From NCBI RefSeq assembly GCF_002073975.1, contig NZ_CP020384.1:2480001-2544000 (forward strand): a stretch of DNA of 64,000 nucleotides. The letters are read 5' to 3'. Numbering within the stretch: position 1 is the stretch's first letter; every line of letters starts with the position of its first letter. The DNA is from Rhodovulum sp. MB263. GTDB lineage: Bacteria; Pseudomonadota; Alphaproteobacteria; Rhodobacterales; Rhodobacteraceae. Below, in pieces: positions 1 to 64,000 of the stretch. The notes under the pieces were generated by a model. The model worked only from the letters and a program-made list of their open reading frames with translations, was not told the DNA's origin and did no database searches. A program made the position numbers and the translations under genes.

Positions 1-13
1 TGATCTCGGCCAT
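1..13 (-). CDS. 5' end of a divergent gene, probably a peptidylprolyl isomerase
   Basis: Only four codons are inside the window. Read on the minus strand they begin ATG GCC GAG ATC (MAEI), and a strong Shine-Dalgarno AGGAGG lies about 7 bases upstream (around 21-27). The gene diverges from pgk. Cyclophilin-type peptidylprolyl isomerases of Rhodobacterales often start MAEIKDPEN and sit beside pgk, so that is the best guess. The identity rests on four residues and gene order, so it is an inference only; the existence of a start here is better supported. Confidence 0.4.
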
Positions 14-98
14 GGCCGGTTCCTCCTGGGATCTCTGTCGGGCCGAGACACTAGTGCGGCGGAAAGGCGATGAAAAGGGGCGCGAATGGGACCGACCA

Positions 99-127
99 TT
101 GACCTTTCCGACACTTCGGGCGAATTA
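99..127 (+). promoter_or_regulatory. Possible pgk promoter
   Basis: TTGACC at 99-104 is followed after 17 bases by GAATTA at 122-127, about 33 bases before the pgk start codon. The -35 is good and the -10 weak, so this is a tentative assignment. Confidence 0.3.
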
Positions 128-159
128 ACGCCAACGTGAGCCCTTCGGGAGTACAATGC

Positions 160-1350
160 ATGGCTTGGAAAACCCTCGACGACATGGACCTTGCCGGCAA
201 GGTGGTCCTGGTGCGTGTGGACATCAACGTACCGGTCGAGGATGGCCGGGTGACCGACGCGACCCGGATCGAACGGATCAAGCCGACGGTGGAGGATATC
301 CTCGAGGCGGGCGGCAAACCGGTGCTGCTGGCGCATTTCGGTCGCCCCAAGGGCAAGATCGTGCCCGAGATGAGCCTCAAGATCACCCTGCCCGCGCTGG
401 AAGAGGCGTTCGGCCGCGGCGTGATCTTTGCAGATGACTGCATCGGCCTGCCCGCGAAACAGGCCGTCGCCGCGCTCAGCGAAGGCGATATCCTGCTGCT
501 GGAAAACACCCGTTTCCACGAGGGCGAAGAGAAGAACGACCCGGCGCTGGCCGCCGCCATGGCCGCGCTCGGTGACATCTACGTGAACGACGCCTTCTCC
601 GCCGCGCACCGGGCCCATGCCTCGACCGAGGGCATCGCCAAGCTGCTGCCCTCCTGTGCGGGCCGTCTGATGGAGGCCGAACTGACCGCGCTCGAAGGCG
701 CGCTCGGCAATCCGGCCCGCCCGCTGGTCGCGGTGGTCGGGGGCGCCAAGGTCTCGACCAAGCTCGATCTGCTGGGCAATCTCGTCAGCAAGGTCGATTA
801 CCTGGTGATCGGCGGCGGCATGGCCAATACCTTCCTTGCCGCCCAGGACATCAATGTCGGCAAATCGCTCTGCGAGCATGACATGACCGGCACCGCGCGC
901 GACATCAAGGACAAGGCCGACACGGCGGGCTGTCAGATCGTGCTGCCGGTCGATGTCGTGGTGGCGCGCGAATTCCGCGCCGGCGCGGTGAACGAGACCG
1001 TTCCGGCCGATGCCTGCCCTTCGGATGCGATGATCCTCGATGCCGGGCCGCAATCGGTCGAGCTGATCGAGGAGGTCTTCGCCAAGTGCAAGACGCTGAT
1101 CTGGAACGGCCCGCTCGGCGCCTTCGAGATCGACCCGTTCGATGCCGCCACCAATGCGGCCGCTAGGAAGGCCGCCGAGCTGACCGAGGCCGGACAGCTG
1201 GTCTCTGTCGCGGGCGGGGGCGATACCGTCGCGGCGCTGAACGGCGCGGGCGCGGCGGAAAAGTTCAGCTACATCTCGACCGCGGGCGGCGCCTTCCTCG
1301 AATGGATGGAAGGCAAGACCCTGCCCGGCGTCGCGGCACTGGAAGACTGA
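160..1350 (+). CDS. pgk: Phosphoglycerate kinase
   Basis: Transfers phosphate between 1,3-bisphosphoglycerate and ADP in glycolysis and gluconeogenesis, in the cytoplasm. The 396-residue product has the family length. The N-terminal substrate-binding segment ([18 protein letters not shown]), the [15 protein letters not shown] stretch and the C-terminal nucleotide-binding GGGDTVAAL region are all present. The frame is open from a GTG at 136, but ATG 160 ([10 protein letters not shown]) is preferred: it gives the usual N-terminus and has GGGAG about 8 bases upstream. It stands alone between a divergent gene and an FtsB-like gene, with a GC-rich hairpin downstream. Ordinary housekeeping gene. 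Confidence 0.97.
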
Positions 1351-1366
1351 GCTGAACGCCTGAACC

Positions 1367-1404
1367 TGCATGCGCGCACCGGATCGGTCCGGGCCGCGCA
1401 TGCA
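1367..1404 (+). terminator. Hairpin downstream of pgk
   Basis: TGCATGCGCG at 1367-1376 and CGCGCATGCA at 1395-1404 form a perfect 10-bp stem 17 bases after the pgk stop. No clear U-run follows (TTATCG), so it may be a weak or Rho-assisted terminator, or a 3' stabilising structure. Confidence 0.35.
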
Positions 1405-1557
1405 TTATCGTGTCTCTGCCGTGCGCCATGCGCAGCCCCGTTGCCGCGGGCCCTGTTTTTGTGACCGGTGCGTTTCGAGATTTCGATTTCCAACACGAAT
1501 CGGTTGCCCTAGACTGCCGCGAGCCGCGCATGGGGCGCGGCCAGCAGGGGCAGGGTC

Positions 1558-1860
1558 ATGGCCACGACGCGTCTGCGCCCCGCCTGGGGGGCGCTTGTCT
1601 ATATCGGTGTAAGCTTCTCGCTGGCGATGTATTTCACCTTCGCCGCCGTGCAGGGGGATTACGGGTTGTTCCGCCGAATTCAGATCGAAGCGGACGCCGC
1701 CAGGCTCGAGGCGCGCAAGGCCGAGCTCGAAGCCGAGCTCGAGGCCGTGTCGAACAAGACGCATCGGCTGTCCGATGGCTATCTCGACCTCGACCTGCTC
1801 GACGAGCGCGCCCGCAGCGTGCTGGGCCTGATCCGTGCCGACGAAATCGTCGTCCGCTGA
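1558..1860 (+). CDS. FtsB/DivIC-like septum formation initiator protein
   Basis: A 100-residue small bitopic protein: short cytoplasmic N-terminus, one membrane segment (about residues 10-30, LVYIGVSFSLAMYFTFAAV), then a charged coiled coil (RLEARKAELEAELEAVSNKT) and a C-terminal segment with DLLDERARSVLGL. This is the layout of FtsB/DivIC proteins, which join the FtsQ-FtsL-FtsB divisome complex in the periplasm. A gene of this family is commonly found just upstream of pdhA in alphaproteobacteria, as here. Sequence conservation in this family is low, so the specific division role is inferred from architecture and context. Confidence 0.8.
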   Translation: MATTRLRPAWGALVYIGVSFSLAMYFTFAAVQGDYGLFRRIQIEADAARLEARKAELEAELEAVSNKTHRLSDGYLDLDLLDERARSVLGLIRADEIVVR

Positions 1861-1948
1861 GCCCTCCCCCAGATCCTCTCTGTGTCCGCCAGCCCCCAAC
1901 CGGCCGGGAAAAAGCCCTCGCATTTCTAGAACCGCTCTGATATATTTT

Positions 1949-1964
1949 GGTTTAACGTTAAACC
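1949..1964. promoter_or_regulatory. Perfect 16-bp palindromic operator upstream of pdhA
   Basis: GGTTTAACGTTAAACC is a perfect palindrome with a central CG, ending 28 bases before the pdhA ATG and just after an AT-rich TATATTTT (1941-1948) that could be the -10 region. A central CG in an even-length palindrome is typical of LacI-family operators. In Rhodobacter the LacI-type regulator CceR acts on central carbon genes, which makes it a candidate ligand; that assignment is an inference. Confidence 0.55.
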
Positions 1965-1992
1965 ATCTTCCATACATGGGAGGCGCCGCCAG

Positions 1993-3003
1993 ATGGCACC
2001 GCGAAAACCGCCCGCAAAACCGAACATCTCCAAGGAAGAGCTTCTGACCTATTACCGCGAAATGCTGCTGATCCGGCGTTTCGAGGAAAAGGCGGGGCAG
2101 CTTTACGGCATGGGACTGATCGGAGGGTTCTGCCACCTCTATATCGGCCAGGAGGCCGTCGTCGTCGGGCTCGAGGCCGCAGCCGAAGAAGGCGACAAGC
2201 GCGTGACCTCGTACCGCGACCATGGCCATATGCTGGCCTGCGGGATGGACCCGAAAGGCGTGATGGCCGAGCTGACCGGTCGTCAGGACGGCTATTCAAA
2301 GGGCAAGGGCGGGTCGATGCACATGTTCTCGAAGGAGCGCCATTTCTATGGCGGCCACGGGATCGTCGGCGCCCAGGTGCCGATCGGCGCGGGCCTGGCC
2401 TTCTCGGACAAGTACAAGGGCAATGGCCGGGTGACCTTCACCTATTTCGGCGACGGCGCCGCGAACCAGGGTCAGGTCGCCGAGACCTACAACATGGCGC
2501 AGCTCTGGGACCTGCCGGTGATCTTCGTGATCGAGAACAACCAATATGCGATGGGCACTTCGGTCAAGCGCTCGACCAAAAGCCCGGATTTCTGGGAACG
2601 CGGCGCAGCCTTCGGCATTGCGGGCGAATCCGTCGACGGCATGGATGTGCTCGCTGTCAAAGCTGCGGGCGAGAAGGCGGTGGCCCACTGCCGCGCCGGC
2701 AAGGGCCCCTATATCCTCGAGGTCATGACCTATCGCTACCGCGGCCATTCGATGTCGGACCCGGCCAAGTACCGCTCGCGCGAGGAGGTCCAGAAGGTCC
2801 GCGAAGAGCGCGACGCGATCGAGAATGTGCGCGAGCTGATCCTGCAGGGCAAGCACGCGACCGAGGACGAGCTCAAGGAAATCGACAAGGAAATCAAGGC
2901 TGTGGTCAACGAGGCCGCCGAATTCGCCAAGGAAAGCCCGGAGCCCCCGCTCGACGAGCTCTATACCGACATCTATGCCGAAACGGCGCCGCAGAACGCC
3001 TGA
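1993..3003 (+). CDS. pdhA: Pyruvate dehydrogenase E1 component, alpha subunit
   Basis: E1-alpha of the pyruvate dehydrogenase complex, the thiamine-diphosphate-dependent decarboxylase that feeds acetyl groups to the lipoyl arms of E2. The 336-residue product shows the ThDP/Mg motif beginning GDGAANQG and ending IENN (about residues 155-185) and the conserved YRYRGHSMSDP loop near residue 250. It opens the pdhA-pdhB-pdhC cluster; the next gene starts 15 bases downstream with a clear GGAGGAG ribosome site. A 16-bp palindrome lies in its leader. No lpd (E3) gene follows in this window, so E3 must be encoded elsewhere. Confidence 0.97.
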   Translation: MAPRKPPAKPNISKEELLTYYREMLLIRRFEEKAGQLYGMGLIGGFCHLYIGQEAVVVGLEAAAEEGDKRVTSYRDHGHMLACGMDPKGVMAELTGRQDGYSKGKGGSMHMFSKERHFYGGHGIVGAQVPIGAGLAFSDKYKGNGRVTFTYFGDGAANQGQVAETYNMAQLWDLPVIFVIENNQYAMGTSVKRSTKSPDFWERGAAFGIAGESVDGMDVLAVKAAGEKAVAHCRAGKGPYILEVMTYRYRGHSMSDPAKYRSREEVQKVREERDAIENVRELILQGKHATEDELKEIDKEIKAVVNEAAEFAKESPEPPLDELYTDIYAETAPQNA

Positions 3004-3004
3004 G

Positions 3005-3266
3005 GAGGAGAGACAGACATGGCAACGGAAATCCTGATGCCCGCCCTCTCTCCGACGATGGAGGAAGGCACGCTGGCGAAATGGCTGGTCAAGGAAGGCG
3101 ATACCGTCTCGGCGGGGGACATCCTCGCCGAGATCGAGACCGACAAGGCGACGATGGAATTCGAGGCCGTCGATGAAGGGATCATGGGCAAGATCCTGAT
3201 CGCGGCGGGCACCGAGGGGGTGAAGGTCAATACCCCCATCGCCGTGCTGATCGAGGAGGGCGAAGA
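3005..3266 (+). repeat. Lipoyl-domain direct repeat, copy 1 (start of pdhB)
   Basis: The ribosome site and first ~80 codons of pdhB are repeated at the start of pdhC. The first 73 bases (3005-3077 and 4394-4466) are identical, including bases outside the coding region, and scattered differences begin only afterwards. See copy 2 at 4394-4655. Confidence 0.9.
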
Positions 3267-4395
3267 TGCCGACGCGGCCGCGAAGGCCGCGCAGGAGGCC
3301 GCGCCTGCAGCCGACGCGGCGGGCAAGGCGGCCTCCGACGGAGGCTCCGCTCCCTCCGCCCCGGCCGCGCCGAAAGCCCCGGTGGCAGAGCCCGAGATCC
3401 CTTCGGGCACGAAGATGAAATCGACCACCGTGCGCGAGGCGCTGCGCGACGCCATGGCCGAAGAGATGCGCCGGGACGGGGATGTCTTCCTGATGGGCGA
3501 GGAAGTCGCCGAATATCAGGGCGCCTACAAGATCAGCCAGGGCCTGCTGGACGAGTTCGGCTCGAAGCGGGTGATCGACACCCCGATCACCGAACACGGC
3601 TTTGCCGGTCTCGGCGTCGGCGCCGGCTTCGGCGGGCTGCGCCCCATCGTCGAGTTCATGACCTTCAACTTCGCGATGCAGGCGATGGACCAGATCATCA
3701 ACTCGGCCGCCAAGACGCTTTACATGTCGGGCGGCCAGATGGGCTGTCCCATCGTCTTCCGCGGCCCCAACGGTGCCGCCGCCCGCGTTGCCGCCCAGCA
3801 CAGCCAGGACTATGCCGCCTGGTACGCGCATATCCCCGGCCTCAAGGTGGTCCAGCCCTATTCGGCCGCCGATGCCAAGGGTCTGCTCAAGACCGCGATC
3901 CGCGATCCGAACCCGGTAATCTTCCTCGAGAACGAGATCCTCTACGGGCGGAGCTTCGATGTCCCGGTCCTGGATGATTTCACCATCCCCTTCGGCAAGG
4001 CCCGGATCTGGCGCGAGGGCAAGGACGTGACGCTGGTGAGCTTCGGCATCGGCATGACCCATACGCTCGAGGCCGCAGATGTACTGGCCAAGGAGGGGAT
4101 CGAGGCCGAGGTGATCGACCTGCGCACATTGCGCCCGCTCGACACCGCCACCGTGATCGAAAGCGTGAAGAAAACCAATCGCTGCGTCACCGTCGAGGAA
4201 GGCTTCCCGGTCTGCTCGATCGGCAACCACATCTCGGCCGTGCTGATGCAGGAGGCCTTCGACTGGCTCGACGCGCCGGTCATCAACTGCACCGGCAAGG
4301 ACGTGCCCATGCCCTATGCGGCAAACCTGGAAAAGCTGGCGCTGGTGACCACGAAAGAGGTCGTCGAAGCCGCCCGCGCCGTAACCTATCGCTGA
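3019..4395 (+). CDS. pdhB: Pyruvate dehydrogenase E1 component, beta subunit with N-terminal lipoyl domain
   Basis: E1-beta, pairing with PdhA in the decarboxylase. Residues 1-80 form a biotinyl/lipoyl domain with the lipoylated lysine in [12 protein letters not shown] (near residue 43); an Ala/Pro-rich linker (about 85-130) follows; residues 135-458 are the transketolase pyrimidine-binding and C-terminal domains ([34 protein letters not shown]). The 458-residue length is greater than plain E1-beta (about 330) because of the lipoyl domain, an arrangement known in many alphaproteobacteria. The ribosome site and lipoyl coding region are nearly the same DNA as in pdhC. Confidence 0.96.
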
Positions 4396-4655
4396 GGAGA
4401 GACAGACATGGCAACGGAAATCCTGATGCCCGCCCTCTCTCCGACGATGGAGGAAGGCACGCTGGCAAAATGGCTGGTCAAGGAGGGCGATACCGTCTCG
4501 GCGGGCGACCTTCTGGCCGAGATCGAGACCGACAAGGCGACGATGGAATTCGAAGCCGTCGATGAAGGCACGGTCGGAAAGATCCTGATCGAGGCCGGCA
4601 CCGAAGGGGTCAAGGTCAACACTCCCATTGCCGTCCTGCTCGAGGAAGGCGAAAG
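4394..4655 (+). repeat. Lipoyl-domain direct repeat, copy 2 (start of pdhC)
   Basis: Second copy of the repeat described at 3005-3266, offset by 1389 bases. Perfect identity over 73 bases, including the untranslated GAGGAGAGACAGAC, points to gene conversion or recent duplication as well as protein-level constraint. Confidence 0.9.
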
Positions 4656-5721
4656 CGCCGACGACATCGACAGCGCCGCGAAGGCGCCCGCGTCGGCACC
4701 CTCCCCGGAGGCCCCACGGGCCGACGCGGGCGGCAAGGCGGCCCCCGAAGGGGGCTCCGCGCCGGCCGCCGCCCCGCCTGCCCCCAGCAACGACCATGGC
4801 GAACGCGTCTTCGCCTCACCGCTTGCGCGCCGGATCGCGGCCGAGAAAGGGCTCGACCTGACTGCCATCGAAGGCTCGGGCCCGCGCGGCCGGATCGTCC
4901 GCGCCGATGTCGAGAAGGCCGGCGCCCAACCCAGGGCATCTCAAGCTGCGGCCGCCCCGGAGGCCAGCGCGGCTGCCACGATGCCCGCAGGCGCCTCGGC
5001 CGATGCCGTCGCGAAGATCTACGAGACCCGCGAGCACGAGGTCGTCACCCTCGACGGCATGCGCAAGACCATCGCCGCCCGCCTGACCGAGGCCAAGCAG
5101 ACCATCCCGCACTTCTACCTGCGCCGCGACATCCGGCTCGACGCGCTGCTCGAGTTCCGCAGCACGCTCAATGCCCAGCTCGGCGCCCGGGGCGTCAAGC
5201 TTTCGGTCAACGACTTCATCATCAAGGCCTGCGCGCTGGCGCTCCAGCAGGTGCCCAAGGCCAATGCGGTCTGGGCCGGCGACCGCATCCTGCAGCTCAA
5301 GCCCTCCGATGTGGCGGTCGCCGTCGCCATCGAGGGCGGGCTCTTCACCCCCGTCCTGAAGGATGCCGAGACCAAGTCGCTCAGCCAGCTGTCGAAAGAG
5401 ATGAAGGATCTGGCCACCCGCGCACGCGACCGCAAGCTCGCGCCGCAGGAATATCAGGGCGGAAGCTTCGCGATCTCCAATCTCGGAATGTACGGCATCG
5501 ATAATTTCGATGCGGTGATCAACCCGCCGCATGGTGCCATCCTTGCCATCGGCGCGGGGGTGAAGAAGCCCGTCGTCAACGATGCCGGAGAGATCGAGGT
5601 CGCGACCGTAATGTCGGTCACGCTCAGCGTCGATCACCGGGTGATCGACGGCGCGCTCGGTGCCGAGCTGCTGCAGGCGATCCGGGACAATCTCGAAAAC
5701 CCGCTGGCCATGCTGGCCTGA
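4408..5721 (+). CDS. pdhC: Pyruvate dehydrogenase E2, dihydrolipoamide acetyltransferase
   Basis: E2 core of the complex, passing acetyl groups from lipoyl lysine to CoA. Domains in order: lipoyl domain (about 1-80, [10 protein letters not shown]), Ala/Pro linker, peripheral-subunit-binding domain (about 133-168, [17 protein letters not shown] and [14 protein letters not shown]), a second linker, and the catalytic acyltransferase domain (about 205-437) ending with the active-site DHRVIDG motif. Length 437 is typical of a single-lipoyl E2. It starts 12 bases after pdhB, and a bidirectional terminator lies 25 bases downstream. Confidence 0.97.
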
Positions 5722-5745
5722 GCGGCCCCCGCCGATACCGGAAAG

Positions 5746-5777
5746 AAAAGGCCCGGCAGAACCGCCGGGCCTTTTTC
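5746..5777. terminator. Bidirectional intrinsic terminator between pdhC and cysE
   Basis: AAAAGGCCCGGC and GCCGGGCCTTTTT flank a short AGAACC loop, giving a GC-rich stem with an A-run before it and a T-run after it. It can end transcription of pdhC (plus) and of cysE (minus), which converge here. Confidence 0.92.
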
Positions 5778-5794
5778 CTGTCCGAAGGTCGGGT

Positions 5795-6610
5795 TCAATC
5801 CCCGTCGCAACCGCCCAGCCGGTGATCCATCATGACCGAGGGCTGATCGCAGCCCGCCTCGCCGACGATCTTCGCGGGCACCCCCGCCACGGTCGAACAG
5901 GGCGGCACATCCGACAGCACGACCGACCCCGCCGCGATCCGCGAGCAATGACCGACATGGATATTGCCAAGGACCTTGGCCCCCGCCCCGATGAGTACGC
6001 CATCGCCGATCTTCGGATGGCGGTCGCCATCGTCCTTGCCGGTCCCGCCCAGCGTGACCGAATGCAGCATCGAGACATTGTCACCGACAATGGCGGTTTC
6101 CCCGATCACGATGGAATGGGCATGGTCGATCATGATACCCTGCCCCATCCGGGCGGCCGGGTGAATATCGACGCCGAAGGCCTCCGAAACCCGCATCTGC
6201 ACCAGATAGGCCATGTCGTGACGGCCCTGCCGCCAGAGCCAGTGTCCGACCCGGTAGGCCTGCAGCGCCTGATAGCCCTTGAAGAACAGGATGGGCTGAA
6301 TGTAGCGATGACAGGCCGGATCGCGGTCATGAACCGCGGTCAGATCGATCCGCGCGGCCCGGCCCAGCGCCGGCTCGTCGGCATAGGCCTGATCGGCGAT
6401 CTCCCGCAGAAGCTGCTCGGACATCTCGCCCGAAGACAGCTTCATCGCGAATCGGTAGGCCAGCGCATCCTCGAAGCCCGCATGATGCAAAAGGCTGGAA
6501 TGCATGAGCCCGCCCAGCAACGGTTCGGCGCTCACAGCCTCCTCGGCCTCGGCGCAGATCCGCTTCCAGACCGGGTCGAGTTCGGCGAGGCGCGGCTTGA
6601 TCTCGGGCAT
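5795..6610 (-). CDS. cysE: Serine O-acetyltransferase
   Basis: Acetylates L-serine with acetyl-CoA, the first committed step of cysteine synthesis. The 271-residue product has the N-terminal alpha-helical SAT domain (about 10-145, ending in FFKGYQALQAYRVGHWLW) and the left-handed beta-helix of hexapeptide repeats (about 150-245: DIHPAARMGQGIMIDHAHSI, ETAIVGDNVSMLHSVTLGG, IGAGAKVLGNIHVG). The catalytic His-Asp pair falls in the MIDHAHSIVIGE region. It sits immediately downstream of the GTA cluster on the same strand; cysE as GTA neighbour is a recurrent arrangement in Rhodobacterales. Confidence 0.96.
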   Translation of the reverse strand: MPEIKPRLAELDPVWKRICAEAEEAVSAEPLLGGLMHSSLLHHAGFEDALAYRFAMKLSSGEMSEQLLREIADQAYADEPALGRAARIDLTAVHDRDPACHRYIQPILFFKGYQALQAYRVGHWLWRQGRHDMAYLVQMRVSEAFGVDIHPAARMGQGIMIDHAHSIVIGETAIVGDNVSMLHSVTLGGTGKDDGDRHPKIGDGVLIGAGAKVLGNIHVGHCSRIAAGSVVLSDVPPCSTVAGVPAKIVGEAGCDQPSVMMDHRLGGCDGD

Positions 6611-6760
6611 GAACGTTCCTCTTCGTTTCCGCCCCAGCTTACAGCAGAACCGCCCCGCCTTCCAAGATCAAGCCCATCGCGCGCAAAGACGTGAGTGTCC
6701 TCGTGCCGCGGCGGCATGGCGCAGCCCTCCCCATCCTTCCGCTCGCGCGCCAGCGACGGA

Positions 6761-7072
6761 TCAGCATCGCGACGAAACCGCCCCCCGCTTGCCGTCACGC
6801 CAGGCCGCCAGCGCACCGAAAACCTGCGCCAGACAGCGGCAGTATTCAGCGTCGTCCAGGGATGGCTCCGGCGGCAGCTCCCAATTCTCGGCCAACGCCA
6901 TCAGCGATCCGTTTCCCCAATCGGGATGCCCCCGTCCGAACCGCTTGCGATAGGCATCTGCCGCCTCGGCCTGCATCAGCAGCGCCCCGATCATCCGTCC
7001 GCGTTCGGCTGCGGGCAGGCGGTAAAGCGCCCGTGCCGCCGCCACCGCATCGCCATGAAGAACAGGGCGCAT
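6761..7072 (-). CDS. Small conserved protein at the 3' end of the GTA cluster (DUF7742-like)
   Basis: A 103-residue, mostly helical soluble protein without signal or membrane segment (MRPVLHGDAVAAARALYRLP start; FGRGHPDWGNGSLMALA in the middle). Proteins with this pattern are regularly encoded just after the GTA host-specificity gene in Rhodobacterales, currently as a domain of unknown function. It starts 8 bases after the DUF2793 gene stop and probably shares its transcript. No catalytic motif is visible; a role in GTA production is suggested only by position. Confidence 0.65.
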   Translation of the reverse strand: MRPVLHGDAVAAARALYRLPAAERGRMIGALLMQAEAADAYRKRFGRGHPDWGNGSLMALAENWELPPEPSLDDAEYCRCLAQVFGALAAWRDGKRGAVSSRC

Positions 7073-7080
7073 CCGCGACC

Positions 7081-7794
7081 TCAGACACTGGCCGGAAGGG
7101 AAAGCTCGGTGTAATGGACCGCAAGACGCACCAGACCACCGGTAAAGCTGCCCCCATCCGGGCTCAGCCTCAGCGGCATCGGCGCATAACCGGTGAGCGG
7201 CCTGCCAAGCACGCCCAGCACATAGGAATTGAGGCCAAGCCCCAGCCCCGAGCCGAAGCGGTTGTCAGATCCGTCCGCCCCGAGCCGCCAGCTGCTCAGC
7301 GTGCCGGTGATCTCCTCGATCACCCGTCCGGTCACACCGAACACGGTTGCATGCGACGGAATGACAACCGCTGTATTCTGCGCCCCGCCCGCCACCACCG
7401 GATGGTCGAATTCAAGCACCCGAAAGGCGATGCCTGCCCCCGAAGGCGCGAGGGCGCCGCCGACCGCGTCCCAGCCCCCGCCGGTCCAGCGCATATCGGC
7501 GCCCGCATCCACCACGAAGGCGCGCCAGCCGGTCAGGGGCGCCAGGAAGACCCAGCCGCCATTGTCCCGGAGCGCGATCCGACCGTCCTGCCCTTCCCAC
7601 TCGCCCGCCGCTCCGGCCGGGACGCCCCAGGCCAGCCCGTCGGCCGCCCCCGGCGGCGGCGCAACCACTGTCAGGCTCTGCAACCGAAGCTGAACCAGCG
7701 CATCGAGGCGGATCAACGCCTCGTTCACGGTGACATGCTTCTGCGCCTGTGCTGCCTGCAGCAGCGGCAGGGACAGATTCGCGGTGTTAGCCAT
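7081..7794 (-). CDS. DUF2793-domain protein of the GTA cluster
   Basis: A 237-residue protein starting MANTANLSLPLLQAAQAQKH. The N-terminal ~100 residues match DUF2793, a domain found in phage- and GTA-associated receptor-binding or spike proteins. The frame is open upstream to 7878, but ATG 7794 is chosen because it overlaps the g15 stop by 8 bases and gives the family N-terminus. The C-terminal half is Gly/Ser-rich with beta-like repeats (RFGSGLGLGLNSYVLGV), as expected of an exposed fibre. In Rhodobacter capsulatus the head-spike genes ghsA/ghsB with this domain lie elsewhere, so its placement here is notable. Function inferred. Confidence 0.75.
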   Translation of the reverse strand: MANTANLSLPLLQAAQAQKHVTVNEALIRLDALVQLRLQSLTVVAPPPGAADGLAWGVPAGAAGEWEGQDGRIALRDNGGWVFLAPLTGWRAFVVDAGADMRWTGGGWDAVGGALAPSGAGIAFRVLEFDHPVVAGGAQNTAVVIPSHATVFGVTGRVIEEITGTLSSWRLGADGSDNRFGSGLGLGLNSYVLGVLGRPLTGYAPMPLRLSPDGGSFTGGLVRLAVHYTELSLPASV

Positions 7795-10700
7795 CGATCT
7801 CGATCCTCCGATAAGGTCCGGGTCCGAACTGATCGGACAGTTGTGCAACCTCGACGGCGAAGGGGACGACGGCCCCATCCGCCGCCTGCATGGCCGCCGT
7901 GTAGGTCCAGCCGGGCACGGTCACGGACTCGGCCCGCAATTCGTCCCCGGCAAGGGTCATGACCCGCAGCACATAAAGCTCGCGCGCCTCGCCAAGCGGC
8001 ACCTCGACCGATGCCCAGCTGTCGCCGTCGAGCCGCGTGCGGCGCATCCAGCTCAGCGTCAGATCGCCCCCAGACTGCCTCCGTGCCCCGAGATGGCAAG
8101 GCGCATAAGGTCGAAGCCCGATCCCGTCGAAAGCCAGCTTTGCATGGCTGTAGCTCGGATCGTCATAGGCCTGCGTCCCCGGCCCGAAACGGTAATGCCG
8201 CGCAAGCCCCCGGGCCGAGGCAGGCAGGGCGATCTGCGACAGGCGCGCATCGATCAGGACGACCGTGCTGCCGACCGGCCAGAGCTCCGGCATGTGGGCC
8301 TCGGTTCCCGCCTGCCCCCTGAGCCGCCGCCGCAACTCGTAGGTCCCGGGCGCGACGAGCTCTGCTTCGGCAAACTGGAACAGCTCCCAACCCGCGGCAT
8401 CGCCCGTTCCTATGGCCGCCAGATTTGCGCCCGCCAGCAGCTCGGCCTCCCCGACCGAGGACAGGGTTCCCGAGGCAATTTTCACCCGCAAGGCGGGTCC
8501 CCGGTCCCAACGTCCCGGCGCCGCCGCATGAAGCGGGGTCTCGGCAACCCCGATCACGGCCGGGCGCTCCAGCGTGGTGTTCAGGCTATACCCCGCATCC
8601 TCGACCGCCGCGTAAAGATCGACGCTTCCGGGCCAGGGCACCGCAGCTGCCGCCAGATAGGGCGCATGCGGCACCTCGTCTCCGGTCAGAAGCGGCAGAT
8701 CCATGAACAGGGCATGGACCGGCACCGGTGCTGCGAAAGCGGCCTGGACCACGCCCCGATCCTCTATGCGGGGCGGCAGATACAGCCCGCGCTCGACCCG
8801 CACCGCCTCGATCCGGCGCGCCTCCCCGAGATCGACCCGGTCGATCCGGTAATCGCCGGAGGACAGATGCATGACATCGCCCGCCCCCACCGACAGCGAT
8901 GACAACGGCAACGCCAGCTGCACCCGGTCGCGTGCGACACGCGATTCGGCAAGCCAGCGTTCGACGATGGCCTGCCCCTCGGCACCGGTCAGCACCAGCG
9001 GCAACTCGCTGGCCGAGACCGTCCGGCTGGGCTCGTCTGGAAAGATCGCCTCCGCGGCACGGGTCTCATAGGCGCCATCGGCCTCGATGAAGGACAACCG
9101 CACCCGCCCGGCAGTTTCCGCATCGGGCGTCCGGCTGTGTTCGATATCGCCCGCCAGCTCGCCGGTCCGGGCCAGATCGGCGGCATCGATGACCACACCC
9201 TCCCGGCCGTCGCGGTTGAAGAAGGTGATCCGCCCGTCGCGTTCGGCCGCCTCGATGCCATAGGCCAGCATCAAGGGCTGCAGCGCCGCCCGCGCCCCGG
9301 CGAGATCGCCGATGACATAGCCCCGCACCAGACCATAGACACCAGAGACATCCGGATCGGCAACGCCCGCCCCGGTGCAGATCTCGCGGATCACCGCATC
9401 CAGCGACTGAGCCGAGGCGCGCCCATTCAGCCAGTGGCCCCGGCCGTAATTGGCGCCATCCGACCAGAGCGCATGATTGCCCGGAAACTGCGGATAGGGC
9501 CGGGCATCCCATGCCCAGACATGGGCGCGGGACATGTCGACCATCGGCGCTCCGTAAAGCGCCGAGACCGGATTGATCGCGGGATCGGCCCAATAGCCCA
9601 GCATCGCCCGCAGATACTGATGCTGGATCAGGTCGTCGCGTGCGCCGGTCGAATAGGGCGGCAACGCGTTCTCCGAAGATTTCGGATCGCTGAAGAGGTT
9701 GGGCGCATTGGTGCCCTTGTCGACGGCCGGGCAGCCGAGCTCGGTGAACCAGATCGGCTTCGATTGCGGCACCCAGGCGGTCGGCTCCGCGCTGCGCACC
9801 CCGTCGATCCGGTCGTGATGGGCATTCTGCCACCAGCTCCGGAGATCCTTGTAGCGCCAGACCCAGGGCTCGCCATAAGCCCCATCGGAGATCGGGCTGC
9901 GGATCTGTGCATCGCGCGCCGCCTGCGAGGCGTAATACCAGTCGAACCCTTCTCCGCCCTCGATATTCGAGCGCAGATAGTCCTGATCGTAGATCGTTCC
10001 CCAACCGGCATCGGCATGCTCATCGCCATCGCGCCAGTCCGACAGCGGCATGTAATTGTCGATCCCGACGAAATCGATCGCAGGATCGGCCCAGAGCGGA
10101 TCGAGATGGAACAGCACATCGCCTGTCCCGTCTTCGGGATGAAAACCGAAATATTCGCTCCAGTCGGCCGCATAGCCGATCTGGCAGGACGGGCCGACGA
10201 TCTCGCGCACATCCGCCGCCAGCGCGCGCAGCGCGTCCACCGCCGGAAACCGCCCCTCCGCGCCCCGGATCGTCGTCAGCCCGCGCAGCTCCGAGCCGAT
10301 GCAAAAGGCAGAGACCCCGCCCGCCAGAGCACACAGATGGGCGTAATGCAGGATGAAGCGGCGATAGCTCCACTCCTCCGGTCCCGAATACAGAATGCCC
10401 TGTCCGGAAACCGCGAAATCCTCCGGCCGCGCGGCCCCGAAGAACAGCGCCACCTCATCCTCGGCAAACCGGCTGCCATCGGTCGTGAAGGCGTGGCTCG
10501 GCGCGAAATTCAGCGTGATGCGACCGCGCCAGGGCAAGGGCGGCTGCCCCGCCGCCCCGGTATAGGGATCGATCAGGGAGTTGCCCGCAAGCTGGTCCAT
10601 CAGAATGAACGGGTAGAAGACCGCCTCCTGCCCGCGCTGACGCAGCGCCCGGATCGCTTCGACGACACTGGCATCGGCCGGCGTACCGCCATAGACCGGC

Positions 10701-11686
10701 TTGCCGTCGACATGAGGCACGACTTCGGCCATGCTCCGGCTCAGCCCCGCGACCCGCCAGGGCATCGGCCGGCCGTCGAATTCAGTCTGCTCGACCTTGG
10801 GCCTGGGCCGCGCCACCGGCGCCCGCAGATCCGAGGCAAACCAGCTCACCACCAGAGAAACCGAGCCGACATTCGGCAATTCGCCCTGCAGCATGTCGAG
10901 AGATGTCGCAATGTCGGTCTTGCCGCTGGGGGTGTTGACATTGACCGAAGCGGCCTGCCCGGGCCCGTAGGAGAAATGAACCGGCGTCGTCGCCAATGCG
11001 TATTCACCCGTGCCCGGGATCAGAGCCATGCCCCGCACCAGCCCGGGCAGATCGTCAACCGCACCGGCGGCGCGGCGCACCACCTCGAAGGTCAGCTGCG
11101 GCACCCGGTTGCCGAACCGGGCCAGCTCCATGTCCTCGATCACGACATAGGCCGTCCCGCGATAGGCCGGAGCACGCCCCTCTCCTTCGACCGCCTCGAT
11201 CAAGGCATCGGGCAGCTGGTCCTCCGCCCCGTCATAAACCCGCATCGTCAGAGATTGCGGCTCGATCTCGGTCCCGTCCGCCCAGATCCGGCCGACCCGG
11301 GCGATCCGACCTTCGCAAAGCGCGATGCCCAGGCTCACCGAATAGCTGTATTCCTTGACCTTGGGCTTGCTGGGCGCCCCCTTGCCGCCACCACGCGTGC
11401 TGACCGTCTCGCGAAAGCGCGAGGCCCAGATCACCTGCCCCGCGACCCGCGCCCGCCCCCAGAGCCGCCCCAGCGCCGCCCCCTCGCTTGCCCCGGTCAG
11501 GCGAAACCGCTCGACCTTGCCGGTCTCGACCGCCTGCGATCCGCTGCCCAGCAACTGCTGATCGATCACCCGCCCCAGCGTCGCACCGACCGCCCGGCCA
11601 AGGACCGCGCTCGACAGCCCCAGCACCGAGCCGCCCAGCGCCGAACCGGCCGCTGCGCCGGCCGCCGACAATACGATTGTCGCCAT
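7787..11686 (-). CDS. GTA host-specificity / baseplate hub protein (orfg15), glycoside-hydrolase TIM-barrel type
   Basis: The largest protein of the cluster (1299 residues), matching GTA orfg15, the tail-tip protein that contacts the host envelope. It opens with a hydrophobic Ala/Gly-rich N-terminus (IVLSAAGAAAGSALGG). A TIM-barrel glycoside-hydrolase-like module runs about residues 440-760 (AFCIGSELRGLTTI, IDFVGIDNYMPLSDW, PIWFTELGCPAVDKG, where the Glu is a candidate catalytic acid). Phage-tail-3-type and C-terminal beta-rich regions follow. It begins 3 bases after orfg14. Full length and uninterrupted, so apparently functional. Confidence 0.93.
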   Translation of the reverse strand: MATIVLSAAGAAAGSALGGSVLGLSSAVLGRAVGATLGRVIDQQLLGSGSQAVETGKVERFRLTGASEGAALGRLWGRARVAGQVIWASRFRETVSTRGGGKGAPSKPKVKEYSYSVSLGIALCEGRIARVGRIWADGTEIEPQSLTMRVYDGAEDQLPDALIEAVEGEGRAPAYRGTAYVVIEDMELARFGNRVPQLTFEVVRRAAGAVDDLPGLVRGMALIPGTGEYALATTPVHFSYGPGQAASVNVNTPSGKTDIATSLDMLQGELPNVGSVSLVVSWFASDLRAPVARPRPKVEQTEFDGRPMPWRVAGLSRSMAEVVPHVDGKPVYGGTPADASVVEAIRALRQRGQEAVFYPFILMDQLAGNSLIDPYTGAAGQPPLPWRGRITLNFAPSHAFTTDGSRFAEDEVALFFGAARPEDFAVSGQGILYSGPEEWSYRRFILHYAHLCALAGGVSAFCIGSELRGLTTIRGAEGRFPAVDALRALAADVREIVGPSCQIGYAADWSEYFGFHPEDGTGDVLFHLDPLWADPAIDFVGIDNYMPLSDWRDGDEHADAGWGTIYDQDYLRSNIEGGEGFDWYYASQAARDAQIRSPISDGAYGEPWVWRYKDLRSWWQNAHHDRIDGVRSAEPTAWVPQSKPIWFTELGCPAVDKGTNAPNLFSDPKSSENALPPYSTGARDDLIQHQYLRAMLGYWADPAINPVSALYGAPMVDMSRAHVWAWDARPYPQFPGNHALWSDGANYGRGHWLNGRASAQSLDAVIREICTGAGVADPDVSGVYGLVRGYVIGDLAGARAALQPLMLAYGIEAAERDGRITFFNRDGREGVVIDAADLARTGELAGDIEHSRTPDAETAGRVRLSFIEADGAYETRAAEAIFPDEPSRTVSASELPLVLTGAEGQAIVERWLAESRVARDRVQLALPLSSLSVGAGDVMHLSSGDYRIDRVDLGEARRIEAVRVERGLYLPPRIEDRGVVQAAFAAPVPVHALFMDLPLLTGDEVPHAPYLAAAAVPWPGSVDLYAAVEDAGYSLNTTLERPAVIGVAETPLHAAAPGRWDRGPALRVKIASGTLSSVGEAELLAGANLAAIGTGDAAGWELFQFAEAELVAPGTYELRRRLRGQAGTEAHMPELWPVGSTVVLIDARLSQIALPASARGLARHYRFGPGTQAYDDPSYSHAKLAFDGIGLRPYAPCHLGARRQSGGDLTLSWMRRTRLDGDSWASVEVPLGEARELYVLRVMTLAGDELRAESVTVPGWTYTAAMQAADGAVVPFAVEVAQLSDQFGPGPYRRIEIDG

Positions 11687-11689
11687 GGA

Positions 11690-12133
11690 TCAGATCCTTT
11701 CCGGGAAGGCGAACCGGGCAACGATCCGCCGCGCCCAGGGCGCGGAGAGCGAGCTTTCGACGACGCCGCGGCCGGAATAGGCGTGAATGAAGCTGGGCAT
11801 CTCGAACACCCGCCCCTGCAGGCCGAGATGCTTGGCCACCGTGTCGTCGCGCATCCGGAACAGGATGACATCGCCCTCGGCGGCCTCCTCCAGCGGTCGG
11901 ACGAGAAGATGCCGCCTCGCCGCCCGCCACAGGACCTCCTCGCCCTGAGGCTCGGACCAGTCCGGCGTATAGGGCGGCACCTCTTCCGGCTCGCCGCCGT
12001 AAAGCGCGCGCCAGACGCCGCGCAACAGGCCCAGACAATCGGCCCCGGCGCCCCGCACCGTGCCCTGATGCCGATACGGCGTTCCGATCCAGCGCCGCGC
12101 CTCGGCGGCGGCCCGCTCTCCCATACTGATCAT
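11690..12133 (-). CDS. GTA cell-wall peptidase, NlpC/P60 family (orfg14)
   Basis: A 147-residue NlpC/P60 phage-type peptidase expected to cut peptidoglycan during DNA delivery. The nucleophile is the Cys in GADCLGLLRGVW (about residue 33) and the catalytic His is likely in VAKHLGLQ. The open frame extends to 12190, but ATG 12133 forms an ATGA overlap with the orfg13 stop and gives the usual MISMGERAAAEARRWIGTPY start. It sits between orfg13 and orfg15, the RcGTA order. Confidence 0.92.
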   Translation of the reverse strand: MISMGERAAAEARRWIGTPYRHQGTVRGAGADCLGLLRGVWRALYGGEPEEVPPYTPDWSEPQGEEVLWRAARRHLLVRPLEEAAEGDVILFRMRDDTVAKHLGLQGRVFEMPSFIHAYSGRGVVESSLSAPWARRIVARFAFPERI

Positions 12134-13017
12134 GACTTCAGACTTCCCCCGTCGTTCACACCGGCACGGGTCGGATAGCTCATCAGCCAATCCTCGCCCG
12201 GGATATCCGGAAACCCTCTGAAATTCAGGAAATTGTCGAACTTGCTGCGGCAGGTCTCGGCCCGCCGGTCGCAGCCCGCGATCAGCCGCAGAGTGTCCCC
12301 CGCGCCGACCGGGCCCCGGATCTCGGACCAGAGCTCGATCACCCGAAGCCCATTCTCCTCGCGATCGCCCTTGATCGCACCCGCAAGCCCGGCCGCGGGG
12401 CCCGACACCACCTCAAGCCGGCCCTGCTCGAACCAATGCGCCGCAAAGCCGGACAGCCCCTCGAAACGGAACGCCCGATGCCCGGTCACCGACACCGCAG
12501 CCAGGACGGTCGAGAAGCCCTCCTGCCCGGTGTCGAAACGACAGGCCCCATCGCCCAGAACCGCACCGCAGGGCACCTGATAGATCTGCCCCTGCGGCTG
12601 GTTCAGCCCCTCGGCCAGACCGCGCAGCTCGGCCTCGAAGGCCCCGGCCGTCCGGGTCATCTCGCCCAGCGTCCCGGTGAAGATCAGCGCGTGCTGTTCG
12701 GGCTCGCGCCAGTTCACCAGCCAGATCCTCAACCCCGCGCCGTCATAGCGTCCGGCCGAGATATCCTCCTCGGTGATCGCCTCCGAACTCAGCGCCGAAA
12801 CCGCAGCCGAATTGTCGACGGAAAGCCCGGTGGTCTGGCTCAGCGCCCGCGCCGTCATGCCGGTATCGGCGCGGAAGGTGATCCCGCCAAAGACAAGATC
12901 GCGGTCGTGATCGGTGAATCCCAGCACGACGCCGTCCCGCCGGACCAGCGCCCAAGCCCGGGCAAGCGTTGTCGCACCGCTTTCCAGATGCGCCAGAAAT
13001 GTCCCCGACAGCGCCAT
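12130..13017 (-). CDS. GTA tail protein, DUF2163 / baseplate hub (orfg13)
   Basis: A 295-residue DUF2163-family protein. Characteristic features are the N-terminal LAHLESGATTLARAWALVRRDG, GFTDHDRDL and the Cys-bearing C-terminal part (CGAVLGDGACRFDT; GCDRRAETCRSKFDNFLNFRGFP). The corresponding RcGTA protein is a tail-tip hub component, and the conserved cysteines have been linked to an iron-sulfur site in that family (established knowledge, not visible here beyond the cysteines). It overlaps orfg12 by one base and orfg14 by four. Confidence 0.92.
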   Translation of the reverse strand: MALSGTFLAHLESGATTLARAWALVRRDGVVLGFTDHDRDLVFGGITFRADTGMTARALSQTTGLSVDNSAAVSALSSEAITEEDISAGRYDGAGLRIWLVNWREPEQHALIFTGTLGEMTRTAGAFEAELRGLAEGLNQPQGQIYQVPCGAVLGDGACRFDTGQEGFSTVLAAVSVTGHRAFRFEGLSGFAAHWFEQGRLEVVSGPAAGLAGAIKGDREENGLRVIELWSEIRGPVGAGDTLRLIAGCDRRAETCRSKFDNFLNFRGFPDIPGEDWLMSYPTRAGVNDGGSLKS

Positions 13018-13649
13018 CAGATCCGCAGCTCCACCACAGGAACCGAGGGCACTTCGCCTGCCCGGAAGCTCTCGACCGAGCTTTGGATCCGATCGGTATC
13101 GAAGCGCACCGGCACATCGAATTCGAACCCTGCGGTAACGACCGCTCCCACAGGCGGCGCCTCGGCCAGCGTCACCAGACCGGAGGCGAGGTCGATCATG
13201 TAATCGGCCGGCGCGAACAGCTCGATCCCGTCCTGGGCCAGCCGAACCGTGCCCGCGACCGGCTTTGCGATCGGCCGCACATAGGACTGCCCGCCCGAGG
13301 CATAGGTTTTCCGAAGCTGGAACCGGACCGTGGCGCCATCGCCCGAACCGATCACCTGATCGCCCGGTGCGACATCGGCCGAGGGGCGGCAGGACTTGTA
13401 ATCCGACCAGTCCTTCCAGCGGAACCCGTAAAGCTGGCCGCGCCGCGCCTCGAAGAAGGCGATCAGCTGCTCGACATCGTCGAGCGAACTCATTGCGACC
13501 CCGGCATCATAGCGTCGTCGGGCATGCTCCCAGGGGGTGTTGCGCTCCTCGAAGCCGTTGGCGAGGGTGACGATCTCGGTCCGGCGCTCGGGCCCCCCCA
13601 CCGAGCCGAAGCTGAGATTGGCCGGGAAACGGACTTCGTGAAATGCCAT
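13017..13649 (-). CDS. GTA distal tail protein, DUF2460 (orfg12)
   Basis: A 210-residue DUF2460-family protein (MAFHEVRFPANLSFGSVGGPERRTE start; EERNTPWEHARRRYDAGVA; FRWKDWSDYKSC). In RcGTA the homologue forms the distal tail ring between the tail tube and the hub. It is separated from orfg11 by 15 bases and shares the final A of its TGATG junction with orfg13. Complete and of normal length. Confidence 0.93.
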   Translation of the reverse strand: MAFHEVRFPANLSFGSVGGPERRTEIVTLANGFEERNTPWEHARRRYDAGVAMSSLDDVEQLIAFFEARRGQLYGFRWKDWSDYKSCRPSADVAPGDQVIGSGDGATVRFQLRKTYASGGQSYVRPIAKPVAGTVRLAQDGIELFAPADYMIDLASGLVTLAEAPPVGAVVTAGFEFDVPVRFDTDRIQSSVESFRAGEVPSVPVVELRI

Positions 13650-13664
13650 AGGCGGTTTCCTCCC

Positions 13665-14333
13665 TCACCTGTTGCGCTGGGCGCGCGAGAGCAGGCGACT
13701 CATCTCGGCCGCGATCTGGCTCTGACTGCGCGCAAACCCCTGCACGTCCGGCGTGTTGATGTTCATGACGATCTGGATCGGCCGCGCCGGGCCGCCGCTG
13801 TCCGACCGCACGCCAAGGCGGCCATCGGCGCCGCGCGACAGCGGCAGGATCGCCTCGGGCCCGGCCTCGCCCATCAGCCCGGTCGCGCCCCGCATCGGAA
13901 AATACGTTGCCTGCGCCACGATGCCCCCGGAGGCAAAGGGAACGACTCGCCCCTGCGAGAAGCTCGCCCCCCTGGCAAAGGGCAAGGCGGCGCCCATCAG
14001 CCCCTCGATCCCGCTCGCAATCAACCCGCTCAGCTGCCCCTGCACCGGCTTCACGGCTGCGGCATAGGTCGCGTTGGCCACCGAATTGGCGACCGATTTC
14101 AGCGCGTCCGAGAGTTTCATCCCATCGAAGACCAACCCGTCGAAAGCCCCCCTCAGGCCGCGCCCGATGGCATTCGACAGCGACCCCACCTCGCGATTGG
14201 TCAGCGTCAGCGTGTCCCGCATCCGCAGAAGTCCCAGCTCGAAGGCCGCCGCGGTCCCGCTCGCCCCCCCCAGGGTCGTCTCCAGCGCCTCCAGTTGCGC
14301 CTCGAATGTCTCGATGTCCTCAGCCTCTGCCAT
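13665..14333 (-). CDS. GTA tail tape measure protein (orfg11)
   Basis: A 222-residue short tape measure protein, consistent with the short GTA tail. The N-terminal helix is coiled-coil-like (EDIETFEAQLEALETTL). The central part is Ala/Gly-rich and hydrophobic (SVANSVANATYAAAVKPVQGQL; GIEGLMGAALPFARG). The C-terminal FASGGIVAQATYFPM and GLMGEAGPEAILPLSRG signatures are those of phage tape measures. It starts 3 bases after the small chaperone-like gene. Confidence 0.92.
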   Translation of the reverse strand: MAEAEDIETFEAQLEALETTLGGASGTAAAFELGLLRMRDTLTLTNREVGSLSNAIGRGLRGAFDGLVFDGMKLSDALKSVANSVANATYAAAVKPVQGQLSGLIASGIEGLMGAALPFARGASFSQGRVVPFASGGIVAQATYFPMRGATGLMGEAGPEAILPLSRGADGRLGVRSDSGGPARPIQIVMNINTPDVQGFARSQSQIAAEMSRLLSRAQRNR

Positions 14334-14336
14334 GGC

Positions 14337-14531
14337 CTATCCTTCGCCCCTCGTTTTGTCCGGAAAGGCGCGAGCCAGTTCCTCCAGCCGCACCCGGCTC
14401 ATGGGGGCAGGCCCGCCATCGGCCCCCAGCATCAGCATCAGTTCGGCAGGCGTAAGCCCCCAGAACTCGGACGGCCTCAATCCCAGCCCCCGGATGCCCG
14501 CGCGCATCAGCGCGCCCCAGTCAAAGCCCAT
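14337..14531 (-). CDS. GTA tail assembly chaperone-like protein (orfg10.1)
   Basis: A 64-residue protein, MGFDWGALMRAGIRGLGLRP at the start and LTPAELMLMLG in the middle, the signature of the rcc01693-type small protein located before the GTA tape measure gene. The open frame runs upstream to 14672, but ATG 14531 gives the family N-terminus and overlaps the end of orfg10 by 11 bases. Position before a tape measure gene fits a tail assembly chaperone. Confidence 0.85.
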   Translation of the reverse strand: MGFDWGALMRAGIRGLGLRPSEFWGLTPAELMLMLGADGGPAPMSRVRLEELARAFPDKTRGEG

Positions 14532-14853
14532 CGTGTTTCGCCTCGGGCAGGGTGAAGGCCCGCGCCAGAAGCTGCGCGGCAGCCTGAGCGGCGGCGATCG
14601 GGCCGCCCCCGATATCTGCCTCGGCCAGATCGGAGGTCGTTCCCTGCCAGCCGCCGCCGCGCAACCCGGCAAGCAAAAGTGCGATCACGTCGCGGGTCGC
14701 GAAATGCCCCTCTTCGTAGCGCTCGATCAGCGCAAGCAGCGTATCGGCGCCCAGCGCCGCCTCCAGTTCGGCCAATGCGCCGAGCGTAAGCTTGAGAACC
14801 TGACGCTCTCCGTCGACCATCAGCGCCACTTCTCCTGCATGGGGATTTGGCAT
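14521..14853 (-). CDS. GTA tail assembly protein (orfg10, gene transfer agent family)
   Basis: A 110-residue protein with the GEVALMVDGERQVLKLTLGA start typical of GTA orfg10 proteins, followed by helices (ALAELEAALGADTLLALIERY). Two starts are possible: ATG 14853 (MPNPHAGEV) and a GTG at 14859 that forms a GTGA overlap with the stop of the tail tube gene. The ATG is preferred on family pattern. With the overlapping small downstream gene it resembles a split tail assembly chaperone pair. Confidence 0.85.
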   Translation of the reverse strand: MPNPHAGEVALMVDGERQVLKLTLGALAELEAALGADTLLALIERYEEGHFATRDVIALLLAGLRGGGWQGTTSDLAEADIGGGPIAAAQAAAQLLARAFTLPEAKHDGL

Positions 14854-14855
14854 GG

Positions 14856-15269
14856 TCACATCGCCGTAAAGCTGAGGACACCGGCCGAGGCGAGCGTCAT
14901 TTCATAGGTGGCCTCGCCATTATGGCTGCCGGCATATTCCAGGCTGCTGACCTGAAACCGCCCTTCGACGACCCCGAAATCCGGGATCACCAGCTGGAAA
15001 AGCGGCGTGAGACCGTCGAAGAAGACCTGCCGGGCACGGGCATCGGTCTCGGCATCCTTGAAGACGCCCGAACCGCTGATCGTGGCGGTCTTGACCCCCG
15101 CACCGGCCAGCAATTCACGCCAGCCCCCCTGGCTTTCCAGGCTGGTCACGTCGACCGGCTCGGCATTGAAGCTGATGCGCGAGGCCCGCAGCCCCGCGAA
15201 GGTCGAGAAGTCTCCCGAGCCGGAGAGGTCGACCTTGATGAGAAGATCCTTGCCGTTCTGCGCCGTCAT
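14856..15269 (-). CDS. GTA major tail tube protein (orfg9), TP901-1 type
   Basis: A 137-residue major tail protein of the TP901-1-like family: MTAQNGKDLLIKVDLSGSGD start, SFNAEPVDVTSLESQGGWRE (the typical NxxxVDVTs pattern), GSGVFKDAETDARARQ and a C-terminal EYAGSHNGEATYEMTLASAG. It polymerises into the short tail tube. The frame remains open upstream to 15755 without coding character; ATG 15269 matches the family. Confidence 0.93.
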   Translation of the reverse strand: MTAQNGKDLLIKVDLSGSGDFSTFAGLRASRISFNAEPVDVTSLESQGGWRELLAGAGVKTATISGSGVFKDAETDARARQVFFDGLTPLFQLVIPDFGVVEGRFQVSSLEYAGSHNGEATYEMTLASAGVLSFTAM

Positions 15270-15292
15270 TTCGCGTACTCCACATGTGTCAT

Positions 15293-15703
15293 TCAATCGT
15301 CCTCGACCCGGACGGAGAACCGCAGGTCGATGCGACGCTGATCCTTCGCGCCGACGCGCCGGGCACGGGCGCGGTCGAACCAGAGCCCGACCACCCTCCC
15401 CCGGGCGAGCGCGAGCGGCGCCGCGGACAGGGCGTCCGAGATAGCTCCGGCGGCAGCCTTGGCCCGGGCGAACCCGCTCTCCTCGCTGACAACCGAGATC
15501 GTCACGCGGTGCAGAGCCCCGTCCGCGCCCTTGTCGGACGCGTCGCGGACCTCTTCCGGCCCGAGGCTCACATAGATCGGCGGAAGACGCCCCGCAGGCA
15601 TCGCGTCGAAGATCGCATCCCCGACGATGGCAGTAATGGCGGCATGCCCCGAAATCCGCTCGAAGATCGCGGCCTGCAGCGCCGCCGCCATGCCATAGCT
15701 CAT
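15293..15703 (-). CDS. GTA tail terminator protein, DUF3168 (orfg8)
   Basis: A 136-residue DUF3168 protein (MSYGMAAALQAAIFERI start; IYVSLGPEEVRDASDKG; HRVTISVVSEESGFARAK). DUF3168 proteins cap the tail tube at the head-tail junction. It overlaps orfg7 by four bases (ATGA) and lies 23 bases before the tail tube gene. Confidence 0.92.
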   Translation of the reverse strand: MSYGMAAALQAAIFERISGHAAITAIVGDAIFDAMPAGRLPPIYVSLGPEEVRDASDKGADGALHRVTISVVSEESGFARAKAAAGAISDALSAAPLALARGRVVGLWFDRARARRVGAKDQRRIDLRFSVRVEDD

Positions 15704-16041
15704 GCTGCGATCTCCTCTTCCGCGTAGCAGGCCAGATAGAGGCCGCGCGCGTCATGCTCGGTCACCGCATGGATGTGAAAGACCCGCGCGCCTTCGCGGA
15801 ACCTCTGCCCGGCCGCGGGCCGGGAAGGCGCACCGGGCGGAGCGCCCCGGACCACGACCCGGTAAAGCACCCGCGACAAGGCCAGTTCCTCGCCGCCCCG
15901 CTCGCCCGCCATGCGCGGGCTCATCTCGGCCCAAAGCATACCGCGCGGCACCCAGGTTTCGGAAAAGCCGCCCGCGCCATCGGCGACAGGAACCGGCACC
16001 TCGAGAACCAGCTGCCGGTTCAGCATCGGTATCCGGCTCAT
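15700..16041 (-). CDS. GTA head closure / stopper protein (orfg7)
   Basis: A 113-residue head-tail adaptor (HK97 gp7/SPP1 gp16-like): LNRQLVLEVPVPVADGAGGF start, GGFSETWVPRGMLWAEM, and a beta-rich C-terminus (RVFHIHAVTEHDARGLYLAC). It overlaps both neighbours by four bases, indicating translational coupling from orfg6 to orfg8. Confidence 0.92.
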   Translation of the reverse strand: MSRIPMLNRQLVLEVPVPVADGAGGFSETWVPRGMLWAEMSPRMAGERGGEELALSRVLYRVVVRGAPPGAPSRPAAGQRFREGARVFHIHAVTEHDARGLYLACYAEEEIAA

Positions 16042-16637
16042 CGTGGACCTCCCGCCGTCAGACGCAACGGCCGCCAGCGATCGGTAAGCGCCACGACACC
16101 GAACGGCATCGCGCCTTTGCCAGTCGGCTGCTCGACCCGGTTTTCGTAGTAATGCGCGGCCAGCAACAGCACCGCATGGCCCAGATCCTCGGGCACCGCC
16201 TCCCAGTCCGGGCCGAACCCCGCCTCGAAGTCGATCCGTACGCGGCCCTCGAAGGGAATGCCGGGCATCGTGCCCCCCGTCCCCCGCAGCTGCGGCGCAT
16301 GGGTGTCGGTCACCAGCCGGTAGCGGGCGGGCGGAACCGCAACTGCGCTGCCATTTCGGTCAACGACCCGGATTTCGGTCACGGCCCGCACCGGGGCAAC
16401 CGGCAAGCCCTGCCGGTCGCTCTGGCGCCAGCAATGCAGCTCATAGCTGAAACTGCGGGCGATCAGGGCCTTTCCGGTCCGCGCCTCGACCGCCGCGATG
16501 GCGGCCCGGAGCAGCGTCTCGAGATAGGCGTCCTGGTTTTCCTCTCCGGCAAATCCCGTCCCCAGACGCAGCTGCGCCTTGAACTGCGCAAGCGGAAGCG
16601 CCGCTCCGGGCACCGTCGTCTGCTCGATCAGCATCAT
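16038..16637 (-). CDS. GTA head-tail adaptor (orfg6), phiE125 gp8 family
   Basis: A 199-residue connector protein of the phiE125 gp8/HK97 gp6 type (LAQFKAQLRLGTGFAGEEND-like start with AYLETLLRAAIAAVEARTGKAL; C-terminal DLGHAVLLLAAHYYENRVEQ). It follows the capsid gene after a 158-base gap with a long hairpin. Its own ribosome site GGAG lies about 10 bases before the first of two ATG codons (MMLIEQ). Confidence 0.92.
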   Translation of the reverse strand: MMLIEQTTVPGAALPLAQFKAQLRLGTGFAGEENQDAYLETLLRAAIAAVEARTGKALIARSFSYELHCWRQSDRQGLPVAPVRAVTEIRVVDRNGSAVAVPPARYRLVTDTHAPQLRGTGGTMPGIPFEGRVRIDFEAGFGPDWEAVPEDLGHAVLLLAAHYYENRVEQPTGKGAMPFGVVALTDRWRPLRLTAGGPR

Positions 16638-16674
16638 CTTGTGGTTTCTCCGCTTTGCCTTGCTGCAAGGACGA

Positions 16675-16740
16675 CGCGCGCAGCCCCGTCCCGCCCTGCC
16701 GGAGGGACCGACCGGACAGGGCCTTGCGGGGCTGCGCGCG
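16675..16740 (-). other. Long hairpin between GTA capsid gene and orfg6
   Basis: CGCGCGCAGCCCCG at 16675-16688 and its exact complement at 16727-16740 give a 14-bp stem. Inside, CCCTGCCGG and CCGGACAGGG add a further almost complete stem. No U-run follows on the minus strand, so it looks like an mRNA-stabilising or processing structure, or a ribosome/RNase boundary, after the most needed structural gene, and less like an intrinsic terminator. Confidence 0.8.
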
Positions 16741-16795
16741 CCTCACCGCCCCGAGACCGGGGACCGGTGTGGATGCGGTGCCGGATCGCCTGCGA

Positions 16796-17983
16796 TCACG
16801 ACACCGAGAACTTCAGCACCTTGATGGCGGCAAAGTCGCTGACATCACCGCCGACGCGCTTGGTGGCGTAGAACAGCACATGCGGCTTGGCCGAGAACGG
16901 ATCGCGCAGCACCCGCAGATCGGGCCGCTCGGCCACGGCATAACCGGCCTGGAAATCGCCGAAGGCGATGGCCGTCGCATCCGCCGCGATGTCGGGCATG
17001 TCCTCGGCGATCAGCACCGGATAACCCAGCAACCGCGCGGGCTCGGCCGCGGCCAGCCCGTCCGACCACAGGAACCGCCCGTCGGCATCCTTCATCTTGC
17101 GAACGGCCCCGGCGGTCTTCGAATTCATCACGAATGTCGCGTTGGCGCGATAGACCGCGCCCAGCGAGTAGACCAGATCGAGGATCGCATCCGAAGGCGC
17201 GGCCACGTCGAAATCGCCATCGGCACCGGTCGCGACATAGCCGAGACTGCCCCAGGACCAGGAGGCCTCGGCAACCTTGGGATGGTCGAGAAAGCCCCGC
17301 GGCTTGTCGATACCATCGCCCGAGATGAAGGCGGCGGCCTCGGCCCGGGCGAACTTGTCGGCAATCCGTCCCGCCAGCCAGCCCTCGATGTCGAAGGCGC
17401 TGTCATCCAGCAGCCGCTGGCTGATCTTGGGCATCGCCGACAATTCGTGCAGCGGGATCGTCACCCGCTCGATCTGCGGCGTCGAGGTCTCGACCTGGCT
17501 GCCGGTCTCGCTCGACCAGCCCGACCCGGTATCCGAATGATCGACCAGCACGTCATAGGAACTGGCCTCCACCGTGACCACCTGCGAGATCGAGCGGATC
17601 GACGCCGTGGAGGTCAGGACCGACTGGATGCTGCTGGCGGTTTCGGGATCGATCAGATAGCCGCCATCGCCGGCCACCGCGGTCGACATCGCCTTGGCCT
17701 CGACTTCGATCCCGCGCAGAGCGTCATCGTCGCCGGTTCTCAGATAGGCGCCGAAGGCTTTCTTGTGAGGCACTTCGATCTCGGCGGAACGGGATAGAAC
17801 GGGGCGCCCCGCGGTAACTTGCGATTTCCGGTCGAACATGGTCAGTCGCTCTTCCTGTTGTTTGAGTCTTGATTTGATTTCGGACTGGAAGCTGCTGAAA
17901 TCTTTTATGAAATCTTCCAGTGCCTCACGTATTTCCATAGCTGGGCCACGCCCCCGCCCGGTCTTGACTTCGGTCTCGGTCAT
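16796..17983 (-). CDS. GTA major capsid protein (orfg5), HK97 fold
   Basis: A 395-residue HK97-type capsid protein. The first ~100 residues include a delta/scaffold coiled coil (FQSEIKSRLKQQEERLTMFD) that is removed by the orfg4 protease in this family; the mature shell region follows (AGDGGYLIDPETASSIQSVL, VTIPLHELSAMPKISQRLLD, GDFQAGYAVAERPDLRVLRD). ATG 17983 (MTETEVKTGRG) is chosen over the open extension to 18133, which overlaps the protease gene. 43 bases separate it from orfg4. Confidence 0.95.
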   Translation of the reverse strand: MTETEVKTGRGRGPAMEIREALEDFIKDFSSFQSEIKSRLKQQEERLTMFDRKSQVTAGRPVLSRSAEIEVPHKKAFGAYLRTGDDDALRGIEVEAKAMSTAVAGDGGYLIDPETASSIQSVLTSTASIRSISQVVTVEASSYDVLVDHSDTGSGWSSETGSQVETSTPQIERVTIPLHELSAMPKISQRLLDDSAFDIEGWLAGRIADKFARAEAAAFISGDGIDKPRGFLDHPKVAEASWSWGSLGYVATGADGDFDVAAPSDAILDLVYSLGAVYRANATFVMNSKTAGAVRKMKDADGRFLWSDGLAAAEPARLLGYPVLIAEDMPDIAADATAIAFGDFQAGYAVAERPDLRVLRDPFSAKPHVLFYATKRVGGDVSDFAAIKVLKFSVS

Positions 17984-18026
17984 ATCGCTTGTCCTGTCTG
18001 GGAACGGTCTTGCCGGCATCGGGGCG

Positions 18027-18593
18027 TTACCCCTCGGCCAGCACATGACGGGCGCCCGCAAAGGCATCCGCCAGATCGCGCAAGAGCGCCTCGGCACTTT
18101 CTTCCGTCTTGGTGCCGACCCGCGCATCGGCAAGCATCGGGAAGGTCACCAGCGACACTTCCCAAAGCTCCAGCTCGGCAAGCAACCTGTGCCCGCTTGC
18201 ATCCTTGCTCGCACGCCTGGTGCGGTAGCCGATCGACAGCCCGTCGATCGCCCCGGCCGCGACCAACGCCGCCGCCTCGCGGCCGCGGGTCACATCGGTC
18301 AGGATCCGGCCCTTGACGTAAAGCCCGCGCGCATCCTCGCGAACCTCGTCCCAGACCCCGATCGGCTCCGACGGATCATGCTGCCAGAGCATTTTCACCC
18401 GCCGTCCCTCGGCCGCCATCTGCTGCAACGAGGCCCCATAGGCACCGCTCTGAACGATGTCGCCTCCGAAATCGGTGGCCCCGAAGACCGAGGCATAGCC
18501 CTCGATCACCGCACCCTCCTTCAGCGCCAGCGGCAGGGCATCGTTCTTGCAGAACTTGTGCTCGAGCGCGCTGCCAACGTCGTACTCCTTCAT
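18027..18593 (-). CDS. GTA prohead protease (orfg4), HK97 family
   Basis: A 188-residue HK97-type maturation protease (peptidase U35). Candidate catalytic residues are the His in MLWQHDPSEPIG (about residue 65), the Ser in IDGLSIGYRTRR (about 117), and the acidic residue in ELWEVSLVTFPM. Start ATG 18593 (MKEYDVGSALE) is preferred over the upstream extension overlapping the small orfg3.5 gene. It lies between portal and capsid genes, the usual order. Confidence 0.93.
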   Translation of the reverse strand: MKEYDVGSALEHKFCKNDALPLALKEGAVIEGYASVFGATDFGGDIVQSGAYGASLQQMAAEGRRVKMLWQHDPSEPIGVWDEVREDARGLYVKGRILTDVTRGREAAALVAAGAIDGLSIGYRTRRASKDASGHRLLAELELWEVSLVTFPMLADARVGTKTEESAEALLRDLADAFAGARHVLAEG

Positions 18594-18613
18594 CTGGTCT
18601 GTCCTCTTCGCTG

Positions 18614-18856
18614 CTATGGGACGGAGATGGCGGCCAGGATCGAGGCGATGCCTTCGGCAAGGATCACCGCGACGATCCCGTAAACTGTCAGCCATACGCG
18701 CTTTTCGATCTGGTCCAGCATCTCCTCGATGCGTTTCAGCCGGTATTCGAGTGCGCTCCAGCGCTCTTCCATCACCCGCTCGCTGGCCTCGATCCGGATA
18801 TGCGTCGCATCGAAGGGGGCGTAGAGAAACCGCGACCCCGATCTTGGCTGGGTCAC
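18614..18856 (-). CDS. GTA head formation protein (orfg3.5)
   Basis: An 80-residue protein with an N-terminal YAPFDATHIRIEASERVMEE segment, a helix that could form a coiled coil (LEYRLKRIEEMLDQIEKRV) and one C-terminal membrane segment (LTVYGIVAVILAEGIASILA). It matches the small RcGTA head-formation protein between portal and protease. GTG 18856 overlaps the portal stop (GTGA), which decides the start against the longer frame to 18946. Confidence 0.85.
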   Translation of the reverse strand: MTQPRSGSRFLYAPFDATHIRIEASERVMEERWSALEYRLKRIEEMLDQIEKRVWLTVYGIVAVILAEGIASILAAISVP

Positions 18857-20034
18857 CCTCGCCCCCCTTCCGGGCGCCTCGGCAACCCGAGCAGCGCGCG
18901 CTTCTCGTCTTCTGTCAGGAACTCGGCTTCTGAGATTCTCTTCCATTGCGTATCCCGCTCGGCGGCCAGCGCCGGCACCTGGTCGAGATCGGGTTTGAGA
19001 GACACCGCCGAAGAGCCGAAATGGGCAAGAAACTCGGCCAGGGCTCCGGTGACCTTCGCCACCAGGGGCACCACCGTCAGCCGATAGAAAGCGCGGTTGG
19101 CCTCCTGGTAATTGGCATAGGTCGCCTCGCCCGGAATTCCCAGAAGCATGGGCGGCACACCGAAGGCCGTGGCGATCTCGCGAGCCGCAGCCTCCTTGGT
19201 CTTCTGAAACTCCATGTCCGAGGGCGAGAAGCCCATCGGCTTCCAGTCGAGGCCGCCTTCCAGCAGCATCGGCCGTCCGGCATTCGCCGCCCCCTGGTGA
19301 TAGGACAGCATCTCGTCCTGCAGCCGCGCATATTGCTCTTCGCTCAGCATCGACTGGCCGTCCGAGCCATTATAGATGATTGCGCCCGAGGGCCGGGCTG
19401 CATTGTCCAGCAGCGCCTTCGACCAGCGCGAGGCGGCATTGTGCACATCGACCGCGGTCGCGGCGGCCTGCATCGGCGACAGGCCGTAATGGTCGTCCTG
19501 CGGATGGAAATTCTTGATATGGCAGATCGGCGGCACCGGCCCGGTCATGTCGAAACGATGCTTGCGCGCGCCGACCATGTAGTCATAGGCGACGGGCCAT
19601 CCGTCTGTCCCCGGCACCAGCCGCATCCGGTCCGAGCGCAGCACATGCAGTTCGAAAGGCAGCCCGGTCTCGCCGCCCACCGCCTCGAGATAGCCGTTCC
19701 CCGAAAGCAGGAGCTGGCCGTAAAGCGCCTCCATCAGCTCGGCGCGGCCTTGCGCCGGATTGGGCCGCCTGAGCAGCTCCATCACCGGATGCGTTTCGTA
19801 CCGCCTGTCCTCGTCCTGGCAGATCAACGGCAAGGCCGCCGCGGATTCCGCGATCAGCTTGACCGCGCGAAAGCCGACGGGATTGGCATTGAACCCCGCC
19901 CTGATGAGCGAGCCCGTATCGCGCGGCGTCCAGGCCGCGCGGCCCGCTCCTGCCCAGGCGATCACAGGCCCCGTGGCCGAGGCCTTGGTCTCGGGCAGTG
20001 TTTCCGTCGCTCGGCGGAACAGGTTGAATTTCAT
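18853..20034 (-). CDS. GTA portal protein (orfg3), HK97 type
   Basis: A 393-residue portal protein forming the dodecameric DNA channel. Family markers: NPVGFRAVKLIAESAAALPL, HPVMELLRRPNPAQGRAELM, GNGYLEAVG, IKNFHPQDDHYGLSPMQAA, EREIA-like KEAAAREIATAFGVPPMLLG and ANYQEANRAFYRLTV. A 133-base gap with a terminator-like hairpin separates it from the terminase upstream; it overlaps the next small gene by four bases. Confidence 0.95.
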   Translation of the reverse strand: MKFNLFRRATETLPETKASATGPVIAWAGAGRAAWTPRDTGSLIRAGFNANPVGFRAVKLIAESAAALPLICQDEDRRYETHPVMELLRRPNPAQGRAELMEALYGQLLLSGNGYLEAVGGETGLPFELHVLRSDRMRLVPGTDGWPVAYDYMVGARKHRFDMTGPVPPICHIKNFHPQDDHYGLSPMQAAATAVDVHNAASRWSKALLDNAARPSGAIIYNGSDGQSMLSEEQYARLQDEMLSYHQGAANAGRPMLLEGGLDWKPMGFSPSDMEFQKTKEAAAREIATAFGVPPMLLGIPGEATYANYQEANRAFYRLTVVPLVAKVTGALAEFLAHFGSSAVSLKPDLDQVPALAAERDTQWKRISEAEFLTEDEKRALLGLPRRPEGGRG

Positions 20035-20078
20035 CGCCAGTCATCCTCCGTTTTCGGTCGGCTCCGCCGGCGGCCGGA

Positions 20079-20124
20079 CGGAAAGAAAAGGCCCGCCGCC
20101 CGGGTCATCCCCCGGGGACGGGCC
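20079..20124 (-). terminator. Terminator-like hairpin between GTA terminase and portal genes
   Basis: On the minus strand GGCCCG (20124-20119) pairs with CGGGCC (20095-20090) and enclosed CCCGGG tracts extend the stem; it is followed by CTTTTCTTTCC (20090-20079). This is the same GAAAGAAAAGGCCCG pattern seen at the terminator after pdhC, so an intrinsic terminator or attenuator inside the GTA operon is likely. Confidence 0.65.
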
Positions 20125-20167
20125 GATCCCGGCCGTTCCGTGTCGCCCTGCGGGCTGTTCTGTCGGT

Positions 20168-21601
20168 CTAAAGGCCCCGCACGCGCGGCCGGCGCCACTG
20201 CGCGGCAGGCGCGATCATCAGATCGTTGATCGCCCAGACCAGGGCATCGACCCGGTCCGGGCTGCCACGGCCCTCATAGCCATGCGACGTCATGTGACAC
20301 ATCTGCTCCTCGAGCAGCTGCAACCCCCTGAGATGCCTGACGCGCCCCTGTTCGTAGAGCGCCGCCACGGGCTCGGCCCGGACGATCTTGCTTCGCGTCG
20401 CCCGAACCGCGCGGAACGGCACCATCGCGTCGAGCTGCCGGATCATGGTCTCGACCAGATCGCCACCCTGATTGACCTCGGCGACCAGGCGATCAGCCGA
20501 ATGGCGTTCCATGGCCTCAAGCGCGATCTTTGCCCAGACTGTGGGCGCGGCGCCCGCCACGCTCGCATCCTCCAGCACGTAAGCGCTCCAGCTCTGGGGC
20601 GGCCCCTGCATCCGGACCCCGGCCACGACGATGCCGCATTCATCCGAGCCGGCATGGCTCGACACCGGCGGATCGACCGCCACCACGATCCGGTCGAGCT
20701 CCGGGGCCTCATCGACCCGCAGCGCCTCCAGCCGGGCAAGCGTCCAGAGCGCGCTTTCGGCCTCTTCCAGCAGAATGCCGTCCAGCTCCTGCCGACCGAG
20801 CCGGGTGCCGGAATAGCGCGTCCGCACCGCCTCCAGAAACGAGGCCGCAAGATTGGCGCGGTTGGCCTCGGTCGGCGCATGGGTGACGACCGTCTTCGGG
20901 TTCGACAGGATGGATTTAAGCACCGGTACATTGCGCGGCGTCGTCGTCACGCATTGCTGCGGTGCCTCGCCCAGCCTCAGCCCGAACTGAAGCATGTCCC
21001 AGGTTTCCTCGGCCCGTTTCCATTTTGCCAGCTCGTCCGACCAGGCGGCATCGAATTGCGGCCCACGAAGCGAGTCCGGATCATGCGCCGAGAAGACCTG
21101 CGCCACCGCGCCATTCGGCCAGACCAGTCGGCGCCGCGTCGCCTCCCAGTTCGGCCGCCGGTCGGGCGGCGAACAGGCCAGAATGCCGCTTTCGCCGAAC
21201 ACCATGACCTCGCGCGCCTCGTCGATCGTCTCGCCGACCAGCGCCACCCGGCGCGCCCGGCCTTCATCCAGCGGCCGCGCCCCCTCGACCTGCGCGCGAA
21301 TCCATTCCGAACCGGCCCGGGTCTTGCCCGAGCCGCGCCCGCCCATGATCACCCAGGACCGCCAGTCGCCCTCGGGAGCAAGCTGATGCGGCAAGGCCCA
21401 GAATTCGAAAAGGTAGGGCAGCGCCAGCAGCACCGCTTCATCCATCCCCTCGAGAAACGCTGTCTGCGTCTCGGGCGGAGCGCAGGCGATCCAGTCGGCG
21501 CCTGACTTCAAGGCGCGCCTGATCAAGGTCGAGTGCCTGGATTCCTCCGTCGGAACCGGATTCCGCATTGAGCCGCCTTTCCACCCGCTGTCGTTCATCA
21601 A
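20168..21601 (-). CDS. GTA large terminase (orfg2)
   Basis: The packaging motor: an ATPase/nuclease that threads about headful lengths of chromosomal DNA in GTAs. Walker A is WVIMGGRGSGKTRAG (about residue 95); DEAREVMVFGESG and AVDPPVSSHAGSDECG (nuclease acidic site) follow, with a C-terminal RVDALVWAINDL. The frame is open to 21601, giving 477 residues and a 164-base overlap with orfg1; the true start may be ATG 21568 or a later codon, since an internal ATG at 21445 gives only an 8-base overlap but would trim residues usually conserved before LPHQL. Confidence 0.93.
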   Translation of the reverse strand: MMNDSGWKGGSMRNPVPTEESRHSTLIRRALKSGADWIACAPPETQTAFLEGMDEAVLLALPYLFEFWALPHQLAPEGDWRSWVIMGGRGSGKTRAGSEWIRAQVEGARPLDEGRARRVALVGETIDEAREVMVFGESGILACSPPDRRPNWEATRRRLVWPNGAVAQVFSAHDPDSLRGPQFDAAWSDELAKWKRAEETWDMLQFGLRLGEAPQQCVTTTPRNVPVLKSILSNPKTVVTHAPTEANRANLAASFLEAVRTRYSGTRLGRQELDGILLEEAESALWTLARLEALRVDEAPELDRIVVAVDPPVSSHAGSDECGIVVAGVRMQGPPQSWSAYVLEDASVAGAAPTVWAKIALEAMERHSADRLVAEVNQGGDLVETMIRQLDAMVPFRAVRATRSKIVRAEPVAALYEQGRVRHLRGLQLLEEQMCHMTSHGYEGRGSPDRVDALVWAINDLMIAPAAQWRRPRVRGL

Positions 21602-21794
21602 ACGCAGTCTGGGCCGCTTTTCCGAGATCGTTCAGCGCCCCCCGCAGCATGCGGGCGCGCTCGGAATTGCCGGCCTGGATTTCTTCGATCAGGTCATTCA
21701 GGGCACGGATCATGCGCCTGTAATGTTCTTCGGCTTCCTCTAGCACCGCCCACGCTGCCGCGTCGCCCGCTGCAGGTGAGAGATCGTCTGTCAT
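21438..21794 (-). CDS. GTA small terminase (orfg1)
   Basis: A 118-residue, highly charged helical protein: MTDDLSPAAGDAAAWAVLEE, then AEEHYRRMIRALNDLIEEIQ and GALNDLGKAAQTAFDERQRV. These are the features of GTA TerS, which recognises DNA weakly and supports non-specific packaging. First gene of the cluster, 41 bases after the leader hairpin. The frame is open to a TTG at 21836 inside the U-run of that hairpin; ATG 21794 is the more plausible start. It overlaps the beginning of orfg2 in another frame. Confidence 0.85.
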   Translation of the reverse strand: MTDDLSPAAGDAAAWAVLEEAEEHYRRMIRALNDLIEEIQAGNSERARMLRGALNDLGKAAQTAFDERQRVERRLNAESGSDGGIQALDLDQARLEVRRRLDRLRSARDADSVSRGDG

Positions 21795-21834
21795 CGCGTC
21801 TGCCTGATTGACCTGCCTATTGCAGTGAGAAGAC

Positions 21835-21871
21835 AAAGAAAAAGCGGCCTCCGGGGGTCTCCCCGTGCCGC
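21835..21871 (-). terminator. Intrinsic-terminator-like hairpin in the GTA leader
   Basis: On the minus strand GCGGC (21871-21867) pairs with GCCGC (21848-21844), enclosing CGGGG/CCCCG with a 4-base loop, and TTTTTCTTT (21843-21835) follows directly. It lies between the promoter at 21900-21928 and the first GTA gene, so transcripts from that promoter must pass it. It could also be read as the terminator of the CoA-transferase operon. Confidence 0.75.
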
Positions 21872-21899
21872 CAATCCCACGTCTTCCAGCTTGCCTGAA

Positions 21900-21928
21900 G
21901 GTATATTCCAGACCGCGCGCAAAGTCAA
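21900..21928 (-). promoter_or_regulatory. Sigma70-type promoter of the GTA operon
   Basis: TTGACT (21928-21923), a 17-base spacer and TATACC (21905-21900) on the minus strand, one of the best -35/-10 pairs in the window. The predicted start near 21893 gives a leader of about 100 bases before orfg1 or a 59-base RNA if termination occurs at the leader hairpin. Confidence 0.75.
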
Positions 21929-21939
21929 GATGTTTATTA

Positions 21940-21954
21940 TTAACAATGGGTTAA
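21940..21954 (-). promoter_or_regulatory. CtrA-type box upstream of the GTA promoter
   Basis: TTAACCCATTGTTAA fits the full CtrA consensus TTAA-N7-TTAA and is also an inverted repeat (ATTAAC/GTTAAT). It ends 11 bases upstream of the -35 hexamer. CtrA is required for GTA production in Rhodobacterales (established); direct control through this site is inferred. Confidence 0.65.
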
Positions 21955-21995
21955 TTCAACAGTCCCGGTCAGGCGCTCCGCCGCGGAAACACCGC

Positions 21996-22649
21996 TCAGT
22001 CCAGCGCCATTTCCGCGACATCCTCCGGCACGATCAACGCGGCAGAGGTCGCCGCAAGGATGTCATCGACCGTCACGCCCGGCCCCCGCTCGCGCAGAAC
22101 AAGACCCGCATCGCCGGGCTCGATCACCGCCATCTCGGTCACGACCAGGCTGACCCGGCGCGTCGCGGTCAGAGGCAGCGTGCATTCCGGCACGATCTTC
22201 GGCACGCCCTTCGCGCTATGGACCATCGCCACGATCACCCGGCGCGCCCCCGTGACCAGATCCATCGCGCCGCCCATCCCCGGCACCATCTTGCCCGGCA
22301 CCATCCAGTTGGCAAGATGGCCCTTTTCGTCCACCTGCAGCCCGCCCAGCACGGTCATGTCCAGATGCCCGCCCCGGATCAGCCCGAAGCTCATCGCGCT
22401 GTCGATCGAGGCGGCCCCGGGCACCGCGGTTACGAAACCGCCGCCCGCATCGGTCAGGTCGCGGTCCTCCATCCCGTCCGGCGGCCGCTGGCCCAGCCCG
22501 ATCACCCCGTTCTCGGCCTGAAAGAAGACATGCATGTCGTCGGGCACGAAATTCGCTACCATCGAGGGCAGGCCGATCCCCAGATTGACCAGCATCCCCT
22601 CGCGCACCTCCTGCGCCACGCGGCGGGCGATCACTTCCTTGGCGTCCAT
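21996..22649 (-). CDS. 3-oxoacid/acetate CoA-transferase subunit B
   Basis: Beta subunit of a class I CoA-transferase that swaps CoA between acyl-CoA and a carboxylate such as acetate, succinate or acetoacetate. The 217-residue length is usual. The catalytic Glu lies in FQAENGVIGLG (about residue 52), with LGIGLPSMVANFVPDD before and GAMDLVTGARRVIVAM after it. The ATG overlaps the stop of the alpha subunit (TGATG). It ends the six-gene minus-strand operon; substrate specificity (atoA, scoB or similar) cannot be read from the sequence. Confidence 0.92.
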   Translation of the reverse strand: MDAKEVIARRVAQEVREGMLVNLGIGLPSMVANFVPDDMHVFFQAENGVIGLGQRPPDGMEDRDLTDAGGGFVTAVPGAASIDSAMSFGLIRGGHLDMTVLGGLQVDEKGHLANWMVPGKMVPGMGGAMDLVTGARRVIVAMVHSAKGVPKIVPECTLPLTATRRVSLVVTEMAVIEPGDAGLVLRERGPGVTVDDILAATSAALIVPEDVAEMALD

Positions 22650-23302
22650 CAGACCAGCCTTTCCAGAATGTGGTCGACCAGCACCCCCGGCGTCTTGACC
22701 GCGTCGGGCGGTATCATCCCCACGGGCATGACGTGATGCGGCTCGGCAATCACCGTGTCGGCGGCCATCGCCATCACCGGATTGAAGTTATGCGCAGTCA
22801 GCGTGTATTCGAGATTACCGACATAATCGCATTGCCGCGCCCCGATCAGCGCGAAATCGCCCCGGATCGGCTTTTCCAGCAGATAGGTCCTGCCATCGAC
22901 CTCGACCGTCTGCTTGCCCTCGGCGACGACGGTGCCAAGCCCGGTCTCCGTCAGCACGCCGCCAAGCCCGACACCGCCCGCGCGGATGCGCTCGACCAGC
23001 GTGCCCTGCGGCACCAGCTCGACCTCGAGATCGCTGGCGATCATCTGGCGTTGGGTCTCGGGATTGAGGCCGATATGGCTGACGATGCATTTCGCCACCA
23101 GCCGGGCGTCGATCAGCTTGCCGATATCCTGACCCGGCCGCGCGGTATCGTTGGCAATGACGGTGAACCCGCCCACGCCACGCACGACCAGCGCATCGAT
23201 CAGCCGATGCGGCGCGCCGACCCCCATGAATCCGCCGATCAGCAGGACCGCCCCCTCCGGGATCATCTCTGCGGCCTCGGCCGGTTTCAGGGCCCGTTTC
23301 AT
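22649..23302 (-). CDS. 3-oxoacid/acetate CoA-transferase subunit A
   Basis: Alpha subunit, 217 residues, with the glycine-rich CoA-binding loop GGFMGVGAPHRLIDALV and the conserved IGLNPETQRQMIASDLEVELVPQGTLVERIRAGG segment (each part typical of class I transferases). The start overlaps the ackA stop by four bases (ATGA), and the stop overlaps the beta subunit start, so the three are translationally coupled. Together with AckA and Pta it would let the cell move CoA among short acids at low energetic cost. Confidence 0.92.
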   Translation of the reverse strand: MKRALKPAEAAEMIPEGAVLLIGGFMGVGAPHRLIDALVVRGVGGFTVIANDTARPGQDIGKLIDARLVAKCIVSHIGLNPETQRQMIASDLEVELVPQGTLVERIRAGGVGLGGVLTETGLGTVVAEGKQTVEVDGRTYLLEKPIRGDFALIGARQCDYVGNLEYTLTAHNFNPVMAMAADTVIAEPHHVMPVGMIPPDAVKTPGVLVDHILERLV

Positions 23303-24507
23303 GCAGCGGCTTCCGCACGCCGCGCCAGCATGTCACGCGCGGCCCGCGCGATCACGATCTCCTCGTCGGTCGGAATGACCAGAATGCGCACCCGGCTGAA
23401 ATCGGTCGAGATGATCCGTTCGTTGCGCATGTTCCGCCCCTCGTCCAGCTCCATTCCGATCCATCCCATGCCGGCGCAGACCTTGTCGCGGATCAGGGAC
23501 GAGTTCTCGCCGATGCCACCGCAGAACACCATGGTGCTGATCCCGCCCAGGGCCGCGACCAGCCCGCCAAGCTCGCGGCGGATCCGGAACACGAAATAGT
23601 CGATCGCCTGGCGCGCCTCCTCGGTCCCGGCAGCCTCGAGCGTGCGCATGTCATTCGACAGCCCCGACAGGCCCAGAAGCCCCGACTTGCGATAAAGCTC
23701 GTCCTCGATCTCGGCCGGCGTCATGCCCTCGTTTCTCAGCATGTACAGCAGCACGCCCGGGTCGAGCTGACCGCAGCGCGAGCCCATCGGCAACCCGTCC
23801 AGCGCCGAGAACCCCATGGTCGAGGCCCGGGACTGCCCGCCCATCAGCCCGCACATCGAGGCGCCGTTGCCCAGATGGGCGACCACGGTACGGCCCATAT
23901 GCAGATGCGGCGCGGTCTCGCGCAGGGTCTCGGAGATGTACTGATAGCTCAGCCCATGGAACCCGTAGCGCCGCACGCCCTGTTCGTAATACTTGCGCGG
24001 AATGGCGAAGGTGTCGTTGACCCAGGGGTGGTTGCGATGAAAGGCGGTGTCGAAACAGGCCAGCTGCATCGCCTCGGGGAACAGCTTCAGCGCCGCGCGC
24101 ACACCCGCCAGATTATGCGGCTGATGCAGCGGAGCCAGCGGCTCGAACTGCGCAAGCCGCGTCATCACCTCGCCCGTCAGCTCGACCGGCATGTCGTAAT
24201 CGGGTCCGCCATGCACCACCCGGTGCCCGACGGCGTCAAGCTCGGCCTGCGGACGCTGTTCCTTCAGGAATTCGACGGCCCGGGCCAGGGCCGTCTCGTG
24301 ATCGGGCACATGGTTGCGGCCGAATTCGCGGTCAACCAGTACCACCCCGTCCTGGCGCTTGGCCTTGAGGCGGGCACGCTCGCCGGGACCGATCCGCTCG
24401 ATCGAGCCGACGATGCGCGGGTCCGGATCGTCGGCCGCGCCGTTCAGACGGAAAAAGCCGAATTTCAGCGAGGAAGAGCCCGCATTGAGGGTCAGAACAT
24501 GCGACAT
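23299..24507 (-). CDS. ackA: Acetate kinase
   Basis: Interconverts acetate + ATP and acetyl phosphate + ADP. The 402-residue protein carries the N-terminal VLTLNAGSSSLKFGFF signature, AVGHRVVHGGPDYDMPV, the CFDTAFHRN motif, RRYGFHGLSYQYIS, and GFSALDGLPMGSRCGQLDPG. It follows the Pta gene by 4 bases and overlaps the CoA-transferase alpha gene by four bases. The operon context supports acetate and other short acyl phosphates as substrates. Confidence 0.97.
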   Translation of the reverse strand: MSHVLTLNAGSSSLKFGFFRLNGAADDPDPRIVGSIERIGPGERARLKAKRQDGVVLVDREFGRNHVPDHETALARAVEFLKEQRPQAELDAVGHRVVHGGPDYDMPVELTGEVMTRLAQFEPLAPLHQPHNLAGVRAALKLFPEAMQLACFDTAFHRNHPWVNDTFAIPRKYYEQGVRRYGFHGLSYQYISETLRETAPHLHMGRTVVAHLGNGASMCGLMGGQSRASTMGFSALDGLPMGSRCGQLDPGVLLYMLRNEGMTPAEIEDELYRKSGLLGLSGLSNDMRTLEAAGTEEARQAIDYFVFRIRRELGGLVAALGGISTMVFCGGIGENSSLIRDKVCAGMGWIGMELDEGRNMRNERIISTDFSRVRILVIPTDEEIVIARAARDMLARRAEAAA

Positions 24508-24511
24508 GATC

Positions 24512-25921
24512 CTACTCCGCCGCCCGCCGGGCCGGGAACAGACCGTTCAGCCGGGCATTGTGCAGCGTCGCCACCGCACAGGAGGCCAGCCGCGCCTTGT
24601 CGTCATCCGACCGTGAATTGAGTATGATCGGCACCTTCGCCCCCATCACGACGCCCGCCCCTTCGGCATGGCTGATATAGGCCAGTTGCTTGGCGAGCAT
24701 GTTGCCCGCATCGAGGTTCGGCACAACCAGAACCTCCGCCCGGCCCGCCACCTGCGAGGTGATGCCCTTGGTGCGCGCCGCCGTCAGATCGATCGCGTTG
24801 TCCATCGCCAGCGGCCCGTCGACCATGCCGCCCCGGATCTGGCCGCGCTCGGCCATCTTCGACAAGAGCGCGGCATCGAGCGAGGAGGGAATATCGGGAT
24901 TCACCGTCTCGACCGCCGACAGCACGCCCACTTTCGGCACCTCGATCCCGATCGAAATCGCAAGGTCGATGGCATTCTGCACGATATCGACCTTGGTGCG
25001 CAGATCGGGGGCGATGTTGATCGCGGCATCGGTCACCATCAGCGGATGCGGCACCCCCGGCACATCCATCACGAAGACATGGGTGAAGCGCCGTCCGGCG
25101 CGCAGCCCGTTCTCCTTGCGAAGCGCCGCCCTCAGCAGCACATCGGTGTGCAGATGCCCCTTCATCAGCGCCGCCGCCCGGCCGCCCGCCACCAGATCGA
25201 CCGCAAGATGGGCAGCCGTCACGGGATCGGCCGCCTCGACGATCTCGATCCCGTCAAGCGAGGCGCCGATTTCGGCCGCCGCCGCCGAGATTTTCGCCGG
25301 ATCGCCGACGAGGATCGGCGCGATGATCGTGTGACGCGCGCCCAGAAGCGCCCCGCCCAGCGCGCGCGGCTCCTCGGGGCAGACCACCGCCGTCGGCAGC
25401 GGCGCCAGCGGTTCGGCCCGTTCGATCAGCGCGTCGAAATGCCGGTGGCGCTGGATCACCAGTCCCGGGATTTCCAGATCGTTGAACACGAGCTTCTTCG
25501 GCGGGGCCTTGACCTCGGCCTCGCCGTCCAGCACCAGCGCCCCATCCGAACAGCGCTCGACCCGGGTCTCGAGCACGATCCGGTTCGGCGGACGCTTCTC
25601 GACGACTGTCACCCGGGTCAGAAGCTCGTCCCCGGCCTGGGCACGCTCGTGAAAGACAAGACTCTGGCTGCGATAGAGCGTTCCGGGACCGGGCAGCAGG
25701 TTGCCAAGAACCGCCGAGATCAGGGACGCCTCCCATATCGCGGGCGCGAGCGCTTCGTCCACGCCGTCGCCGTCGCCATCGAACTGCGCCAGATGCATCG
25801 GGTTGTAATTGCCCGAGGCGCTGGCGAAGATATAGAAATCGTCTTCGGAGCAGACCCGGACGATTTCGGCACTGTCGCCCACCGAGATTTCGTCGAAGGT
25901 GCGGTTTTCGGTGATCTTCAT
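24512..25921 (-). CDS. MaoC-like hydratase / phosphate acetyltransferase fusion
   Basis: A 469-residue two-domain protein. Residues 1-150 form a MaoC/hot-dog domain ([20 protein letters not shown] resembles the R-specific enoyl-CoA hydratase D-x4-H dyad region). Residues about 165-469 are the phosphotransacylase domain ([59 protein letters not shown]). It should convert acetyl- or another acyl-CoA to the acyl phosphate used by the downstream AckA. The fusion is known in proteobacteria as a bifunctional enoyl-CoA hydratase/phosphate acetyltransferase; the real substrate is unclear. ATGA overlap with the DUF3141 gene. Confidence 0.93.
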
Positions 25922-28428
25922 TCGGCAGTCTTTCCTTCTGAAACGGTCTTCGGCGGCTCCCCGGGCCGGCCTCGGGCGCCGGCGGGCTCGATGGCTCCGG
26001 CCCCGTTGGAAAAGGCCCCATGCGCGGCCAGCGGGTCCTCGACGACATCCTCGGCAAGCGGCGGCAGTTCCAGAAGCGCGCGGAACCGCTGCAGCAACTC
26101 CAGCGTATGCGGGGCCATCTCCGCGATCGGCCCCGGCACATATTGCACGACGCGCGCGGCAAGCTCGCGTTCCTGCGGATCGCGCAGAAGACAGGGCAGT
26201 GTCTCGATCGCGCCCTCGGGGTCATAGGTCGCGATCAGGGTCTGCTCATGCAGGATCCGGGCGCGGCACTCCGCCGTCAGCGAGGCGAAAGGCTCGTCCT
26301 TGTTGAGCACCCGCGCCGAGCGTTCCAGCCGGTCGCGCCGGACCGAACCGCGGCTTTCGGCCAGCAGGATCAGCATCCGGATCACCGCCTCGACGAAGCC
26401 GCCCTGCTCGACATGCGACAGTACCGTCTGCACGATCGGCATCGCGCGCAATTCGGCGGTCGATTTCCGGGGCCGCCGCACTGTCTCGGGGGCGCCGAAG
26501 GCCCGGGCCCAGGGCGAATTCCACATCGCGAAGAAGCTCATCTCGACCCAAGCATCCCGCATGTCACGCCCGAAGTCGATCCACTGTTCCGTCATGTCAG
26601 CGGCAAAGCGCTCGGCCCAGAGGAACGGATTGTCGATCGCCGCCGGATGCCGCTCCTCGCGCAGCCGCCCGGCGGCGGCGGTGACCGGCGCGAGAAAGGG
26701 ATTGACCGAGGACATAGCCGTCCGTTGCACCCGCAAGGGATGCAGCCGCCGCGTCGTCTCGGCGGCCTCCGGGTTGACCGAGGCCCGGACCAGGGGCCGG
26801 ACAGCGGTATCGTAGAATTCGGATTGCATGTTGCTCATCCGCGAGACCGCCGCAAAGGCCGCCTCTTCCTCGCGTCCGCCTGCGATCCGCTCGAGATCGG
26901 CAAAGCTGCGTTCGGCAAAGCTGACAAGGAAGCTGCGGTCCTGCCCGCGGCCTTCGGCGGCATCGATCCGCATCTCGTAGAGCCCCGGCGCCAGCGCCTC
27001 GATGGTCCTCAGCGTCGACGACACCTCGGCATGCTCCTTCCGGGCGATTTTCGACGAGACGAAGATCCCCAGATGGCCCACTTCCTCATGCACCATATAG
27101 ACGATCCGCTGGCCGCGGATACGGATATCCTCGACCCCGGCATAGGCGTCGAGAATCCAGTTCAGCGCCTGTTGCGGCGGCGTGATGTTGTCGCCCTGGC
27201 TGGCGAAGACGATGATCGGCGCCCGGATCGCCTTGATGTCGACCGGCCAGCCCGGCTCCAGCATGGCGGTGTTCCTGGTCAGCCGGTTGCCGACGAAAAG
27301 CTGCTCGACGACCCAGCGGATCTCGGCCTCGTTCAGCGTGAAGAAGCCCCCCCACCAGCGCTCGAAATCGAGAAAGCGCTGGCGTGCGCCGGGCTGGTCG
27401 ATATCGCGGAACATGTCGTAATATTTGCGGAAGTAGTTTCGGCTCGGGTTCAGGAGCTCGAAATTCATCACCAGATTGGCGCCGTCGAAGCGGCCGCCGC
27501 CCAGATCCGACCACAGCATCGGCTGCACCGCGCCGCCGAGGATCCCGGCATTGTAGCGCATCGGATGCCGGCCGACCTGTCCCGACCAGGTCGCGACCGG
27601 CGCCCCGTTCAGGACGATGGGCCCGGTCAGGTCGGGATTGGTCGCGGCCAGCAGCAGCGTCGCCCATCCGCCCTGACAATTGCCCATCACCACCGGCTTG
27701 GCCGCCGCCGGATGCCGCCGTGTCACCTCGCGCACGAATTCCGCCTCCGCACGGCAGACATCGGCCAGCGTCTGCCCCGGCACCGGATCGCGCCCGAAGG
27801 CCACGAAATAGACCGGATGGCCTCCCTTGAAGGCCACCCCCACCTCGCTGTCTGGCTTGAAGCCGCCGATCCCGCCACCATGCCCGGCCCGCGGGTCGAT
27901 GATCACATAGGGCCGCTTCTCCGCGCGAAGCTCGACCCCCTCGGGCGGCACGATGCGCAGAAGCTGGTAGTTGCAGGGATGCGGCAGATCCGTCCCGTCG
28001 ATCACCACCTCGTAGCGATAGGCCAGCACCGGCGGACAGCCTTCGGCTTCATGCTCGCGAAAGATGTCCCCCCTTTCGCGCAACGCATCCATCGTCAGCA
28101 GCCAGCGCTCGCCCGCATCGCGCAGATAGTCGCGATACTCCGCAGCAAGCCGTCCCGGCGTCATCTCCTTGCCGGAACTCCGCGCCGCCCCCATCAGCCG
28201 ACGCATCTGGGCCAGCAGCTCGCCTATCCGCGTCGAATGGGTGTCGAGCATCCTGTTACCGTGACGCCCCGCGACCTCGCGCAGCAGGTCTGCGTTCTCA
28301 AGCGCTGCGCCCGCCAGGGCCGTCATCAGCGAAAGCCGGTCCTGTGCCAGCCCCCCCGAGCCCCCGATCAGGGCCCGCATCACCTCGGTCGGATCATCGG
28401 CAGACCTGCGGTCCGGATGCATGTCCAT
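25918..28428 (-). CDS. DUF3141 protein with PHA-synthase-like alpha/beta-hydrolase core
   Basis: An 836-residue DUF3141 protein. The middle (about 130-470) is an alpha/beta hydrolase related to class poly-hydroxyalkanoate synthases: [37 protein letters not shown] where the nucleophile-elbow residue is Cys (G-N-C-Q-G, as in PHA synthases), and [19 protein letters not shown] with the Asp and [13 protein letters not shown] with the His. The C-terminal ~350 residues are helical and unassigned. It lies between fabI and maoC-pta, overlapping the latter by four bases. Genes of this family recur in that neighbourhood in many proteobacteria. Reaction unknown; an acyl-CoA-linked thiol hydrolase/transferase is the reasonable guess. 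Confidence 0.88.
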
Positions 28429-28439
28429 GGTCGTCCCCT

Positions 28440-29204
28440 TCAGCCGATGATCGAGTAACCGCCATCTATGGCGTGAATGCCTCCCGTCACGTTCCTGGCT
28501 TCACGGCTGGCGAGAAATGCGCAATAGGCCCCGACATCCTCGATCGTGGCCAGATGATGGATCGGCGCGCGTTCGGCCGCGGCATCGAGCAATTCGTCGA
28601 ATTCCGCGATCCCCGAGGCCGCGCGCGTCGCCAGCGGCCCGGGCGAGAGCGCATGCACCGAGATCCCTTTCGGCCCCAGCTCCGCCGCCGCATAGCGCAC
28701 CGTCGATTCCAGCGCGGCCTTGACCGGTCCCATCACATTGTAATGTTCGACCACCCGCGTCGCACCCGCGAAGGACACGGTCATGCAGGTCCCGCCATCG
28801 GGCATCAGCGGCTCCGCTCTGCGGATCATTCTCAGGAAGGAATGGACCGAGACATCCATCGCCAGCCCGAACCCCTCGGCCGAGCAGTCGACGACACGGC
28901 CATGCAGATCGTCGCGCGGGCAGAAGGCAATCGAATGCAGGACCGTATCGAGCCGCCCCCAGCGCGCCCCGATCTCGGCGAAGAGCTCATCCATCTGGGC
29001 CTCGTTGCGCACATCGAGCGGCATGAAGATCTCGGCGCCGACCTCCTCGGCCAGAGGCCGCACGAAAGCTTCCGCCTTTTCATTCAGATAGGTGATCGCA
29101 AGTCTGGCCCCCTGCGCCCTGAGCGCGCGTGCCGCCCCCCAGGCGATGGACTTGTCATTCGCGATCCCGACGATAAGCGCCGTCTGGCCCTCAAGTGAAA
29201 ACAT
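28440..29204 (-). CDS. fabI: Enoyl-[acyl-carrier-protein] reductase, FabI type
   Basis: A 254-residue NAD(P)H-dependent short-chain reductase of the FabI group: [18 protein letters not shown] nucleotide-binding start, the Y-x6-K catalytic pair in [12 protein letters not shown] (about residue 155), and the C-terminal [18 protein letters not shown] 29204 ([11 protein letters not shown]) is chosen over the short upstream extension. It heads the six-gene operon with DUF3141, Pta, AckA and CoA-transferase, which suggests a specialised acyl chain reduction and perhaps not the main fatty acid cycle; a second housekeeping fabI elsewhere is likely. Confidence 0.9.
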
Positions 29205-29234
29205 GCGTACTCCCCAAACCACAGCGGCTCATGA

Positions 29235-29285
29235 CTTTGCACCCGCAGCATAACGCAGCTCGAATCCCTTTGCACCTGCAGCATA
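29235..29285 (-). promoter_or_regulatory. Two phased direct repeats upstream of fabI
   Basis: On the minus strand TATGCTGCAGGTGCAAAG (29285-29268) and TATGCTGCGGGTGCAAAG (29252-29235) match at 17 of 18 positions and start 33 bases apart, about three helical turns. They lie 31-81 bases before the fabI start codon. The TGC-rich pattern recalls reported PhaR sites of Rhodobacter and Paracoccus, an inference strengthened by the PHA-synthase-like gene in the operon. Confidence 0.65.
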
Positions 29286-29343
29286 GCCGGCAGCGATGAC
29301 AAAGCCGTGGCATCCGCTTGACCGGACGGCCGAATGGCGCCCC

Positions 29344-29826
29344 TTACAGCACCGATGTGGACAGCGCGCGCAGCGCGCGCAGCTCTGGCGCCTGCTCGTC
29401 TTCGGAGACGCCCTCGAGCACCAGGTGCAGGGTTTCGACCAGATCCGTCAGCCGGGCCATCTCGGCCGCATCAAAGCGTCCGGACGAGCGCGAGAACCCG
29501 GCCAGGCTGCGCAAGGTCTCCGTACCGACAGAGACGGATACGCCATTGGCCACCCCATGTGCGCGCGCGGCCTCGACCACCCCGCCCGGATCCTCCAGGG
29601 ACGGATCGTCCCACTGGATGGCGCCCGTATTGCAAAAGCTCCAGCGCACCGCGGGGTCGAGCATCACCAGTCCGTTCAGATCGTAGTGATCGCACCAGGA
29701 TTGCGGATAGGTCCGGTAAAGCACGAGCGGACGGGTGAACCGGACGTGAAGCGCCACCACGAATCCCGTATCACAGGTTCGCTGCAACAGATCCAGAAGC
29801 TCGGCGACCTTGTTTACCCTGTTCAT
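29344..29826 (-). CDS. LuxR-type autoinducer-binding domain protein without HTH
   Basis: A 160-residue protein that covers only the autoinducer-binding domain of LuxR regulators. Conserved ligand-pocket pattern: W-x3-Y-x8-D-P in QSWCDHYDLNGLVMLDPAVRW, then GVANGVSVSVG (conserved Gly) near residue 105. The chain stops at ELRALRALSTSVL, where a HTH domain would begin, and no HTH remnant is found in the ~140 bases downstream. ATG 29826 (MNRVNKVAELL) is the likely start. Divergent to a complete LuxR gene at 29931. It could act as a ligand sink or a non-DNA-binding dimer partner, as known for TrlR; that is inference. Confidence 0.8.
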   Translation of the reverse strand: MNRVNKVAELLDLLQRTCDTGFVVALHVRFTRPLVLYRTYPQSWCDHYDLNGLVMLDPAVRWSFCNTGAIQWDDPSLEDPGGVVEAARAHGVANGVSVSVGTETLRSLAGFSRSSGRFDAAEMARLTDLVETLHLVLEGVSEDEQAPELRALRALSTSVL

Positions 29827-29930
29827 GAACCACCCGCCGCAACCCGGAAACATACATGGTATTCTGCGCCTGTTGCTGATACCAAAGCGCCACCCCGTTC
29901 AAGACCTTCATCACAAGACGTTATCGCCCG

Positions 29931-30542
29931 ATGGATCTTCGAAAGAAACTGACCGATCGCCTTGCTGCCCTCGCACCCGCGGGGTTTTATGTCGGACTTC
30001 GGCTGGGCTTCACCTATCCTGCCCAGGAAATCAACCGGCTGCCGGGCGACTGGACCGACCATTATGCCCGTAACGGGTTGATCGTGCAGGATCCCGTCTT
30101 CCGCTGGGTCTACGCGCGTACGGGCGTCATCTCCTGGGCGGCCCTCGCCTTCGACGACCATGCAGATGTCTTCGGACAGGCCGCAAGTTTCGGATTGATC
30201 CATGGCGCGGTGGTTTCGGTGATGCGGCCGGGCGAATCCGGTCGGCGCAGCTACGGCACCTTTGCCCGGTCCGATCGACCCTATGCCGAATCGGAAATGG
30301 CCGAACTGCTTCAGATTGTCACCCGTCTGCATCGTGCAGGCTCCGACCGGACGGGCCTCACCCATGCCGAAGCCGAAGCGCTTCGGCTTCAGGCCGACGG
30401 GATGCGGCTCAAGGAAATCTCTGCGGAACTCGACATCTCTATGAGCGCGGTCAAGGCCCGGCTGGCCAATGCCAAGCGCAAGCTCGGCGCCGCGACCACA
30501 TCCCAGGCGACCTCCATGGCGCGCAGCCGCGGCGTCATCTGA
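29931..30542 (+). CDS. LuxR-family transcriptional regulator with autoinducer-binding domain
   Basis: A 203-residue regulator. N-terminal autoinducer-binding domain (about 1-140) with the W-x3-Y-x8-D-P pattern in WTDHYARNGLIVQDPVFRW, then a LuxR HTH (about 142-190: LTHAEAEALRLQADGMRLKE, ISMSAVKARLANAKRKLGA). The N-terminus is shorter than in TraR/LuxR. No luxI-type synthase is in the window, so it is an orphan here. The divergent neighbour is an HTH-less relative; the 104-base gap may hold their shared control region. Confidence 0.88.
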   Translation: MDLRKKLTDRLAALAPAGFYVGLRLGFTYPAQEINRLPGDWTDHYARNGLIVQDPVFRWVYARTGVISWAALAFDDHADVFGQAASFGLIHGAVVSVMRPGESGRRSYGTFARSDRPYAESEMAELLQIVTRLHRAGSDRTGLTHAEAEALRLQADGMRLKEISAELDISMSAVKARLANAKRKLGAATTSQATSMARSRGVI

Positions 30543-31004
30543 CTCTCTCCCCGCCCCGATTGTTCCGTTCTCCGGAAACACCTGCACCCGACGGGCGCAA
30601 GCGCCGTTCGGCTGACCAAACACCCCAAGCTTCCAGGCAATGCACCGCACACCAATTAATATTGGCGAAATCCGGCCAATATTAATCGCAACTTTGGCGA
30701 GAATTTCTGCCATCAGGCAAGACCTCAAAGGGATCTAGCGCTCCAACCAGATCGAGCGCCGATGCGAAATCGTTCCAGATAGCGGAACTTTTGCTGCCGT
30801 TAATCCATCGAAGATCGCCCTTCGCCCCGGAACAATAAACACGGAACCAGAAAACACGCCTTTTAAACGAGACGAATGACCTGTCCGGATTAAAAGATGT
30901 AAAAATGCCCGCTTTCGCCCTTGGCAAAAGCATTCTAACGGTACAAAGTCGCGCCATTGTAGATGACTATCAGAAGACCTCCACTCGACCCAAGGACAAT
31001 CAAA
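30543..31004. other. AT-richer gap between luxR-type gene and hvrA, with a long inverted repeat
   Basis: 462 bases without a convincing gene; AT content is visibly above that of the neighbours. At 30655-30686 a perfect 12-bp inverted repeat, ATTAATATTGGC and GCCAATATTAAT, is separated by 8 bases. An open frame of 91 codons on the minus strand (30682-30957) lacks a recognisable pattern. The region probably holds the hvrA promoter and regulatory sites; H-NS-type proteins favour such AT-rich DNA. Confidence 0.6.
30655..30686. repeat. Perfect 12-bp inverted repeat, AT-rich
   Basis: Arms ATTAATATTGGC (30655-30666) and GCCAATATTAAT (30675-30686), spacer GAAATCCG. It lies 113 bases after the luxR-type stop and 319 bases before hvrA. 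No U-run follows, so an operator is at least as likely as a terminator. Confidence 0.8.
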
Positions 31005-31316
31005 ATGGCAAAAGACCTGGAAACGCTGACCCTGAAGGAGCTGAAAGACCTCCGCAAGGATGTCGATGCCGCAATCGCGTCATTCCAAGAACGCGAGAAG
31101 GCAAAGGCACGGGCCGTTCTCGAGGCGACCGCGAAAGAAATGGGCTTCTCGCTCGATGATATCCTCGGCAAGAAGTCGCGCCGTGTGAAGCCGGTCGCGA
31201 AATACCGCAACCCCGAGAATCCCACCGAAACCTGGAGCGGCCGCGGGCGTCGTCCGCGCTGGCTCGAAGAAGCTCTGTCGAAAGGCGCCAGCCTCGAGGA
31301 TTTTGCAATCGCATGA
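31005..31316 (+). CDS. hvrA: H-NS family nucleoid protein, HvrA type
   Basis: A 103-residue H-NS histone-family protein. The N-terminal ~55 residues are a coiled-coil oligomerisation region (LTLKELKDLRKDVDAAIASF). The C-terminal domain has the alphaproteobacterial DNA-binding pattern KYRNPENPTETWSGRGRRPRW, with the AT-hook-like SGRGRRPRW. The start MAKDLETLTL at 31005 has AAGGAC upstream; the frame is open from 30963. In Rhodobacter HvrA modulates photosynthesis and nitrogen fixation genes; here it follows a quorum-sensing-type locus. Confidence 0.92.
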   Translation: MAKDLETLTLKELKDLRKDVDAAIASFQEREKAKARAVLEATAKEMGFSLDDILGKKSRRVKPVAKYRNPENPTETWSGRGRRPRWLEEALSKGASLEDFAIA

Positions 31317-31487
31317 TCCCTATCCCCGGGGGCGCGCATCTCTGACGGGCGCGCATCCCGGGGCCTCACGACCCAAGCCCCCCTGTCTTTCCACGAATTG
31401 CCTTTTCGCAACTGATTGCCCGGTCTTTCCCTTCCGGGCGGCGCGCTTTAGACAAGCGGCATCGCGCTCGTTCCGGGAAGGCATCGC

Positions 31488-32498
31488 ATGACCCGCGTCT
31501 TTATCACCGGCACTGCCGGCTTCATCGGTTTCCACCTCGCCGATGTTCTGCTCTCCGAAGGCATGACCGTGCATGGCTTCGACGGCATGACCGACTATTA
31601 CGACATCTCGCTCAAGCGGCAGCGCCTGGCCCTGCTGGAGGGCCGCGCGGGCTTCACGATGACCGAAGCCATGCTCGAGGACGAGCCCGCCCTCGCGGCA
31701 GCGGTCGATGCCTTCAAACCCGACATCATCGTGCATCTCGCGGCCCAGGCCGGTGTCCGCTACAGCCTCGAAAACCCCCGCGCCTATATCGACTCGAACA
31801 TCGTCGGCACGTTCAATCTGATGGAGGCGGCGCGGCGGCACCAAATCCGCCACCTGATGATGGCCTCCACCTCCTCGGTCTATGGCGCCAATACGGACAT
31901 GCCCTTCATCGAAACCGAGAAGGCCGACCTGCCGCTGACGATCTATGCGGCAACGAAGAAAGCCACAGAGGCGATGGGCCATGCCTATGCCCATCTGCAC
32001 GATCTGCCGACCACGATGTTCCGCTTCTTCACCGTCTACGGCCCCTGGGGACGCCCCGACATGGCGCCGATCAAGTTCGCCAGCCGGATCGTGAAGGGCG
32101 AACCGATCGACATCTACAATCACGGCGACATGTATCGCGACTTCACCTATGTCACCGACCTGGTGCACGGCATTCGCCTGCTGATGGATGCGATCCCCGA
32201 GCGCCCTGCCGACGGCAAGGTTCCGGAAGGCGACAGCCTGAGCCCGGTCGCACCATTTCGGGTCGTGAATATCGGTAATTCCGAAAAGGTTCGCCTGCTC
32301 GACTTCATCGATGCCCTTGAAGCCGAACTCGGGGTCAAGGCAATCCGCAACTATATGGATATGCAACCCGGCGACGTGCCCGCGACCTGGGCGGATGCAT
32401 CGCTGCTGCAGCGCCTGACCGGCTATCGTCCGCAAACCCCGATGCGCGAGGGCGTGGCCGGATTCGTCTCCTGGTTCCGCAGTCATTACGCGACCTGA
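31488..32498 (+). CDS. NAD-dependent nucleotide-sugar epimerase, UDP-glucuronate 4-epimerase type
   Basis: A 336-residue short-chain dehydrogenase/reductase of the extended type. NAD-binding GTAGFIGFHLAD at the N-terminus, LAAQAGVRYSLENPRAYIDS, the catalytic Ser/Tyr/Lys set in MASTSSVYG and YAATKKATEAM, and RFFTVYGPWGRPDMAP. Best match by eye is UDP-glucuronate 4-epimerase, which makes UDP-galacturonate for LPS or capsule. It stands alone, 166 bases before the exported-protein pair; a functional link to it is possible but not shown. Confidence 0.9.
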   Translation: MTRVFITGTAGFIGFHLADVLLSEGMTVHGFDGMTDYYDISLKRQRLALLEGRAGFTMTEAMLEDEPALAAAVDAFKPDIIVHLAAQAGVRYSLENPRAYIDSNIVGTFNLMEAARRHQIRHLMMASTSSVYGANTDMPFIETEKADLPLTIYAATKKATEAMGHAYAHLHDLPTTMFRFFTVYGPWGRPDMAPIKFASRIVKGEPIDIYNHGDMYRDFTYVTDLVHGIRLLMDAIPERPADGKVPEGDSLSPVAPFRVVNIGNSEKVRLLDFIDALEAELGVKAIRNYMDMQPGDVPATWADASLLQRLTGYRPQTPMREGVAGFVSWFRSHYAT

Positions 32499-32664
32499 AG
32501 ATCGCAATCCCCGGAAAAGCAAATCGAAACGACGGCAGAGCTGCCAAAGCCCCTTGTCGGGCTTGCGACCCCATGGTTACGTTGCGAAGGGAAAGATCTC
32601 CGGTTCCGCGACATTCCGGATCTGCGAATACTATTTCTTTATGGCGGTTGCCTAAGACGATATC

Positions 32665-34434
32665 ATGACCGCGTTTATTCAGATCACCTCTCAGAGCTTC
32701 CGCGCCCTCGCCTGCGCGGCCTGTCTGGTTGTGCCGCCCGCCTCCCTGCCCGGCCAGACCATCCCGCATCCGGGCGCGGTCCGGCTCGCGCTCCAGAATG
32801 CCGATGCCCGCGCCCTGCGTCCGAAATCGGTGATCGAATTGCAGGGGCTCCGGACCTCGCAAAGCGCATTGTCGCGCGACGGCACCCGGCTCACGCTTAC
32901 CTCGCTCAATCCCAATGCCAATGCCTGGTTCCTGCTGGAAATCGACCGCCCCGACCAACGGCGCGAGGCCTATCACCTGGAAAACCCGGCACCGCTCACG
33001 CAAGATCTTTCGCTCAGCGACGATCCGGCACCGGCCCTCCTGCTGACGGAAGGACAGGCACAGATCAAATGCCGCCCCTGGGCCGTTGCAACGCCGGAGC
33101 TTTCCGATGCCCGCGCCTCGGGTCTGCCCTTCGCACCGCTTTGCAACACGCATCTCTATCTGCGCAACCCGGTCTCGGGATCGCGCACGAACCTCGAACG
33201 CACGGCCGAGTTCCTGCGCGACAATCTCTGGTTCGGCGAAAGCCTCGTCGGTCTCGTCAAGGACACGCTCTACAAGGACCGCTATCTGGCCAGCGGCCGG
33301 GTGCTCCAAGGCGCCGATCCCGGCGCGGTCGACCGCCTGCTGGGTCGGGCCGCGCTGCGCGATTTCCCGGTCATGTATACGACGATGACCTTCGAACTCG
33401 TCGGCGCCACGCCCGAACGCATGGAGATGGGGGCATGGTATGCCGTCCGGGGCGCCCCCGGCATCTATGCCTCCGCGCTTCAGCCGCGCATGATCGCGCC
33501 CGATATCCTTGCCCGCCGGGGCGAGGCCAACTGGCTCGACGGCATCGAGGGCCGCGCCGATGTCTATCTCGTCGCCTTCGACATGACCGATTTCGATATC
33601 GGCTACGAGACCGGCACCGAACATCCCCGGCTCGACTGGTCGTCGCGCCCTTCCGGTCCCGGCCGGAACCGATCGCTGCCCGGCCCGGACGGCTTCGACA
33701 CCGCGCGGCCTCTGGCGACGGTCGGAATGATCAATCCCGAAGAGGCCCGCCGTGTCGCCGCCACTTTCACCGGCGGGTTCAAGCGCGACCACGGCGCCTT
33801 TCGCTTCGGTCCGATGGCCAGGTTCAATAACGGCCACCATTACGGCTTCGTCGTGCACGGGACGGTCCTCAGCAGCCTGCAACCCGACCTGTCGACCCTT
33901 TATGTGCTCGATGACGGCACAATCGGGATGAAGACCTGGACCGAGGACGACGACGCGCTGCTGCCGCAGATCCGCTTTGCCCGTCAAAACGGCGTGCCGA
34001 TCATCGAGCGCGATGCCGCGACCGGCCGGGGCATCGTCGGCCCGCTGGTCCGGCAATGGGGGGCGGGCAACTGGTCGGGCTCGGCCAATGCCGATCTCAG
34101 GACGCTGCGCGCCGGTGCCTGCATGAAGACAGCCGCGGGACGCAACTTCCTGATCTATGGCTGGTTCTCGACCGCCACGCCATCGGCCATGGCGCGCACC
34201 TTCCAGGCCTATGGATGCGACTATGCGATGCTGCTCGACATGAATGCGATCGAGCATACCTACATGGCGCTTTACACCCCCGACAAGGCAGGCGGTCTCG
34301 ATACGCGCCATCTGGTCGCCGGCATGAGCCGGATCGACGAGCAAAGCCGCGATGGCCGTCCGATCCCGCGTTTCATCGGCTTTCCCGACAACCGCGACTT
34401 CTTCTACCTGATGCGCAAGGAGCCTCTGAGATGA
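32665..34434 (+). CDS. Exported protein with phosphodiester glycosidase (NAGPA)-like domain
   Basis: A 589-residue protein with an apparent signal peptide (ALACAACLVVPPASLPGQT, cleavage near residue 30). Residues about 350-570 resemble the NAGPA fold: ATFTGGFKRDHGAF, FVVHGTVLSSL, YVLDDGTIGM, then FLIYGWFSTATPSAMARTFQ and YGCDYAMLLDMNAIEHTY, where the usual LDGGGS-like motif reads LDMNAIE. The N-terminal ~300 residues match nothing I recognise. Its stop overlaps the start of the next gene (ATGA), so the two are a coupled operon. Periplasmic or surface carbohydrate processing is an inference. Confidence 0.65.
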   Translation: MTAFIQITSQSFRALACAACLVVPPASLPGQTIPHPGAVRLALQNADARALRPKSVIELQGLRTSQSALSRDGTRLTLTSLNPNANAWFLLEIDRPDQRREAYHLENPAPLTQDLSLSDDPAPALLLTEGQAQIKCRPWAVATPELSDARASGLPFAPLCNTHLYLRNPVSGSRTNLERTAEFLRDNLWFGESLVGLVKDTLYKDRYLASGRVLQGADPGAVDRLLGRAALRDFPVMYTTMTFELVGATPERMEMGAWYAVRGAPGIYASALQPRMIAPDILARRGEANWLDGIEGRADVYLVAFDMTDFDIGYETGTEHPRLDWSSRPSGPGRNRSLPGPDGFDTARPLATVGMINPEEARRVAATFTGGFKRDHGAFRFGPMARFNNGHHYGFVVHGTVLSSLQPDLSTLYVLDDGTIGMKTWTEDDDALLPQIRFARQNGVPIIERDAATGRGIVGPLVRQWGAGNWSGSANADLRTLRAGACMKTAAGRNFLIYGWFSTATPSAMARTFQAYGCDYAMLLDMNAIEHTYMALYTPDKAGGLDTRHLVAGMSRIDEQSRDGRPIPRFIGFPDNRDFFYLMRKEPLR

Positions 34435-35432
34435 CACGCTCGCTGGGCCTTCTGGCGCTCTGCGCCGCCTTGATCGCCACCCCGGCGATGACGCAGACCC
34501 TGCCCCAGGCCAATGCCCAGATGTTTCGCGAGATGCAATCCGCCCGTGGCGTCAGCACCGCCGCGATTGCCCGGATCGAAGCGATCTTCGCCCGCTCGGC
34601 CGTTATCGGACAGGGCAATCCCGCGATCACGCGTCACGCCCTGAGCCGGGAGGACTGCAATGCCCGTGTCGGCGGCAATGCGCTGGCCCATTACGCCGAC
34701 AAGCGGTTCGAGAAGATCTGCGGTGCCCGCTACATGGCCCCGCTATACGATCCGCGCAGCGAACGGCCCGAGGAGGCGAAAGCCTGTATCGACCAGTTCG
34801 AATATCCCGATATCCCCTGCAGCTATCCGGTGGTCTGGGTGAAGGCGAAGGAAGCTGCCGAGATCTGCGCTGCCGAGGGCAAGCGGCTTTGCGATGCGCA
34901 CGAATGGGAAGGCGCCTGCGCAGGGGCTCTGGAGCCGCCCGATTACCGCTTCGACCTTGCCCGCGGCCAGTTCGCCTCGGGTGCCGTCGGCCGGATGCGC
35001 GCGGCCCATAACGCGAAATATCAGGGCAGCGCCAGCTGGAGCTACGGCCCCGCCTTTCGCAGCGGGATCTGTGCCCAGAACAGCGTGAAAAGCCCGTCCT
35101 GTCCGGGCGGCGGATTCGGCAATTGCGGGTCGAACACATATCCGACGGGCAGCTTCGCCAACTGCAAAAGTCCGCTTCAGGTCTATGACATCAACGGAAA
35201 TGCGGCCGAGCACATGAATCTGCCGCTCGCTCCGGACCAGATGGCCAGTGCCGGCAGCACCGGGCTCGGGGTGACGGAAATGAAGGGATCCTGGTTCATC
35301 TGGGACAGATATCGCGCGCATCCCGACTGGTGCCGCTGGCGGGCGCCGTTCTGGCACGGCACCCGCGTCATGAGCCCCGCCAGCCATGAAAACTATCACC
35401 TCGGCTTCCGCTGCTGCAAAACCCTGAACTGA
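34431..35432 (+). CDS. Exported FGE/SUMF1-like (C-type-lectin fold) protein
   Basis: A 333-residue protein with a signal peptide (MTRSLGLLALCAALIATPAM, cut before QTLPQ). The mature part has the formylglycine-generating-enzyme-type fold pattern: KACIDQFEYPDIPCSYPVVW, AAEICAAEGKRLCDAHEWEGA, VYDINGNAAEHMN (compare V.D..GNV.EW), KGSWFIWDR and a C-terminal GFRCCKTLN. It is rich in cysteines (more than twelve), suggesting disulfides in the periplasm. True FGE catalytic residues cannot be assigned, so a sugar- or protein-binding role is as likely. Coupled by an ATGA overlap to the NAGPA-like gene. Confidence 0.75.
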   Translation: MTRSLGLLALCAALIATPAMTQTLPQANAQMFREMQSARGVSTAAIARIEAIFARSAVIGQGNPAITRHALSREDCNARVGGNALAHYADKRFEKICGARYMAPLYDPRSERPEEAKACIDQFEYPDIPCSYPVVWVKAKEAAEICAAEGKRLCDAHEWEGACAGALEPPDYRFDLARGQFASGAVGRMRAAHNAKYQGSASWSYGPAFRSGICAQNSVKSPSCPGGGFGNCGSNTYPTGSFANCKSPLQVYDINGNAAEHMNLPLAPDQMASAGSTGLGVTEMKGSWFIWDRYRAHPDWCRWRAPFWHGTRVMSPASHENYHLGFRCCKTLN

Positions 35433-36035
35433 CACCGCCCCCGAAGGATCGCGCGTCTTCCCCACCGCGTTATAGCCAACAGAATGCGGCCCGTGCCGCT
35501 TCCCTGCTTCTGCCTTCCGCAGGGGCCTCTCTTCGGAAAGCAGAGACCCCGGACAGCGTCCGCCTCCTTGCTTGAGAACATCGGGCCAGCAGGACGGCTT
35601 CCGTTGCTGTACCCGCAGGGCCTCTGCCCCACCGGCAAAGCCATCGCGCGCCACAGCTCTTTTGCCAGCCGCAAGACCTGAAAGCCGCATCGCCCTCCAG
35701 ACGCGGCGCAACAGGGGCGAGCGGATCCAACAAGCCGAAGACCGGATGCCCGGAGTAAACAGCAGACGACTTCCCCGGCCCTGGCCATGCCGCCGGCAAC
35801 GGGCGAGACCGTCCTTGAGAACGCGGTGTCGTCGCCCCGCTCGCCACGGCACGATGGCGCGTTGGTGGCGCCAGCAGGCGTTGCGTCACCCTGCGGTCAA
35901 GCCGCTGTGCCGCATCTCGGGGCATATCCTTGCATATCCGCCCCGGCGCGCGGAACACACAGCGCGCGGCCATCGCCCGGCTCCCAGCTCGCACCCGCCG
36001 TCGCCGCTTCGGGTCCTCCGGCTGACAAGGGCCCC
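35433..36035. other. Gap without recognisable gene
   Basis: About 600 bases between converging genes (FGE-like plus, antiporter minus). Several overlapping open frames exist on both strands, but their translations are Arg/Pro/Ala-rich and lack any family pattern, ribosome site or typical codon use. No RNA gene, repeat or clear terminator was seen. It may be eroded coding DNA. Confidence 0.5.
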
Positions 36036-38549
36036 TCAGCCCGTACGGGCCTCGCCCGGCAGGATCGTGTCGGGCGAGATGCCCCGCCGTTCGGCGCTGT
36101 CACGCACGGCCGCGCGGATCGTCGGACTGCGTGACAAGAGCTTGCGGAATCGCAATTCGTCCAGCAGCAGAAGCGTCGAGGGCGCGATCGCACGTGCCTC
36201 GGCGCGCCGGGGCTTTTGCAGCAGCATCGACATCTGCCCGAACATTTCGCCCCGCCCCAGCCGCACGGTCTGGCCCGCCGTTTCCATCTCGACCGCGCCG
36301 GTGGCGATGAAGAACACGCTCTTGGCGGGCATGTCCTTGCGGAAGATCACCTCGCCCGGGTTCACATGCCGGGTCACCAGCGAGCGTGCCAACCGTCGAA
36401 GCGCGGTCTCGTCGAGATCGGCAAAAAGCGTAAAGCGGCGCACAAGATCTGCCTTGCCAACCGCAAGGTCGAGCGGCGGCCGCTCTTCGGCCTCGGCCCG
36501 GCGACGGCCGATATCCTGGGTCAGCACGGTATGCAGTTCCGCCCCGATCAGACCGTCCTCGCGCATCGCGAGATATTCGCGTTCTTCAAGCCGCAGCGCG
36601 GTGCGGCGTATGAAGCGGCGTTCAAGCTCTTCGGCATAGCCCGGATATTGCAACCTCAGCCCGTCCAGCGCGGTCTCGACTGCCTCGCTGCGACGGGCCA
36701 GAAGCTCGTGCAGCAGGTCGGCCACCCGGCGGCCGTGAATCCGCCGGATGCGGCCATCGATGAAACCGTCGAGATCGCGCAGGATAAGTCGCTGCGACAG
36801 CAGCATCTCGAACCGGTCCGCCGTCATCCGGGCCAGCGGCGCAACAAGCCCCAGCCGGTTGTTCAACACCACCGCCAGCCGGAAGGTGCGGCCATAGCCG
36901 GTACCGACCTTCGAGGCACGCACATAGCCGGTGCGCCCGTCCGAACGCGCGCCCTCGATCAACCGGTCGGCATTCGACAGGAGCCGTTCGGTCAGCCCGG
37001 TCGATATGGTCCGGTCGCGGATGCGGTCGAGGATGGCGTCGCGCTCGGCGCCCGCCAGCGCGATCAGCCCCAGCGTGACCCGGTCGCGGTCGAGGATCGG
37101 CGCCTCGGCCTCGGCCGCCTTCACCGCCTCGTCGAGCCTTTCGCCGAAGCGCTTGGCCTCCGAGCGGACGATGTCATGGCTCAGATTGTAGTTCTCGGTG
37201 GTGCGCGCCACATCCTCGCGCACGGTCTGCAACGAGACCGCCACCACCTGGTTCGAAAGCGCCTGATCGAGCGGCGAGAGCCGGTCGAGCCCCAGCCGCC
37301 CGATGACCCAGCGCAGCGTGGTGCCCTGCACGATCAGGGTGAAGAGGGTGAAGCCGGTGGCAAGGATGCCGACCACCCGCTTGGCCTCGCCCGGCACGCG
37401 CAGGCTTTCGGTCACGGCCAGCGCCAGCGCCAGCGTCACCGCCCCGCGCAGCCCGCCCCAGAGGATCGCCACGCGATAGGGCCGCTCGACCATGGGCGAA
37501 AGCTTCAGAGCCGACAGCAGCGGCATCAGCCCGAACAGGATCACCACCCGTGCCGCGATCGCCGCGCCGACCACGACCGCCACAAGCTTGAGATCTTCCA
37601 GCCGCAGCTCTTCGAGAAGCCGCGGGATCAGCAGCGCCGCCAAAACGAAGATGAGCGCCCCGGCCCAATGCGCAAGCAAGTCCCAGACCTCGCGGAGCTT
37701 GGTCATCGCAACCGGCGTCAGCCGGCCCGGTCCGGTCAGGTTCAGCGTCAGTCCCAGCGTCACCACCGCGATCACGCCCGAGGCCCCGACGATGCGCTCG
37801 GCACAGATATAGGCCAGGTAGGGCAGCGCCACCGACACCGAAATCTGCGCCAGTTCGAACCGGGCGAACAGCGCCATGATCCAGAGCCCGACCCGCGTCG
37901 CGACCCAGCCCACGAGCACGCCGCCCGCGACAAGCACCGGAATCTGCGTCAGCGCATCCGACAGCGTCGGGTCGGGCACACCGAGCATCACGAAACCCAT
38001 GAACAGCCCGAACAGCGCGATGGCGGCGGCGTCGTTCAGAAGGCTCTCGCCCTCGATGATCCGCGCCAGTCGGCGCGGCGCCGAGATCGAGCGGAAAATG
38101 CTGACCACGGCCGAGGGGTCGGTGGTCGAGACAATGGAGCCGATGAGAAGACAGACCGCGATCGGCAGGGCCGAGGCGAAGGCAAGCGCATAGCCGACCG
38201 ACAGCGTGGCAACCACCACCGCGACCACGGCCAGAACGAGGATCGGCACCCAGTCGTCGAGTATCCGCCGGAGATTCATGCCAAGCGTGGCCTGAAACAG
38301 CAGCGTCGGCAGGAAGACATAGAGAAAGACGTTCGAGCGGATCGGCAGGCTCGTGATCGCGTTGGCGACCGGATTGAGCGCATCCGTGAGGTCGGTCCGC
38401 AGCAGGAAGATGGCGCCGCCGCCGACCAGGATGCCGAGCGTCGCGAGGATCACCGCATAGGGCATGCGCAGGCGCGCAGCCAGTGGTTCGGCCGCGCCGA
38501 TGACAAGAAAAAGGCAGGCCACGATCGTGGTCAGAAGTACGATGTCCAT
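36036..38549 (-). CDS. CPA1-type Na+/H+ antiporter with C-terminal cyclic-nucleotide-binding domain
   Basis: An 837-residue inner-membrane protein. The first ~430 residues form about 12 membrane segments of the Na+/H+ exchanger fold, with the ion site near GSIVSTTDPSAVVSIF (residues ~140) and IIEGESLLNDAAAIALFGLF. A long cytoplasmic helical region follows (about 430-690). A cNMP-binding domain lies at about 700-820 (VNPGEVIFRKDMPAKSVFFI, LGRGEMFGQMSMLLQKPRRA). This is the sperm-NHE-like/plant SOS1-like bacterial architecture. ATG 38549 (MDIVLLTT) is preferred to the upstream extension. cAMP or cGMP gating is suggested by the domain only. Confidence 0.93.
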   Translation of the reverse strand: MDIVLLTTIVACLFLVIGAAEPLAARLRMPYAVILATLGILVGGGAIFLLRTDLTDALNPVANAITSLPIRSNVFLYVFLPTLLFQATLGMNLRRILDDWVPILVLAVVAVVVATLSVGYALAFASALPIAVCLLIGSIVSTTDPSAVVSIFRSISAPRRLARIIEGESLLNDAAAIALFGLFMGFVMLGVPDPTLSDALTQIPVLVAGGVLVGWVATRVGLWIMALFARFELAQISVSVALPYLAYICAERIVGASGVIAVVTLGLTLNLTGPGRLTPVAMTKLREVWDLLAHWAGALIFVLAALLIPRLLEELRLEDLKLVAVVVGAAIAARVVILFGLMPLLSALKLSPMVERPYRVAILWGGLRGAVTLALALAVTESLRVPGEAKRVVGILATGFTLFTLIVQGTTLRWVIGRLGLDRLSPLDQALSNQVVAVSLQTVREDVARTTENYNLSHDIVRSEAKRFGERLDEAVKAAEAEAPILDRDRVTLGLIALAGAERDAILDRIRDRTISTGLTERLLSNADRLIEGARSDGRTGYVRASKVGTGYGRTFRLAVVLNNRLGLVAPLARMTADRFEMLLSQRLILRDLDGFIDGRIRRIHGRRVADLLHELLARRSEAVETALDGLRLQYPGYAEELERRFIRRTALRLEEREYLAMREDGLIGAELHTVLTQDIGRRRAEAEERPPLDLAVGKADLVRRFTLFADLDETALRRLARSLVTRHVNPGEVIFRKDMPAKSVFFIATGAVEMETAGQTVRLGRGEMFGQMSMLLQKPRRAEARAIAPSTLLLLDELRFRKLLSRSPTIRAAVRDSAERRGISPDTILPGEARTG

Positions 38550-38672
38550 GGTCCTCACATAGCGGGAACTGGGGCGGAGAAAACCACTCTCCGACCGCAC
38601 GCGTCGTCAGGCCGCGTCCGGGCGGAAGGGAAGGGTCGGCAGCGCCGGCGGCGCGGTGATCCTGCGGCCGGA

Positions 38673-39107
38673 TCAGCCCAGCAGCGAGGCGACCCGGCGC
38701 AGCGCAAGCTCGTAGCCCTCGACGCCGCAGCCCGCGATCACGCCATCGGCGCGGAGCGAGACATACGAGCGGTGCCGGAACGGCTCGCGGCGGTGGACAT
38801 TCGAGATATGGACCTCGATCACCGGTCCGTCGAAGGCATTGAGCGCATCGAGCAGCGCAACCGATGTATGTGTGAAGGCGGCCGGATTGATGACGATGGC
38901 CGCGGCCGACTGGCGGGCCTCGTGGATCCAGTCGACCAGAGCACCCTCATGGTTCGACTGCAGGAAGCGGATCGCATGCCCGGCCCCGGCGGCGATCCGG
39001 GCGCAGGACGCCTCGACATCGGCCAGCGTCTCATGGCCGTAGATCTCGGGCTCGCGCTGGCCGAGCAGGTTCAGGTTGGGGCCGTTCAGGATGTAGATCG
39101 TCTTCAT
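38673..39107 (-). CDS. aroQ: 3-dehydroquinate dehydratase, type II
   Basis: Converts 3-dehydroquinate to 3-dehydroshikimate in aromatic amino acid synthesis. The 144-residue length and the motifs [19 protein letters not shown] (active-site Tyr), [17 protein letters not shown] (His), [20 protein letters not shown] are diagnostic. It sits between the antiporter and ychF on the same strand, with about 90 bases to ychF including a small GC-rich hairpin. Confidence 0.97.
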
Positions 39108-39197
39108 GGCATGCTCCGGGGCCTCGACCCCGCCTGTCTAGACGGTCCCGGGCCGGGCGGGAAGCCCGGCCGACACGAAGTTCGGGCGTCAGCGGCC

Positions 39198-40295
39198 TCA
39201 GGCGTTGAACAGGAAATGCATCACGTCGCCGTCCTGCACGACATAGCCCTTGCCCTCGGCGCGCATCCTGCCCGCATCCCTGGCCCCCTGCTCGCCGCCG
39301 CAGGTGATGTAATCGTCAAAGGCAATGGTCTCGGCGCGGATGAAGCCACGCTCGAAATCGCCATGGATGACGCCCGCGGCCTTCGGTGCCGAGGTGCCCA
39401 CCGGAATGGTCCAGGCCCGCGCCTCCTTCGGCCCCACGGTGAAATAGGTCTCGAGCCCCAGAAGCCCGTAGCCCGCCTTGATCAGACGGTCGAGCCCGGC
39501 TTCCTCGAGCCCCAGCTCCCCGAGGAAGACCTCGGCCTCCTCGGGGTCGAGCTGGCTGATCTCCTCCTCGATCTTGGCCGAGATCACGACGCTCGCCGCG
39601 CCCTGGGCCTCGGCCATCTCGGCCACGGCCTTCGAGAGCGCGTTGCCGGTCGCGGCCTCCTCCTCGGAGACGTTGCAGACGTAAAGCACGGGTTTCGATG
39701 TCAGAAGCTGCAGCATGCCCCAGGCCTTCGCATCATCCTCGGCGATCTCGAGACTGCGGGCGGGACGCCCCGCGTTCAGCGCCTCGAGCGCGAGCTTCAG
39801 CAGACGCTCCTGCTGGACCGCCTCCTTGTCGCCACCGCGCACCTTGCGCACCAGGCCCTGCAGGCGCTTCTCGATCGATTCCATGTCGGCGATCATCAGC
39901 TCGGTCTCGATCACCTCGGCATCGGCGACCGGATCGACCCGGCCCTCGACATGGGTGACATCGCCACCCTCGAAGCAACGCAGCACATGGGCGATGGCAT
40001 CGCATTCGCGGATATTCGCCAGGAACTGGTTGCCCAGCCCCTCGCCCTTCGAGGCGCCCTTCACCAGCCCCGCGATATCGACGAAGGTCATTCGGGTCGG
40101 AATGATCTGCTTCGAGCCCGCAATTGCGGCAAGCCGGTCGAGGCGCGGGTCGGGGACGGCGACCTCGCCCACATTCGGCTCGATGGTGCAGAACGGGAAA
40201 TTCGCCGCCTGCGCCGCAGCCGTGCGGGTCAGCGCATTGAAAAGCGTCGATTTGCCCACATTCGGCAGGCCGACGATGCCGGTCTTGAAGCCCAT
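39198..40295 (-). CDS. ychF: Redox-regulated ribosome-binding ATPase YchF
   Basis: An Obg-family P-loop protein, 365 residues. G1 motif GIVGLPNVGKSTLFNALT, G3 region FVDIAGLVKGASKGEGLGNQ, and the NVSEEE in place of the GTP-specific NKxD motif, which is the mark of ATP preference. The C-terminal TGS-like domain (LETYFTVGPKEARAWTI, GDFERGFIRAETIAFDDY) is complete. Divergent from trpA. Confidence 0.97.
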   Translation of the reverse strand: MGFKTGIVGLPNVGKSTLFNALTRTAAAQAANFPFCTIEPNVGEVAVPDPRLDRLAAIAGSKQIIPTRMTFVDIAGLVKGASKGEGLGNQFLANIRECDAIAHVLRCFEGGDVTHVEGRVDPVADAEVIETELMIADMESIEKRLQGLVRKVRGGDKEAVQQERLLKLALEALNAGRPARSLEIAEDDAKAWGMLQLLTSKPVLYVCNVSEEEAATGNALSKAVAEMAEAQGAASVVISAKIEEEISQLDPEEAEVFLGELGLEEAGLDRLIKAGYGLLGLETYFTVGPKEARAWTIPVGTSAPKAAGVIHGDFERGFIRAETIAFDDYITCGGEQGARDAGRMRAEGKGYVVQDGDVMHFLFNA

Positions 40296-40392
40296 GATCG
40301 CGTCTCTCCTGGCTTTGGTCCGGCCGCATGTAGGGGGCCGGGCCCCCGCGCGTCAAGCGGCATGGACGCCGCGCGGGGATCTGCGGGGGGCA

Positions 40393-40413
40393 CAATTCTT
40401 CGACGAAGAATTG
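40393..40413. repeat. 21-bp perfect palindrome between ychF and trpA
   Basis: CAATTCTTCG and CGAAGAATTG around a single central A, nested within an outer GCGGGGG/CCCCCGC stem (about 40383-40439). The same 10+1+10 architecture with a TTCGnCGAA core recurs at 51430-51450. It lies in the divergent ychF/trpA gap and could be an operator or a dispersed palindromic repeat. Confidence 0.75.
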
Positions 40414-40532
40414 CCGCTGGCCCTGCGGTCGGCCCCCGCTGGCAGCGCCCGGGTCCCGGCAACGACCAAACCGCCCATTGATTTTCGTCCTGTCCTGGCC
40501 CAAACCGCTTCGGAACCAGCCGGAGGACGCCC

Positions 40533-41324
40533 ATGACCCGCATCGACGCCAAATTCGCCGCGCTTAAGGCGGAGAACCGCAAGGCCTTCGTGGCCTACGT
40601 GATGGCGGGCGACCCCGATTACGCCACATCGCTGGAAATCGTGAAGGGCCTGCCCTCTGCGGGCGTCGACATCATCGAGCTGGGCCTGCCCTTCACCGAC
40701 CCGATGGCCGACGGCCCGACGATCCAGCTGGCCGGCCAGCGCGCGCTTGACGGGGGCCAGACCCTGCAGAAGACCCTAGAGCTTGCCCGTGCCTTCCGCG
40801 CCGGGGATGACAGCACGCCGATCGTGATGATGGGCTATTTCAACCCGATCCATTCGCGCGGGGTCGAGCGCTTTCTCGCCGAGGCGAAGGAGGCAGGCAT
40901 CGACGGGCTGATCGTGGTCGACCTGCCGCCCGAGGAGGATAGCGAACTCTGCCTGCCCGCCCGGGCCGCGGGGCTTGACTTCATCCGGCTCGCCACGCCC
41001 ACGACCGATGACAGGCGCCTGCCCAAGGTGCTGAAGAATACCGGTGGCTTCGTCTATTACGTCTCGATCACCGGCATCACCGGGGCGGCGGCGGCCGAGG
41101 CCACGGATGTCGGCCCCGAGATCGCCCGGATCAAGGCGCAGACCGATCTTCCGGTGATCGTGGGCTTCGGCATCCGCAGCCCCGAAAGCGCCCGCGCGAT
41201 GGCGGCGGTCGCGGATGGTGCCGTTGTCGGGTCGGCCATCGTCAAGCTGGTCGAGGAAAAGAAACCGGTGTCCGAGATCCTGGCCTATGTGAAGACCCTT
41301 GCCGAAGGCGCGCACAGCGCCTGA
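40533..41324 (+). CDS. trpA: Tryptophan synthase alpha subunit
   Basis: Cleaves indole-3-glycerol phosphate to indole for TrpB. The 263-residue TIM barrel shows [21 protein letters not shown], the active-site Glu in [18 protein letters not shown], the catalytic Asp in [15 protein letters not shown], and the phosphate-binding [11 protein letters not shown] and GAVVGSAIV. Ribosome site GGAGG 7 bases upstream. No trpB adjoins it; trp genes are often scattered in this group. Confidence 0.97.
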
Positions 41325-41367
41325 GCCGGGCCCGTCCAGCCGAAGGCCCTGGTCGCCTTAGGGCGGC

Positions 41368-42168
41368 TCAGGCCTTCAGCCGGTACCCGGTTCTGAACCA
41401 GCGCCAGCACAGCGCCATGACCAGCGCCGTGGCCAATGTGCAGACCCCGAGCCCGAGCCAAGGCGAGCTGTCGGACCGGCCGATGATGCCGTAGCGCACC
41501 CCGTCGATCAGGTAGAAGACCGGGTTCACATGGGTCGCGATCTGCATTCCCAGCGGCAGCCGCTCGATCGAGTAGAAGGTCCCCGACAGGAAGCTCAGCG
41601 GGGTGATGATGAAATTCGTGATCGCCGCCATCTGGTCGAACTTGTTGGCGAGGATCGCCGCCATGATCCCCAGCGCCGAGAGGAAGGCCGAGCCCAGCAG
41701 CACGAAGACCAGCGCCCAGACCGGATGCGCGACCCCCATCCCAAGCACCGTCAGCATAAGGAACCCGACCGCGACGGCGACCAGCAGCCCGCGCGCCACG
41801 CCCCCCGCAGTATAGCCCGCCAGCAGCTCGACCGGCGACAGCGGCGGCATCAGCGTGTCGACGATATTGCCCTGCACCTTGGAAATCAGGATCGAGGAGG
41901 AGGTGTTGGCGAAGGCGTTCTGGATCACCGTCATCATCAGGATGCCGGGCGCCAGGAAATGCACGAAGGGCACCCCCATCACATCGCCCCGCGACGGCCC
42001 GATCGCCAGCGAGAAGACCCCCAGGAACAGTGCCGCCGTCGCCAGCGGCGCGGCCAGAGTCTGGCTCCAGACCGCCAGGAACCGCTGAATTTCCCGCGCG
42101 CTCAGCGTGTAAAGCCCCAGCCAGTTGATGTGTCCGAAGCGGCGCACCCCCATCCCGGTTGCGTTCAT
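41368..42168 (-). CDS. ABC-2 type transporter permease
   Basis: A 266-residue inner-membrane permease with six hydrophobic segments (TLAAPLATAALFLGVFSLAI, GLLVAVAVGFLMLTVLGMGV, WALVFVLLGSAFLSALGIMA, FIITPLSFLSGTFYSIERLP, LGLGVCTLATALVMALCWRW) and the ABC-2 signature near TPLSFLSGTFYSIERLPLGM. ATG 42168 is chosen: AAGGAG lies 9 bases upstream, and the longer frame to 42801 runs antisense over gcrA. The partner ATPase is not adjacent. Candidate for the polysaccharide or drug export subfamily; substrate not readable. Confidence 0.9.
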   Translation of the reverse strand: MNATGMGVRRFGHINWLGLYTLSAREIQRFLAVWSQTLAAPLATAALFLGVFSLAIGPSRGDVMGVPFVHFLAPGILMMTVIQNAFANTSSSILISKVQGNIVDTLMPPLSPVELLAGYTAGGVARGLLVAVAVGFLMLTVLGMGVAHPVWALVFVLLGSAFLSALGIMAAILANKFDQMAAITNFIITPLSFLSGTFYSIERLPLGMQIATHVNPVFYLIDGVRYGIIGRSDSSPWLGLGVCTLATALVMALCWRWFRTGYRLKA

Positions 42169-42310
42169 ACGTCCTGTCTCCTTCATCCGCGTTCCGCTTG
42201 TATCCCCGAACCGGCCCGGATTAGAATAGGGCCTTGTCGGATTTCTCCAAGGCGGCAGGTCCCGGGGCGCGACCCCGGGCCGGAAAGCCGCCGCGAGCCA
42301 AGGGAATGTC

Positions 42311-42937
42311 ATGTCCTGGACGGATGAACGTGTCGAAACGCTGAAACGCATGTGGGCCGAGGGCCAGTCGGCGAGCCAGATCGCCAAGGAACTGGGTGGT
42401 GTGACCCGCAACGCGGTCATCGGCAAGGTGCATCGGCTGGGGCTGTCGAACCGCGCGGGCGCCGCTCCGGCACGCCCGGCCCCCGCCGCCGCAGCCGCAA
42501 CCGCACCGGCCGCCAAGGAAAAGCCCGCGCCGAAACCAGAGGCCGCCCCGGCCGCGGCGCCGGCGGCCCCGGCCAGCCCGAGCCCGGCCACGCCCGAAAG
42601 CCGGCCGGCCGCCGCGCAGGAACCGCAGGACGCGGCCCCGCCGCCGGCCGCGACCCGCAAGGCCATCGTGCCCGCAGGCCAGCCGCTGCCGCCGCAGCCC
42701 TCCGCCAACGAGATCAGCCCCGAAGCCCTGGCCTCGGTGCGCGAGGTCGAGAAGACCGCCAAGCGGCTGACGCTGATGGAACTGACCGAGCGCACCTGCA
42801 AATGGCCGATCGGCGACCCCGCAACCGACGATTTCTGGTTCTGCGGCCTGCCGGTTCAACAGGGCAAACCCTATTGCGAGGCCCATGTCGGCGTCGCCTT
42901 CCAGCCGATGAGCGCCCGGCGCGACCGCAAGCGCTGA
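42311..42937 (+). CDS. gcrA: GcrA cell-cycle regulator
   Basis: A 208-residue global cell-cycle transcription factor that works with sigma70 at CcrM-methylated GANTC sites in alphaproteobacteria. The N-terminal HTH (SWTDERVETLKRMWAEGQSA, GVTRNAVIGKVHRLGLSNRA) and the C-terminal zinc-type, sigma-interaction part (CKWPIGDPATDDFWFCGLPV, YCEAHVGVAFQP) are both clear. A long Ala/Pro linker joins them. It is relevant here because it belongs to the same CtrA/GcrA network that controls GTA expression. Convergent with the AsmA-like gene. Confidence 0.97.
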   Translation: MSWTDERVETLKRMWAEGQSASQIAKELGGVTRNAVIGKVHRLGLSNRAGAAPARPAPAAAAATAPAAKEKPAPKPEAAPAAAPAAPASPSPATPESRPAAAQEPQDAAPPPAATRKAIVPAGQPLPPQPSANEISPEALASVREVEKTAKRLTLMELTERTCKWPIGDPATDDFWFCGLPVQQGKPYCEAHVGVAFQPMSARRDRKR

Positions 42938-42955
42938 GCGCCCGCCCCCCTAGAC

Positions 42956-42976
42956 GCCCCCGGTCCCCCCGGGGGC
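42956..42976. terminator. GC hairpin between converging gcrA and asmA-like gene
   Basis: GCCCCCGG (42956-42963) and CCGGGGGC (42969-42976) pair around TCCCC. No U-run on either side, so termination is only a suggestion from position between two convergent stops. Confidence 0.35.
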
Positions 42977-42996
42977 GCCGCGGCCCGGGGCCCCTG

Positions 42997-44985
42997 TCAA
43001 TCTCCGAACAGCTTTCTCAGCCCTTTCGCGGCCTCTTCCTCAAGCCGCCGCTTGGCTGCGCCCTCGAGGCTTTCGCCCTCATCGGCCTTCACCCCAAGTT
43101 CTTCGGCCGCCCGATCGCGCGCTTTCTGCTCCATCATCTCGCGCTCCTGCTTCAGCCGCTCCTCGGCCATGGCCCCGGCATCTAGCCTCACGCGCGGCGC
43201 CGCCCAGGGGCCGGTGATCCGAAGCGGCACGCTGATCCCGCCATTGCCCGAGCCCGGCAAAGCGGTCGGAACCAGCGTGTAGTCGAGATCGCGCGCCGCA
43301 AGATCGACGCGGCCACGCCCCCCGGCAGAGAGAAGGGGCGCCACGAGCCGGAGGTCCGAATTCGAAAGCACGCCCCGGTCGAGCGTGAAGCTTGCCGAAA
43401 TCGAGTCGAAGATCGTCTTGGCCCCAGCCCCTATATAGGACGGGTCGAGATTGATCAGCATGCCCGCGAGATCGAGCCCGCGGAACTCGCCGCGGCCGAA
43501 GCCGAACGTGCCGCCGCCCGACAGCGAGCCCATCAGGGCCGCGACCGACCGGCCCGAGGCCTGCAGGGAAAGCTGCAGATCGGCCGAGGTCTGCAGCCGG
43601 TCGAAACCGGCCATGTCGCGCAGCAGCGCCTCGGCCGCCACGCCCGCGATGTCGAGATCGGCGCCCAGCGACAGCCCCTTGCGGCCATCCACGTCAAAAC
43701 TGCCGGTCACATTGCCCGCATAGGCCTGCAATTCGTGCAGATCGCCTGAAAGCCGCGCATCTTCCAGCCGCGCATCGAGGCGCAGGCGCCCCAGTCGCAC
43801 CTTGCCGAGGTCCAGCCCCTCGGCATCGAGGCCGATCTCGGCATCGAGCGTCCTCATCCAGTCAGTATCGATCGGGGCTGTCGACCAGCCCGCCGGAGGC
43901 GCATTCGAGGCCGAGCCGGCGCCCCCCTTCTTATCCGCACCGCCACCGCTGCCGTTCGCAACGAAGGGCGACAGATCAAGCGTTCCGGCCGAGAGCCTGG
44001 CCTCGAGATGGGGCCGTGCCCCGGGCACGAATTCGGCATCGCCCGAGATCGTGTTGCCATCCTGCCCGAAGCTCGCCCGCTCGAGCCGGATCGCACCGTC
44101 GGGCGTCAGCGCGGCATGCCCCTCCAGCACCAGTCGCTGACCGACGCCCGAGGGCAGCTGGGGCGGCGTGGCCCCGGCGGCCGCGAAGATCGCGCGCAGA
44201 TCCGAGACATCGGCAAAGAGCTTGCCATCGGCCGAGAGCGGCGCCAGCCCCACCGGCCCGTCAAAGGCAAGGCTCGCCCGCCCCAGCGCCGCATCGAGTG
44301 TCACCCGCGCCTGCTCTCCGTCGATCAGCGCCGCAGCCCGGGCGATCCGGGCCGACAGGCTGACCTCCTGCCCGTTCAGCAGGGCCTTGAACTTGAGATC
44401 GGCCGGGCCGTCGCGGTCGGGCGCCGTCAGTTCGGCCGCGACATCCGAAAGCTCGGTCCGGGCACCGCTGGCATGGTCGAGATAGACAAGCGCACCATCG
44501 GCGATCTCTCCACGGTCGAGCGTGATCCCCGCAAGTGCCCCCTGCCCCTGTGTCTCGGCCCCAGGCTCCGCTGCCGCCCCGGGCGCGGCCGCGCTTTCGG
44601 GCCGGTCGAACTCCCAGTTGCCGCGCCCGTCGGCCCGGCGTTCCAGCAGGATATGCGGCGCGATCACCGCAACCTCGCGCACCGCAATCTGGCCGCGGAG
44701 CAGCCGGGCGAAGTCGATGCCCACCGCCAGCCCCTCGGCCGTCAGCATCGGACCCTGCTCGGACCAGTCGGCATTGGCAAGGCTCACCGCCCCGGTCTCG
44801 ACGCCGATCTCGGGCCAGAGCGACGGCCGCACCCCGCCCGAGATGGTCAGCACGCGGCCGGTCGCCTTCTCGACCTGATCGGCCGCCAGCCGCGCCACCC
44901 TGTCGGTCGGCATCAGCAGCACCAGGGCGCCCCCAAGCCCGACCAGAACCACCACTCCCAGAAGTCCCCGGATCATCCAGCGCAT
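42997..44985 (-). CDS. AsmA-family protein
   Basis: A 662-residue envelope protein: one N-terminal membrane segment (IRGLLGVVVLVGLGGALVLL), then the periplasmic AsmA domain (ATGRVLTISGGVRPSLWPEI, ANADWSEQGPMLTAEGLAVG, RGNWEFDRPES) and the C-terminal AsmA region (GFGRGEFRGLDLAGMLINLD; LRITGPWAAPRVRLDAGAMA). AsmA-like proteins are linked to outer-membrane assembly and phospholipid transport between membranes. ATG 44985 is chosen; the longer open frame to 46239 runs antisense through rimO and is not real. Confidence 0.93.
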   Translation of the reverse strand: MRWMIRGLLGVVVLVGLGGALVLLMPTDRVARLAADQVEKATGRVLTISGGVRPSLWPEIGVETGAVSLANADWSEQGPMLTAEGLAVGIDFARLLRGQIAVREVAVIAPHILLERRADGRGNWEFDRPESAAAPGAAAEPGAETQGQGALAGITLDRGEIADGALVYLDHASGARTELSDVAAELTAPDRDGPADLKFKALLNGQEVSLSARIARAAALIDGEQARVTLDAALGRASLAFDGPVGLAPLSADGKLFADVSDLRAIFAAAGATPPQLPSGVGQRLVLEGHAALTPDGAIRLERASFGQDGNTISGDAEFVPGARPHLEARLSAGTLDLSPFVANGSGGGADKKGGAGSASNAPPAGWSTAPIDTDWMRTLDAEIGLDAEGLDLGKVRLGRLRLDARLEDARLSGDLHELQAYAGNVTGSFDVDGRKGLSLGADLDIAGVAAEALLRDMAGFDRLQTSADLQLSLQASGRSVAALMGSLSGGGTFGFGRGEFRGLDLAGMLINLDPSYIGAGAKTIFDSISASFTLDRGVLSNSDLRLVAPLLSAGGRGRVDLAARDLDYTLVPTALPGSGNGGISVPLRITGPWAAPRVRLDAGAMAEERLKQEREMMEQKARDRAAEELGVKADEGESLEGAAKRRLEEEAAKGLRKLFGD

Positions 44986-45135
44986 CGGACCCTCGCTCGA
45001 ATATGATTTCGTTTCGGCAAACCTAGGCCCCCCGCCCGCCCGCAACAAGGCGCCGTCAAAAGGCGCAGACACGAGGCGCAGGGACATCGGCAAGATCTTT
45101 CCAGACCGCGCGCGCTGGCGTATAGGCACGCAATC

Positions 45136-46524
45136 ATGTCCGATCCCAGATCGCCGAACCCCCCCGACCTCCGCCCCGACCTGGCCCCCCGCGCCCGGAT
45201 CGCCGACCCTGCCCGCCCGGGCCAGCCGACCATCGGCATGGTCAGCCTGGGCTGCCCCAAGGCACTGGTCGACAGCGAACGGATTCTCACACGGCTCCGG
45301 GCCGAGGGCTACGCGATCTCGCCCGATTACGCAGGCGCCGACGCGGTGATCGTGAATACTTGCGGCTTTCTCGACAGCGCCAAGGCCGAAAGCCTCGAGG
45401 CCATCGGCGAGGCCCTGAAGGAAAACGGCCGGGTGATCGTCACCGGCTGCCTCGGCGCCGAACCGGGCTATATCACCGGTGCCCATCCGACGGTGCTGGC
45501 GGTCACGGGCCCGCATCAATACGAACAGGTGCTGGACGCCGTCCATGGCGCGGTGCCGCCCGCGCCCGACCCGTTCATCGACCTTTTGCCCGCCTCGGGC
45601 GTCAGCCTGACGCCGCGCCATTACAGCTATCTGAAGATTTCCGAGGGCTGCAATCACCATTGCCGCTTCTGCATCATTCCCGACATGCGCGGCAGGCTTG
45701 CCTCGCGCCCGGCCCATGCGGTCCTGCGCGAGGCCGAGAAGCTGGCCGAGGCCGGGGTGAAGGAGCTTCTGGTCATCAGCCAGGACACCTCGGCCTACGG
45801 GGTGGATCTCAGGCACGCGACCCAGAAGGGCCACCGGGCCCATATCACCGACCTCGCCCGCGATCTGGGAACGCTCGGGATCTGGGTCCGGCTGCACTAC
45901 GTCTATCCCTACCCGCACGTGCGCGAACTGATCCCGCTGATGGCCGAGGGGCTGATCCTGCCCTATCTCGACATCCCGTTCCAGCACGCCCATCCCGACA
46001 CGCTGAAACGCATGGCCCGACCCGCGGCGGCCGCGAAGACGCTGGACGAGATCGCTGCCTGGCGGGCGGTCTGTCCCGATCTGGCGCTGCGCTCGACCTT
46101 CATCGTCGGCTATCCCGGCGAAACCGAGGCCGAGTTCCAGACCCTGCTCGACTGGCTCGACGAGGCGCAGCTCGACCGTGTCGGCTGCTTCCAATACGAG
46201 AATGTGGCGGGCGCGACCGCGAACGACCTGCCCGATCATGTGCCCGCCGAGGTCAAGCAGGACCGCTGGGACCGCTTCATGGCAAAGGCCCAGTCGATTT
46301 CCGAGGCCAAGCTGGCCGCGAAGGTCGGTCAGCGAATCGAGGTCATCGTCGACGAAACCGACGCCGAGGGCATCGCCAGCTGCCGCACCAAGGCCGACGC
46401 GCCCGAGATCGATGGCTGTCTTTTCATCGACGCGGGTGCCGAAGGCCTCGCCCCGGGCGATATCGTGACCGTCGAGGTCGACGAGGCGGGCGAGTACGAT
46501 CTCTGGGGGCGGCTCGAAGGCTGA
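45136..46524 (+). CDS. rimO: Ribosomal protein uS12 methylthiotransferase
   Basis: A radical-SAM methylthiotransferase that modifies Asp88 of ribosomal protein S12. The 462-residue protein has an UPF0004 domain ([40 protein letters not shown]), the CxxxCxxC cluster in [17 protein letters not shown], and a C-terminal TRAM domain ([20 protein letters not shown]). It is divergent from the AsmA-like gene and is followed by an accessory patch. Confidence 0.96.
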
Positions 46525-46839
46525 GCCGATGGTGGCGGCGGGGTCGGGCTAACCGGAGCAGATTATTTCAAATTGTCGAGTTGGTCCTGCAGAGCGCGTA
46601 TTCTCTGCGAAAGCAGGGACCTCTTGTAGTTGACGTCGCGTGCAACGTAATCCGGCCGAAGGATAAACTGCACCTGCACGGGGGTATCGCTTTCGGACAT
46701 GGCAGTACTTGCAAGTTCCTGAACCCGGATTGCCGTCGCCCCCGTTATGTCGTTCAACTCAAGCGTGGCAAAAGCGACCTCTCCCACTTCGTAAAATGAC
46801 CCCTGGTTCCCCGGCGAGGAGGCCAGATCGCGAATTCCC

Positions 46840-46848
46840 GAATAAAAC
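46840..46848. repeat. 9-bp target site duplication of the IS element
   Basis: GAATAAAAC at 46840-46848 is repeated exactly at 47937-47945, flanking the terminal inverted repeats. Nine bases is the duplication length of the IS903 group of IS5. Confidence 0.92.
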
Positions 46849-47936
46849 GGCTCTGTTGCACAAAGCCGCTGACGACGGAGCTCCCCCTTTCCCGGACACA
46901 CTTATGCCACGGCCTCGGTCACGGGTATGCCGAGCGCGGTGAAGCCGTTCATGACGGCGACACGAACCTGAAGCTCGGCAACCTGCCGGTCAGGCTCCCG
47001 CGCCATCAGGCGTTGGCCCAACAGCTTCATGCAGTGGATCTTGGTTTCGGCCCGACTTCTGCGATGGTAGCCACTCCACTTCCGCCAGATATTCCGGCCC
47101 AGGCGTTTCGATGCGCGCGAAACGCCTCGTTGCGGGCAATCGCGCCTGCGCTGCCAGGCTTCGAGGGTTTGGCATTTTTTCGCGGAGGAATGACGGCGTG
47201 GGCGCCCCGGTCGGCAATGGTGTCGTGACACTTGCGCGTGTCGTAGGCACCATCTGCGGTGACGCTGCCGATCTCCTGATCGAGCGGGATCTGGTCGAGC
47301 AGTTCCGGCAGCATGGGGGCATCGCCAATATCGCTACTGGTGAACTCGACGACCAGGATTTCCAGTGTTTTCTCGTTGATCCCGAGGTGAACCTTGCGCC
47401 AGATGCGGCGTTTGGCGCCGCCATGCTTGCGCGCATTCCACTCCCCTTCGCCTTCGACCTTGATGCCGGTGCTGTCGATCAGCAGGTGCAGCGGTCCCTT
47501 CGATCCCCGATACGGAATGTTCACGTTCAGGGTCTTCTGGCGGCGTGACAGCGTGCTGAAATCCGGCACCGACCAGTCCAGCCCGCTCAACTGCAGAAGG
47601 CTCTCGACGAAGCCTGTCGTCTGCCGGGTCGACATTTTGGCTCGGACCAATGGCGCTCCAATGTCGACCATGCCAAACAGGACTTTCATCGTCTGGCAGG
47701 TCTGGATGGCCGCGTCACTGTAGGTGGGCTGCCGGCCGCGCTTGCCGGTCGGCCCGGCCTCCCACGTCATCTCGGGATCGAACCAGATCGTCAGCGAGCC
47801 CCGGCGCTTGAGCGCTTCGTTATAGGACCGCCAGTTCTTGATCTTGTAGGTCGGGGTGGATGGGCTGCTCATCCCCTCCAGCTATCACGCTGGATTCACG
47901 AGGTGAATCGCCCACGAGCTTTGTGCAACAGAGCCG
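46849..47936 (-). mobile_element. IS5-family insertion sequence (IS903 group), 1088 bp
   Basis: Terminal inverted repeats GGCTCTGTTGCACAAAGC (46849-46866) and its exact complement at 47919-47936 enclose one transposase gene on the minus strand, with 9-bp target duplications outside. The perfect ends and duplications show a fairly recent insertion. The transposase is frameshifted near its C-terminus, so the copy is probably not autonomous. Confidence 0.93.
46902..47872 (-). pseudogene. IS5-family DDE transposase, frameshifted
   Basis: The main frame runs from 47872 (MSSPSTPTYKIKNWRSYNEA) through the first two catalytic acids, LLIDSTGIKV and VTADGAYDTRKC. It leaves the family pattern after ARNEAFRA, near 47120. 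The conserved C-terminus with the third acid, KWSGYHRRSRAETKIHCMKL, continues in another frame down to 46902. The switch lies in a CGCGCGC run (about 47116-47124) where two extra bases account for the shift. A natural programmed frameshift is unlikely at this sequence; a replication-slip mutation is the simple explanation. Confidence 0.85.
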
Positions 47937-48375
47937 AATAAAACACTGAGTTGATGTCGACATTCGCAAATCGAACCGTCAGTTTTTCCGAAACCTCGCC
48001 AAGCTGCGTCATGGCAAAGACGACCTCGTCAGTTCGCTCTCGTAGGCCGTCATCGACAATGCCCCGCACTCCGCTGGAAAGCCCTTCGAAATCATCCCTA
48101 AGCTTCTGGATATCGGCCTTCAAACCAAGTTCGGCGCGCCCGACACGCGTGTCAAAAGCAACCTTAAGCACCTCAAGCCCCGATGTCGTCTCAGCTTGGA
48201 GTAGGTCGATGCGCGCACCAAGCTTGGCTTCCGCTGCTGACGTCTGCGCTTGGGAAATGAGATATTGAGAGCCGGTCATTGCTACAAGAAGACCGGCAAT
48301 CGCTACATAATCGCCGCCGGCAAGACTGAAGGCCGCCATATTTCGACTTCCCCCCGAATCAATGCAAAGCAGTGT

Positions 48376-48465
48376 TCAGAGGAATTCTAGCAGATAAAGC
48401 GACGTTCCGACGTAGATCAGTGCGATAAAAGTCAGCGTTCGCAATCCCAGCCTAGTCACGTACAC
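48376..48465 (-). CDS. Possible 29-residue membrane peptide
   Basis: From a GTG at 48465 (or 48459) the product is a short basic N-terminus followed by a single hydrophobic helix (TLTFIALIYVGTSLYLLEF). GGGAG sits a few bases upstream. It ends 36 bases before the split coiled-coil gene. The frame is open further upstream without support. Real small membrane peptide or chance frame; no family recognised. Confidence 0.25.
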   Translation of the reverse strand: MYVTRLGLRTLTFIALIYVGTSLYLLEFL

Positions 48466-48590
48466 ATCTCCCGGATGAGGCCCCTGACGGAGCAGATACG
48501 ACGTTCTGAGTATCGAAGGATATCTGATCCATATATAACATGAACTAAAACAACTGATTAACACATATTCGTTTTCCAGAGGAGGCCCGC

Positions 48591-48896
48591 ATGATCCATG
48601 TCACCACCACATGCCCCGATACCGACACCGCCCGGGCCATCGCGCGCGCGGCGCTCGGGCAGCGGCTTGCGGCCTGTGCCAATATCCTGCCGGGCGTGAT
48701 CAGCCTGTTCCACTGGCAGGGCCGGATCGAGGAAGAGGCCGAAGTGCAGCTGAGCTTCAAGACCCGTGCGGCCCAGGGGCCGGCACTCGTCGCGCTGATC
48801 GAGGAGCTGCATCCGTACGATCTGCCGGTGATCCACTGGGAAGAGCTCGCCACCACGCCCGGTGCCACGGCCTGGCTCGATACCGAGACAGGCTGA
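48591..48896 (+). CDS. cutA: Divalent-cation tolerance protein CutA
   Basis: A 101-residue CutA1 trimeric ferredoxin-like protein: MIHVTTTCPDTDTARAIARA, CANILPGVISLFHWQGRIEE, EVQLSFKTRA, and LHPYDLPVIHWEELATTPGA are family hallmarks. GAGGAGG upstream of the ATG gives a strong ribosome site. It marks the return to core GC-rich sequence after the IS patch. Confidence 0.95.
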   Translation: MIHVTTTCPDTDTARAIARAALGQRLAACANILPGVISLFHWQGRIEEEAEVQLSFKTRAAQGPALVALIEELHPYDLPVIHWEELATTPGATAWLDTETG

Positions 48897-48910
48897 GACC
48901 CGATACGTCC

Positions 48911-49171
48911 TCAGGCCGGTTCCTGCAGCGCCTTCAGCGGCCCGCCGACCGCACACCATTCGGGCGGGCATCTGGCCCCGGCGGCCTGATGGCCCATCCA
49001 GCCCATGCAGGCCTCGGCCCGCCCGCAATGACAGCAGGCGGCGACGAGTTCGGAATATTCTCCCCGACCCAGCTGCCCGGAGCGGAGGGCGTCATTGAGG
49101 TTGACCCCGAGGGTGCGTGCCATGCCCTGGGTCAGCCAGAAATGCTTCGAGAGCCTGCCCTGATCTTCCAT
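48911..49171 (-). CDS. DUF6455-type small Cys-rich protein (copy 2)
   Basis: An 86-residue protein, MEDQGRLSKHFWLTQGMART, then a cysteine cluster CCHCGRAEACMGWMG and CPPEWC. It resembles the neighbouring product upstream (CLGCTDPGQCRGWLG and PDYC), so the two are tandem paralogues. Start ATG 49171 lies 5 bases after the stop of copy 1. The paired cysteines suggest metal binding, but this is an inference; the family has no known function. Confidence 0.75.
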   Translation of the reverse strand: MEDQGRLSKHFWLTQGMARTLGVNLNDALRSGQLGRGEYSELVAACCHCGRAEACMGWMGHQAAGARCPPEWCAVGGPLKALQEPA

Positions 49172-49176
49172 CGCGC

Positions 49177-49446
49177 TCAGGCGGACACGAGCCGCGCCCG
49201 CATCGCCTCCAGCAGATCCTTGTTGCGGCAATAGTCCGGCGTCGCGTCGGCCCCGGCGTCATGGGTCCCGAGCCAGCCCCTGCATTGCCCGGGATCGGTA
49301 CAGCCCAGGCAGCGGGACACGCTGTCCTGCATGTCTTCGGGGGTCCAGCGGCCAGCCATGGTCTCTTCGTCGAGATCCACGCCCAGCACCTCTGCCATCT
49401 TCTCGAGCAGATGCGCGTGTTCGTCGTATTTGGTTTGGCCCGACAT
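49177..49446 (-). CDS. DUF6455-type small Cys-rich protein (copy 1)
   Basis: An 89-residue soluble protein: helical start HLLEKMAEVLGVDLDEETMA, then CLGCTDPGQCRGWLG and a C-terminal DYCRNKDLLEAMRARL. First gene of a two-gene unit with the paralogue downstream. The C-x2-C-x5-C spacing is kept in both copies. Function unknown. Confidence 0.8.
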   Translation of the reverse strand: MSGQTKYDEHAHLLEKMAEVLGVDLDEETMAGRWTPEDMQDSVSRCLGCTDPGQCRGWLGTHDAGADATPDYCRNKDLLEAMRARLVSA

Positions 49447-49579
49447 CGGATGTCTCCTGTCGTGTTCGAATTGAGCGCACTAGACTGCGGCACCGGCCTG
49501 CGCGCCTTGATGCGTGTCAAATCCGTCCGCCCGACTGAGAGTGCTTCACAAGCCCGCCCGGGGCGGCTAGCCTGCCAGG

Positions 49580-49819
49580 ATGTTCAGTATCGAGCACGAA
49601 TTCGACGCCACCGTCATCACCCTGGTCGATGAGGGGCCGGGGCCTCTTCAGGAGGATGTGACGATCACGGCCTTCGAGGATTGCGTCACGGTCGAACAGC
49701 TCGACCCGCGGACAGAGAGGGTGCAGAAGATCACGCTGTCACTGGCACAGCTGCATGAAATCGGCGCGGCACTCGATTTGCCCGAAGGGGTCTACCGGAT
49801 CGCCTTCGACCGCGACTAG
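49580..49819 (+). CDS. Small conserved hypothetical protein
   Basis: A 79-residue acidic, beta-rich protein (FSIEHEFDATVITLVDEGPG, VQKITLSLAQLHEIGAALDL). No signal, membrane segment or motif. The pattern seems conserved in related bacteria, but I cannot name the family. It is convergent with the lytic transglycosylase gene, 17 bases between stops. Confidence 0.65.
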   Translation: MFSIEHEFDATVITLVDEGPGPLQEDVTITAFEDCVTVEQLDPRTERVQKITLSLAQLHEIGAALDLPEGVYRIAFDRD

Positions 49820-49836
49820 CGGCCCGCCCGATCCGC

Positions 49837-50433
49837 TCAGCTGCCCCAGATCCGCCGGACATAGGTCCGGGTCTCGTCATAAGGCGGGACGCCGCCATGG
49901 CGTTGCACCGCTTCGGGCCCGGCATTATAGGCGGCAAGCGCAAGACGCCAGGACCGGAAACGGTCGAATTGCCGCCGCAGATAGCGCGCGCCGCCCTCGA
50001 GATTCTGCCGCGGGTCGGTCGGGTCGACACCAAGCCTGCGTGCGGTCTCCGGCATCAGCTGCGCCAGGCCGATCGCCCCCTTGTGAGACACCGCGCGCGT
50101 ATTCCAGCCCGACTCCTGCTGCACCAGCCGCAGGAACAGATCCTCCGGCACACCGTGCTTGCGCGCGGCCTCGCGGGCCACATCGACGAATTCGCCCCGG
50201 TAACGCCCGGAATAGAGCAGCATGCCCTGCGCAGGCGTGTGCACCCTGTCGGGCTGCAGCCGCACCGAATTCGAATATTGCTGGGCTGCGCGGCCGTCGA
50301 GCACCCGGGTCTGCGACCGGAACAGCGCGAGGCGGGATTTCGAGGATACCGATGCATCCGCCAGCACCGGTTCCGGATGCGCACCCGACACCGCCAGCGC
50401 GGCCAGCGCGATCGCTGCAAGCTGTCGCTTCAC
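49837..50433 (-). CDS. Exported lytic transglycosylase, SLT domain
   Basis: A 198-residue periplasmic murein-cutting enzyme. GTG 50433 gives a signal peptide ([20 protein letters not shown]) and has GGAGG upstream; longer starts back to 50562 do not. The SLT domain covers about 85-195: catalytic Glu in [14 protein letters not shown], then [17 protein letters not shown] and [13 protein letters not shown]. Divergent from ssb. Confidence 0.92.
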
Positions 50434-50646
50434 CGTCTTGTCCCTCCCCCGTGCCGGGTGGTCTTTTCGCCGCGGGAGTATAGGCAAGGCGGCGCAGTCT
50501 GGCCAGCCCGTCGCTTCCTCAAGGAACCGGACCGGGCCTGCCCCGGAAAACCACGTCCGCAAGGGGCGGAATTCGCCGTCGCCCCCCCGGACGGCGTGGT
50601 ATAAACGGGGGCTCTATGGAACTGGAAGATTCGAAAGAGGGCACGC

Positions 50647-51141
50647 ATGGCAGGTTCGGTGAACAAGGTCATTCTGATCGGCAATCTCGGACGGGACCCC
50701 GAGGTGCGCAGCTTTCCCTCGGGCGGCAAGGTCTGCAATCTGCGGATCGCCACATCCGAGACCTGGAAGGACCGCAACACCGGCGAGCGGCGGGAACGGA
50801 CCGAATGGCACACGGTCGCGATCTATTCCGAGCCGCTGGTGCGGGTCGCCGAGCAATATCTGCGCAAGGGCTCGAAGATCTATGTCGAGGGCCAGCTCGA
50901 AACCCGCAAATGGCAGGACCAGTCGGGCCAGGACCGCTACAGCACCGAGGTCGCCCTGCGCCCTTACCGGAGCGAGCTGACCATGCTCGATGGCCGTGAC
51001 GGCGGCGGCGGCGGCGGCCGGGGCGGCGATTATGGCGGCGGCAGCGGTGGCGGCGGTTACGACCAGGGCGGCGGCCGGGGCGGCGATTACGGCGGGCAGC
51101 AACCGTCCGCGGGCGATTTCGACGACGAAATTCCGTTCTGA
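50647..51141 (+). CDS. ssb: Single-stranded DNA-binding protein
   Basis: A 164-residue SSB: OB fold at about 3-110 ([57 protein letters not shown]), a Gly-rich flexible linker (about 117-150), and the acidic tail DFDDEIPF that docks replication and repair partners. I saw no GTTC-N7-GTTC LexA box in the gap to the divergent transglycosylase. Confidence 0.97.
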
Positions 51142-51454
51142 ACGGGTCCCGGATGCAGAGGGAAGGACGCGCCCGCGGATGAACCGGACCTGGCCGGTCG
51201 ATCCCAGGATCCGGAGCCGGGCCCCTTCTCTCTGTCTCAGGCCTGAAAGGTCGTCGCCCGGACCGCAATAGCCCGGCGGGCGACGACACCCAAGATCTTC
51301 GCACTCATGCCAGATTGAGCCGACAGCGGCCCACCGACGGATCGACATCGCCTCCGTTCCGAGACAGCTCTGTCGCGTGACCCGGCTCGCCCCGATGTGG
51401 AACGCAGACGACGGCCGACGCGAGTCACACGAAAATTCGCCGAATTTTCGCGCC
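51142..51454. other. Gap between ssb and the IS481 remnant
   Basis: About 310 bases with no supported gene. At 51430-51450 CGAAAATTCG and CGAATTTTCG flank a single C, a perfect 21-bp palindrome of the same 10+1+10 form as 40393-40413. It lies just outside the 3' end of the transposase remnant. GC-rich imperfect complementarity around 51155-51235 may form the ssb terminator. Confidence 0.55.
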
Positions 51455-51652
51455 CTATGTGTTCAGTCCCAGCATCTGGTGGATCGGGTTGAGGATGAAT
51501 CTGTCTGGCTCTGATGTCCAGATCTTGCAGATGTATTCGTAGGGGCTGAGCCCGTTGAGGGTCTTGAGCCGGCGCGCGAAATTGTATGCTGCTATGAAGT
51601 CCAAGAGGTGCGTTCGCAGCTGATCATGGCTGTCGTAGTGGAAGCGTTTGAC

Positions 51653-51699
51653 GTTCAGCGGGGGGACGCGCCACTGGCGCCTCTCCTGATCCGCTTCAC
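51653..51699 (-). repeat. Short palindromic insertion element, copy A (47 nt)
   Basis: Inserted in the IS481 remnant between TIKE and VKRFHY. It begins GTTCAGCGG and ends CCGCTTCAC (plus strand), with an internal GCGCCACTGGCGC hairpin. Same length and layout as copy C, but with a different, still self-complementary, stem sequence. Confidence 0.7.
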
Positions 51700-51736
51700 C
51701 CTCCTTGATCGTGCAGTTCATCCGTTCGACCTGGCC

Positions 51737-51782
51737 GTTTGTCGGGAAAACAGCCCCCGGACTGTTTTCTGATCCTCCAAAC
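51737..51782 (-). repeat. Short palindromic insertion element, copy B (46 nt)
   Basis: Inserted between the conserved HPW and TNGQVER motif of the transposase. Plus strand starts GTTTGTCGGGAAAACAG and ends CTGATCCTCCAAAC; GAAAACAG pairs with CTGTTTTC around an 8-base CCCCCGGA loop. Causes a frameshift. Confidence 0.75.
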
Positions 51783-52457
51783 TCCAGGGATGGTTGGGTT
51801 TGGTCAGCCGGTACTCGATCCCGTTTGCCTCGCAGATCATGTCAAAGCGCATCGGCCGTGAATACGCGGTCTTCCGGTTGCGGGGCTGCTCGGCGAACCG
51901 AATGCCCCTCGCCATTGTCACTCGGACCGATGGCTCGATCGGTGAGGACGGTGTGGACCTGATAGGGCACCGCTTCGAGCATGTGTTTCAGGAACTCCCG
52001 GGCCGTCTTCCTGTCCGCCTTCTCGACGAGCTGGGTCACGGCAAACTTGCTCGTGCGGTCGATTCCGACGAACAGGAAGAGCTTTCCTTCAGCAGTCTGC
52101 ACCTCGGCAATGTCGATGTGGATCGAGCCTGCGTGGTCGCCATCGGTTCGAGACCCGCTGGCGAGGGCCGATAGGGTCGCGCTTGAACTTCGACCGCTTC
52201 GGCTTGTCGTCCTCGACCTCTGGCAGGCGCGAGAGGCCATGGCGTTGCAAGCATCGATGCAGTGTTGAGCTTGTCAAGTGCGGGATGGAAGGCCGCAGTG
52301 CATGGTGGCAGTCATCAAGCGGCAGCAGCGTGTGGCGCCGAAACGCGACGATGGCCGCCTCCTCGGCCTCCGTCAGGACCGTCGAACGTGGTTCCTTTTG
52401 ACCTGTCTTGAGATCATCGACCGTCTGGCGTTTGCGCCACTTCGCAACGGTCTTGGG

Positions 52458-52504
52458 GTTCGTCGGGAAAACGATTCACTGGATCGTTTTCCGATCCTCC
52501 TCAC
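52458..52504 (-). repeat. Short palindromic insertion element, copy C (47 nt)
   Basis: Inserted between SRELG and NPKTVAKW. Plus strand starts GTTCGTCGGGAAAACGAT and ends CCGATCCTCCTCAC; GGAAAACGAT pairs perfectly with ATCGTTTTCC around a 7-base TCACTGG loop. Very similar to copy B outside the loop. It adds an in-frame stop. Confidence 0.78.
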
Positions 52505-52664
52505 TCCCCAGCTCCCGGCTCAACGTCGCGAGCGAAGCTTGCGATCGCTGTATTGCTGCTCTGACCGCTTACGTGGTCGTGGCCCTTCCGTGACGAACCT
52601 GGCCCATAGGGCATCCTTCCATTCCTTCGAAAGGATCACACCATCAAACCGTGGGATCAAAAAC

Positions 52665-53615
52665 CTAGGCCTGCGCGAGCCGTGCCTCGCGGGCGACGCG
52701 CAGGCGGGCGAAATCCTCGCCTGCGTGATAACTGGAACGAGTCAGCGGCGTGGCCGACACCATCAGGAAGCCCTTGCCATAGGCCGCCTTCTCATAGGCT
52801 GCGAATTCCTCGGGCGTCACGAAACGCGCCACCGCGTGATGCTTGGGCGTCGGCTGCAGATACTGCCCGATGGTCAGGAAATCGACATCGGCTGCGCGCA
52901 GATCGTCCATCACCTGAAGCACGGCCTGACGCTCCTCGCCAAGCCCGACCATGATCCCCGACTTGGTGAACATCGACGGGTCGATCTCCTTCACCCGCTG
53001 CAGCAGCCGGAGCGAATGGAAATAGCGCGCGCCCGGACGGACTTCCGGATAAAGCCCCGGCACCGTCTCGAGATTGTGGTTGAACACGTCCGGCCGCGCC
53101 GCGACCACGGTCTCGAGCGCGCCGGGCCCGCATTTCAGGAAATCGGGCGTCAGCACCTCGATGGTGGTTTCGGGCGCACGATGGCGCACCGCGCGGATGG
53201 TCTGGGCGAAATGCTCGGCCCCGCCATCCTCCAGATCGTCGCGATCGACCGAGGTGATGACGACATGCTTCAGCCCGAGTTTCTGGACCGCATCGGCGAC
53301 CCGGCCCGGCTCGAAGATGTCAAGCGCATCGGGGCGTCCGGTTGCCACGTTGCAGAAGCTGCAGCCGCGGGTGCAGATCTCGCCCATGATCATCATTGTC
53401 GCATGGCCCTGCGACCAGCACTCGCCCACATTGGGGCATCCGGCCTCTTCGCAGACCGTCGCCAGCCCATGCTCGCGGATCACGCGGTGGGTGTCGCGAT
53501 AGCCCTCGCCGCCGGGCGCGCGCACGCGGATCCAGGTCGGTTTCTTGGGCTGGGCCGTATCGGGACGGCGGGCCTTTTCGGGGTGGCGTTCGGCGGGGTT
53601 TTTGAGGTCGCGCAA
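52665..53615 (-). CDS. lipA: Lipoyl synthase
   Basis: Radical-SAM enzyme inserting two sulfurs into octanoyl-lysine on E2 and other lipoyl domains, so it serves the PdhB and PdhC lipoyl domains in this window. Two iron-sulfur clusters: [13 protein letters not shown] (auxiliary) and [13 protein letters not shown] (radical SAM), plus [20 protein letters not shown] near the C-terminus. A TTG start at 53615 ([14 protein letters not shown]) fits the 316-residue family length and has GGGAG 7 bases upstream; the longer ATG start at 53675 adds atypical residues. Confidence 0.95.
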
Positions 53616-53696
53616 CGGAGGTCTCCCTGGCGGGACGGATCGCCCTTTCTTATGCGCTTCCCCGTCCGAAGGCAACCGCGGCCGCCGAGGCGCCGC

Positions 53697-54623
53697 TCAG
53701 CCGTCTTGGGCGGTCCGGGTCAGACGTTCCCCGGCCTCGGCCAGGATCGCGGCCAGGGCCGCGAACCAGCCATCCTCGCGCGAGATCCGGCGCCGGACCA
53801 GCCCCAGCTGCCGCGCCGGTTCGGGCGAGGCGAAGCGGTGGACCGCGAGCGAAGGACTTGCCGCCCGTTCAGTGCGCAGCGCGATCTCGGGCAGGAAGGT
53901 CAGCCCGAACCCCTCGGCCGCCAGTCCGCACAGCGTCGCCAGCGACGAGGCCCCCAGATCGACCCGGGTCTCCTCGCGCTTCATGCCGCAGACCTCGAGC
54001 GCCTGATCGGCCAGGCAATGCCCCTCATCCAGCAAGAGCAGCCGGTCCGGGTCAAGCGCATCGGGCCGCAGCCCGCCGAGATCCGCCCCCAGCGCCGCGA
54101 TCTGCCGCGCCGAACCCGCCAGCAGGAAGCGGTCATCGAACAGCGGCGCCTCGACCAGGTCGTCCCGCCCGGTCGGCAGCGCCAGCAGCACCGCATCGAG
54201 ACGCCCCTCGTCGAGATCTGCCAGCAACAGGTCGGTCCGCGCCTCGCGCACCCCGATCTCCAACGACAGGTTGTCGGCCCGGATCAGCGGCAGCGCGACC
54301 GGCAGCAGATAGGGCGCCACCGTCGGAATGAGCCCGAGGCTCAGCCGTCCGGCCAGCCCGCGCTGCCAGCGCGCGGCATCCTTCAGCGCGCTCACCTCCT
54401 GCATCACCCGGCGGGCATGGCGCAGAAGATTGTGCCCGGCAGGCGTCAGCACCACCCCGCGCGGCTGGCGCTCGACCAGTTGCACGCCAAGCCCGGCCTC
54501 GAGCTCGCGGATCTGCACCGAGAGCGCAGGCTGGCTGACATGCACCGTCTCGGCGGCACGGCCGAAATGGCGATGCTCGGCGAGGGCGATAAAATAGGAA
54601 AGCTGCCGCAGGGTGATGCTCAT
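53697..54623 (-). CDS. oxyR: OxyR-type hydrogen-peroxide-sensing LysR regulator
   Basis: A 308-residue LysR regulator. N-terminal HTH (LRQLSYFIALAEHRHFGRAA, VSQPALSVQIRELEAGLGVQ). The effector domain has the two redox cysteines of OxyR in DEGHCLADQALEVCGMKREE (about residues 198 and 207), followed by GLTFLPEIAL. It activates antioxidant genes after peroxide oxidation. It follows lipA by about 80 bases in the upstream direction on the same strand; no catalase gene is adjacent. Confidence 0.93.
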   Translation of the reverse strand: MSITLRQLSYFIALAEHRHFGRAAETVHVSQPALSVQIRELEAGLGVQLVERQPRGVVLTPAGHNLLRHARRVMQEVSALKDAARWQRGLAGRLSLGLIPTVAPYLLPVALPLIRADNLSLEIGVREARTDLLLADLDEGRLDAVLLALPTGRDDLVEAPLFDDRFLLAGSARQIAALGADLGGLRPDALDPDRLLLLDEGHCLADQALEVCGMKREETRVDLGASSLATLCGLAAEGFGLTFLPEIALRTERAASPSLAVHRFASPEPARQLGLVRRRISREDGWFAALAAILAEAGERLTRTAQDG

Positions 54624-54686
54624 GCCGATGTCCTATCGCAGCCGCGCCCCGCGATCCATCCCGGCGCGGTCGGCCCGGCTGACATG

Positions 54687-54717
54687 AAAACCCCCGCCCG
54701 GCTAAGCCGGACGGGGG
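54687..54717 (-). terminator. Intrinsic terminator of rpmI-rplT
   Basis: On the minus strand CCCCCG-CCGGCT pairs with AGCCGG-CGGGGG around a TA centre, followed by GTTTTCATG. It begins 25 bases after the rplT stop and ends before oxyR. Confidence 0.85.
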
Positions 54718-54741
54718 CGGAACCGACAGGTCGCGTCAGGC

Positions 54742-55104
54742 TCAGGCCAGCGCGGCCTTGGCCTTCTCGACGATCGCACCGAAAGCTTCGGGCTCGTTCA
54801 CGGCGAGATCGGCCAGGACCTTGCGGTCGACCTCGATCCCGGCAACGGCCAGAGCGTTGATGAAGCGCGAATAGGTCAGCGTTTCGTCATGGGCACGCAC
54901 GGCCGCGTTGATCCGCTGGATCCAGAGCGCGCGGAAATTCCGCTTGCGCTGCTTGCGGTCGCGGGTCGCGTACTGGTTGGCCTTGTCGACGGCCTGGGTC
55001 GCGGTGCGGAAGGCATTGCCGCGGCGGCCGTAATAGCCTTTCGCAGCCTTGATGACCTTCTTGTGACGGGCATGGGTGGTGGTGCCGCCTTTGACTCGGG
55101 ACAT
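54742..55104 (-). CDS. rplT: 50S ribosomal protein bL20
   Basis: A 120-residue bL20, an early assembly protein of the large subunit: [40 protein letters not shown] and [20 protein letters not shown] are diagnostic. Second gene after rpmI, 14 bases apart; terminator downstream. infC is not adjacent here. Confidence 0.98.
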
Positions 55105-55118
55105 GGATCAGGCCTCCG

Positions 55119-55319
55119 TTAGCGCGAATAGGGCATGTAGGACTTGGCGAGCTTCTCGTCCGGAGCCGAGAGCATCGTCGTCCCGCGCGCGTCGCGGATG
55201 AACTTGGTGGTCCGCTTGATCATGCCGTGGCGCTTGCCGGCCTGACCCGCCTTGACCCGGCCGGTGGCCGTGACCTTGAAGCGCTTCTTGGCGCTCGACT
55301 TGGTTTTCATCTTGGGCAT
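55119..55319 (-). CDS. rpmI: 50S ribosomal protein bL35
   Basis: A 66-residue basic bL35: [40 protein letters not shown], ending [11 protein letters not shown] 55319 has AAGGAGA upstream and gives the standard N-terminus; the frame is open to 55418. It heads rpmI-rplT. Confidence 0.98.
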
Positions 55320-55466
55320 TTCCGTCTCCTTTCGGGCGGTGAAGGTGCGACTCGGCATGCCACAACGGCCGGTCGCCCCAGGTGAGTGACGAGCATATAG
55401 AAAGCCCGGGCCCCGCATGCAAGGAGAAATCGTTCTCCGACGCGTCAGGCGGGCCCGGGCAGAGCC

Positions 55467-56912
55467 TTATTCGGGCTCGAGATTGAAGATCAGCCGCTCT
55501 TCGCAGGGCGCGACGCGCAGGATATTGGTCGAGCCGGGCAGATTGAAGGGCAGCCCCGCGACCACGATGATCTTGTCATCGCCCCCGCCATAGCCGCCCT
55601 CCCGCGCCGCACGGGCAGCGCTGACCACGGCCATTTTGAAGCGCTCGACCTTCTCGTTGTAATAGCAGTTGATGCCCCAGCTCAGGCACAGCCGCCGACC
55701 CGTCGCCGGAAACGGCGTCAGCGCCAGGATCGGCACCCGCGGCCGCTCGCGCGAGGTCTTGAGCGCGGTCGTGCCCGATTCGGTGAAACAGCAGATCGCC
55801 TTGATGTCGGTGGTCTCGGCGATCTCGCGCGCGGCCGAGACGATGCCGTCCGCTACGCTCGAGCGCTCGGCCTGGCGGCTGGCCTCGATCACCGAGCGGT
55901 AGGTCGGGTCGCTTTCGACCTCGACCGCGACATTGTCCATCATCTTCACCGCCTCGACCGGATAGCGCCCGGCAGCGGATTCGGCCGACAGCATCACCGC
56001 ATCGGCCCCCTCGTAGATCGCCGAGGCCACGTCCGAGACCTCGGCCCGGGTCGGCATCGGGCTTTCGATCATCGATTCGAGCATCTGCGTCGCCACGATC
56101 ACCGGCTTGGCGGCGGCCCGGCAGGACCGCACCAGCCGCTTCTGGATCGGCGGCACGCTCTGGACCGGCAATTCGACCCCCAGATCGCCGCGCGCGACCA
56201 TGATCCCGTCCGAGACCTCGAGGATCTCGTCGAAGGCCTTCACCGCGGCGGGCTTCTCGATCTTCGACAGGATCGCGGCCCGCGTGCCCACGATCTCGCG
56301 CGCCTCGATCACGTCCTCGGGGCGCTGCACGAAGCTCAGCGCGACCCAGTCGACACCGAGATCGAGCGCGAAATTCAGATCCTCGCGGTCCTTCTCGGAC
56401 AGCGCCGCCAGCGGCAGCACCACATCGGGCACGTTCACGCCCTTGCGGTTCGAGATGGTGCCGCCCACGATCACCTCGCATTCGGCGAAATCGGGACCGT
56501 GCTCCTTCACCCGCAGCCGCAGCTTACCGTCATTGACAAGCAGCGTGGCGCCGGGTTCGAGCGCGTCGAAGATCTCCTTGTGCGGCAGTTGCACCCGATG
56601 CGCCTCGCCCGGGGTCGGGTCGAGATCGAAGCGGAAGGTCTGCCCGTCCTCGAGCTCGGCCGCGCCATTGGCGAACTGGCCGCAGCGCAGCTTGGGCCCC
56701 TGCAGGTCGGCCAGGATCGCGATCGGGCGGCCGGTATCGGCCTCGATCTGGCGAATGGTCGCGTGACGCTGCGCGATCTCCTCATGGGAGCCATGGCTCA
56801 TGTTCAGCCGGAACACATCCGCTCCGGCCTCGAAAAGCGCCCGGATGGTCGCGTAGTCGGTCGAGGACGGGCCCAGCGTGGCCACGATCTTGAGGTTGCG
56901 TAGACGTCTCAT
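55467..56912 (-). CDS. pyk: Pyruvate kinase
   Basis: Converts phosphoenolpyruvate and ADP to pyruvate and ATP, supplying the pyruvate dehydrogenase at the window start. The 481-residue protein shows KIVATLGPSSTDYATIRALF, FRLNMSHGSHEEI, the active-site ILSKIEKPAAVKAFDEIL and MVARGDLGVELPVQSVPPIQ, and VMLSAESAAGRYPVEAVKMM. The C-terminal allosteric domain is complete. Transcribed toward rpmI, 147 bases away. Confidence 0.97.
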   Translation of the reverse strand: MRRLRNLKIVATLGPSSTDYATIRALFEAGADVFRLNMSHGSHEEIAQRHATIRQIEADTGRPIAILADLQGPKLRCGQFANGAAELEDGQTFRFDLDPTPGEAHRVQLPHKEIFDALEPGATLLVNDGKLRLRVKEHGPDFAECEVIVGGTISNRKGVNVPDVVLPLAALSEKDREDLNFALDLGVDWVALSFVQRPEDVIEAREIVGTRAAILSKIEKPAAVKAFDEILEVSDGIMVARGDLGVELPVQSVPPIQKRLVRSCRAAAKPVIVATQMLESMIESPMPTRAEVSDVASAIYEGADAVMLSAESAAGRYPVEAVKMMDNVAVEVESDPTYRSVIEASRQAERSSVADGIVSAAREIAETTDIKAICCFTESGTTALKTSRERPRVPILALTPFPATGRRLCLSWGINCYYNEKVERFKMAVVSAARAAREGGYGGGDDKIIVVAGLPFNLPGSTNILRVAPCEERLIFNLEPE

Positions 56913-57053
56913 ACTGACCTATCTGTCTTCAGGTGATCCATGCGCAGTATGCGCCGGTGTACAATCCCACCTTCTAGGCCGAACTCAGCGTCAAGACAAC
57001 CGGCGCCTGCGGGAACGGCCGCAGACAGGGATGTGGCTTGAAAAGGTGACAGG

Positions 57054-57806
57054 ATGATGACCGAGCAGCCCTTCGAGACGGTCGGCGAGACGCGCGGCGG
57101 GCGCTGGCTGGTGACCTGCGATCACGCCACCAACATCGTGCCGTCCTGCGTGAATGGCGGCAGCCTCGGCCTGTCTCCGGCCGACATGGCCCGCCACATC
57201 GCCTGGGATCCGGGGGCCGCGGGCGTGGCCCGCGCGCTGGCCGAGCGGCTCGACGCGACCCTGGTGCTCAGCCGCTTCTCGCGGCTGGTGATCGACCCGA
57301 ACCGGGGCGAGGACGATCCGACGCTGGTGATGCGGCTCTATGACGGCACCGTAATCCCCACCAACCGCGCCATCGGCGAGGCCGAGCTCGACCGCCGCAT
57401 CCGGACCTTCTGGCGCCCCTATCACGGCGAGGTCGCGCGGCTGGCAGCGCGGCGCTCCGACACCGTCCTGCTCGCGATTCACAGCTTCACGCCGCAGTTG
57501 AAGGGCCGCCCGCCCCGGCCCTGGCAGATCGGCATCCTGCATGGCGCCGACGACCGGCTGGCGCGGCCGCTGATCGCGCGGCTGCGCGCCGAGGACGATC
57601 TGGGCGGTCTCTGCGTCGGCGAGAACGAGCCCTATGGCGGGCATCTGCCGGGCGATTCCGTCGACCGCCATGCCGAGGCCTTCGGCCGGCCGAACGTGCT
57701 GATCGAACTCCGCAATGACGTGATCGCCGCGCCCGCCGACCAGGTCGCCTGGGGCGCGCGGCTTGCCCCGATCCTCGAGGCCGCGCTGGCCGAGACCGGC
57801 GCCTGA
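57054..57806 (+). CDS. N-formylglutamate amidohydrolase-family protein
   Basis: A 250-residue zinc-type amidohydrolase of the HutG-like family: LVTCDHATNIVPSCVNGG, RLVIDPNRGEDDPTLVMR, VLLAIHSFTPQLKG and GRPNVLIELRNDVIAAPADQ. True N-formylglutamate hydrolases finish histidine breakdown, but no hut genes adjoin this copy, so the substrate is open. Divergent from pyk; the next gene starts 33 bases downstream after GGAAGGAG. Confidence 0.88.
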   Translation: MMTEQPFETVGETRGGRWLVTCDHATNIVPSCVNGGSLGLSPADMARHIAWDPGAAGVARALAERLDATLVLSRFSRLVIDPNRGEDDPTLVMRLYDGTVIPTNRAIGEAELDRRIRTFWRPYHGEVARLAARRSDTVLLAIHSFTPQLKGRPPRPWQIGILHGADDRLARPLIARLRAEDDLGGLCVGENEPYGGHLPGDSVDRHAEAFGRPNVLIELRNDVIAAPADQVAWGARLAPILEAALAETGA

Positions 57807-57839
57807 GCGCGGCCCGCCCCTCCCGGAAGGAGACCCGAC

Positions 57840-58157
57840 ATGGACGACACCACCCGCACCGAGATCGAGGCCGCCGCCTTCCGGCGGCTCAGGCGCCACC
57901 TGATGGAGGACCGGCCCGAGGTCCAGAACATCGACCTGATGACCCTGGCCGGGTTCTGCCGCAACTGTCTGTCGCGCTGGATGGCCGAGGCCGCCGCCGA
58001 ACGCGGGGTCGCGATGACCGAGGCCGAGGCGCGCGAGACCTTCTACGGCATGCCCTATGCGGACTGGAAGGCCCTGCATCAGACCGGGGCGAGCCCCGAA
58101 CAGAAGGCGGCCTTCGACAGCGCCTTCGCCGCCAATGTCGGCCCGCGCAAGGACTGA
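57840..58157 (+). CDS. DUF1244 protein
   Basis: A 105-residue helical DUF1244 protein (FRRLRRHLMEDRPEVQNIDL, LAGFCRNCLSRWMAEAAAER with the conserved CRNC, FYGMPYADWKALHQT). Structures of the family exist but no function is established. Likely co-transcribed with the amidohydrolase gene before it. Confidence 0.92.
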   Translation: MDDTTRTEIEAAAFRRLRRHLMEDRPEVQNIDLMTLAGFCRNCLSRWMAEAAAERGVAMTEAEARETFYGMPYADWKALHQTGASPEQKAAFDSAFAANVGPRKD

Positions 58158-58361
58158 GCCCTTTCGGCGCCGCCCGTGCCTGAGCTGACCTGAGCAGTGG
58201 TACCGGGAAGGTCTGCGGACGGGCCGCAAGAAAGCGGTCGCATCCGCCCCCGGGTTCTGGAGTAGACTGCGCCGCGACTCATGACAGCGCGGCACCGCCC
58301 GCGCGCCTCCGGGCGCGGGAGCATGTCTGTCGCCGCGCGCCCCGGACGAACGGAGCCCCCG

Positions 58362-60011
58362 ATGATCCCGGCCAGCGGACCGATACTGCAATTCACTCCC
58401 AAACTTCTGACGGTCATGGCCGAGGGTTACGGGCTGCGCGCCTTCCGCGCCGATCTGGTGGCCGGGCTGACCGTGGCGGTGGTGGCGCTGCCATTGTCGC
58501 TGGCCATTGCCATCGCCTCGGGCGTGCCGCCGGATCGCGGGCTGATCACCGCCATCATCGGCGGCTTTCTGGTCTCGGCGCTCGGCGGCAGCCGGTACCA
58601 GATCGGCGGCCCGGCCGGCGCCTTCATCGTGCTGGTCATGGCCACCGTCCAGCGCCACGGGCTGGACGGACTGGCGCTCGCGACCTTCCTCTCGGGCCTC
58701 TTCCTGGCCGCGGCCGGGGCGCTTCGCCTGGGCAGCTTCGTCAAGTTCATCCCCTACCCCGTCACGGTGGGCTTCACCGCCGGGATCGGCGTCATCATCC
58801 TCGCCAGCCAGATGCGGCCGTTTCTGGGGCTGACCCTCGACGGCCCCGAACCCGGCCCCTTCCTCGAGAAGATCCCTGCGCTCTGGGCCGCGCTGCCGAC
58901 GCTCGGCCCGATCGATCTGGCGATGGGCATCGGCACCTTCGGCTTCATCCTGGTGCAGCGCCGCCATGCGCCGCGCTTTCCGGGCATGCTGATGGCAATC
59001 GCGCTGGCCGGGCTGACGGTCTGGCTGTTCAGGCTGCCGGTGCCCACCATCGGCAGCGCCTATGGCGGCATCGCCTCCAGCCTGCCCGCGCCACATCTGC
59101 CGCCGCTGGGGCTCGAGAAGATCCGCGCCGTCCTTCCCGACGCGCTGGCCTTCACCCTTCTGGGCGCCATCGAGTCGCTGCTTTCGGCGGTGGTGGCGGA
59201 TTCGATGACCGGGCGGCGCCACCGCTCGAATGCCGAGTTGATCGGACAGGGGGCGGCCAACATGGCCTCGGCCTGTTTCGGCGGCTTCTGCGTCACCGGC
59301 ACCATCGCCCGGACCGCCACCAATGTGCGGGCTGGCGCCCATGGCCCGGTCGCGGGCATGATCCATTCGCTGGCGCTTCTGGGCATGGTGCTGCTGCTGG
59401 CACCACTCGCCTCGGCAATTCCGCTGGCAGCACTGGCCGGCGTGCTGGTCTCGGTCTCGCTGCACATGATCGACATCCGCGCGATCCGGACGCTCGCACG
59501 CACCGCCCGGGCCGAGGTCGTGGTACTGCTGGCAACGCTCGCGATGACTGTACTGCGCGATCTGACCGAGGCCATCGTGACCGGGCTTGCGCTCGGCGCG
59601 CTGGTCTTCCTGCACCGGCTCGCGCAGATGAGCGGGGTCGACGCGATGCTGGACGAGAGCGATACCGAAAGCCGGCCCGAGGATCGCGGCCCCAACCGGC
59701 AGACCGTGGTGCTGAGGCTGACGGGCGCCTATTTCTTCGGCTCGGCTCCGGTGATCGAGAATGTGCTCGACCGGATCGCGGCCCGGCCGCGCCATCTGAT
59801 CCTCGACATGGCGGATGTCCCGCTTCTGGACATGACCGGCGCACACAGCCTGACCGGCTTCGCCCGAAAGGCGCTCGAGCAGGGCATGGCGGTCTCTCTG
59901 GCAGGGGCACGCCCCCGGCATCTGCAGATGCTCAGGGCCGCCGGGCTGCCAGACGCCACCCATATCACACCGGATGTCGCCGGGGCCCGGGCCATGGCCG
60001 ATGCGGCCTGA
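58362..60011 (+). CDS. SulP-family inorganic anion transporter
   Basis: A 549-residue inner-membrane carrier with about 12 membrane segments (ADLVAGLTVAVVALPLSLAI, YPVTVGFTAGIGVIILASQM, NMASACFGGFCVTGTIARTA) and a cytoplasmic STAS domain (about 440-549, VVLRLTGAYFFGSAPVIENV, LILDMADVPLLDMTGAHSLT). The family carries sulfate, bicarbonate or other anions; substrate not readable. ATG 58362 (MIPASGPILQF) with GGAG upstream is preferred over 58281 or 58323. Confidence 0.9.
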   Translation: MIPASGPILQFTPKLLTVMAEGYGLRAFRADLVAGLTVAVVALPLSLAIAIASGVPPDRGLITAIIGGFLVSALGGSRYQIGGPAGAFIVLVMATVQRHGLDGLALATFLSGLFLAAAGALRLGSFVKFIPYPVTVGFTAGIGVIILASQMRPFLGLTLDGPEPGPFLEKIPALWAALPTLGPIDLAMGIGTFGFILVQRRHAPRFPGMLMAIALAGLTVWLFRLPVPTIGSAYGGIASSLPAPHLPPLGLEKIRAVLPDALAFTLLGAIESLLSAVVADSMTGRRHRSNAELIGQGAANMASACFGGFCVTGTIARTATNVRAGAHGPVAGMIHSLALLGMVLLLAPLASAIPLAALAGVLVSVSLHMIDIRAIRTLARTARAEVVVLLATLAMTVLRDLTEAIVTGLALGALVFLHRLAQMSGVDAMLDESDTESRPEDRGPNRQTVVLRLTGAYFFGSAPVIENVLDRIAARPRHLILDMADVPLLDMTGAHSLTGFARKALEQGMAVSLAGARPRHLQMLRAAGLPDATHITPDVAGARAMADAA

Positions 60012-60711
60012 TCCTTGCGCATCTCGGCCCTTCCCCCTGTCCAGTCATCAGCCCTGCCCGGGCGCGGTGACGGGACCGGTCATGCCCTCTGGAACTTCGG
60101 GCCCGCCCATCCCTGCCAGCGCGCTCGAACCGTCTCTCTTCCCCCTCCCGCAGGCCGGCAAGCGGCCATAGGGACCGCGGAACGGACCAAAGAAAGTGCA
60201 GCCTACGGTGTCGGCGCTTCACCCGGACGCTGGCGGCACAGAGCCTGCATCGACACCGCGCCTGAAGCATCCGGCCTGCGATGCGCCTCATCGGTGAGCG
60301 GATCACTGGCGACGACACCCGACGCCCTCATCACGCCCCTGCCACGCGCAGCCGGCCAAGGCATTCACCTGAGCGGCTCACCCCGACGTCGGGCCGGTAC
60401 TACTAGCCGCTCGCGGAACAGCCCCGCCCCGAAGCCGTCTGAGGCACCTTTGACCAGCCCCGCCCCATCGCCCGGGACCGCGAAGCGCGGCGCGGAAAGC
60501 CCACCATTGCTGAAGGCAGGCGTCATCCGAAGCCGGTCCCGTTCCAGGCCGCGCTCTTGGCCCGGACTCGCCCCCCCCCCGGAATGAACGTCTTCGCGAA
60601 GCGGCCCCAGGACGCGGGGAAACCGCATGAGCTCATCATCGCTGCGGTCGCGCGCAGGCATGTCAGCCCCGCCAGGGCCGGGCCAATCACCGCGGCTGAA
60701 GGACAAGCGGG
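60012..60711. other. Gap without recognisable gene; contains a C10 tract
   Basis: 700 bases between converging genes (SulP plus, zinc-ribbon protein minus). Open frames are low-complexity Arg/Pro/Ser chains without ribosome sites. A run of ten C (60571-60580) is the longest homopolymer in the window. No repeat, RNA gene or terminator was recognised. Confidence 0.5.
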
Positions 60712-61500
60712 CTAGCGGTCCGGCCCCCGGTCGAGCAGATCGTCCGGGACCAGCCCGGCCAGCCAGGCCCGGGCCGCATCGACCGTCTCGACATAGGCCT
60801 CGACCTGGCCCTCGAGCGCGGGGCTCAGCCCGGCAATGGCCGGCGCCTTGAGATAGGCAGAAAGTGCTGCCGCCGCGACCAGAACCGCGACAAGGAAGCC
60901 CGCCACGAAGGCACCGCCCCAACCGCTGCGGGATGCGGCCGCGGGCGGGATGCTTTCGGCGCCGCGATCGGTGCTGGCCGAAAGCGTCGAGGTGATCTTC
61001 TCGATATCGGGCAGCAGGTCGCGCCGCCGGGCCGGCAACGGCTCGGCCGGGGCGGCCTCCGGGTCGGCCTCCGGTTCGGACCGCGGCGACGGCGCTGCCT
61101 CGGGGGCACTGCCCCGACCCGAACGCGGCGGGCTGACAAGCCCCAGATCGGCCTGTTCCGAAAAGGTCTCGGCGGTCGCCTCTTCCTCGCGGGCGCGCTG
61201 CTCGCGCTCGGCCTCCTCGCGCAGGATGTTCAGCACGTCCTCGTCGAGCCCGCGGCGCGGCGGCGCATCTGTGCCCTGCCCGGTCGGGGGCACCGCACCG
61301 GCGCCATCCGACGCGGTCTCCGGCGGCACCGGCGCGCGCGGCACCGCGAAGCCCGCCAGCGGGTCCTGCGGCGCGGCACCGGCCGGGTCCTGGAACCATA
61401 TGTGGTTACAGTTCGAACACTGGACGTCACGCCCCTCGTCCGGGATCACCGCCTCGTCCACCTCGTATTGGGCGCCGCATTTCGGGCACGTCAATCGCAT
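60712..61500 (-). CDS. Zinc-ribbon (MJ0042-type) single-pass membrane protein
   Basis: A 262-residue protein. The N-terminal MJ0042 finger has two CxxC pairs (LTCPKCGAQYEVDEAVIPDE and VQCSNCNHIWFQ). A long Pro/Ala/Glu-rich disordered part (about 40-190) leads to one membrane segment (GAFVAGFLVAVLVAAAALSA, about 195-217) and a short tail. A zinc finger plus membrane anchor next to ftsE/ftsX is common in alphaproteobacteria. Function unknown. Divergent from ftsE. Confidence 0.85.
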   Translation of the reverse strand: MRLTCPKCGAQYEVDEAVIPDEGRDVQCSNCNHIWFQDPAGAAPQDPLAGFAVPRAPVPPETASDGAGAVPPTGQGTDAPPRRGLDEDVLNILREEAEREQRAREEEATAETFSEQADLGLVSPPRSGRGSAPEAAPSPRSEPEADPEAAPAEPLPARRRDLLPDIEKITSTLSASTDRGAESIPPAAASRSGWGGAFVAGFLVAVLVAAAALSAYLKAPAIAGLSPALEGQVEAYVETVDAARAWLAGLVPDDLLDRGPDR

Positions 61501-61675
61501 TCCGCTCTACCCCCCGGGGCGTATCGGCCCGCCGGACCTGCCTGCCATATCCGCGCCATGTTGTATCACCGGCTGCGGAAATTCAAAGCCTTTGCGGTCG
61601 GTGCGATTGCAACCCGCGCGGACGTGGGCAATACCATGGGCGAACGGACCCGGACCCCGGCCGACGGAGCGGACC

Positions 61676-62353
61676 TTGATTGAGCTCGAAAACGTCTCGC
61701 ACAGCTATGGCGGCAGCGAGCTTCTGTGCGACATGTCGCTGAGGCTGGCGCCGGCCTCGTTTCATTTCCTGACCGGCCCCTCGGGGGCGGGCAAGACCAC
61801 GTTCCTCAAGATCTGCTATGCCGAACTGCATCCCAGCCATGGCACGATGCGCCTGTTCGGCGCCGATCTCGCGGGGCTCGACCGCGACGGGGTCGCGCGG
61901 ATGCGGCGCCGGATCGGCGTGGTGCATCAGGATTGCCGCTTCCTAGACCACCTGCCGCTCGCCGAGAATATCACCCTGCCGCTGCTGGCCTCGGGCCGCG
62001 ATATCGCGGCCGAAGAGCGCAACCTCGCGGAACTCATGAACTGGGTCGGGCTGAAGGCGCAGGCCGGGGCGCTGCCGCCGCAGCTTTCGGGCGGCGAGCG
62101 CCAGCGCGCGGCGCTGGCCCGGGCGGTGATCCTGTCGCCCGACGTGATCCTGGCCGACGAACCCACCGGCAATGTCGACTGGGAGATGTCGCTGCGTATC
62201 CTGCAACTGTTGATCGAGCTGAACCGGATGGGCAAGACGATCCTGATCGCGACCCATGACCTGAACCTGATCCGGGCCGCCAAGACCCAGGTCGCGGCGC
62301 GCGTGCTGCGCATCAAGGACCGGCGGCTGCAGCTCGCGGGGGCGGATCTGTGA
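61676..62353 (+). CDS. ftsE: Cell division ATP-binding protein FtsE
   Basis: A 225-residue ABC ATPase: Walker A LTGPSGAGKTTFLKICYAEL, the signature LSGGERQRAALARAV, Walker B VILADEPTGNVDWEMS and the H-loop ATHDLNLI. FtsE with FtsX controls periplasmic murein hydrolases at the septum. The start is TTG 61676 (LIELENVSHSYGG), with GGAG 6 bases upstream; no ATG lies nearby, and the frame's upstream part is antisense to the zinc-ribbon gene. The stop overlaps ftsX (GTGA). Confidence 0.93.
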   Translation: MIELENVSHSYGGSELLCDMSLRLAPASFHFLTGPSGAGKTTFLKICYAELHPSHGTMRLFGADLAGLDRDGVARMRRRIGVVHQDCRFLDHLPLAENITLPLLASGRDIAAEERNLAELMNWVGLKAQAGALPPQLSGGERQRAALARAVILSPDVILADEPTGNVDWEMSLRILQLLIELNRMGKTILIATHDLNLIRAAKTQVAARVLRIKDRRLQLAGADL

Positions 62354-63273
62354 GGCCGCTGCTGGCGGCCCTGAGGCGGCGCGTCGTGCTGCTGGCCTCG
62401 GCTCTGAGCTCGGAGCCCGAAGCCAGCCGGGTCGTGCCGCCAACCGGCTTCACCGCCCGGCTCACGCTGTTCACTGCCGCCACCATGACCTTTCTCGCGG
62501 TCTTCGCGCTGGCGCTGAGCATGGCCTCTGGGCGGCTGGCCGACCGCTGGGCGGACGCGCTGGCGCGGACCGCGACGGTGCGGATCTCGGCCCCGCCCGG
62601 GCAGATGGGCACCCAGACCGACGCGGTGCTCGAGATCCTGCGCACGACCCCCGGCATCGCCTCGGCCCGGGCCATGAGCGACATCGAACAGCGGCACTTG
62701 CTGGAGCCCTGGTTCGGCCCCGACCTGCCGGTCGAGACGCTGCCCCTGCCCCGGCTGATCGAGGTGACCGAGACCCGCGCGGGCATCGATGCCGAGGCGC
62801 TGCGCCTCAGGCTTGCGGCCGAGGCGCCGGGGGCGGCCCTCGACGATCACACCCGCTGGCGCCAGCCGCTGGTGCGCGCGGCCGGACGGCTCCGGCTGCT
62901 GGGCTGGACCGCGGCCCTTTTGATCGGGGCCAGCATGGCGGCGATGATCGCGCTGGCCGCCAATGCGGCGCTGGCCGCCAATGCCCAGCTGATCGGCGTG
63001 CTGCGCCTGGTCGGCGCCCGCGACATCTTCATCGCCCGGGCCTTCGTGCGCCGCTTTACCCGGCGGACGCTGGAAGGCGCCGCGCTCGGAACCCTTGCCG
63101 GGATGGGCGCCGTCGCCCTTCTGCCCGGCGACGGACCCGACGGATTTCTGACCGGGCTTGGATTTTCCGGCCCCCAATGGATCGTACCGCTGCTCTTGCC
63201 GGTGCCGGCCGGAGCCATCGGCTTTGCCGCCACCCGCTGGACCGCGATGCGAATGCTCAGAAGGATCACCTGA
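62350..63273 (+). CDS. ftsX: Cell division protein FtsX
   Basis: A 307-residue permease-like partner of FtsE with four membrane segments (LTLFTAATMTFLAVFALALS, LLGWTAALLIGASMAAMIAL, GTLAGMGAVALLPGDGP region, QWIVPLLLPVPAGAIGFAAT) and a periplasmic loop between the first two (about 60-185). GTG start overlaps the ftsE stop. It ends 3 bases before plsC. Confidence 0.92.
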   Translation: MRPLLAALRRRVVLLASALSSEPEASRVVPPTGFTARLTLFTAATMTFLAVFALALSMASGRLADRWADALARTATVRISAPPGQMGTQTDAVLEILRTTPGIASARAMSDIEQRHLLEPWFGPDLPVETLPLPRLIEVTETRAGIDAEALRLRLAAEAPGAALDDHTRWRQPLVRAAGRLRLLGWTAALLIGASMAAMIALAANAALAANAQLIGVLRLVGARDIFIARAFVRRFTRRTLEGAALGTLAGMGAVALLPGDGPDGFLTGLGFSGPQWIVPLLLPVPAGAIGFAATRWTAMRMLRRIT

Positions 63274-63276
63274 CCG

Positions 63277-64000
63277 ATGCGCTCTCCCCTGCAATATCTG
63301 CGCTCGCTGGTCTTCGTCGGCCAGATGTATCTGGCGATGCCGGTCATCGGGCTGCTCTACCTGCCGCTGGCGCTGGCCTCGCCGCGCGGCGCCACATTGG
63401 CGGCTCGGCATTATTGCCACTGGGTGCGCTGGACCGCGCGCTGGATGGTCGGCCTGAAATCCGAGGTGCGCGGCACCCCGCCCGAGGACGAGGTGCTGAT
63501 CGCCGCCAAGCACCAGTCCTTCTTCGACATCATCCTTCTGGTGGGCTCGCTGCCCCGGCCCCGCTTCATCATGAAGAAATCCCTGACCTGGGCGCCGGTC
63601 CTGGGCTGGTACGCGCTGCGGATCGGCTGCGTGCCGGTCGACCGCGGCAAGCGCGGCCAGGCCATCGCTGCGATGAGAAAACAGGTGGCCGAGGGCCGGC
63701 AGGCGCCGGGGCAGCTGATCATCTACCCGCAGGGCACCCGCGTTGCGCCGGGCGTGTCGCGCCCCTACAAGATCGGCGCGGGCGTGCTTTACCAGCAGAT
63801 CGGCCAGCGCTGCATCCCCGCCGCCACCAATGTGGGCGTGTTCTGGCCCCGCACCGGGATCTATCGCAAACCCGGGCTCGCGGTGCTGGAATACCTGCCG
63901 CCGATCGCGCCCGCACAGCCGATCGACGTCTTCATGGCAGAGCTTGAAGAGAGGGTCGAGACCGCCTCGGATAGGCTGATGGCCGAGGCGGGCTTCACGA
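63277..64000 (+). CDS. plsC: 1-acyl-sn-glycerol-3-phosphate acyltransferase (3' end cut by window)
   Basis: At least 241 codons without a stop before the window ends. N-terminal membrane segment (YLAMPVIGLLYLPLALASPR), the acyltransferase H-x4-D motif in AAKHQSFFDIILL, FIMKKSLTWAPVLGW, PVDRGKRGQAIAAM and LIIYPQGTRVAPG (E/P-x-G-T-R block with Q). It makes phosphatidic acid at the inner membrane. Likely co-transcribed with ftsE-ftsX. Confidence 0.93.
   Translation, partial: MRSPLQYLRSLVFVGQMYLAMPVIGLLYLPLALASPRGATLAARHYCHWVRWTARWMVGLKSEVRGTPPEDEVLIAAKHQSFFDIILLVGSLPRPRFIMKKSLTWAPVLGWYALRIGCVPVDRGKRGQAIAAMRKQVAEGRQAPGQLIIYPQGTRVAPGVSRPYKIGAGVLYQQIGQRCIPAATNVGVFWPRTGIYRKPGLAVLEYLPPIAPAQPIDVFMAELEERVETASDRLMAEAGFT

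Follow-up and report, generated by a model that had tools for sequence, protein, structure and literature searches.

Late-gene control by Q at pR'-tR' of phage lambda combines a strong promoter, a regulator site between the -35 and -10 hexamers and a terminator, which together give a short RNA as the default product. Antitermination reportedly also controls BaGTA of Bartonella, to judge from the title of Korotaev et al. 2025. Gene transfer agents (GTAs), to which BaGTA belongs, are DNA-transfer particles of domesticated viral origin. The closest described system is the main GTA promoter of Caulobacter crescentus (CcGTA), where, according to the accessible text of its description, GafZ has its binding site between -35 and -10 and enables polymerase to read through terminators (PMC11150451). 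The same text treats lambda Q control as well, and its authors suggest that GafA, whose C-terminal domain is a GafZ homologue, may also antiterminate (PMC11150451). As described there, the Caulobacter -35 is degenerate and GafY and IHF are required, whereas a promoter given a near-consensus -35 works in the absence of GafYZ, with an activity about sixfold lower; what was tested as the terminator is a set of three 150-bp repeats that follow the first gene (PMC11150451). For the R. capsulatus GTA (RcGTA), the available portions of two reports describe binding of GafA over the -10 and the start, 76-125 bp upstream of g1 (PMC6363796), with the C-terminal domain binding a fragment that contains the -35, -10 and start and the N-terminal domain binding the flanking fragments (PMC9638019).

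The window analysed here is the whole 64,000-nucleotide stretch from Rhodovulum sp. MB263 that contains a GTA cluster. The leader of this cluster resembles CcGTA, as far as the latter's accessible description goes, in having a main GTA promoter, an activator with a GafZ domain (PF20057), a motif between -35 and -10, and a terminator, here a predicted one, between the promoter and most of the cluster (PMC11150451). It differs from CcGTA in its near-consensus -35, TTGACT; in a conserved single terminator-like hairpin that lies about 22 nt past the start and is joined by a further one behind terL, the second gene, in place of the repeats; in GafA being one protein instead of GafY plus GafZ; and in a spacer motif, GCGnACGGTC, which stands at the ZBE position but is unlike the published Caulobacter ZBE in sequence (PMC11150451, in the parts available). 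Because the -35 is not degenerate and a conserved terminator lies in the leader, the locus was not filed as Caulobacter-type GafZ control. We give about even chances that it represents a new version of antiterminator-gated operon control, one that would work like Caulobacter GafZ control.

The GTA cluster and its leader in Rhodovulum sp. MB263

All features described below lie on the minus strand. The cluster opens with g1, a gene of 118 aa in the small-terminase position (21438..21794; no Pfam match), followed by the large terminase gene terL (20168..21601; Terminase_6N/6C) and further structural genes (7787..20034), among which portal (ATG at 20034), capsid and a GTA_TIM tail protein were identified by Pfam. 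With terL, portal, capsid and the GTA_TIM tail gene above the Pfam cut-off in one co-directional cluster, it is of the RcGTA type. A CoA-transferase subunit gene (21996..22649), one of two upstream CoA-transferase genes, lies 5' of the leader. Elsewhere in the genome, a partial second terminase-like match (G000:C1:3432577-3433212) shows 45% identity over query residues 239-453. DUF6456 (PF20057) is carried by a single protein in the genome, a 389-aa reading frame (E 1.8e-63), which by domain and size is the GafA homologue; among 14 control genomes, the domain was matched in Caulobacter vibrioides alone.

In the direction of transcription, the leader begins with an exact CtrA-type box, TTAACCCATTGTTAA (TTAA-N7-TTAA; 21954-21940), a candidate site. 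The -35 hexamer TTGACT (21928-21923) lies 11 bases 3' of the box and is separated by a 17-base spacer from the -10 hexamer TATACC (21905-21900). Within this spacer, the motif GCGCGCGGTC (21911..21920; family consensus GCGnACGGTC) is a candidate site for the GafZ-like C-terminal domain of GafA. The transcription start is predicted at a conserved CA (21892..21893) from the -10 spacing and conservation, and just 3' of it lies a start-proximal element, GCTGGAAGACGTGGG (21876..21890; consensus GCTRGAAGAAGTGGG). A GC-rich terminator-like hairpin (21843..21872; arms GCGGC at 21871-21867 and GCCGC at 21848-21844) and an immediate T-tract, TTTTTCTTT (21843-21835), follow and carry the sequence signature of an intrinsic terminator, at which a ~59-nt RNA is predicted to end. 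The ATG of g1, at 21794, is 41 bases past the last T. The box, TTGACT-N17-TATACC, the hairpin, the T-tract and the placement of g1 agree base for base with the original prediction, and the ~59-nt default product that it put forward follows, as a prediction, from the predicted start and the T-tract. The spacer motif, the start-proximal element and a second hairpin at 20124-20082 were absent from it.

The exact string box-N11-TTGACT-N17-TATACC is found at 21954-21900 and in none of 100 shuffles. For the 99-nt leader the computed fold has an energy of -42.3 kcal/mol, compared with -31.2 ± 3.5 for 200 shuffles (z -3.2), and 0/200 were as good. A simple promoter/terminator consensus scan of the window listed neither the leader promoter nor the leader hairpin, because TATACC lacks the required last T and the hairpin is bulged; the analysis therefore relied on comparison with relatives, and it is this comparison that makes the elements credible. 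An Rfam search of the leader gave zero matches. The GafA-bound stretch of R. capsulatus, when transferred here, becomes 21870-21919 and spans most of the spacer motif, the -10, the start and the start-proximal element, in agreement with the present layout.

The CtrA-type box sets this promoter apart from that of the R. capsulatus GTA, which CtrA failed to bind in a shift assay according to the accessible text (PMC6363796), and owing to that result the box is regarded as a candidate site only. The original prediction took it as known that CtrA and the sigma-like activator GafA control GTA genes; "sigma-like" is incomplete for a protein with a GafZ-homologous C-terminal domain. The window has a single TTAAN7TTAA and the 4.16 Mb genome has 7, against 13 for a reversed-pattern control, so that the box is rare yet not enriched genome-wide. 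In the 60 nt upstream of the -35 of related leaders, it is present exactly in 31/98, with at most one mismatch in 60/98 and with at most two in 80/98 (mononucleotide shuffle means 0.1, 2.2 and 19, respectively), with most start positions about 26 or 44-57 nt ahead of the -35. DNA upstream of the GafA homologue gene contains TTAAC-N6-GTAAC, the reverse order of the CtrA site GTAAC-N6-TTAAC given, apparently for the ctrA promoter, in the available part of PMC6363796. For D. shibae, the accessible text of PMC6473078 gives predicted CtrA sites at gafA and at further genes associated with the GTA, and the portion available of another report describes slightly lower GTA cluster expression in CtrA-relay mutants (PMC4046655).

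A second terminator-like hairpin, GGCCCGTCCCCGGGGGATGACCCGGGCGGCGGGCC followed by TTTTCTTT (20124-20082), lies between the terL stop at 20168 and the portal ATG at 20034. The fold of this region in the window is unexceptional for its composition (z -1.7; 9/200 shuffles as good). A hairpin of -12 kcal/mol or better with a T-tract within 140 nt after the terL stop was found at 24/57 genome loci, in 3/3 Paracoccus and in 29/80 IMG/VR stretches, which partly overlap the genome set, as compared with 52/420 dinucleotide shuffles. By this count, internal terminator-like sites after terL are enriched, not universal. Matches of the leader model described below that lie after terL in three loci (L255, L262 and L265) pointed to the terL-portal gap.

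Conservation and distribution of the leader

Large terminases were found in 33/41 relatives and in 367/395 family genomes. The comparison set consists of 118 terminase-upstream regions, 58 of them returned loci and 60 taken by place, and five (L027-L031) come from other families; it is biased to closer relatives because L060-L119 were picked down the terminase list from the best, with some skipped. A published primer sequence used to find the R. capsulatus leader gave no match, and that leader is absent from the comparison. The element CANGCTRGAAGAAGTGGG lies ahead of the terminase, at a distance of 290-420 nt, in 106/118 regions with at most six mismatches, in 101 with at most five and in 93 with at most three. 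From the 101 related leaders an alignment and a covariance model, R1, were made, leaving out 17 regions (12 without the element and 5 with six mismatches). R1 recovers five of these 17 at E 3.6e-6 or better (L044, L075, L082, L107 and L118) and scores others more weakly (L114, 0.0013; L031, from another family, 0.006; L023, L028 and L030, 0.26-0.4), with nothing at E 1 in L021, L022, L025, L026, L027, L029 and L092. A leader of the R1 type is thus not evident in six same-family regions (L021, L022, L023, L025, L026 and L092).

The consensus of the 88 closest leaders reads cTTGACtttgcGnaCGgtc-N4-gTAna-N2-ttnngnCAnGCTnGaAGAagTGGGcaagCGgC-hairpin-GccGcTTTTtcnTttcnctCgtgCgG, then gCatgagaggc ahead of the ATG. 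At least five of the six positions of TTGACT are matched in 98/101 leaders; the -35/-10 spacer, within which GCGnACGGTC is carried, measures 17 in 92/98 and 15 in 6/98, and the distance from the -35 to the start-proximal element is 34 or 35 nt in 94/101. Upstream of the -35, the spacer-motif-like CGnACGG is present in 21/98 leaders (e.g. L083, L086 and L110; ACCGTACGGT is the site in L083 and L086) against 4/98 control windows, and in some genera such sites are possibly a second GafA site.

In 99/106 leaders, one hairpin ends where the first T-tract begins, with a median of -21.5 kcal/mol, and this core hairpin reaches -15 kcal/mol or better in 96/106 leaders against 3/530 dinucleotide shuffles. 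Measured from the element, the hairpin start varies by an sd of 1.0 nt and the T-tract start by 2.2 nt. These core counts replace those of a looser search allowing any T-tract (101/106 leaders; 7/530 shuffles at -15), in which the chosen hairpin was sometimes an extended stem; the looser criteria, applied to control windows that lie 200-100 nt 5' of the element, yielded 5/106 at -8 or better. In the alignment of 101 leaders, the terminator helices comprise 11 pairs, with 90.0% and 86.8% of cells paired, and all 11 vary on both sides by compensatory base changes, as in the arms GCGGC/GCCGC, ACGGC/GCCGT, GCGCC/GGCGC and GCGACC/GGTCGC. Covariation over 18 pairs, the 11 of the terminator and 7 of a downstream hairpin (78.0% of cells paired), is 0.238 against a shuffle mean of 0.144, and 0/500 shuffles reached it. 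Slid versions of the 18-pair structure covary at most at 0.116, a comparison in which the structure has the advantage of having been chosen from the same sequences. A second conserved pair, CTCGTGC...GCATGAG, lies 3' of the T-tract and before the first gene in many genera (e.g. L035); it is mostly invariant and is not evident in the window.

At E 0.001 and with stricter filters, R1 matches 265/395 Rhodobacteraceae genomes and 225/329 genera, usually once per genome. As 87 of its 101 rows come from the surveyed family genomes, at least 178 of the 265 matching genomes are independent of model building. Among the 265, the match is weaker than 1e-6 in 36, and multiple matches occur in 11; the 130/395 family genomes with no R1 match at 0.001 mostly carry PF20057. 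The box-promoter-hairpin order proposed for this locus is supported as a genuine GTA leader that relatives share, and not a local coincidence. The GafZ-related domain PF20057 is present in 372/395 family genomes. Its co-occurrence with the leader is not clean, and some assemblies are fragmented: 5/20 listed genomes without PF20057 still match the leader (G048, weakly, G128, G160, G273 and G343).

In the Rhodovulum genome itself, the GTA leader is the best R1 match (E 1.2e-11). The second-best (L244 1501-1587, G000:C1:3474593-3474679; E 4.2e-6) is a terminator-like hairpin with a T-tract between rpmD-like and rplO-like ORFs; without a start-proximal element, it was rejected as a second leader. 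All remaining matches lie above 0.06. Ten other genomes have two or three matches, the extra ones weaker than 1e-5; in G297 the GTA leader (L067 place) is itself the weaker match, and in G245 both are weak. A class-wide search matched 8/241 genomes; the five outside the family are weak (1.2e-5 to 9.5e-4) and thereby serve as a gauge of the noise level of R1. In three genomes compared by eye (G310, G321 and G088), a distance of 259-276 nt separates the end of the R1 match from that of the terminase.

As an independent set, 80 IMG/VR stretches with a related terminase were examined; all 23 that include 350 nt or more of sequence ahead of terL, some of these 23 being near-duplicates, carry the leader at E 4.5e-10 or better. 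Named holders of the leader include Paracoccus denitrificans, P. pantotrophus, P. ferrooxidans and a Roseobacter MAG. The pattern TTGACN36-50GCTRGAAGAMRTGGG across genome contigs found that MAG (L194) as the sole leader among the 117 matches listed, and the other loci listed are chance matches by look that fail the leader filter. Five stretches came from a two-pattern search of viral contigs, and only L238 is a leader; it belongs to a GTA-like cluster, as relatives of terL, portal and protease come after it, and the two patterns found no phage carrying the leader in these contigs. A large-terminase search in phages returned 314 records, every one below 60% identity. The promoter-spacer pattern with 2 mismatches gave hundreds of chance matches in the Rhodovulum genome and was discarded. 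Furthermore, several GTA relics have retained the leader and lost much of the cluster: in L341 (G196) the leader and the g1 start run into an apparent end-of-cluster protein and cysE; in L346 (G148) a short gene and an apparent cysE come after the leader; in L344 (G300) the first gene runs into the capsid gene; and in L345 (G093) terL runs into a tail gene. Since these relics keep the leader without most GTA genes, retention alone does not prove function. No earlier report of this leader was found in the open-access library searched, which leaves out most subscription journals.

Proposed antiterminator gating and its alternatives

The reading that we favour, at slightly better than even odds, is that the leader is a promoter plus terminator gating the GTA structural operon in the manner of lambda pR'-tR', with read-through once GafA has loaded. 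Transcription would begin near 21893 from a sigma-70 promoter whose -35 is near consensus, and unmodified polymerase would stop at the hairpin and its T-tract, some 22-59 nt further on, giving the ~59-nt RNA. The C-terminal domain of GafA, as a GafZ homologue, would bind GCGnACGGTC between -35 and -10; GafA would engage polymerase that is located at the conserved start-proximal sequence or paused within it, and would take it past the leader terminator and the second one after terL into the remaining cluster, with Q at lambda pR'-tR' as the model for such read-through. In lineages having the upstream box, CtrA may give a direct extra input. The order of promoter, spacer motif and downstream terminator is lambda-like and conserved, with the spacer motif as the presumed regulator site. 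In lambda, tR' is farther from the start than the leader terminator is here.

Support for this gated leader comes from the spread of R1 matches across the family, the near-fixed spacing, the compensatory changes in the hairpin and the single GafA homologue of this genome. The Caulobacter -35 swap, as reported in the accessible text of PMC11150451, suggests by analogy that a promoter with a near-consensus -35 may initiate unaided. A leader terminator and a conserved spacer motif are what a promoter-loaded antiterminator needs. The terminator-like hairpin after terL supports the gate as well, because such sites are what a processive antiterminator would need to overcome, and the operon would need one if those terminators work. 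Against the gate, the word "terminat" is absent from the available text of PMC9638019, and "terminator" from that of PMC6363796, the two R. capsulatus GafA papers; the position of the tested Caulobacter terminator after the first gene, the 130 family genomes that R1 does not match and the imperfect co-occurrence with PF20057 also count against it.

The alternative that survives best, which we nevertheless hold to be unlikely, takes the start-proximal sequence mainly as a DNA site for the N-terminal domain of GafA, with a GafA dimer bracketing the promoter and no pause or RNA element; it is compatible with the gated leader. In R. capsulatus, GafA 1-86 bound specifically both fragments flanking the C-domain site, according to the accessible text (PMC9638019). 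On the RNA side, an extended stem could form between GTCTTC (21829..21834) and the GAAGAC within the start-proximal element. The element does pair with the T-tract and beyond in 100/101 minimum-energy folds, and the eight stem pairs covary modestly (0.273 against 0.235, reached by 0/500 shuffles), mostly from one pair, both of which speak against a purely DNA-binding role. However, the element still pairs in 268/303 folds when the sequence after the T-tract is shuffled; because pairing survives this control, the extended stem is given little weight, and the N-domain site is favoured to that degree.

The hairpin could instead be an insulator, that is, a constitutive stop against read-through from mltG or the CoA transferase, with GafA acting on initiation only and its transcripts partly passing the hairpin. 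We consider this improbable. In its favour, the upstream gene is co-directional in all 82/118 regions where it was identified by two queries (mltG in 80/118 and CoA transferase in 2/118, namely the window, L002, and L003; these queries left the 36 others unassigned), and in R. capsulatus, on the accessible accounts, GafA recruits polymerase by way of RpoZ, a point that also counts against the gate (PMC9638019, PMC6363796). The mltG stop, in contrast, lies at variable distances from the element, -11 to 752 nt (n=76, sd 108), so that the hairpin, judged by its spacing, is tied to the promoter rather than to the upstream gene end. This difference, sd 1 against 108 nt, likewise argues against a hairpin that merely ends the CoA-transferase transcript, an objection that the original prediction had raised against itself. 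A stop upstream of the promoter would serve insulation better; moreover, the start-proximal element and the spacer motif are conserved alongside the hairpin, and the leader type is identical whether the neighbour is mltG or CoA transferase (L002 and L003).

More doubtful still is a role in mRNA processing or stability, in which a 5' UTR stem protects the message or is cleaved and termination is inefficient. The possible extended stem, weakened by the shuffle control given above, and the second conserved hairpin downstream in many genera would fit such a role, but the T-tract right after the GC stem in 99/106 leaders is a terminator signature and unnecessary for stability. Classical RNA-only attenuation through a leader peptide or ligand switch is very improbable: CATG at the predicted start gives an ATG in 38/101 leaders, but 54/101 read CAAG there and have no start codon, on which ground a leader peptide was rejected, and an Rfam match is absent.

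Implications for GTA expression in the Rhodobacteraceae

The gated leader can be extended, more tentatively and at somewhat less than even odds, to a family-wide switch of the Q type. Polymerase would then start without GafA and in most cells make a ~59-nt "6S-like" RNA, GafA would be a promoter-loaded processive antiterminator, and the GTA decision would be taken at the leader. The short leader RNA may have a role of its own. Of the original interpretation, which is supported in part, the suggestion that the leader would account for expression in few cells is speculative; noise further upstream, for example in quorum sensing acting on gafA, has been proposed as a possible cause in the accessible text of PMC6363796.

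Antitermination by GafZ in Caulobacter is known and the idea has been raised for GafA, as the available text of PMC11150451 shows. The probable promoter-proximal terminator conserved in most of the Rhodobacteraceae genera sampled offers a defined short target, the leader predicts a short RNA, and the covariance model provides a marker for GTA promoters and GTA relics. The leader bears on the question of how GafA switches on the best-studied GTAs, and why in so few cells, and its arrangement suggests that GTA genes are turned on by passing stop signals, beyond transcription start alone.
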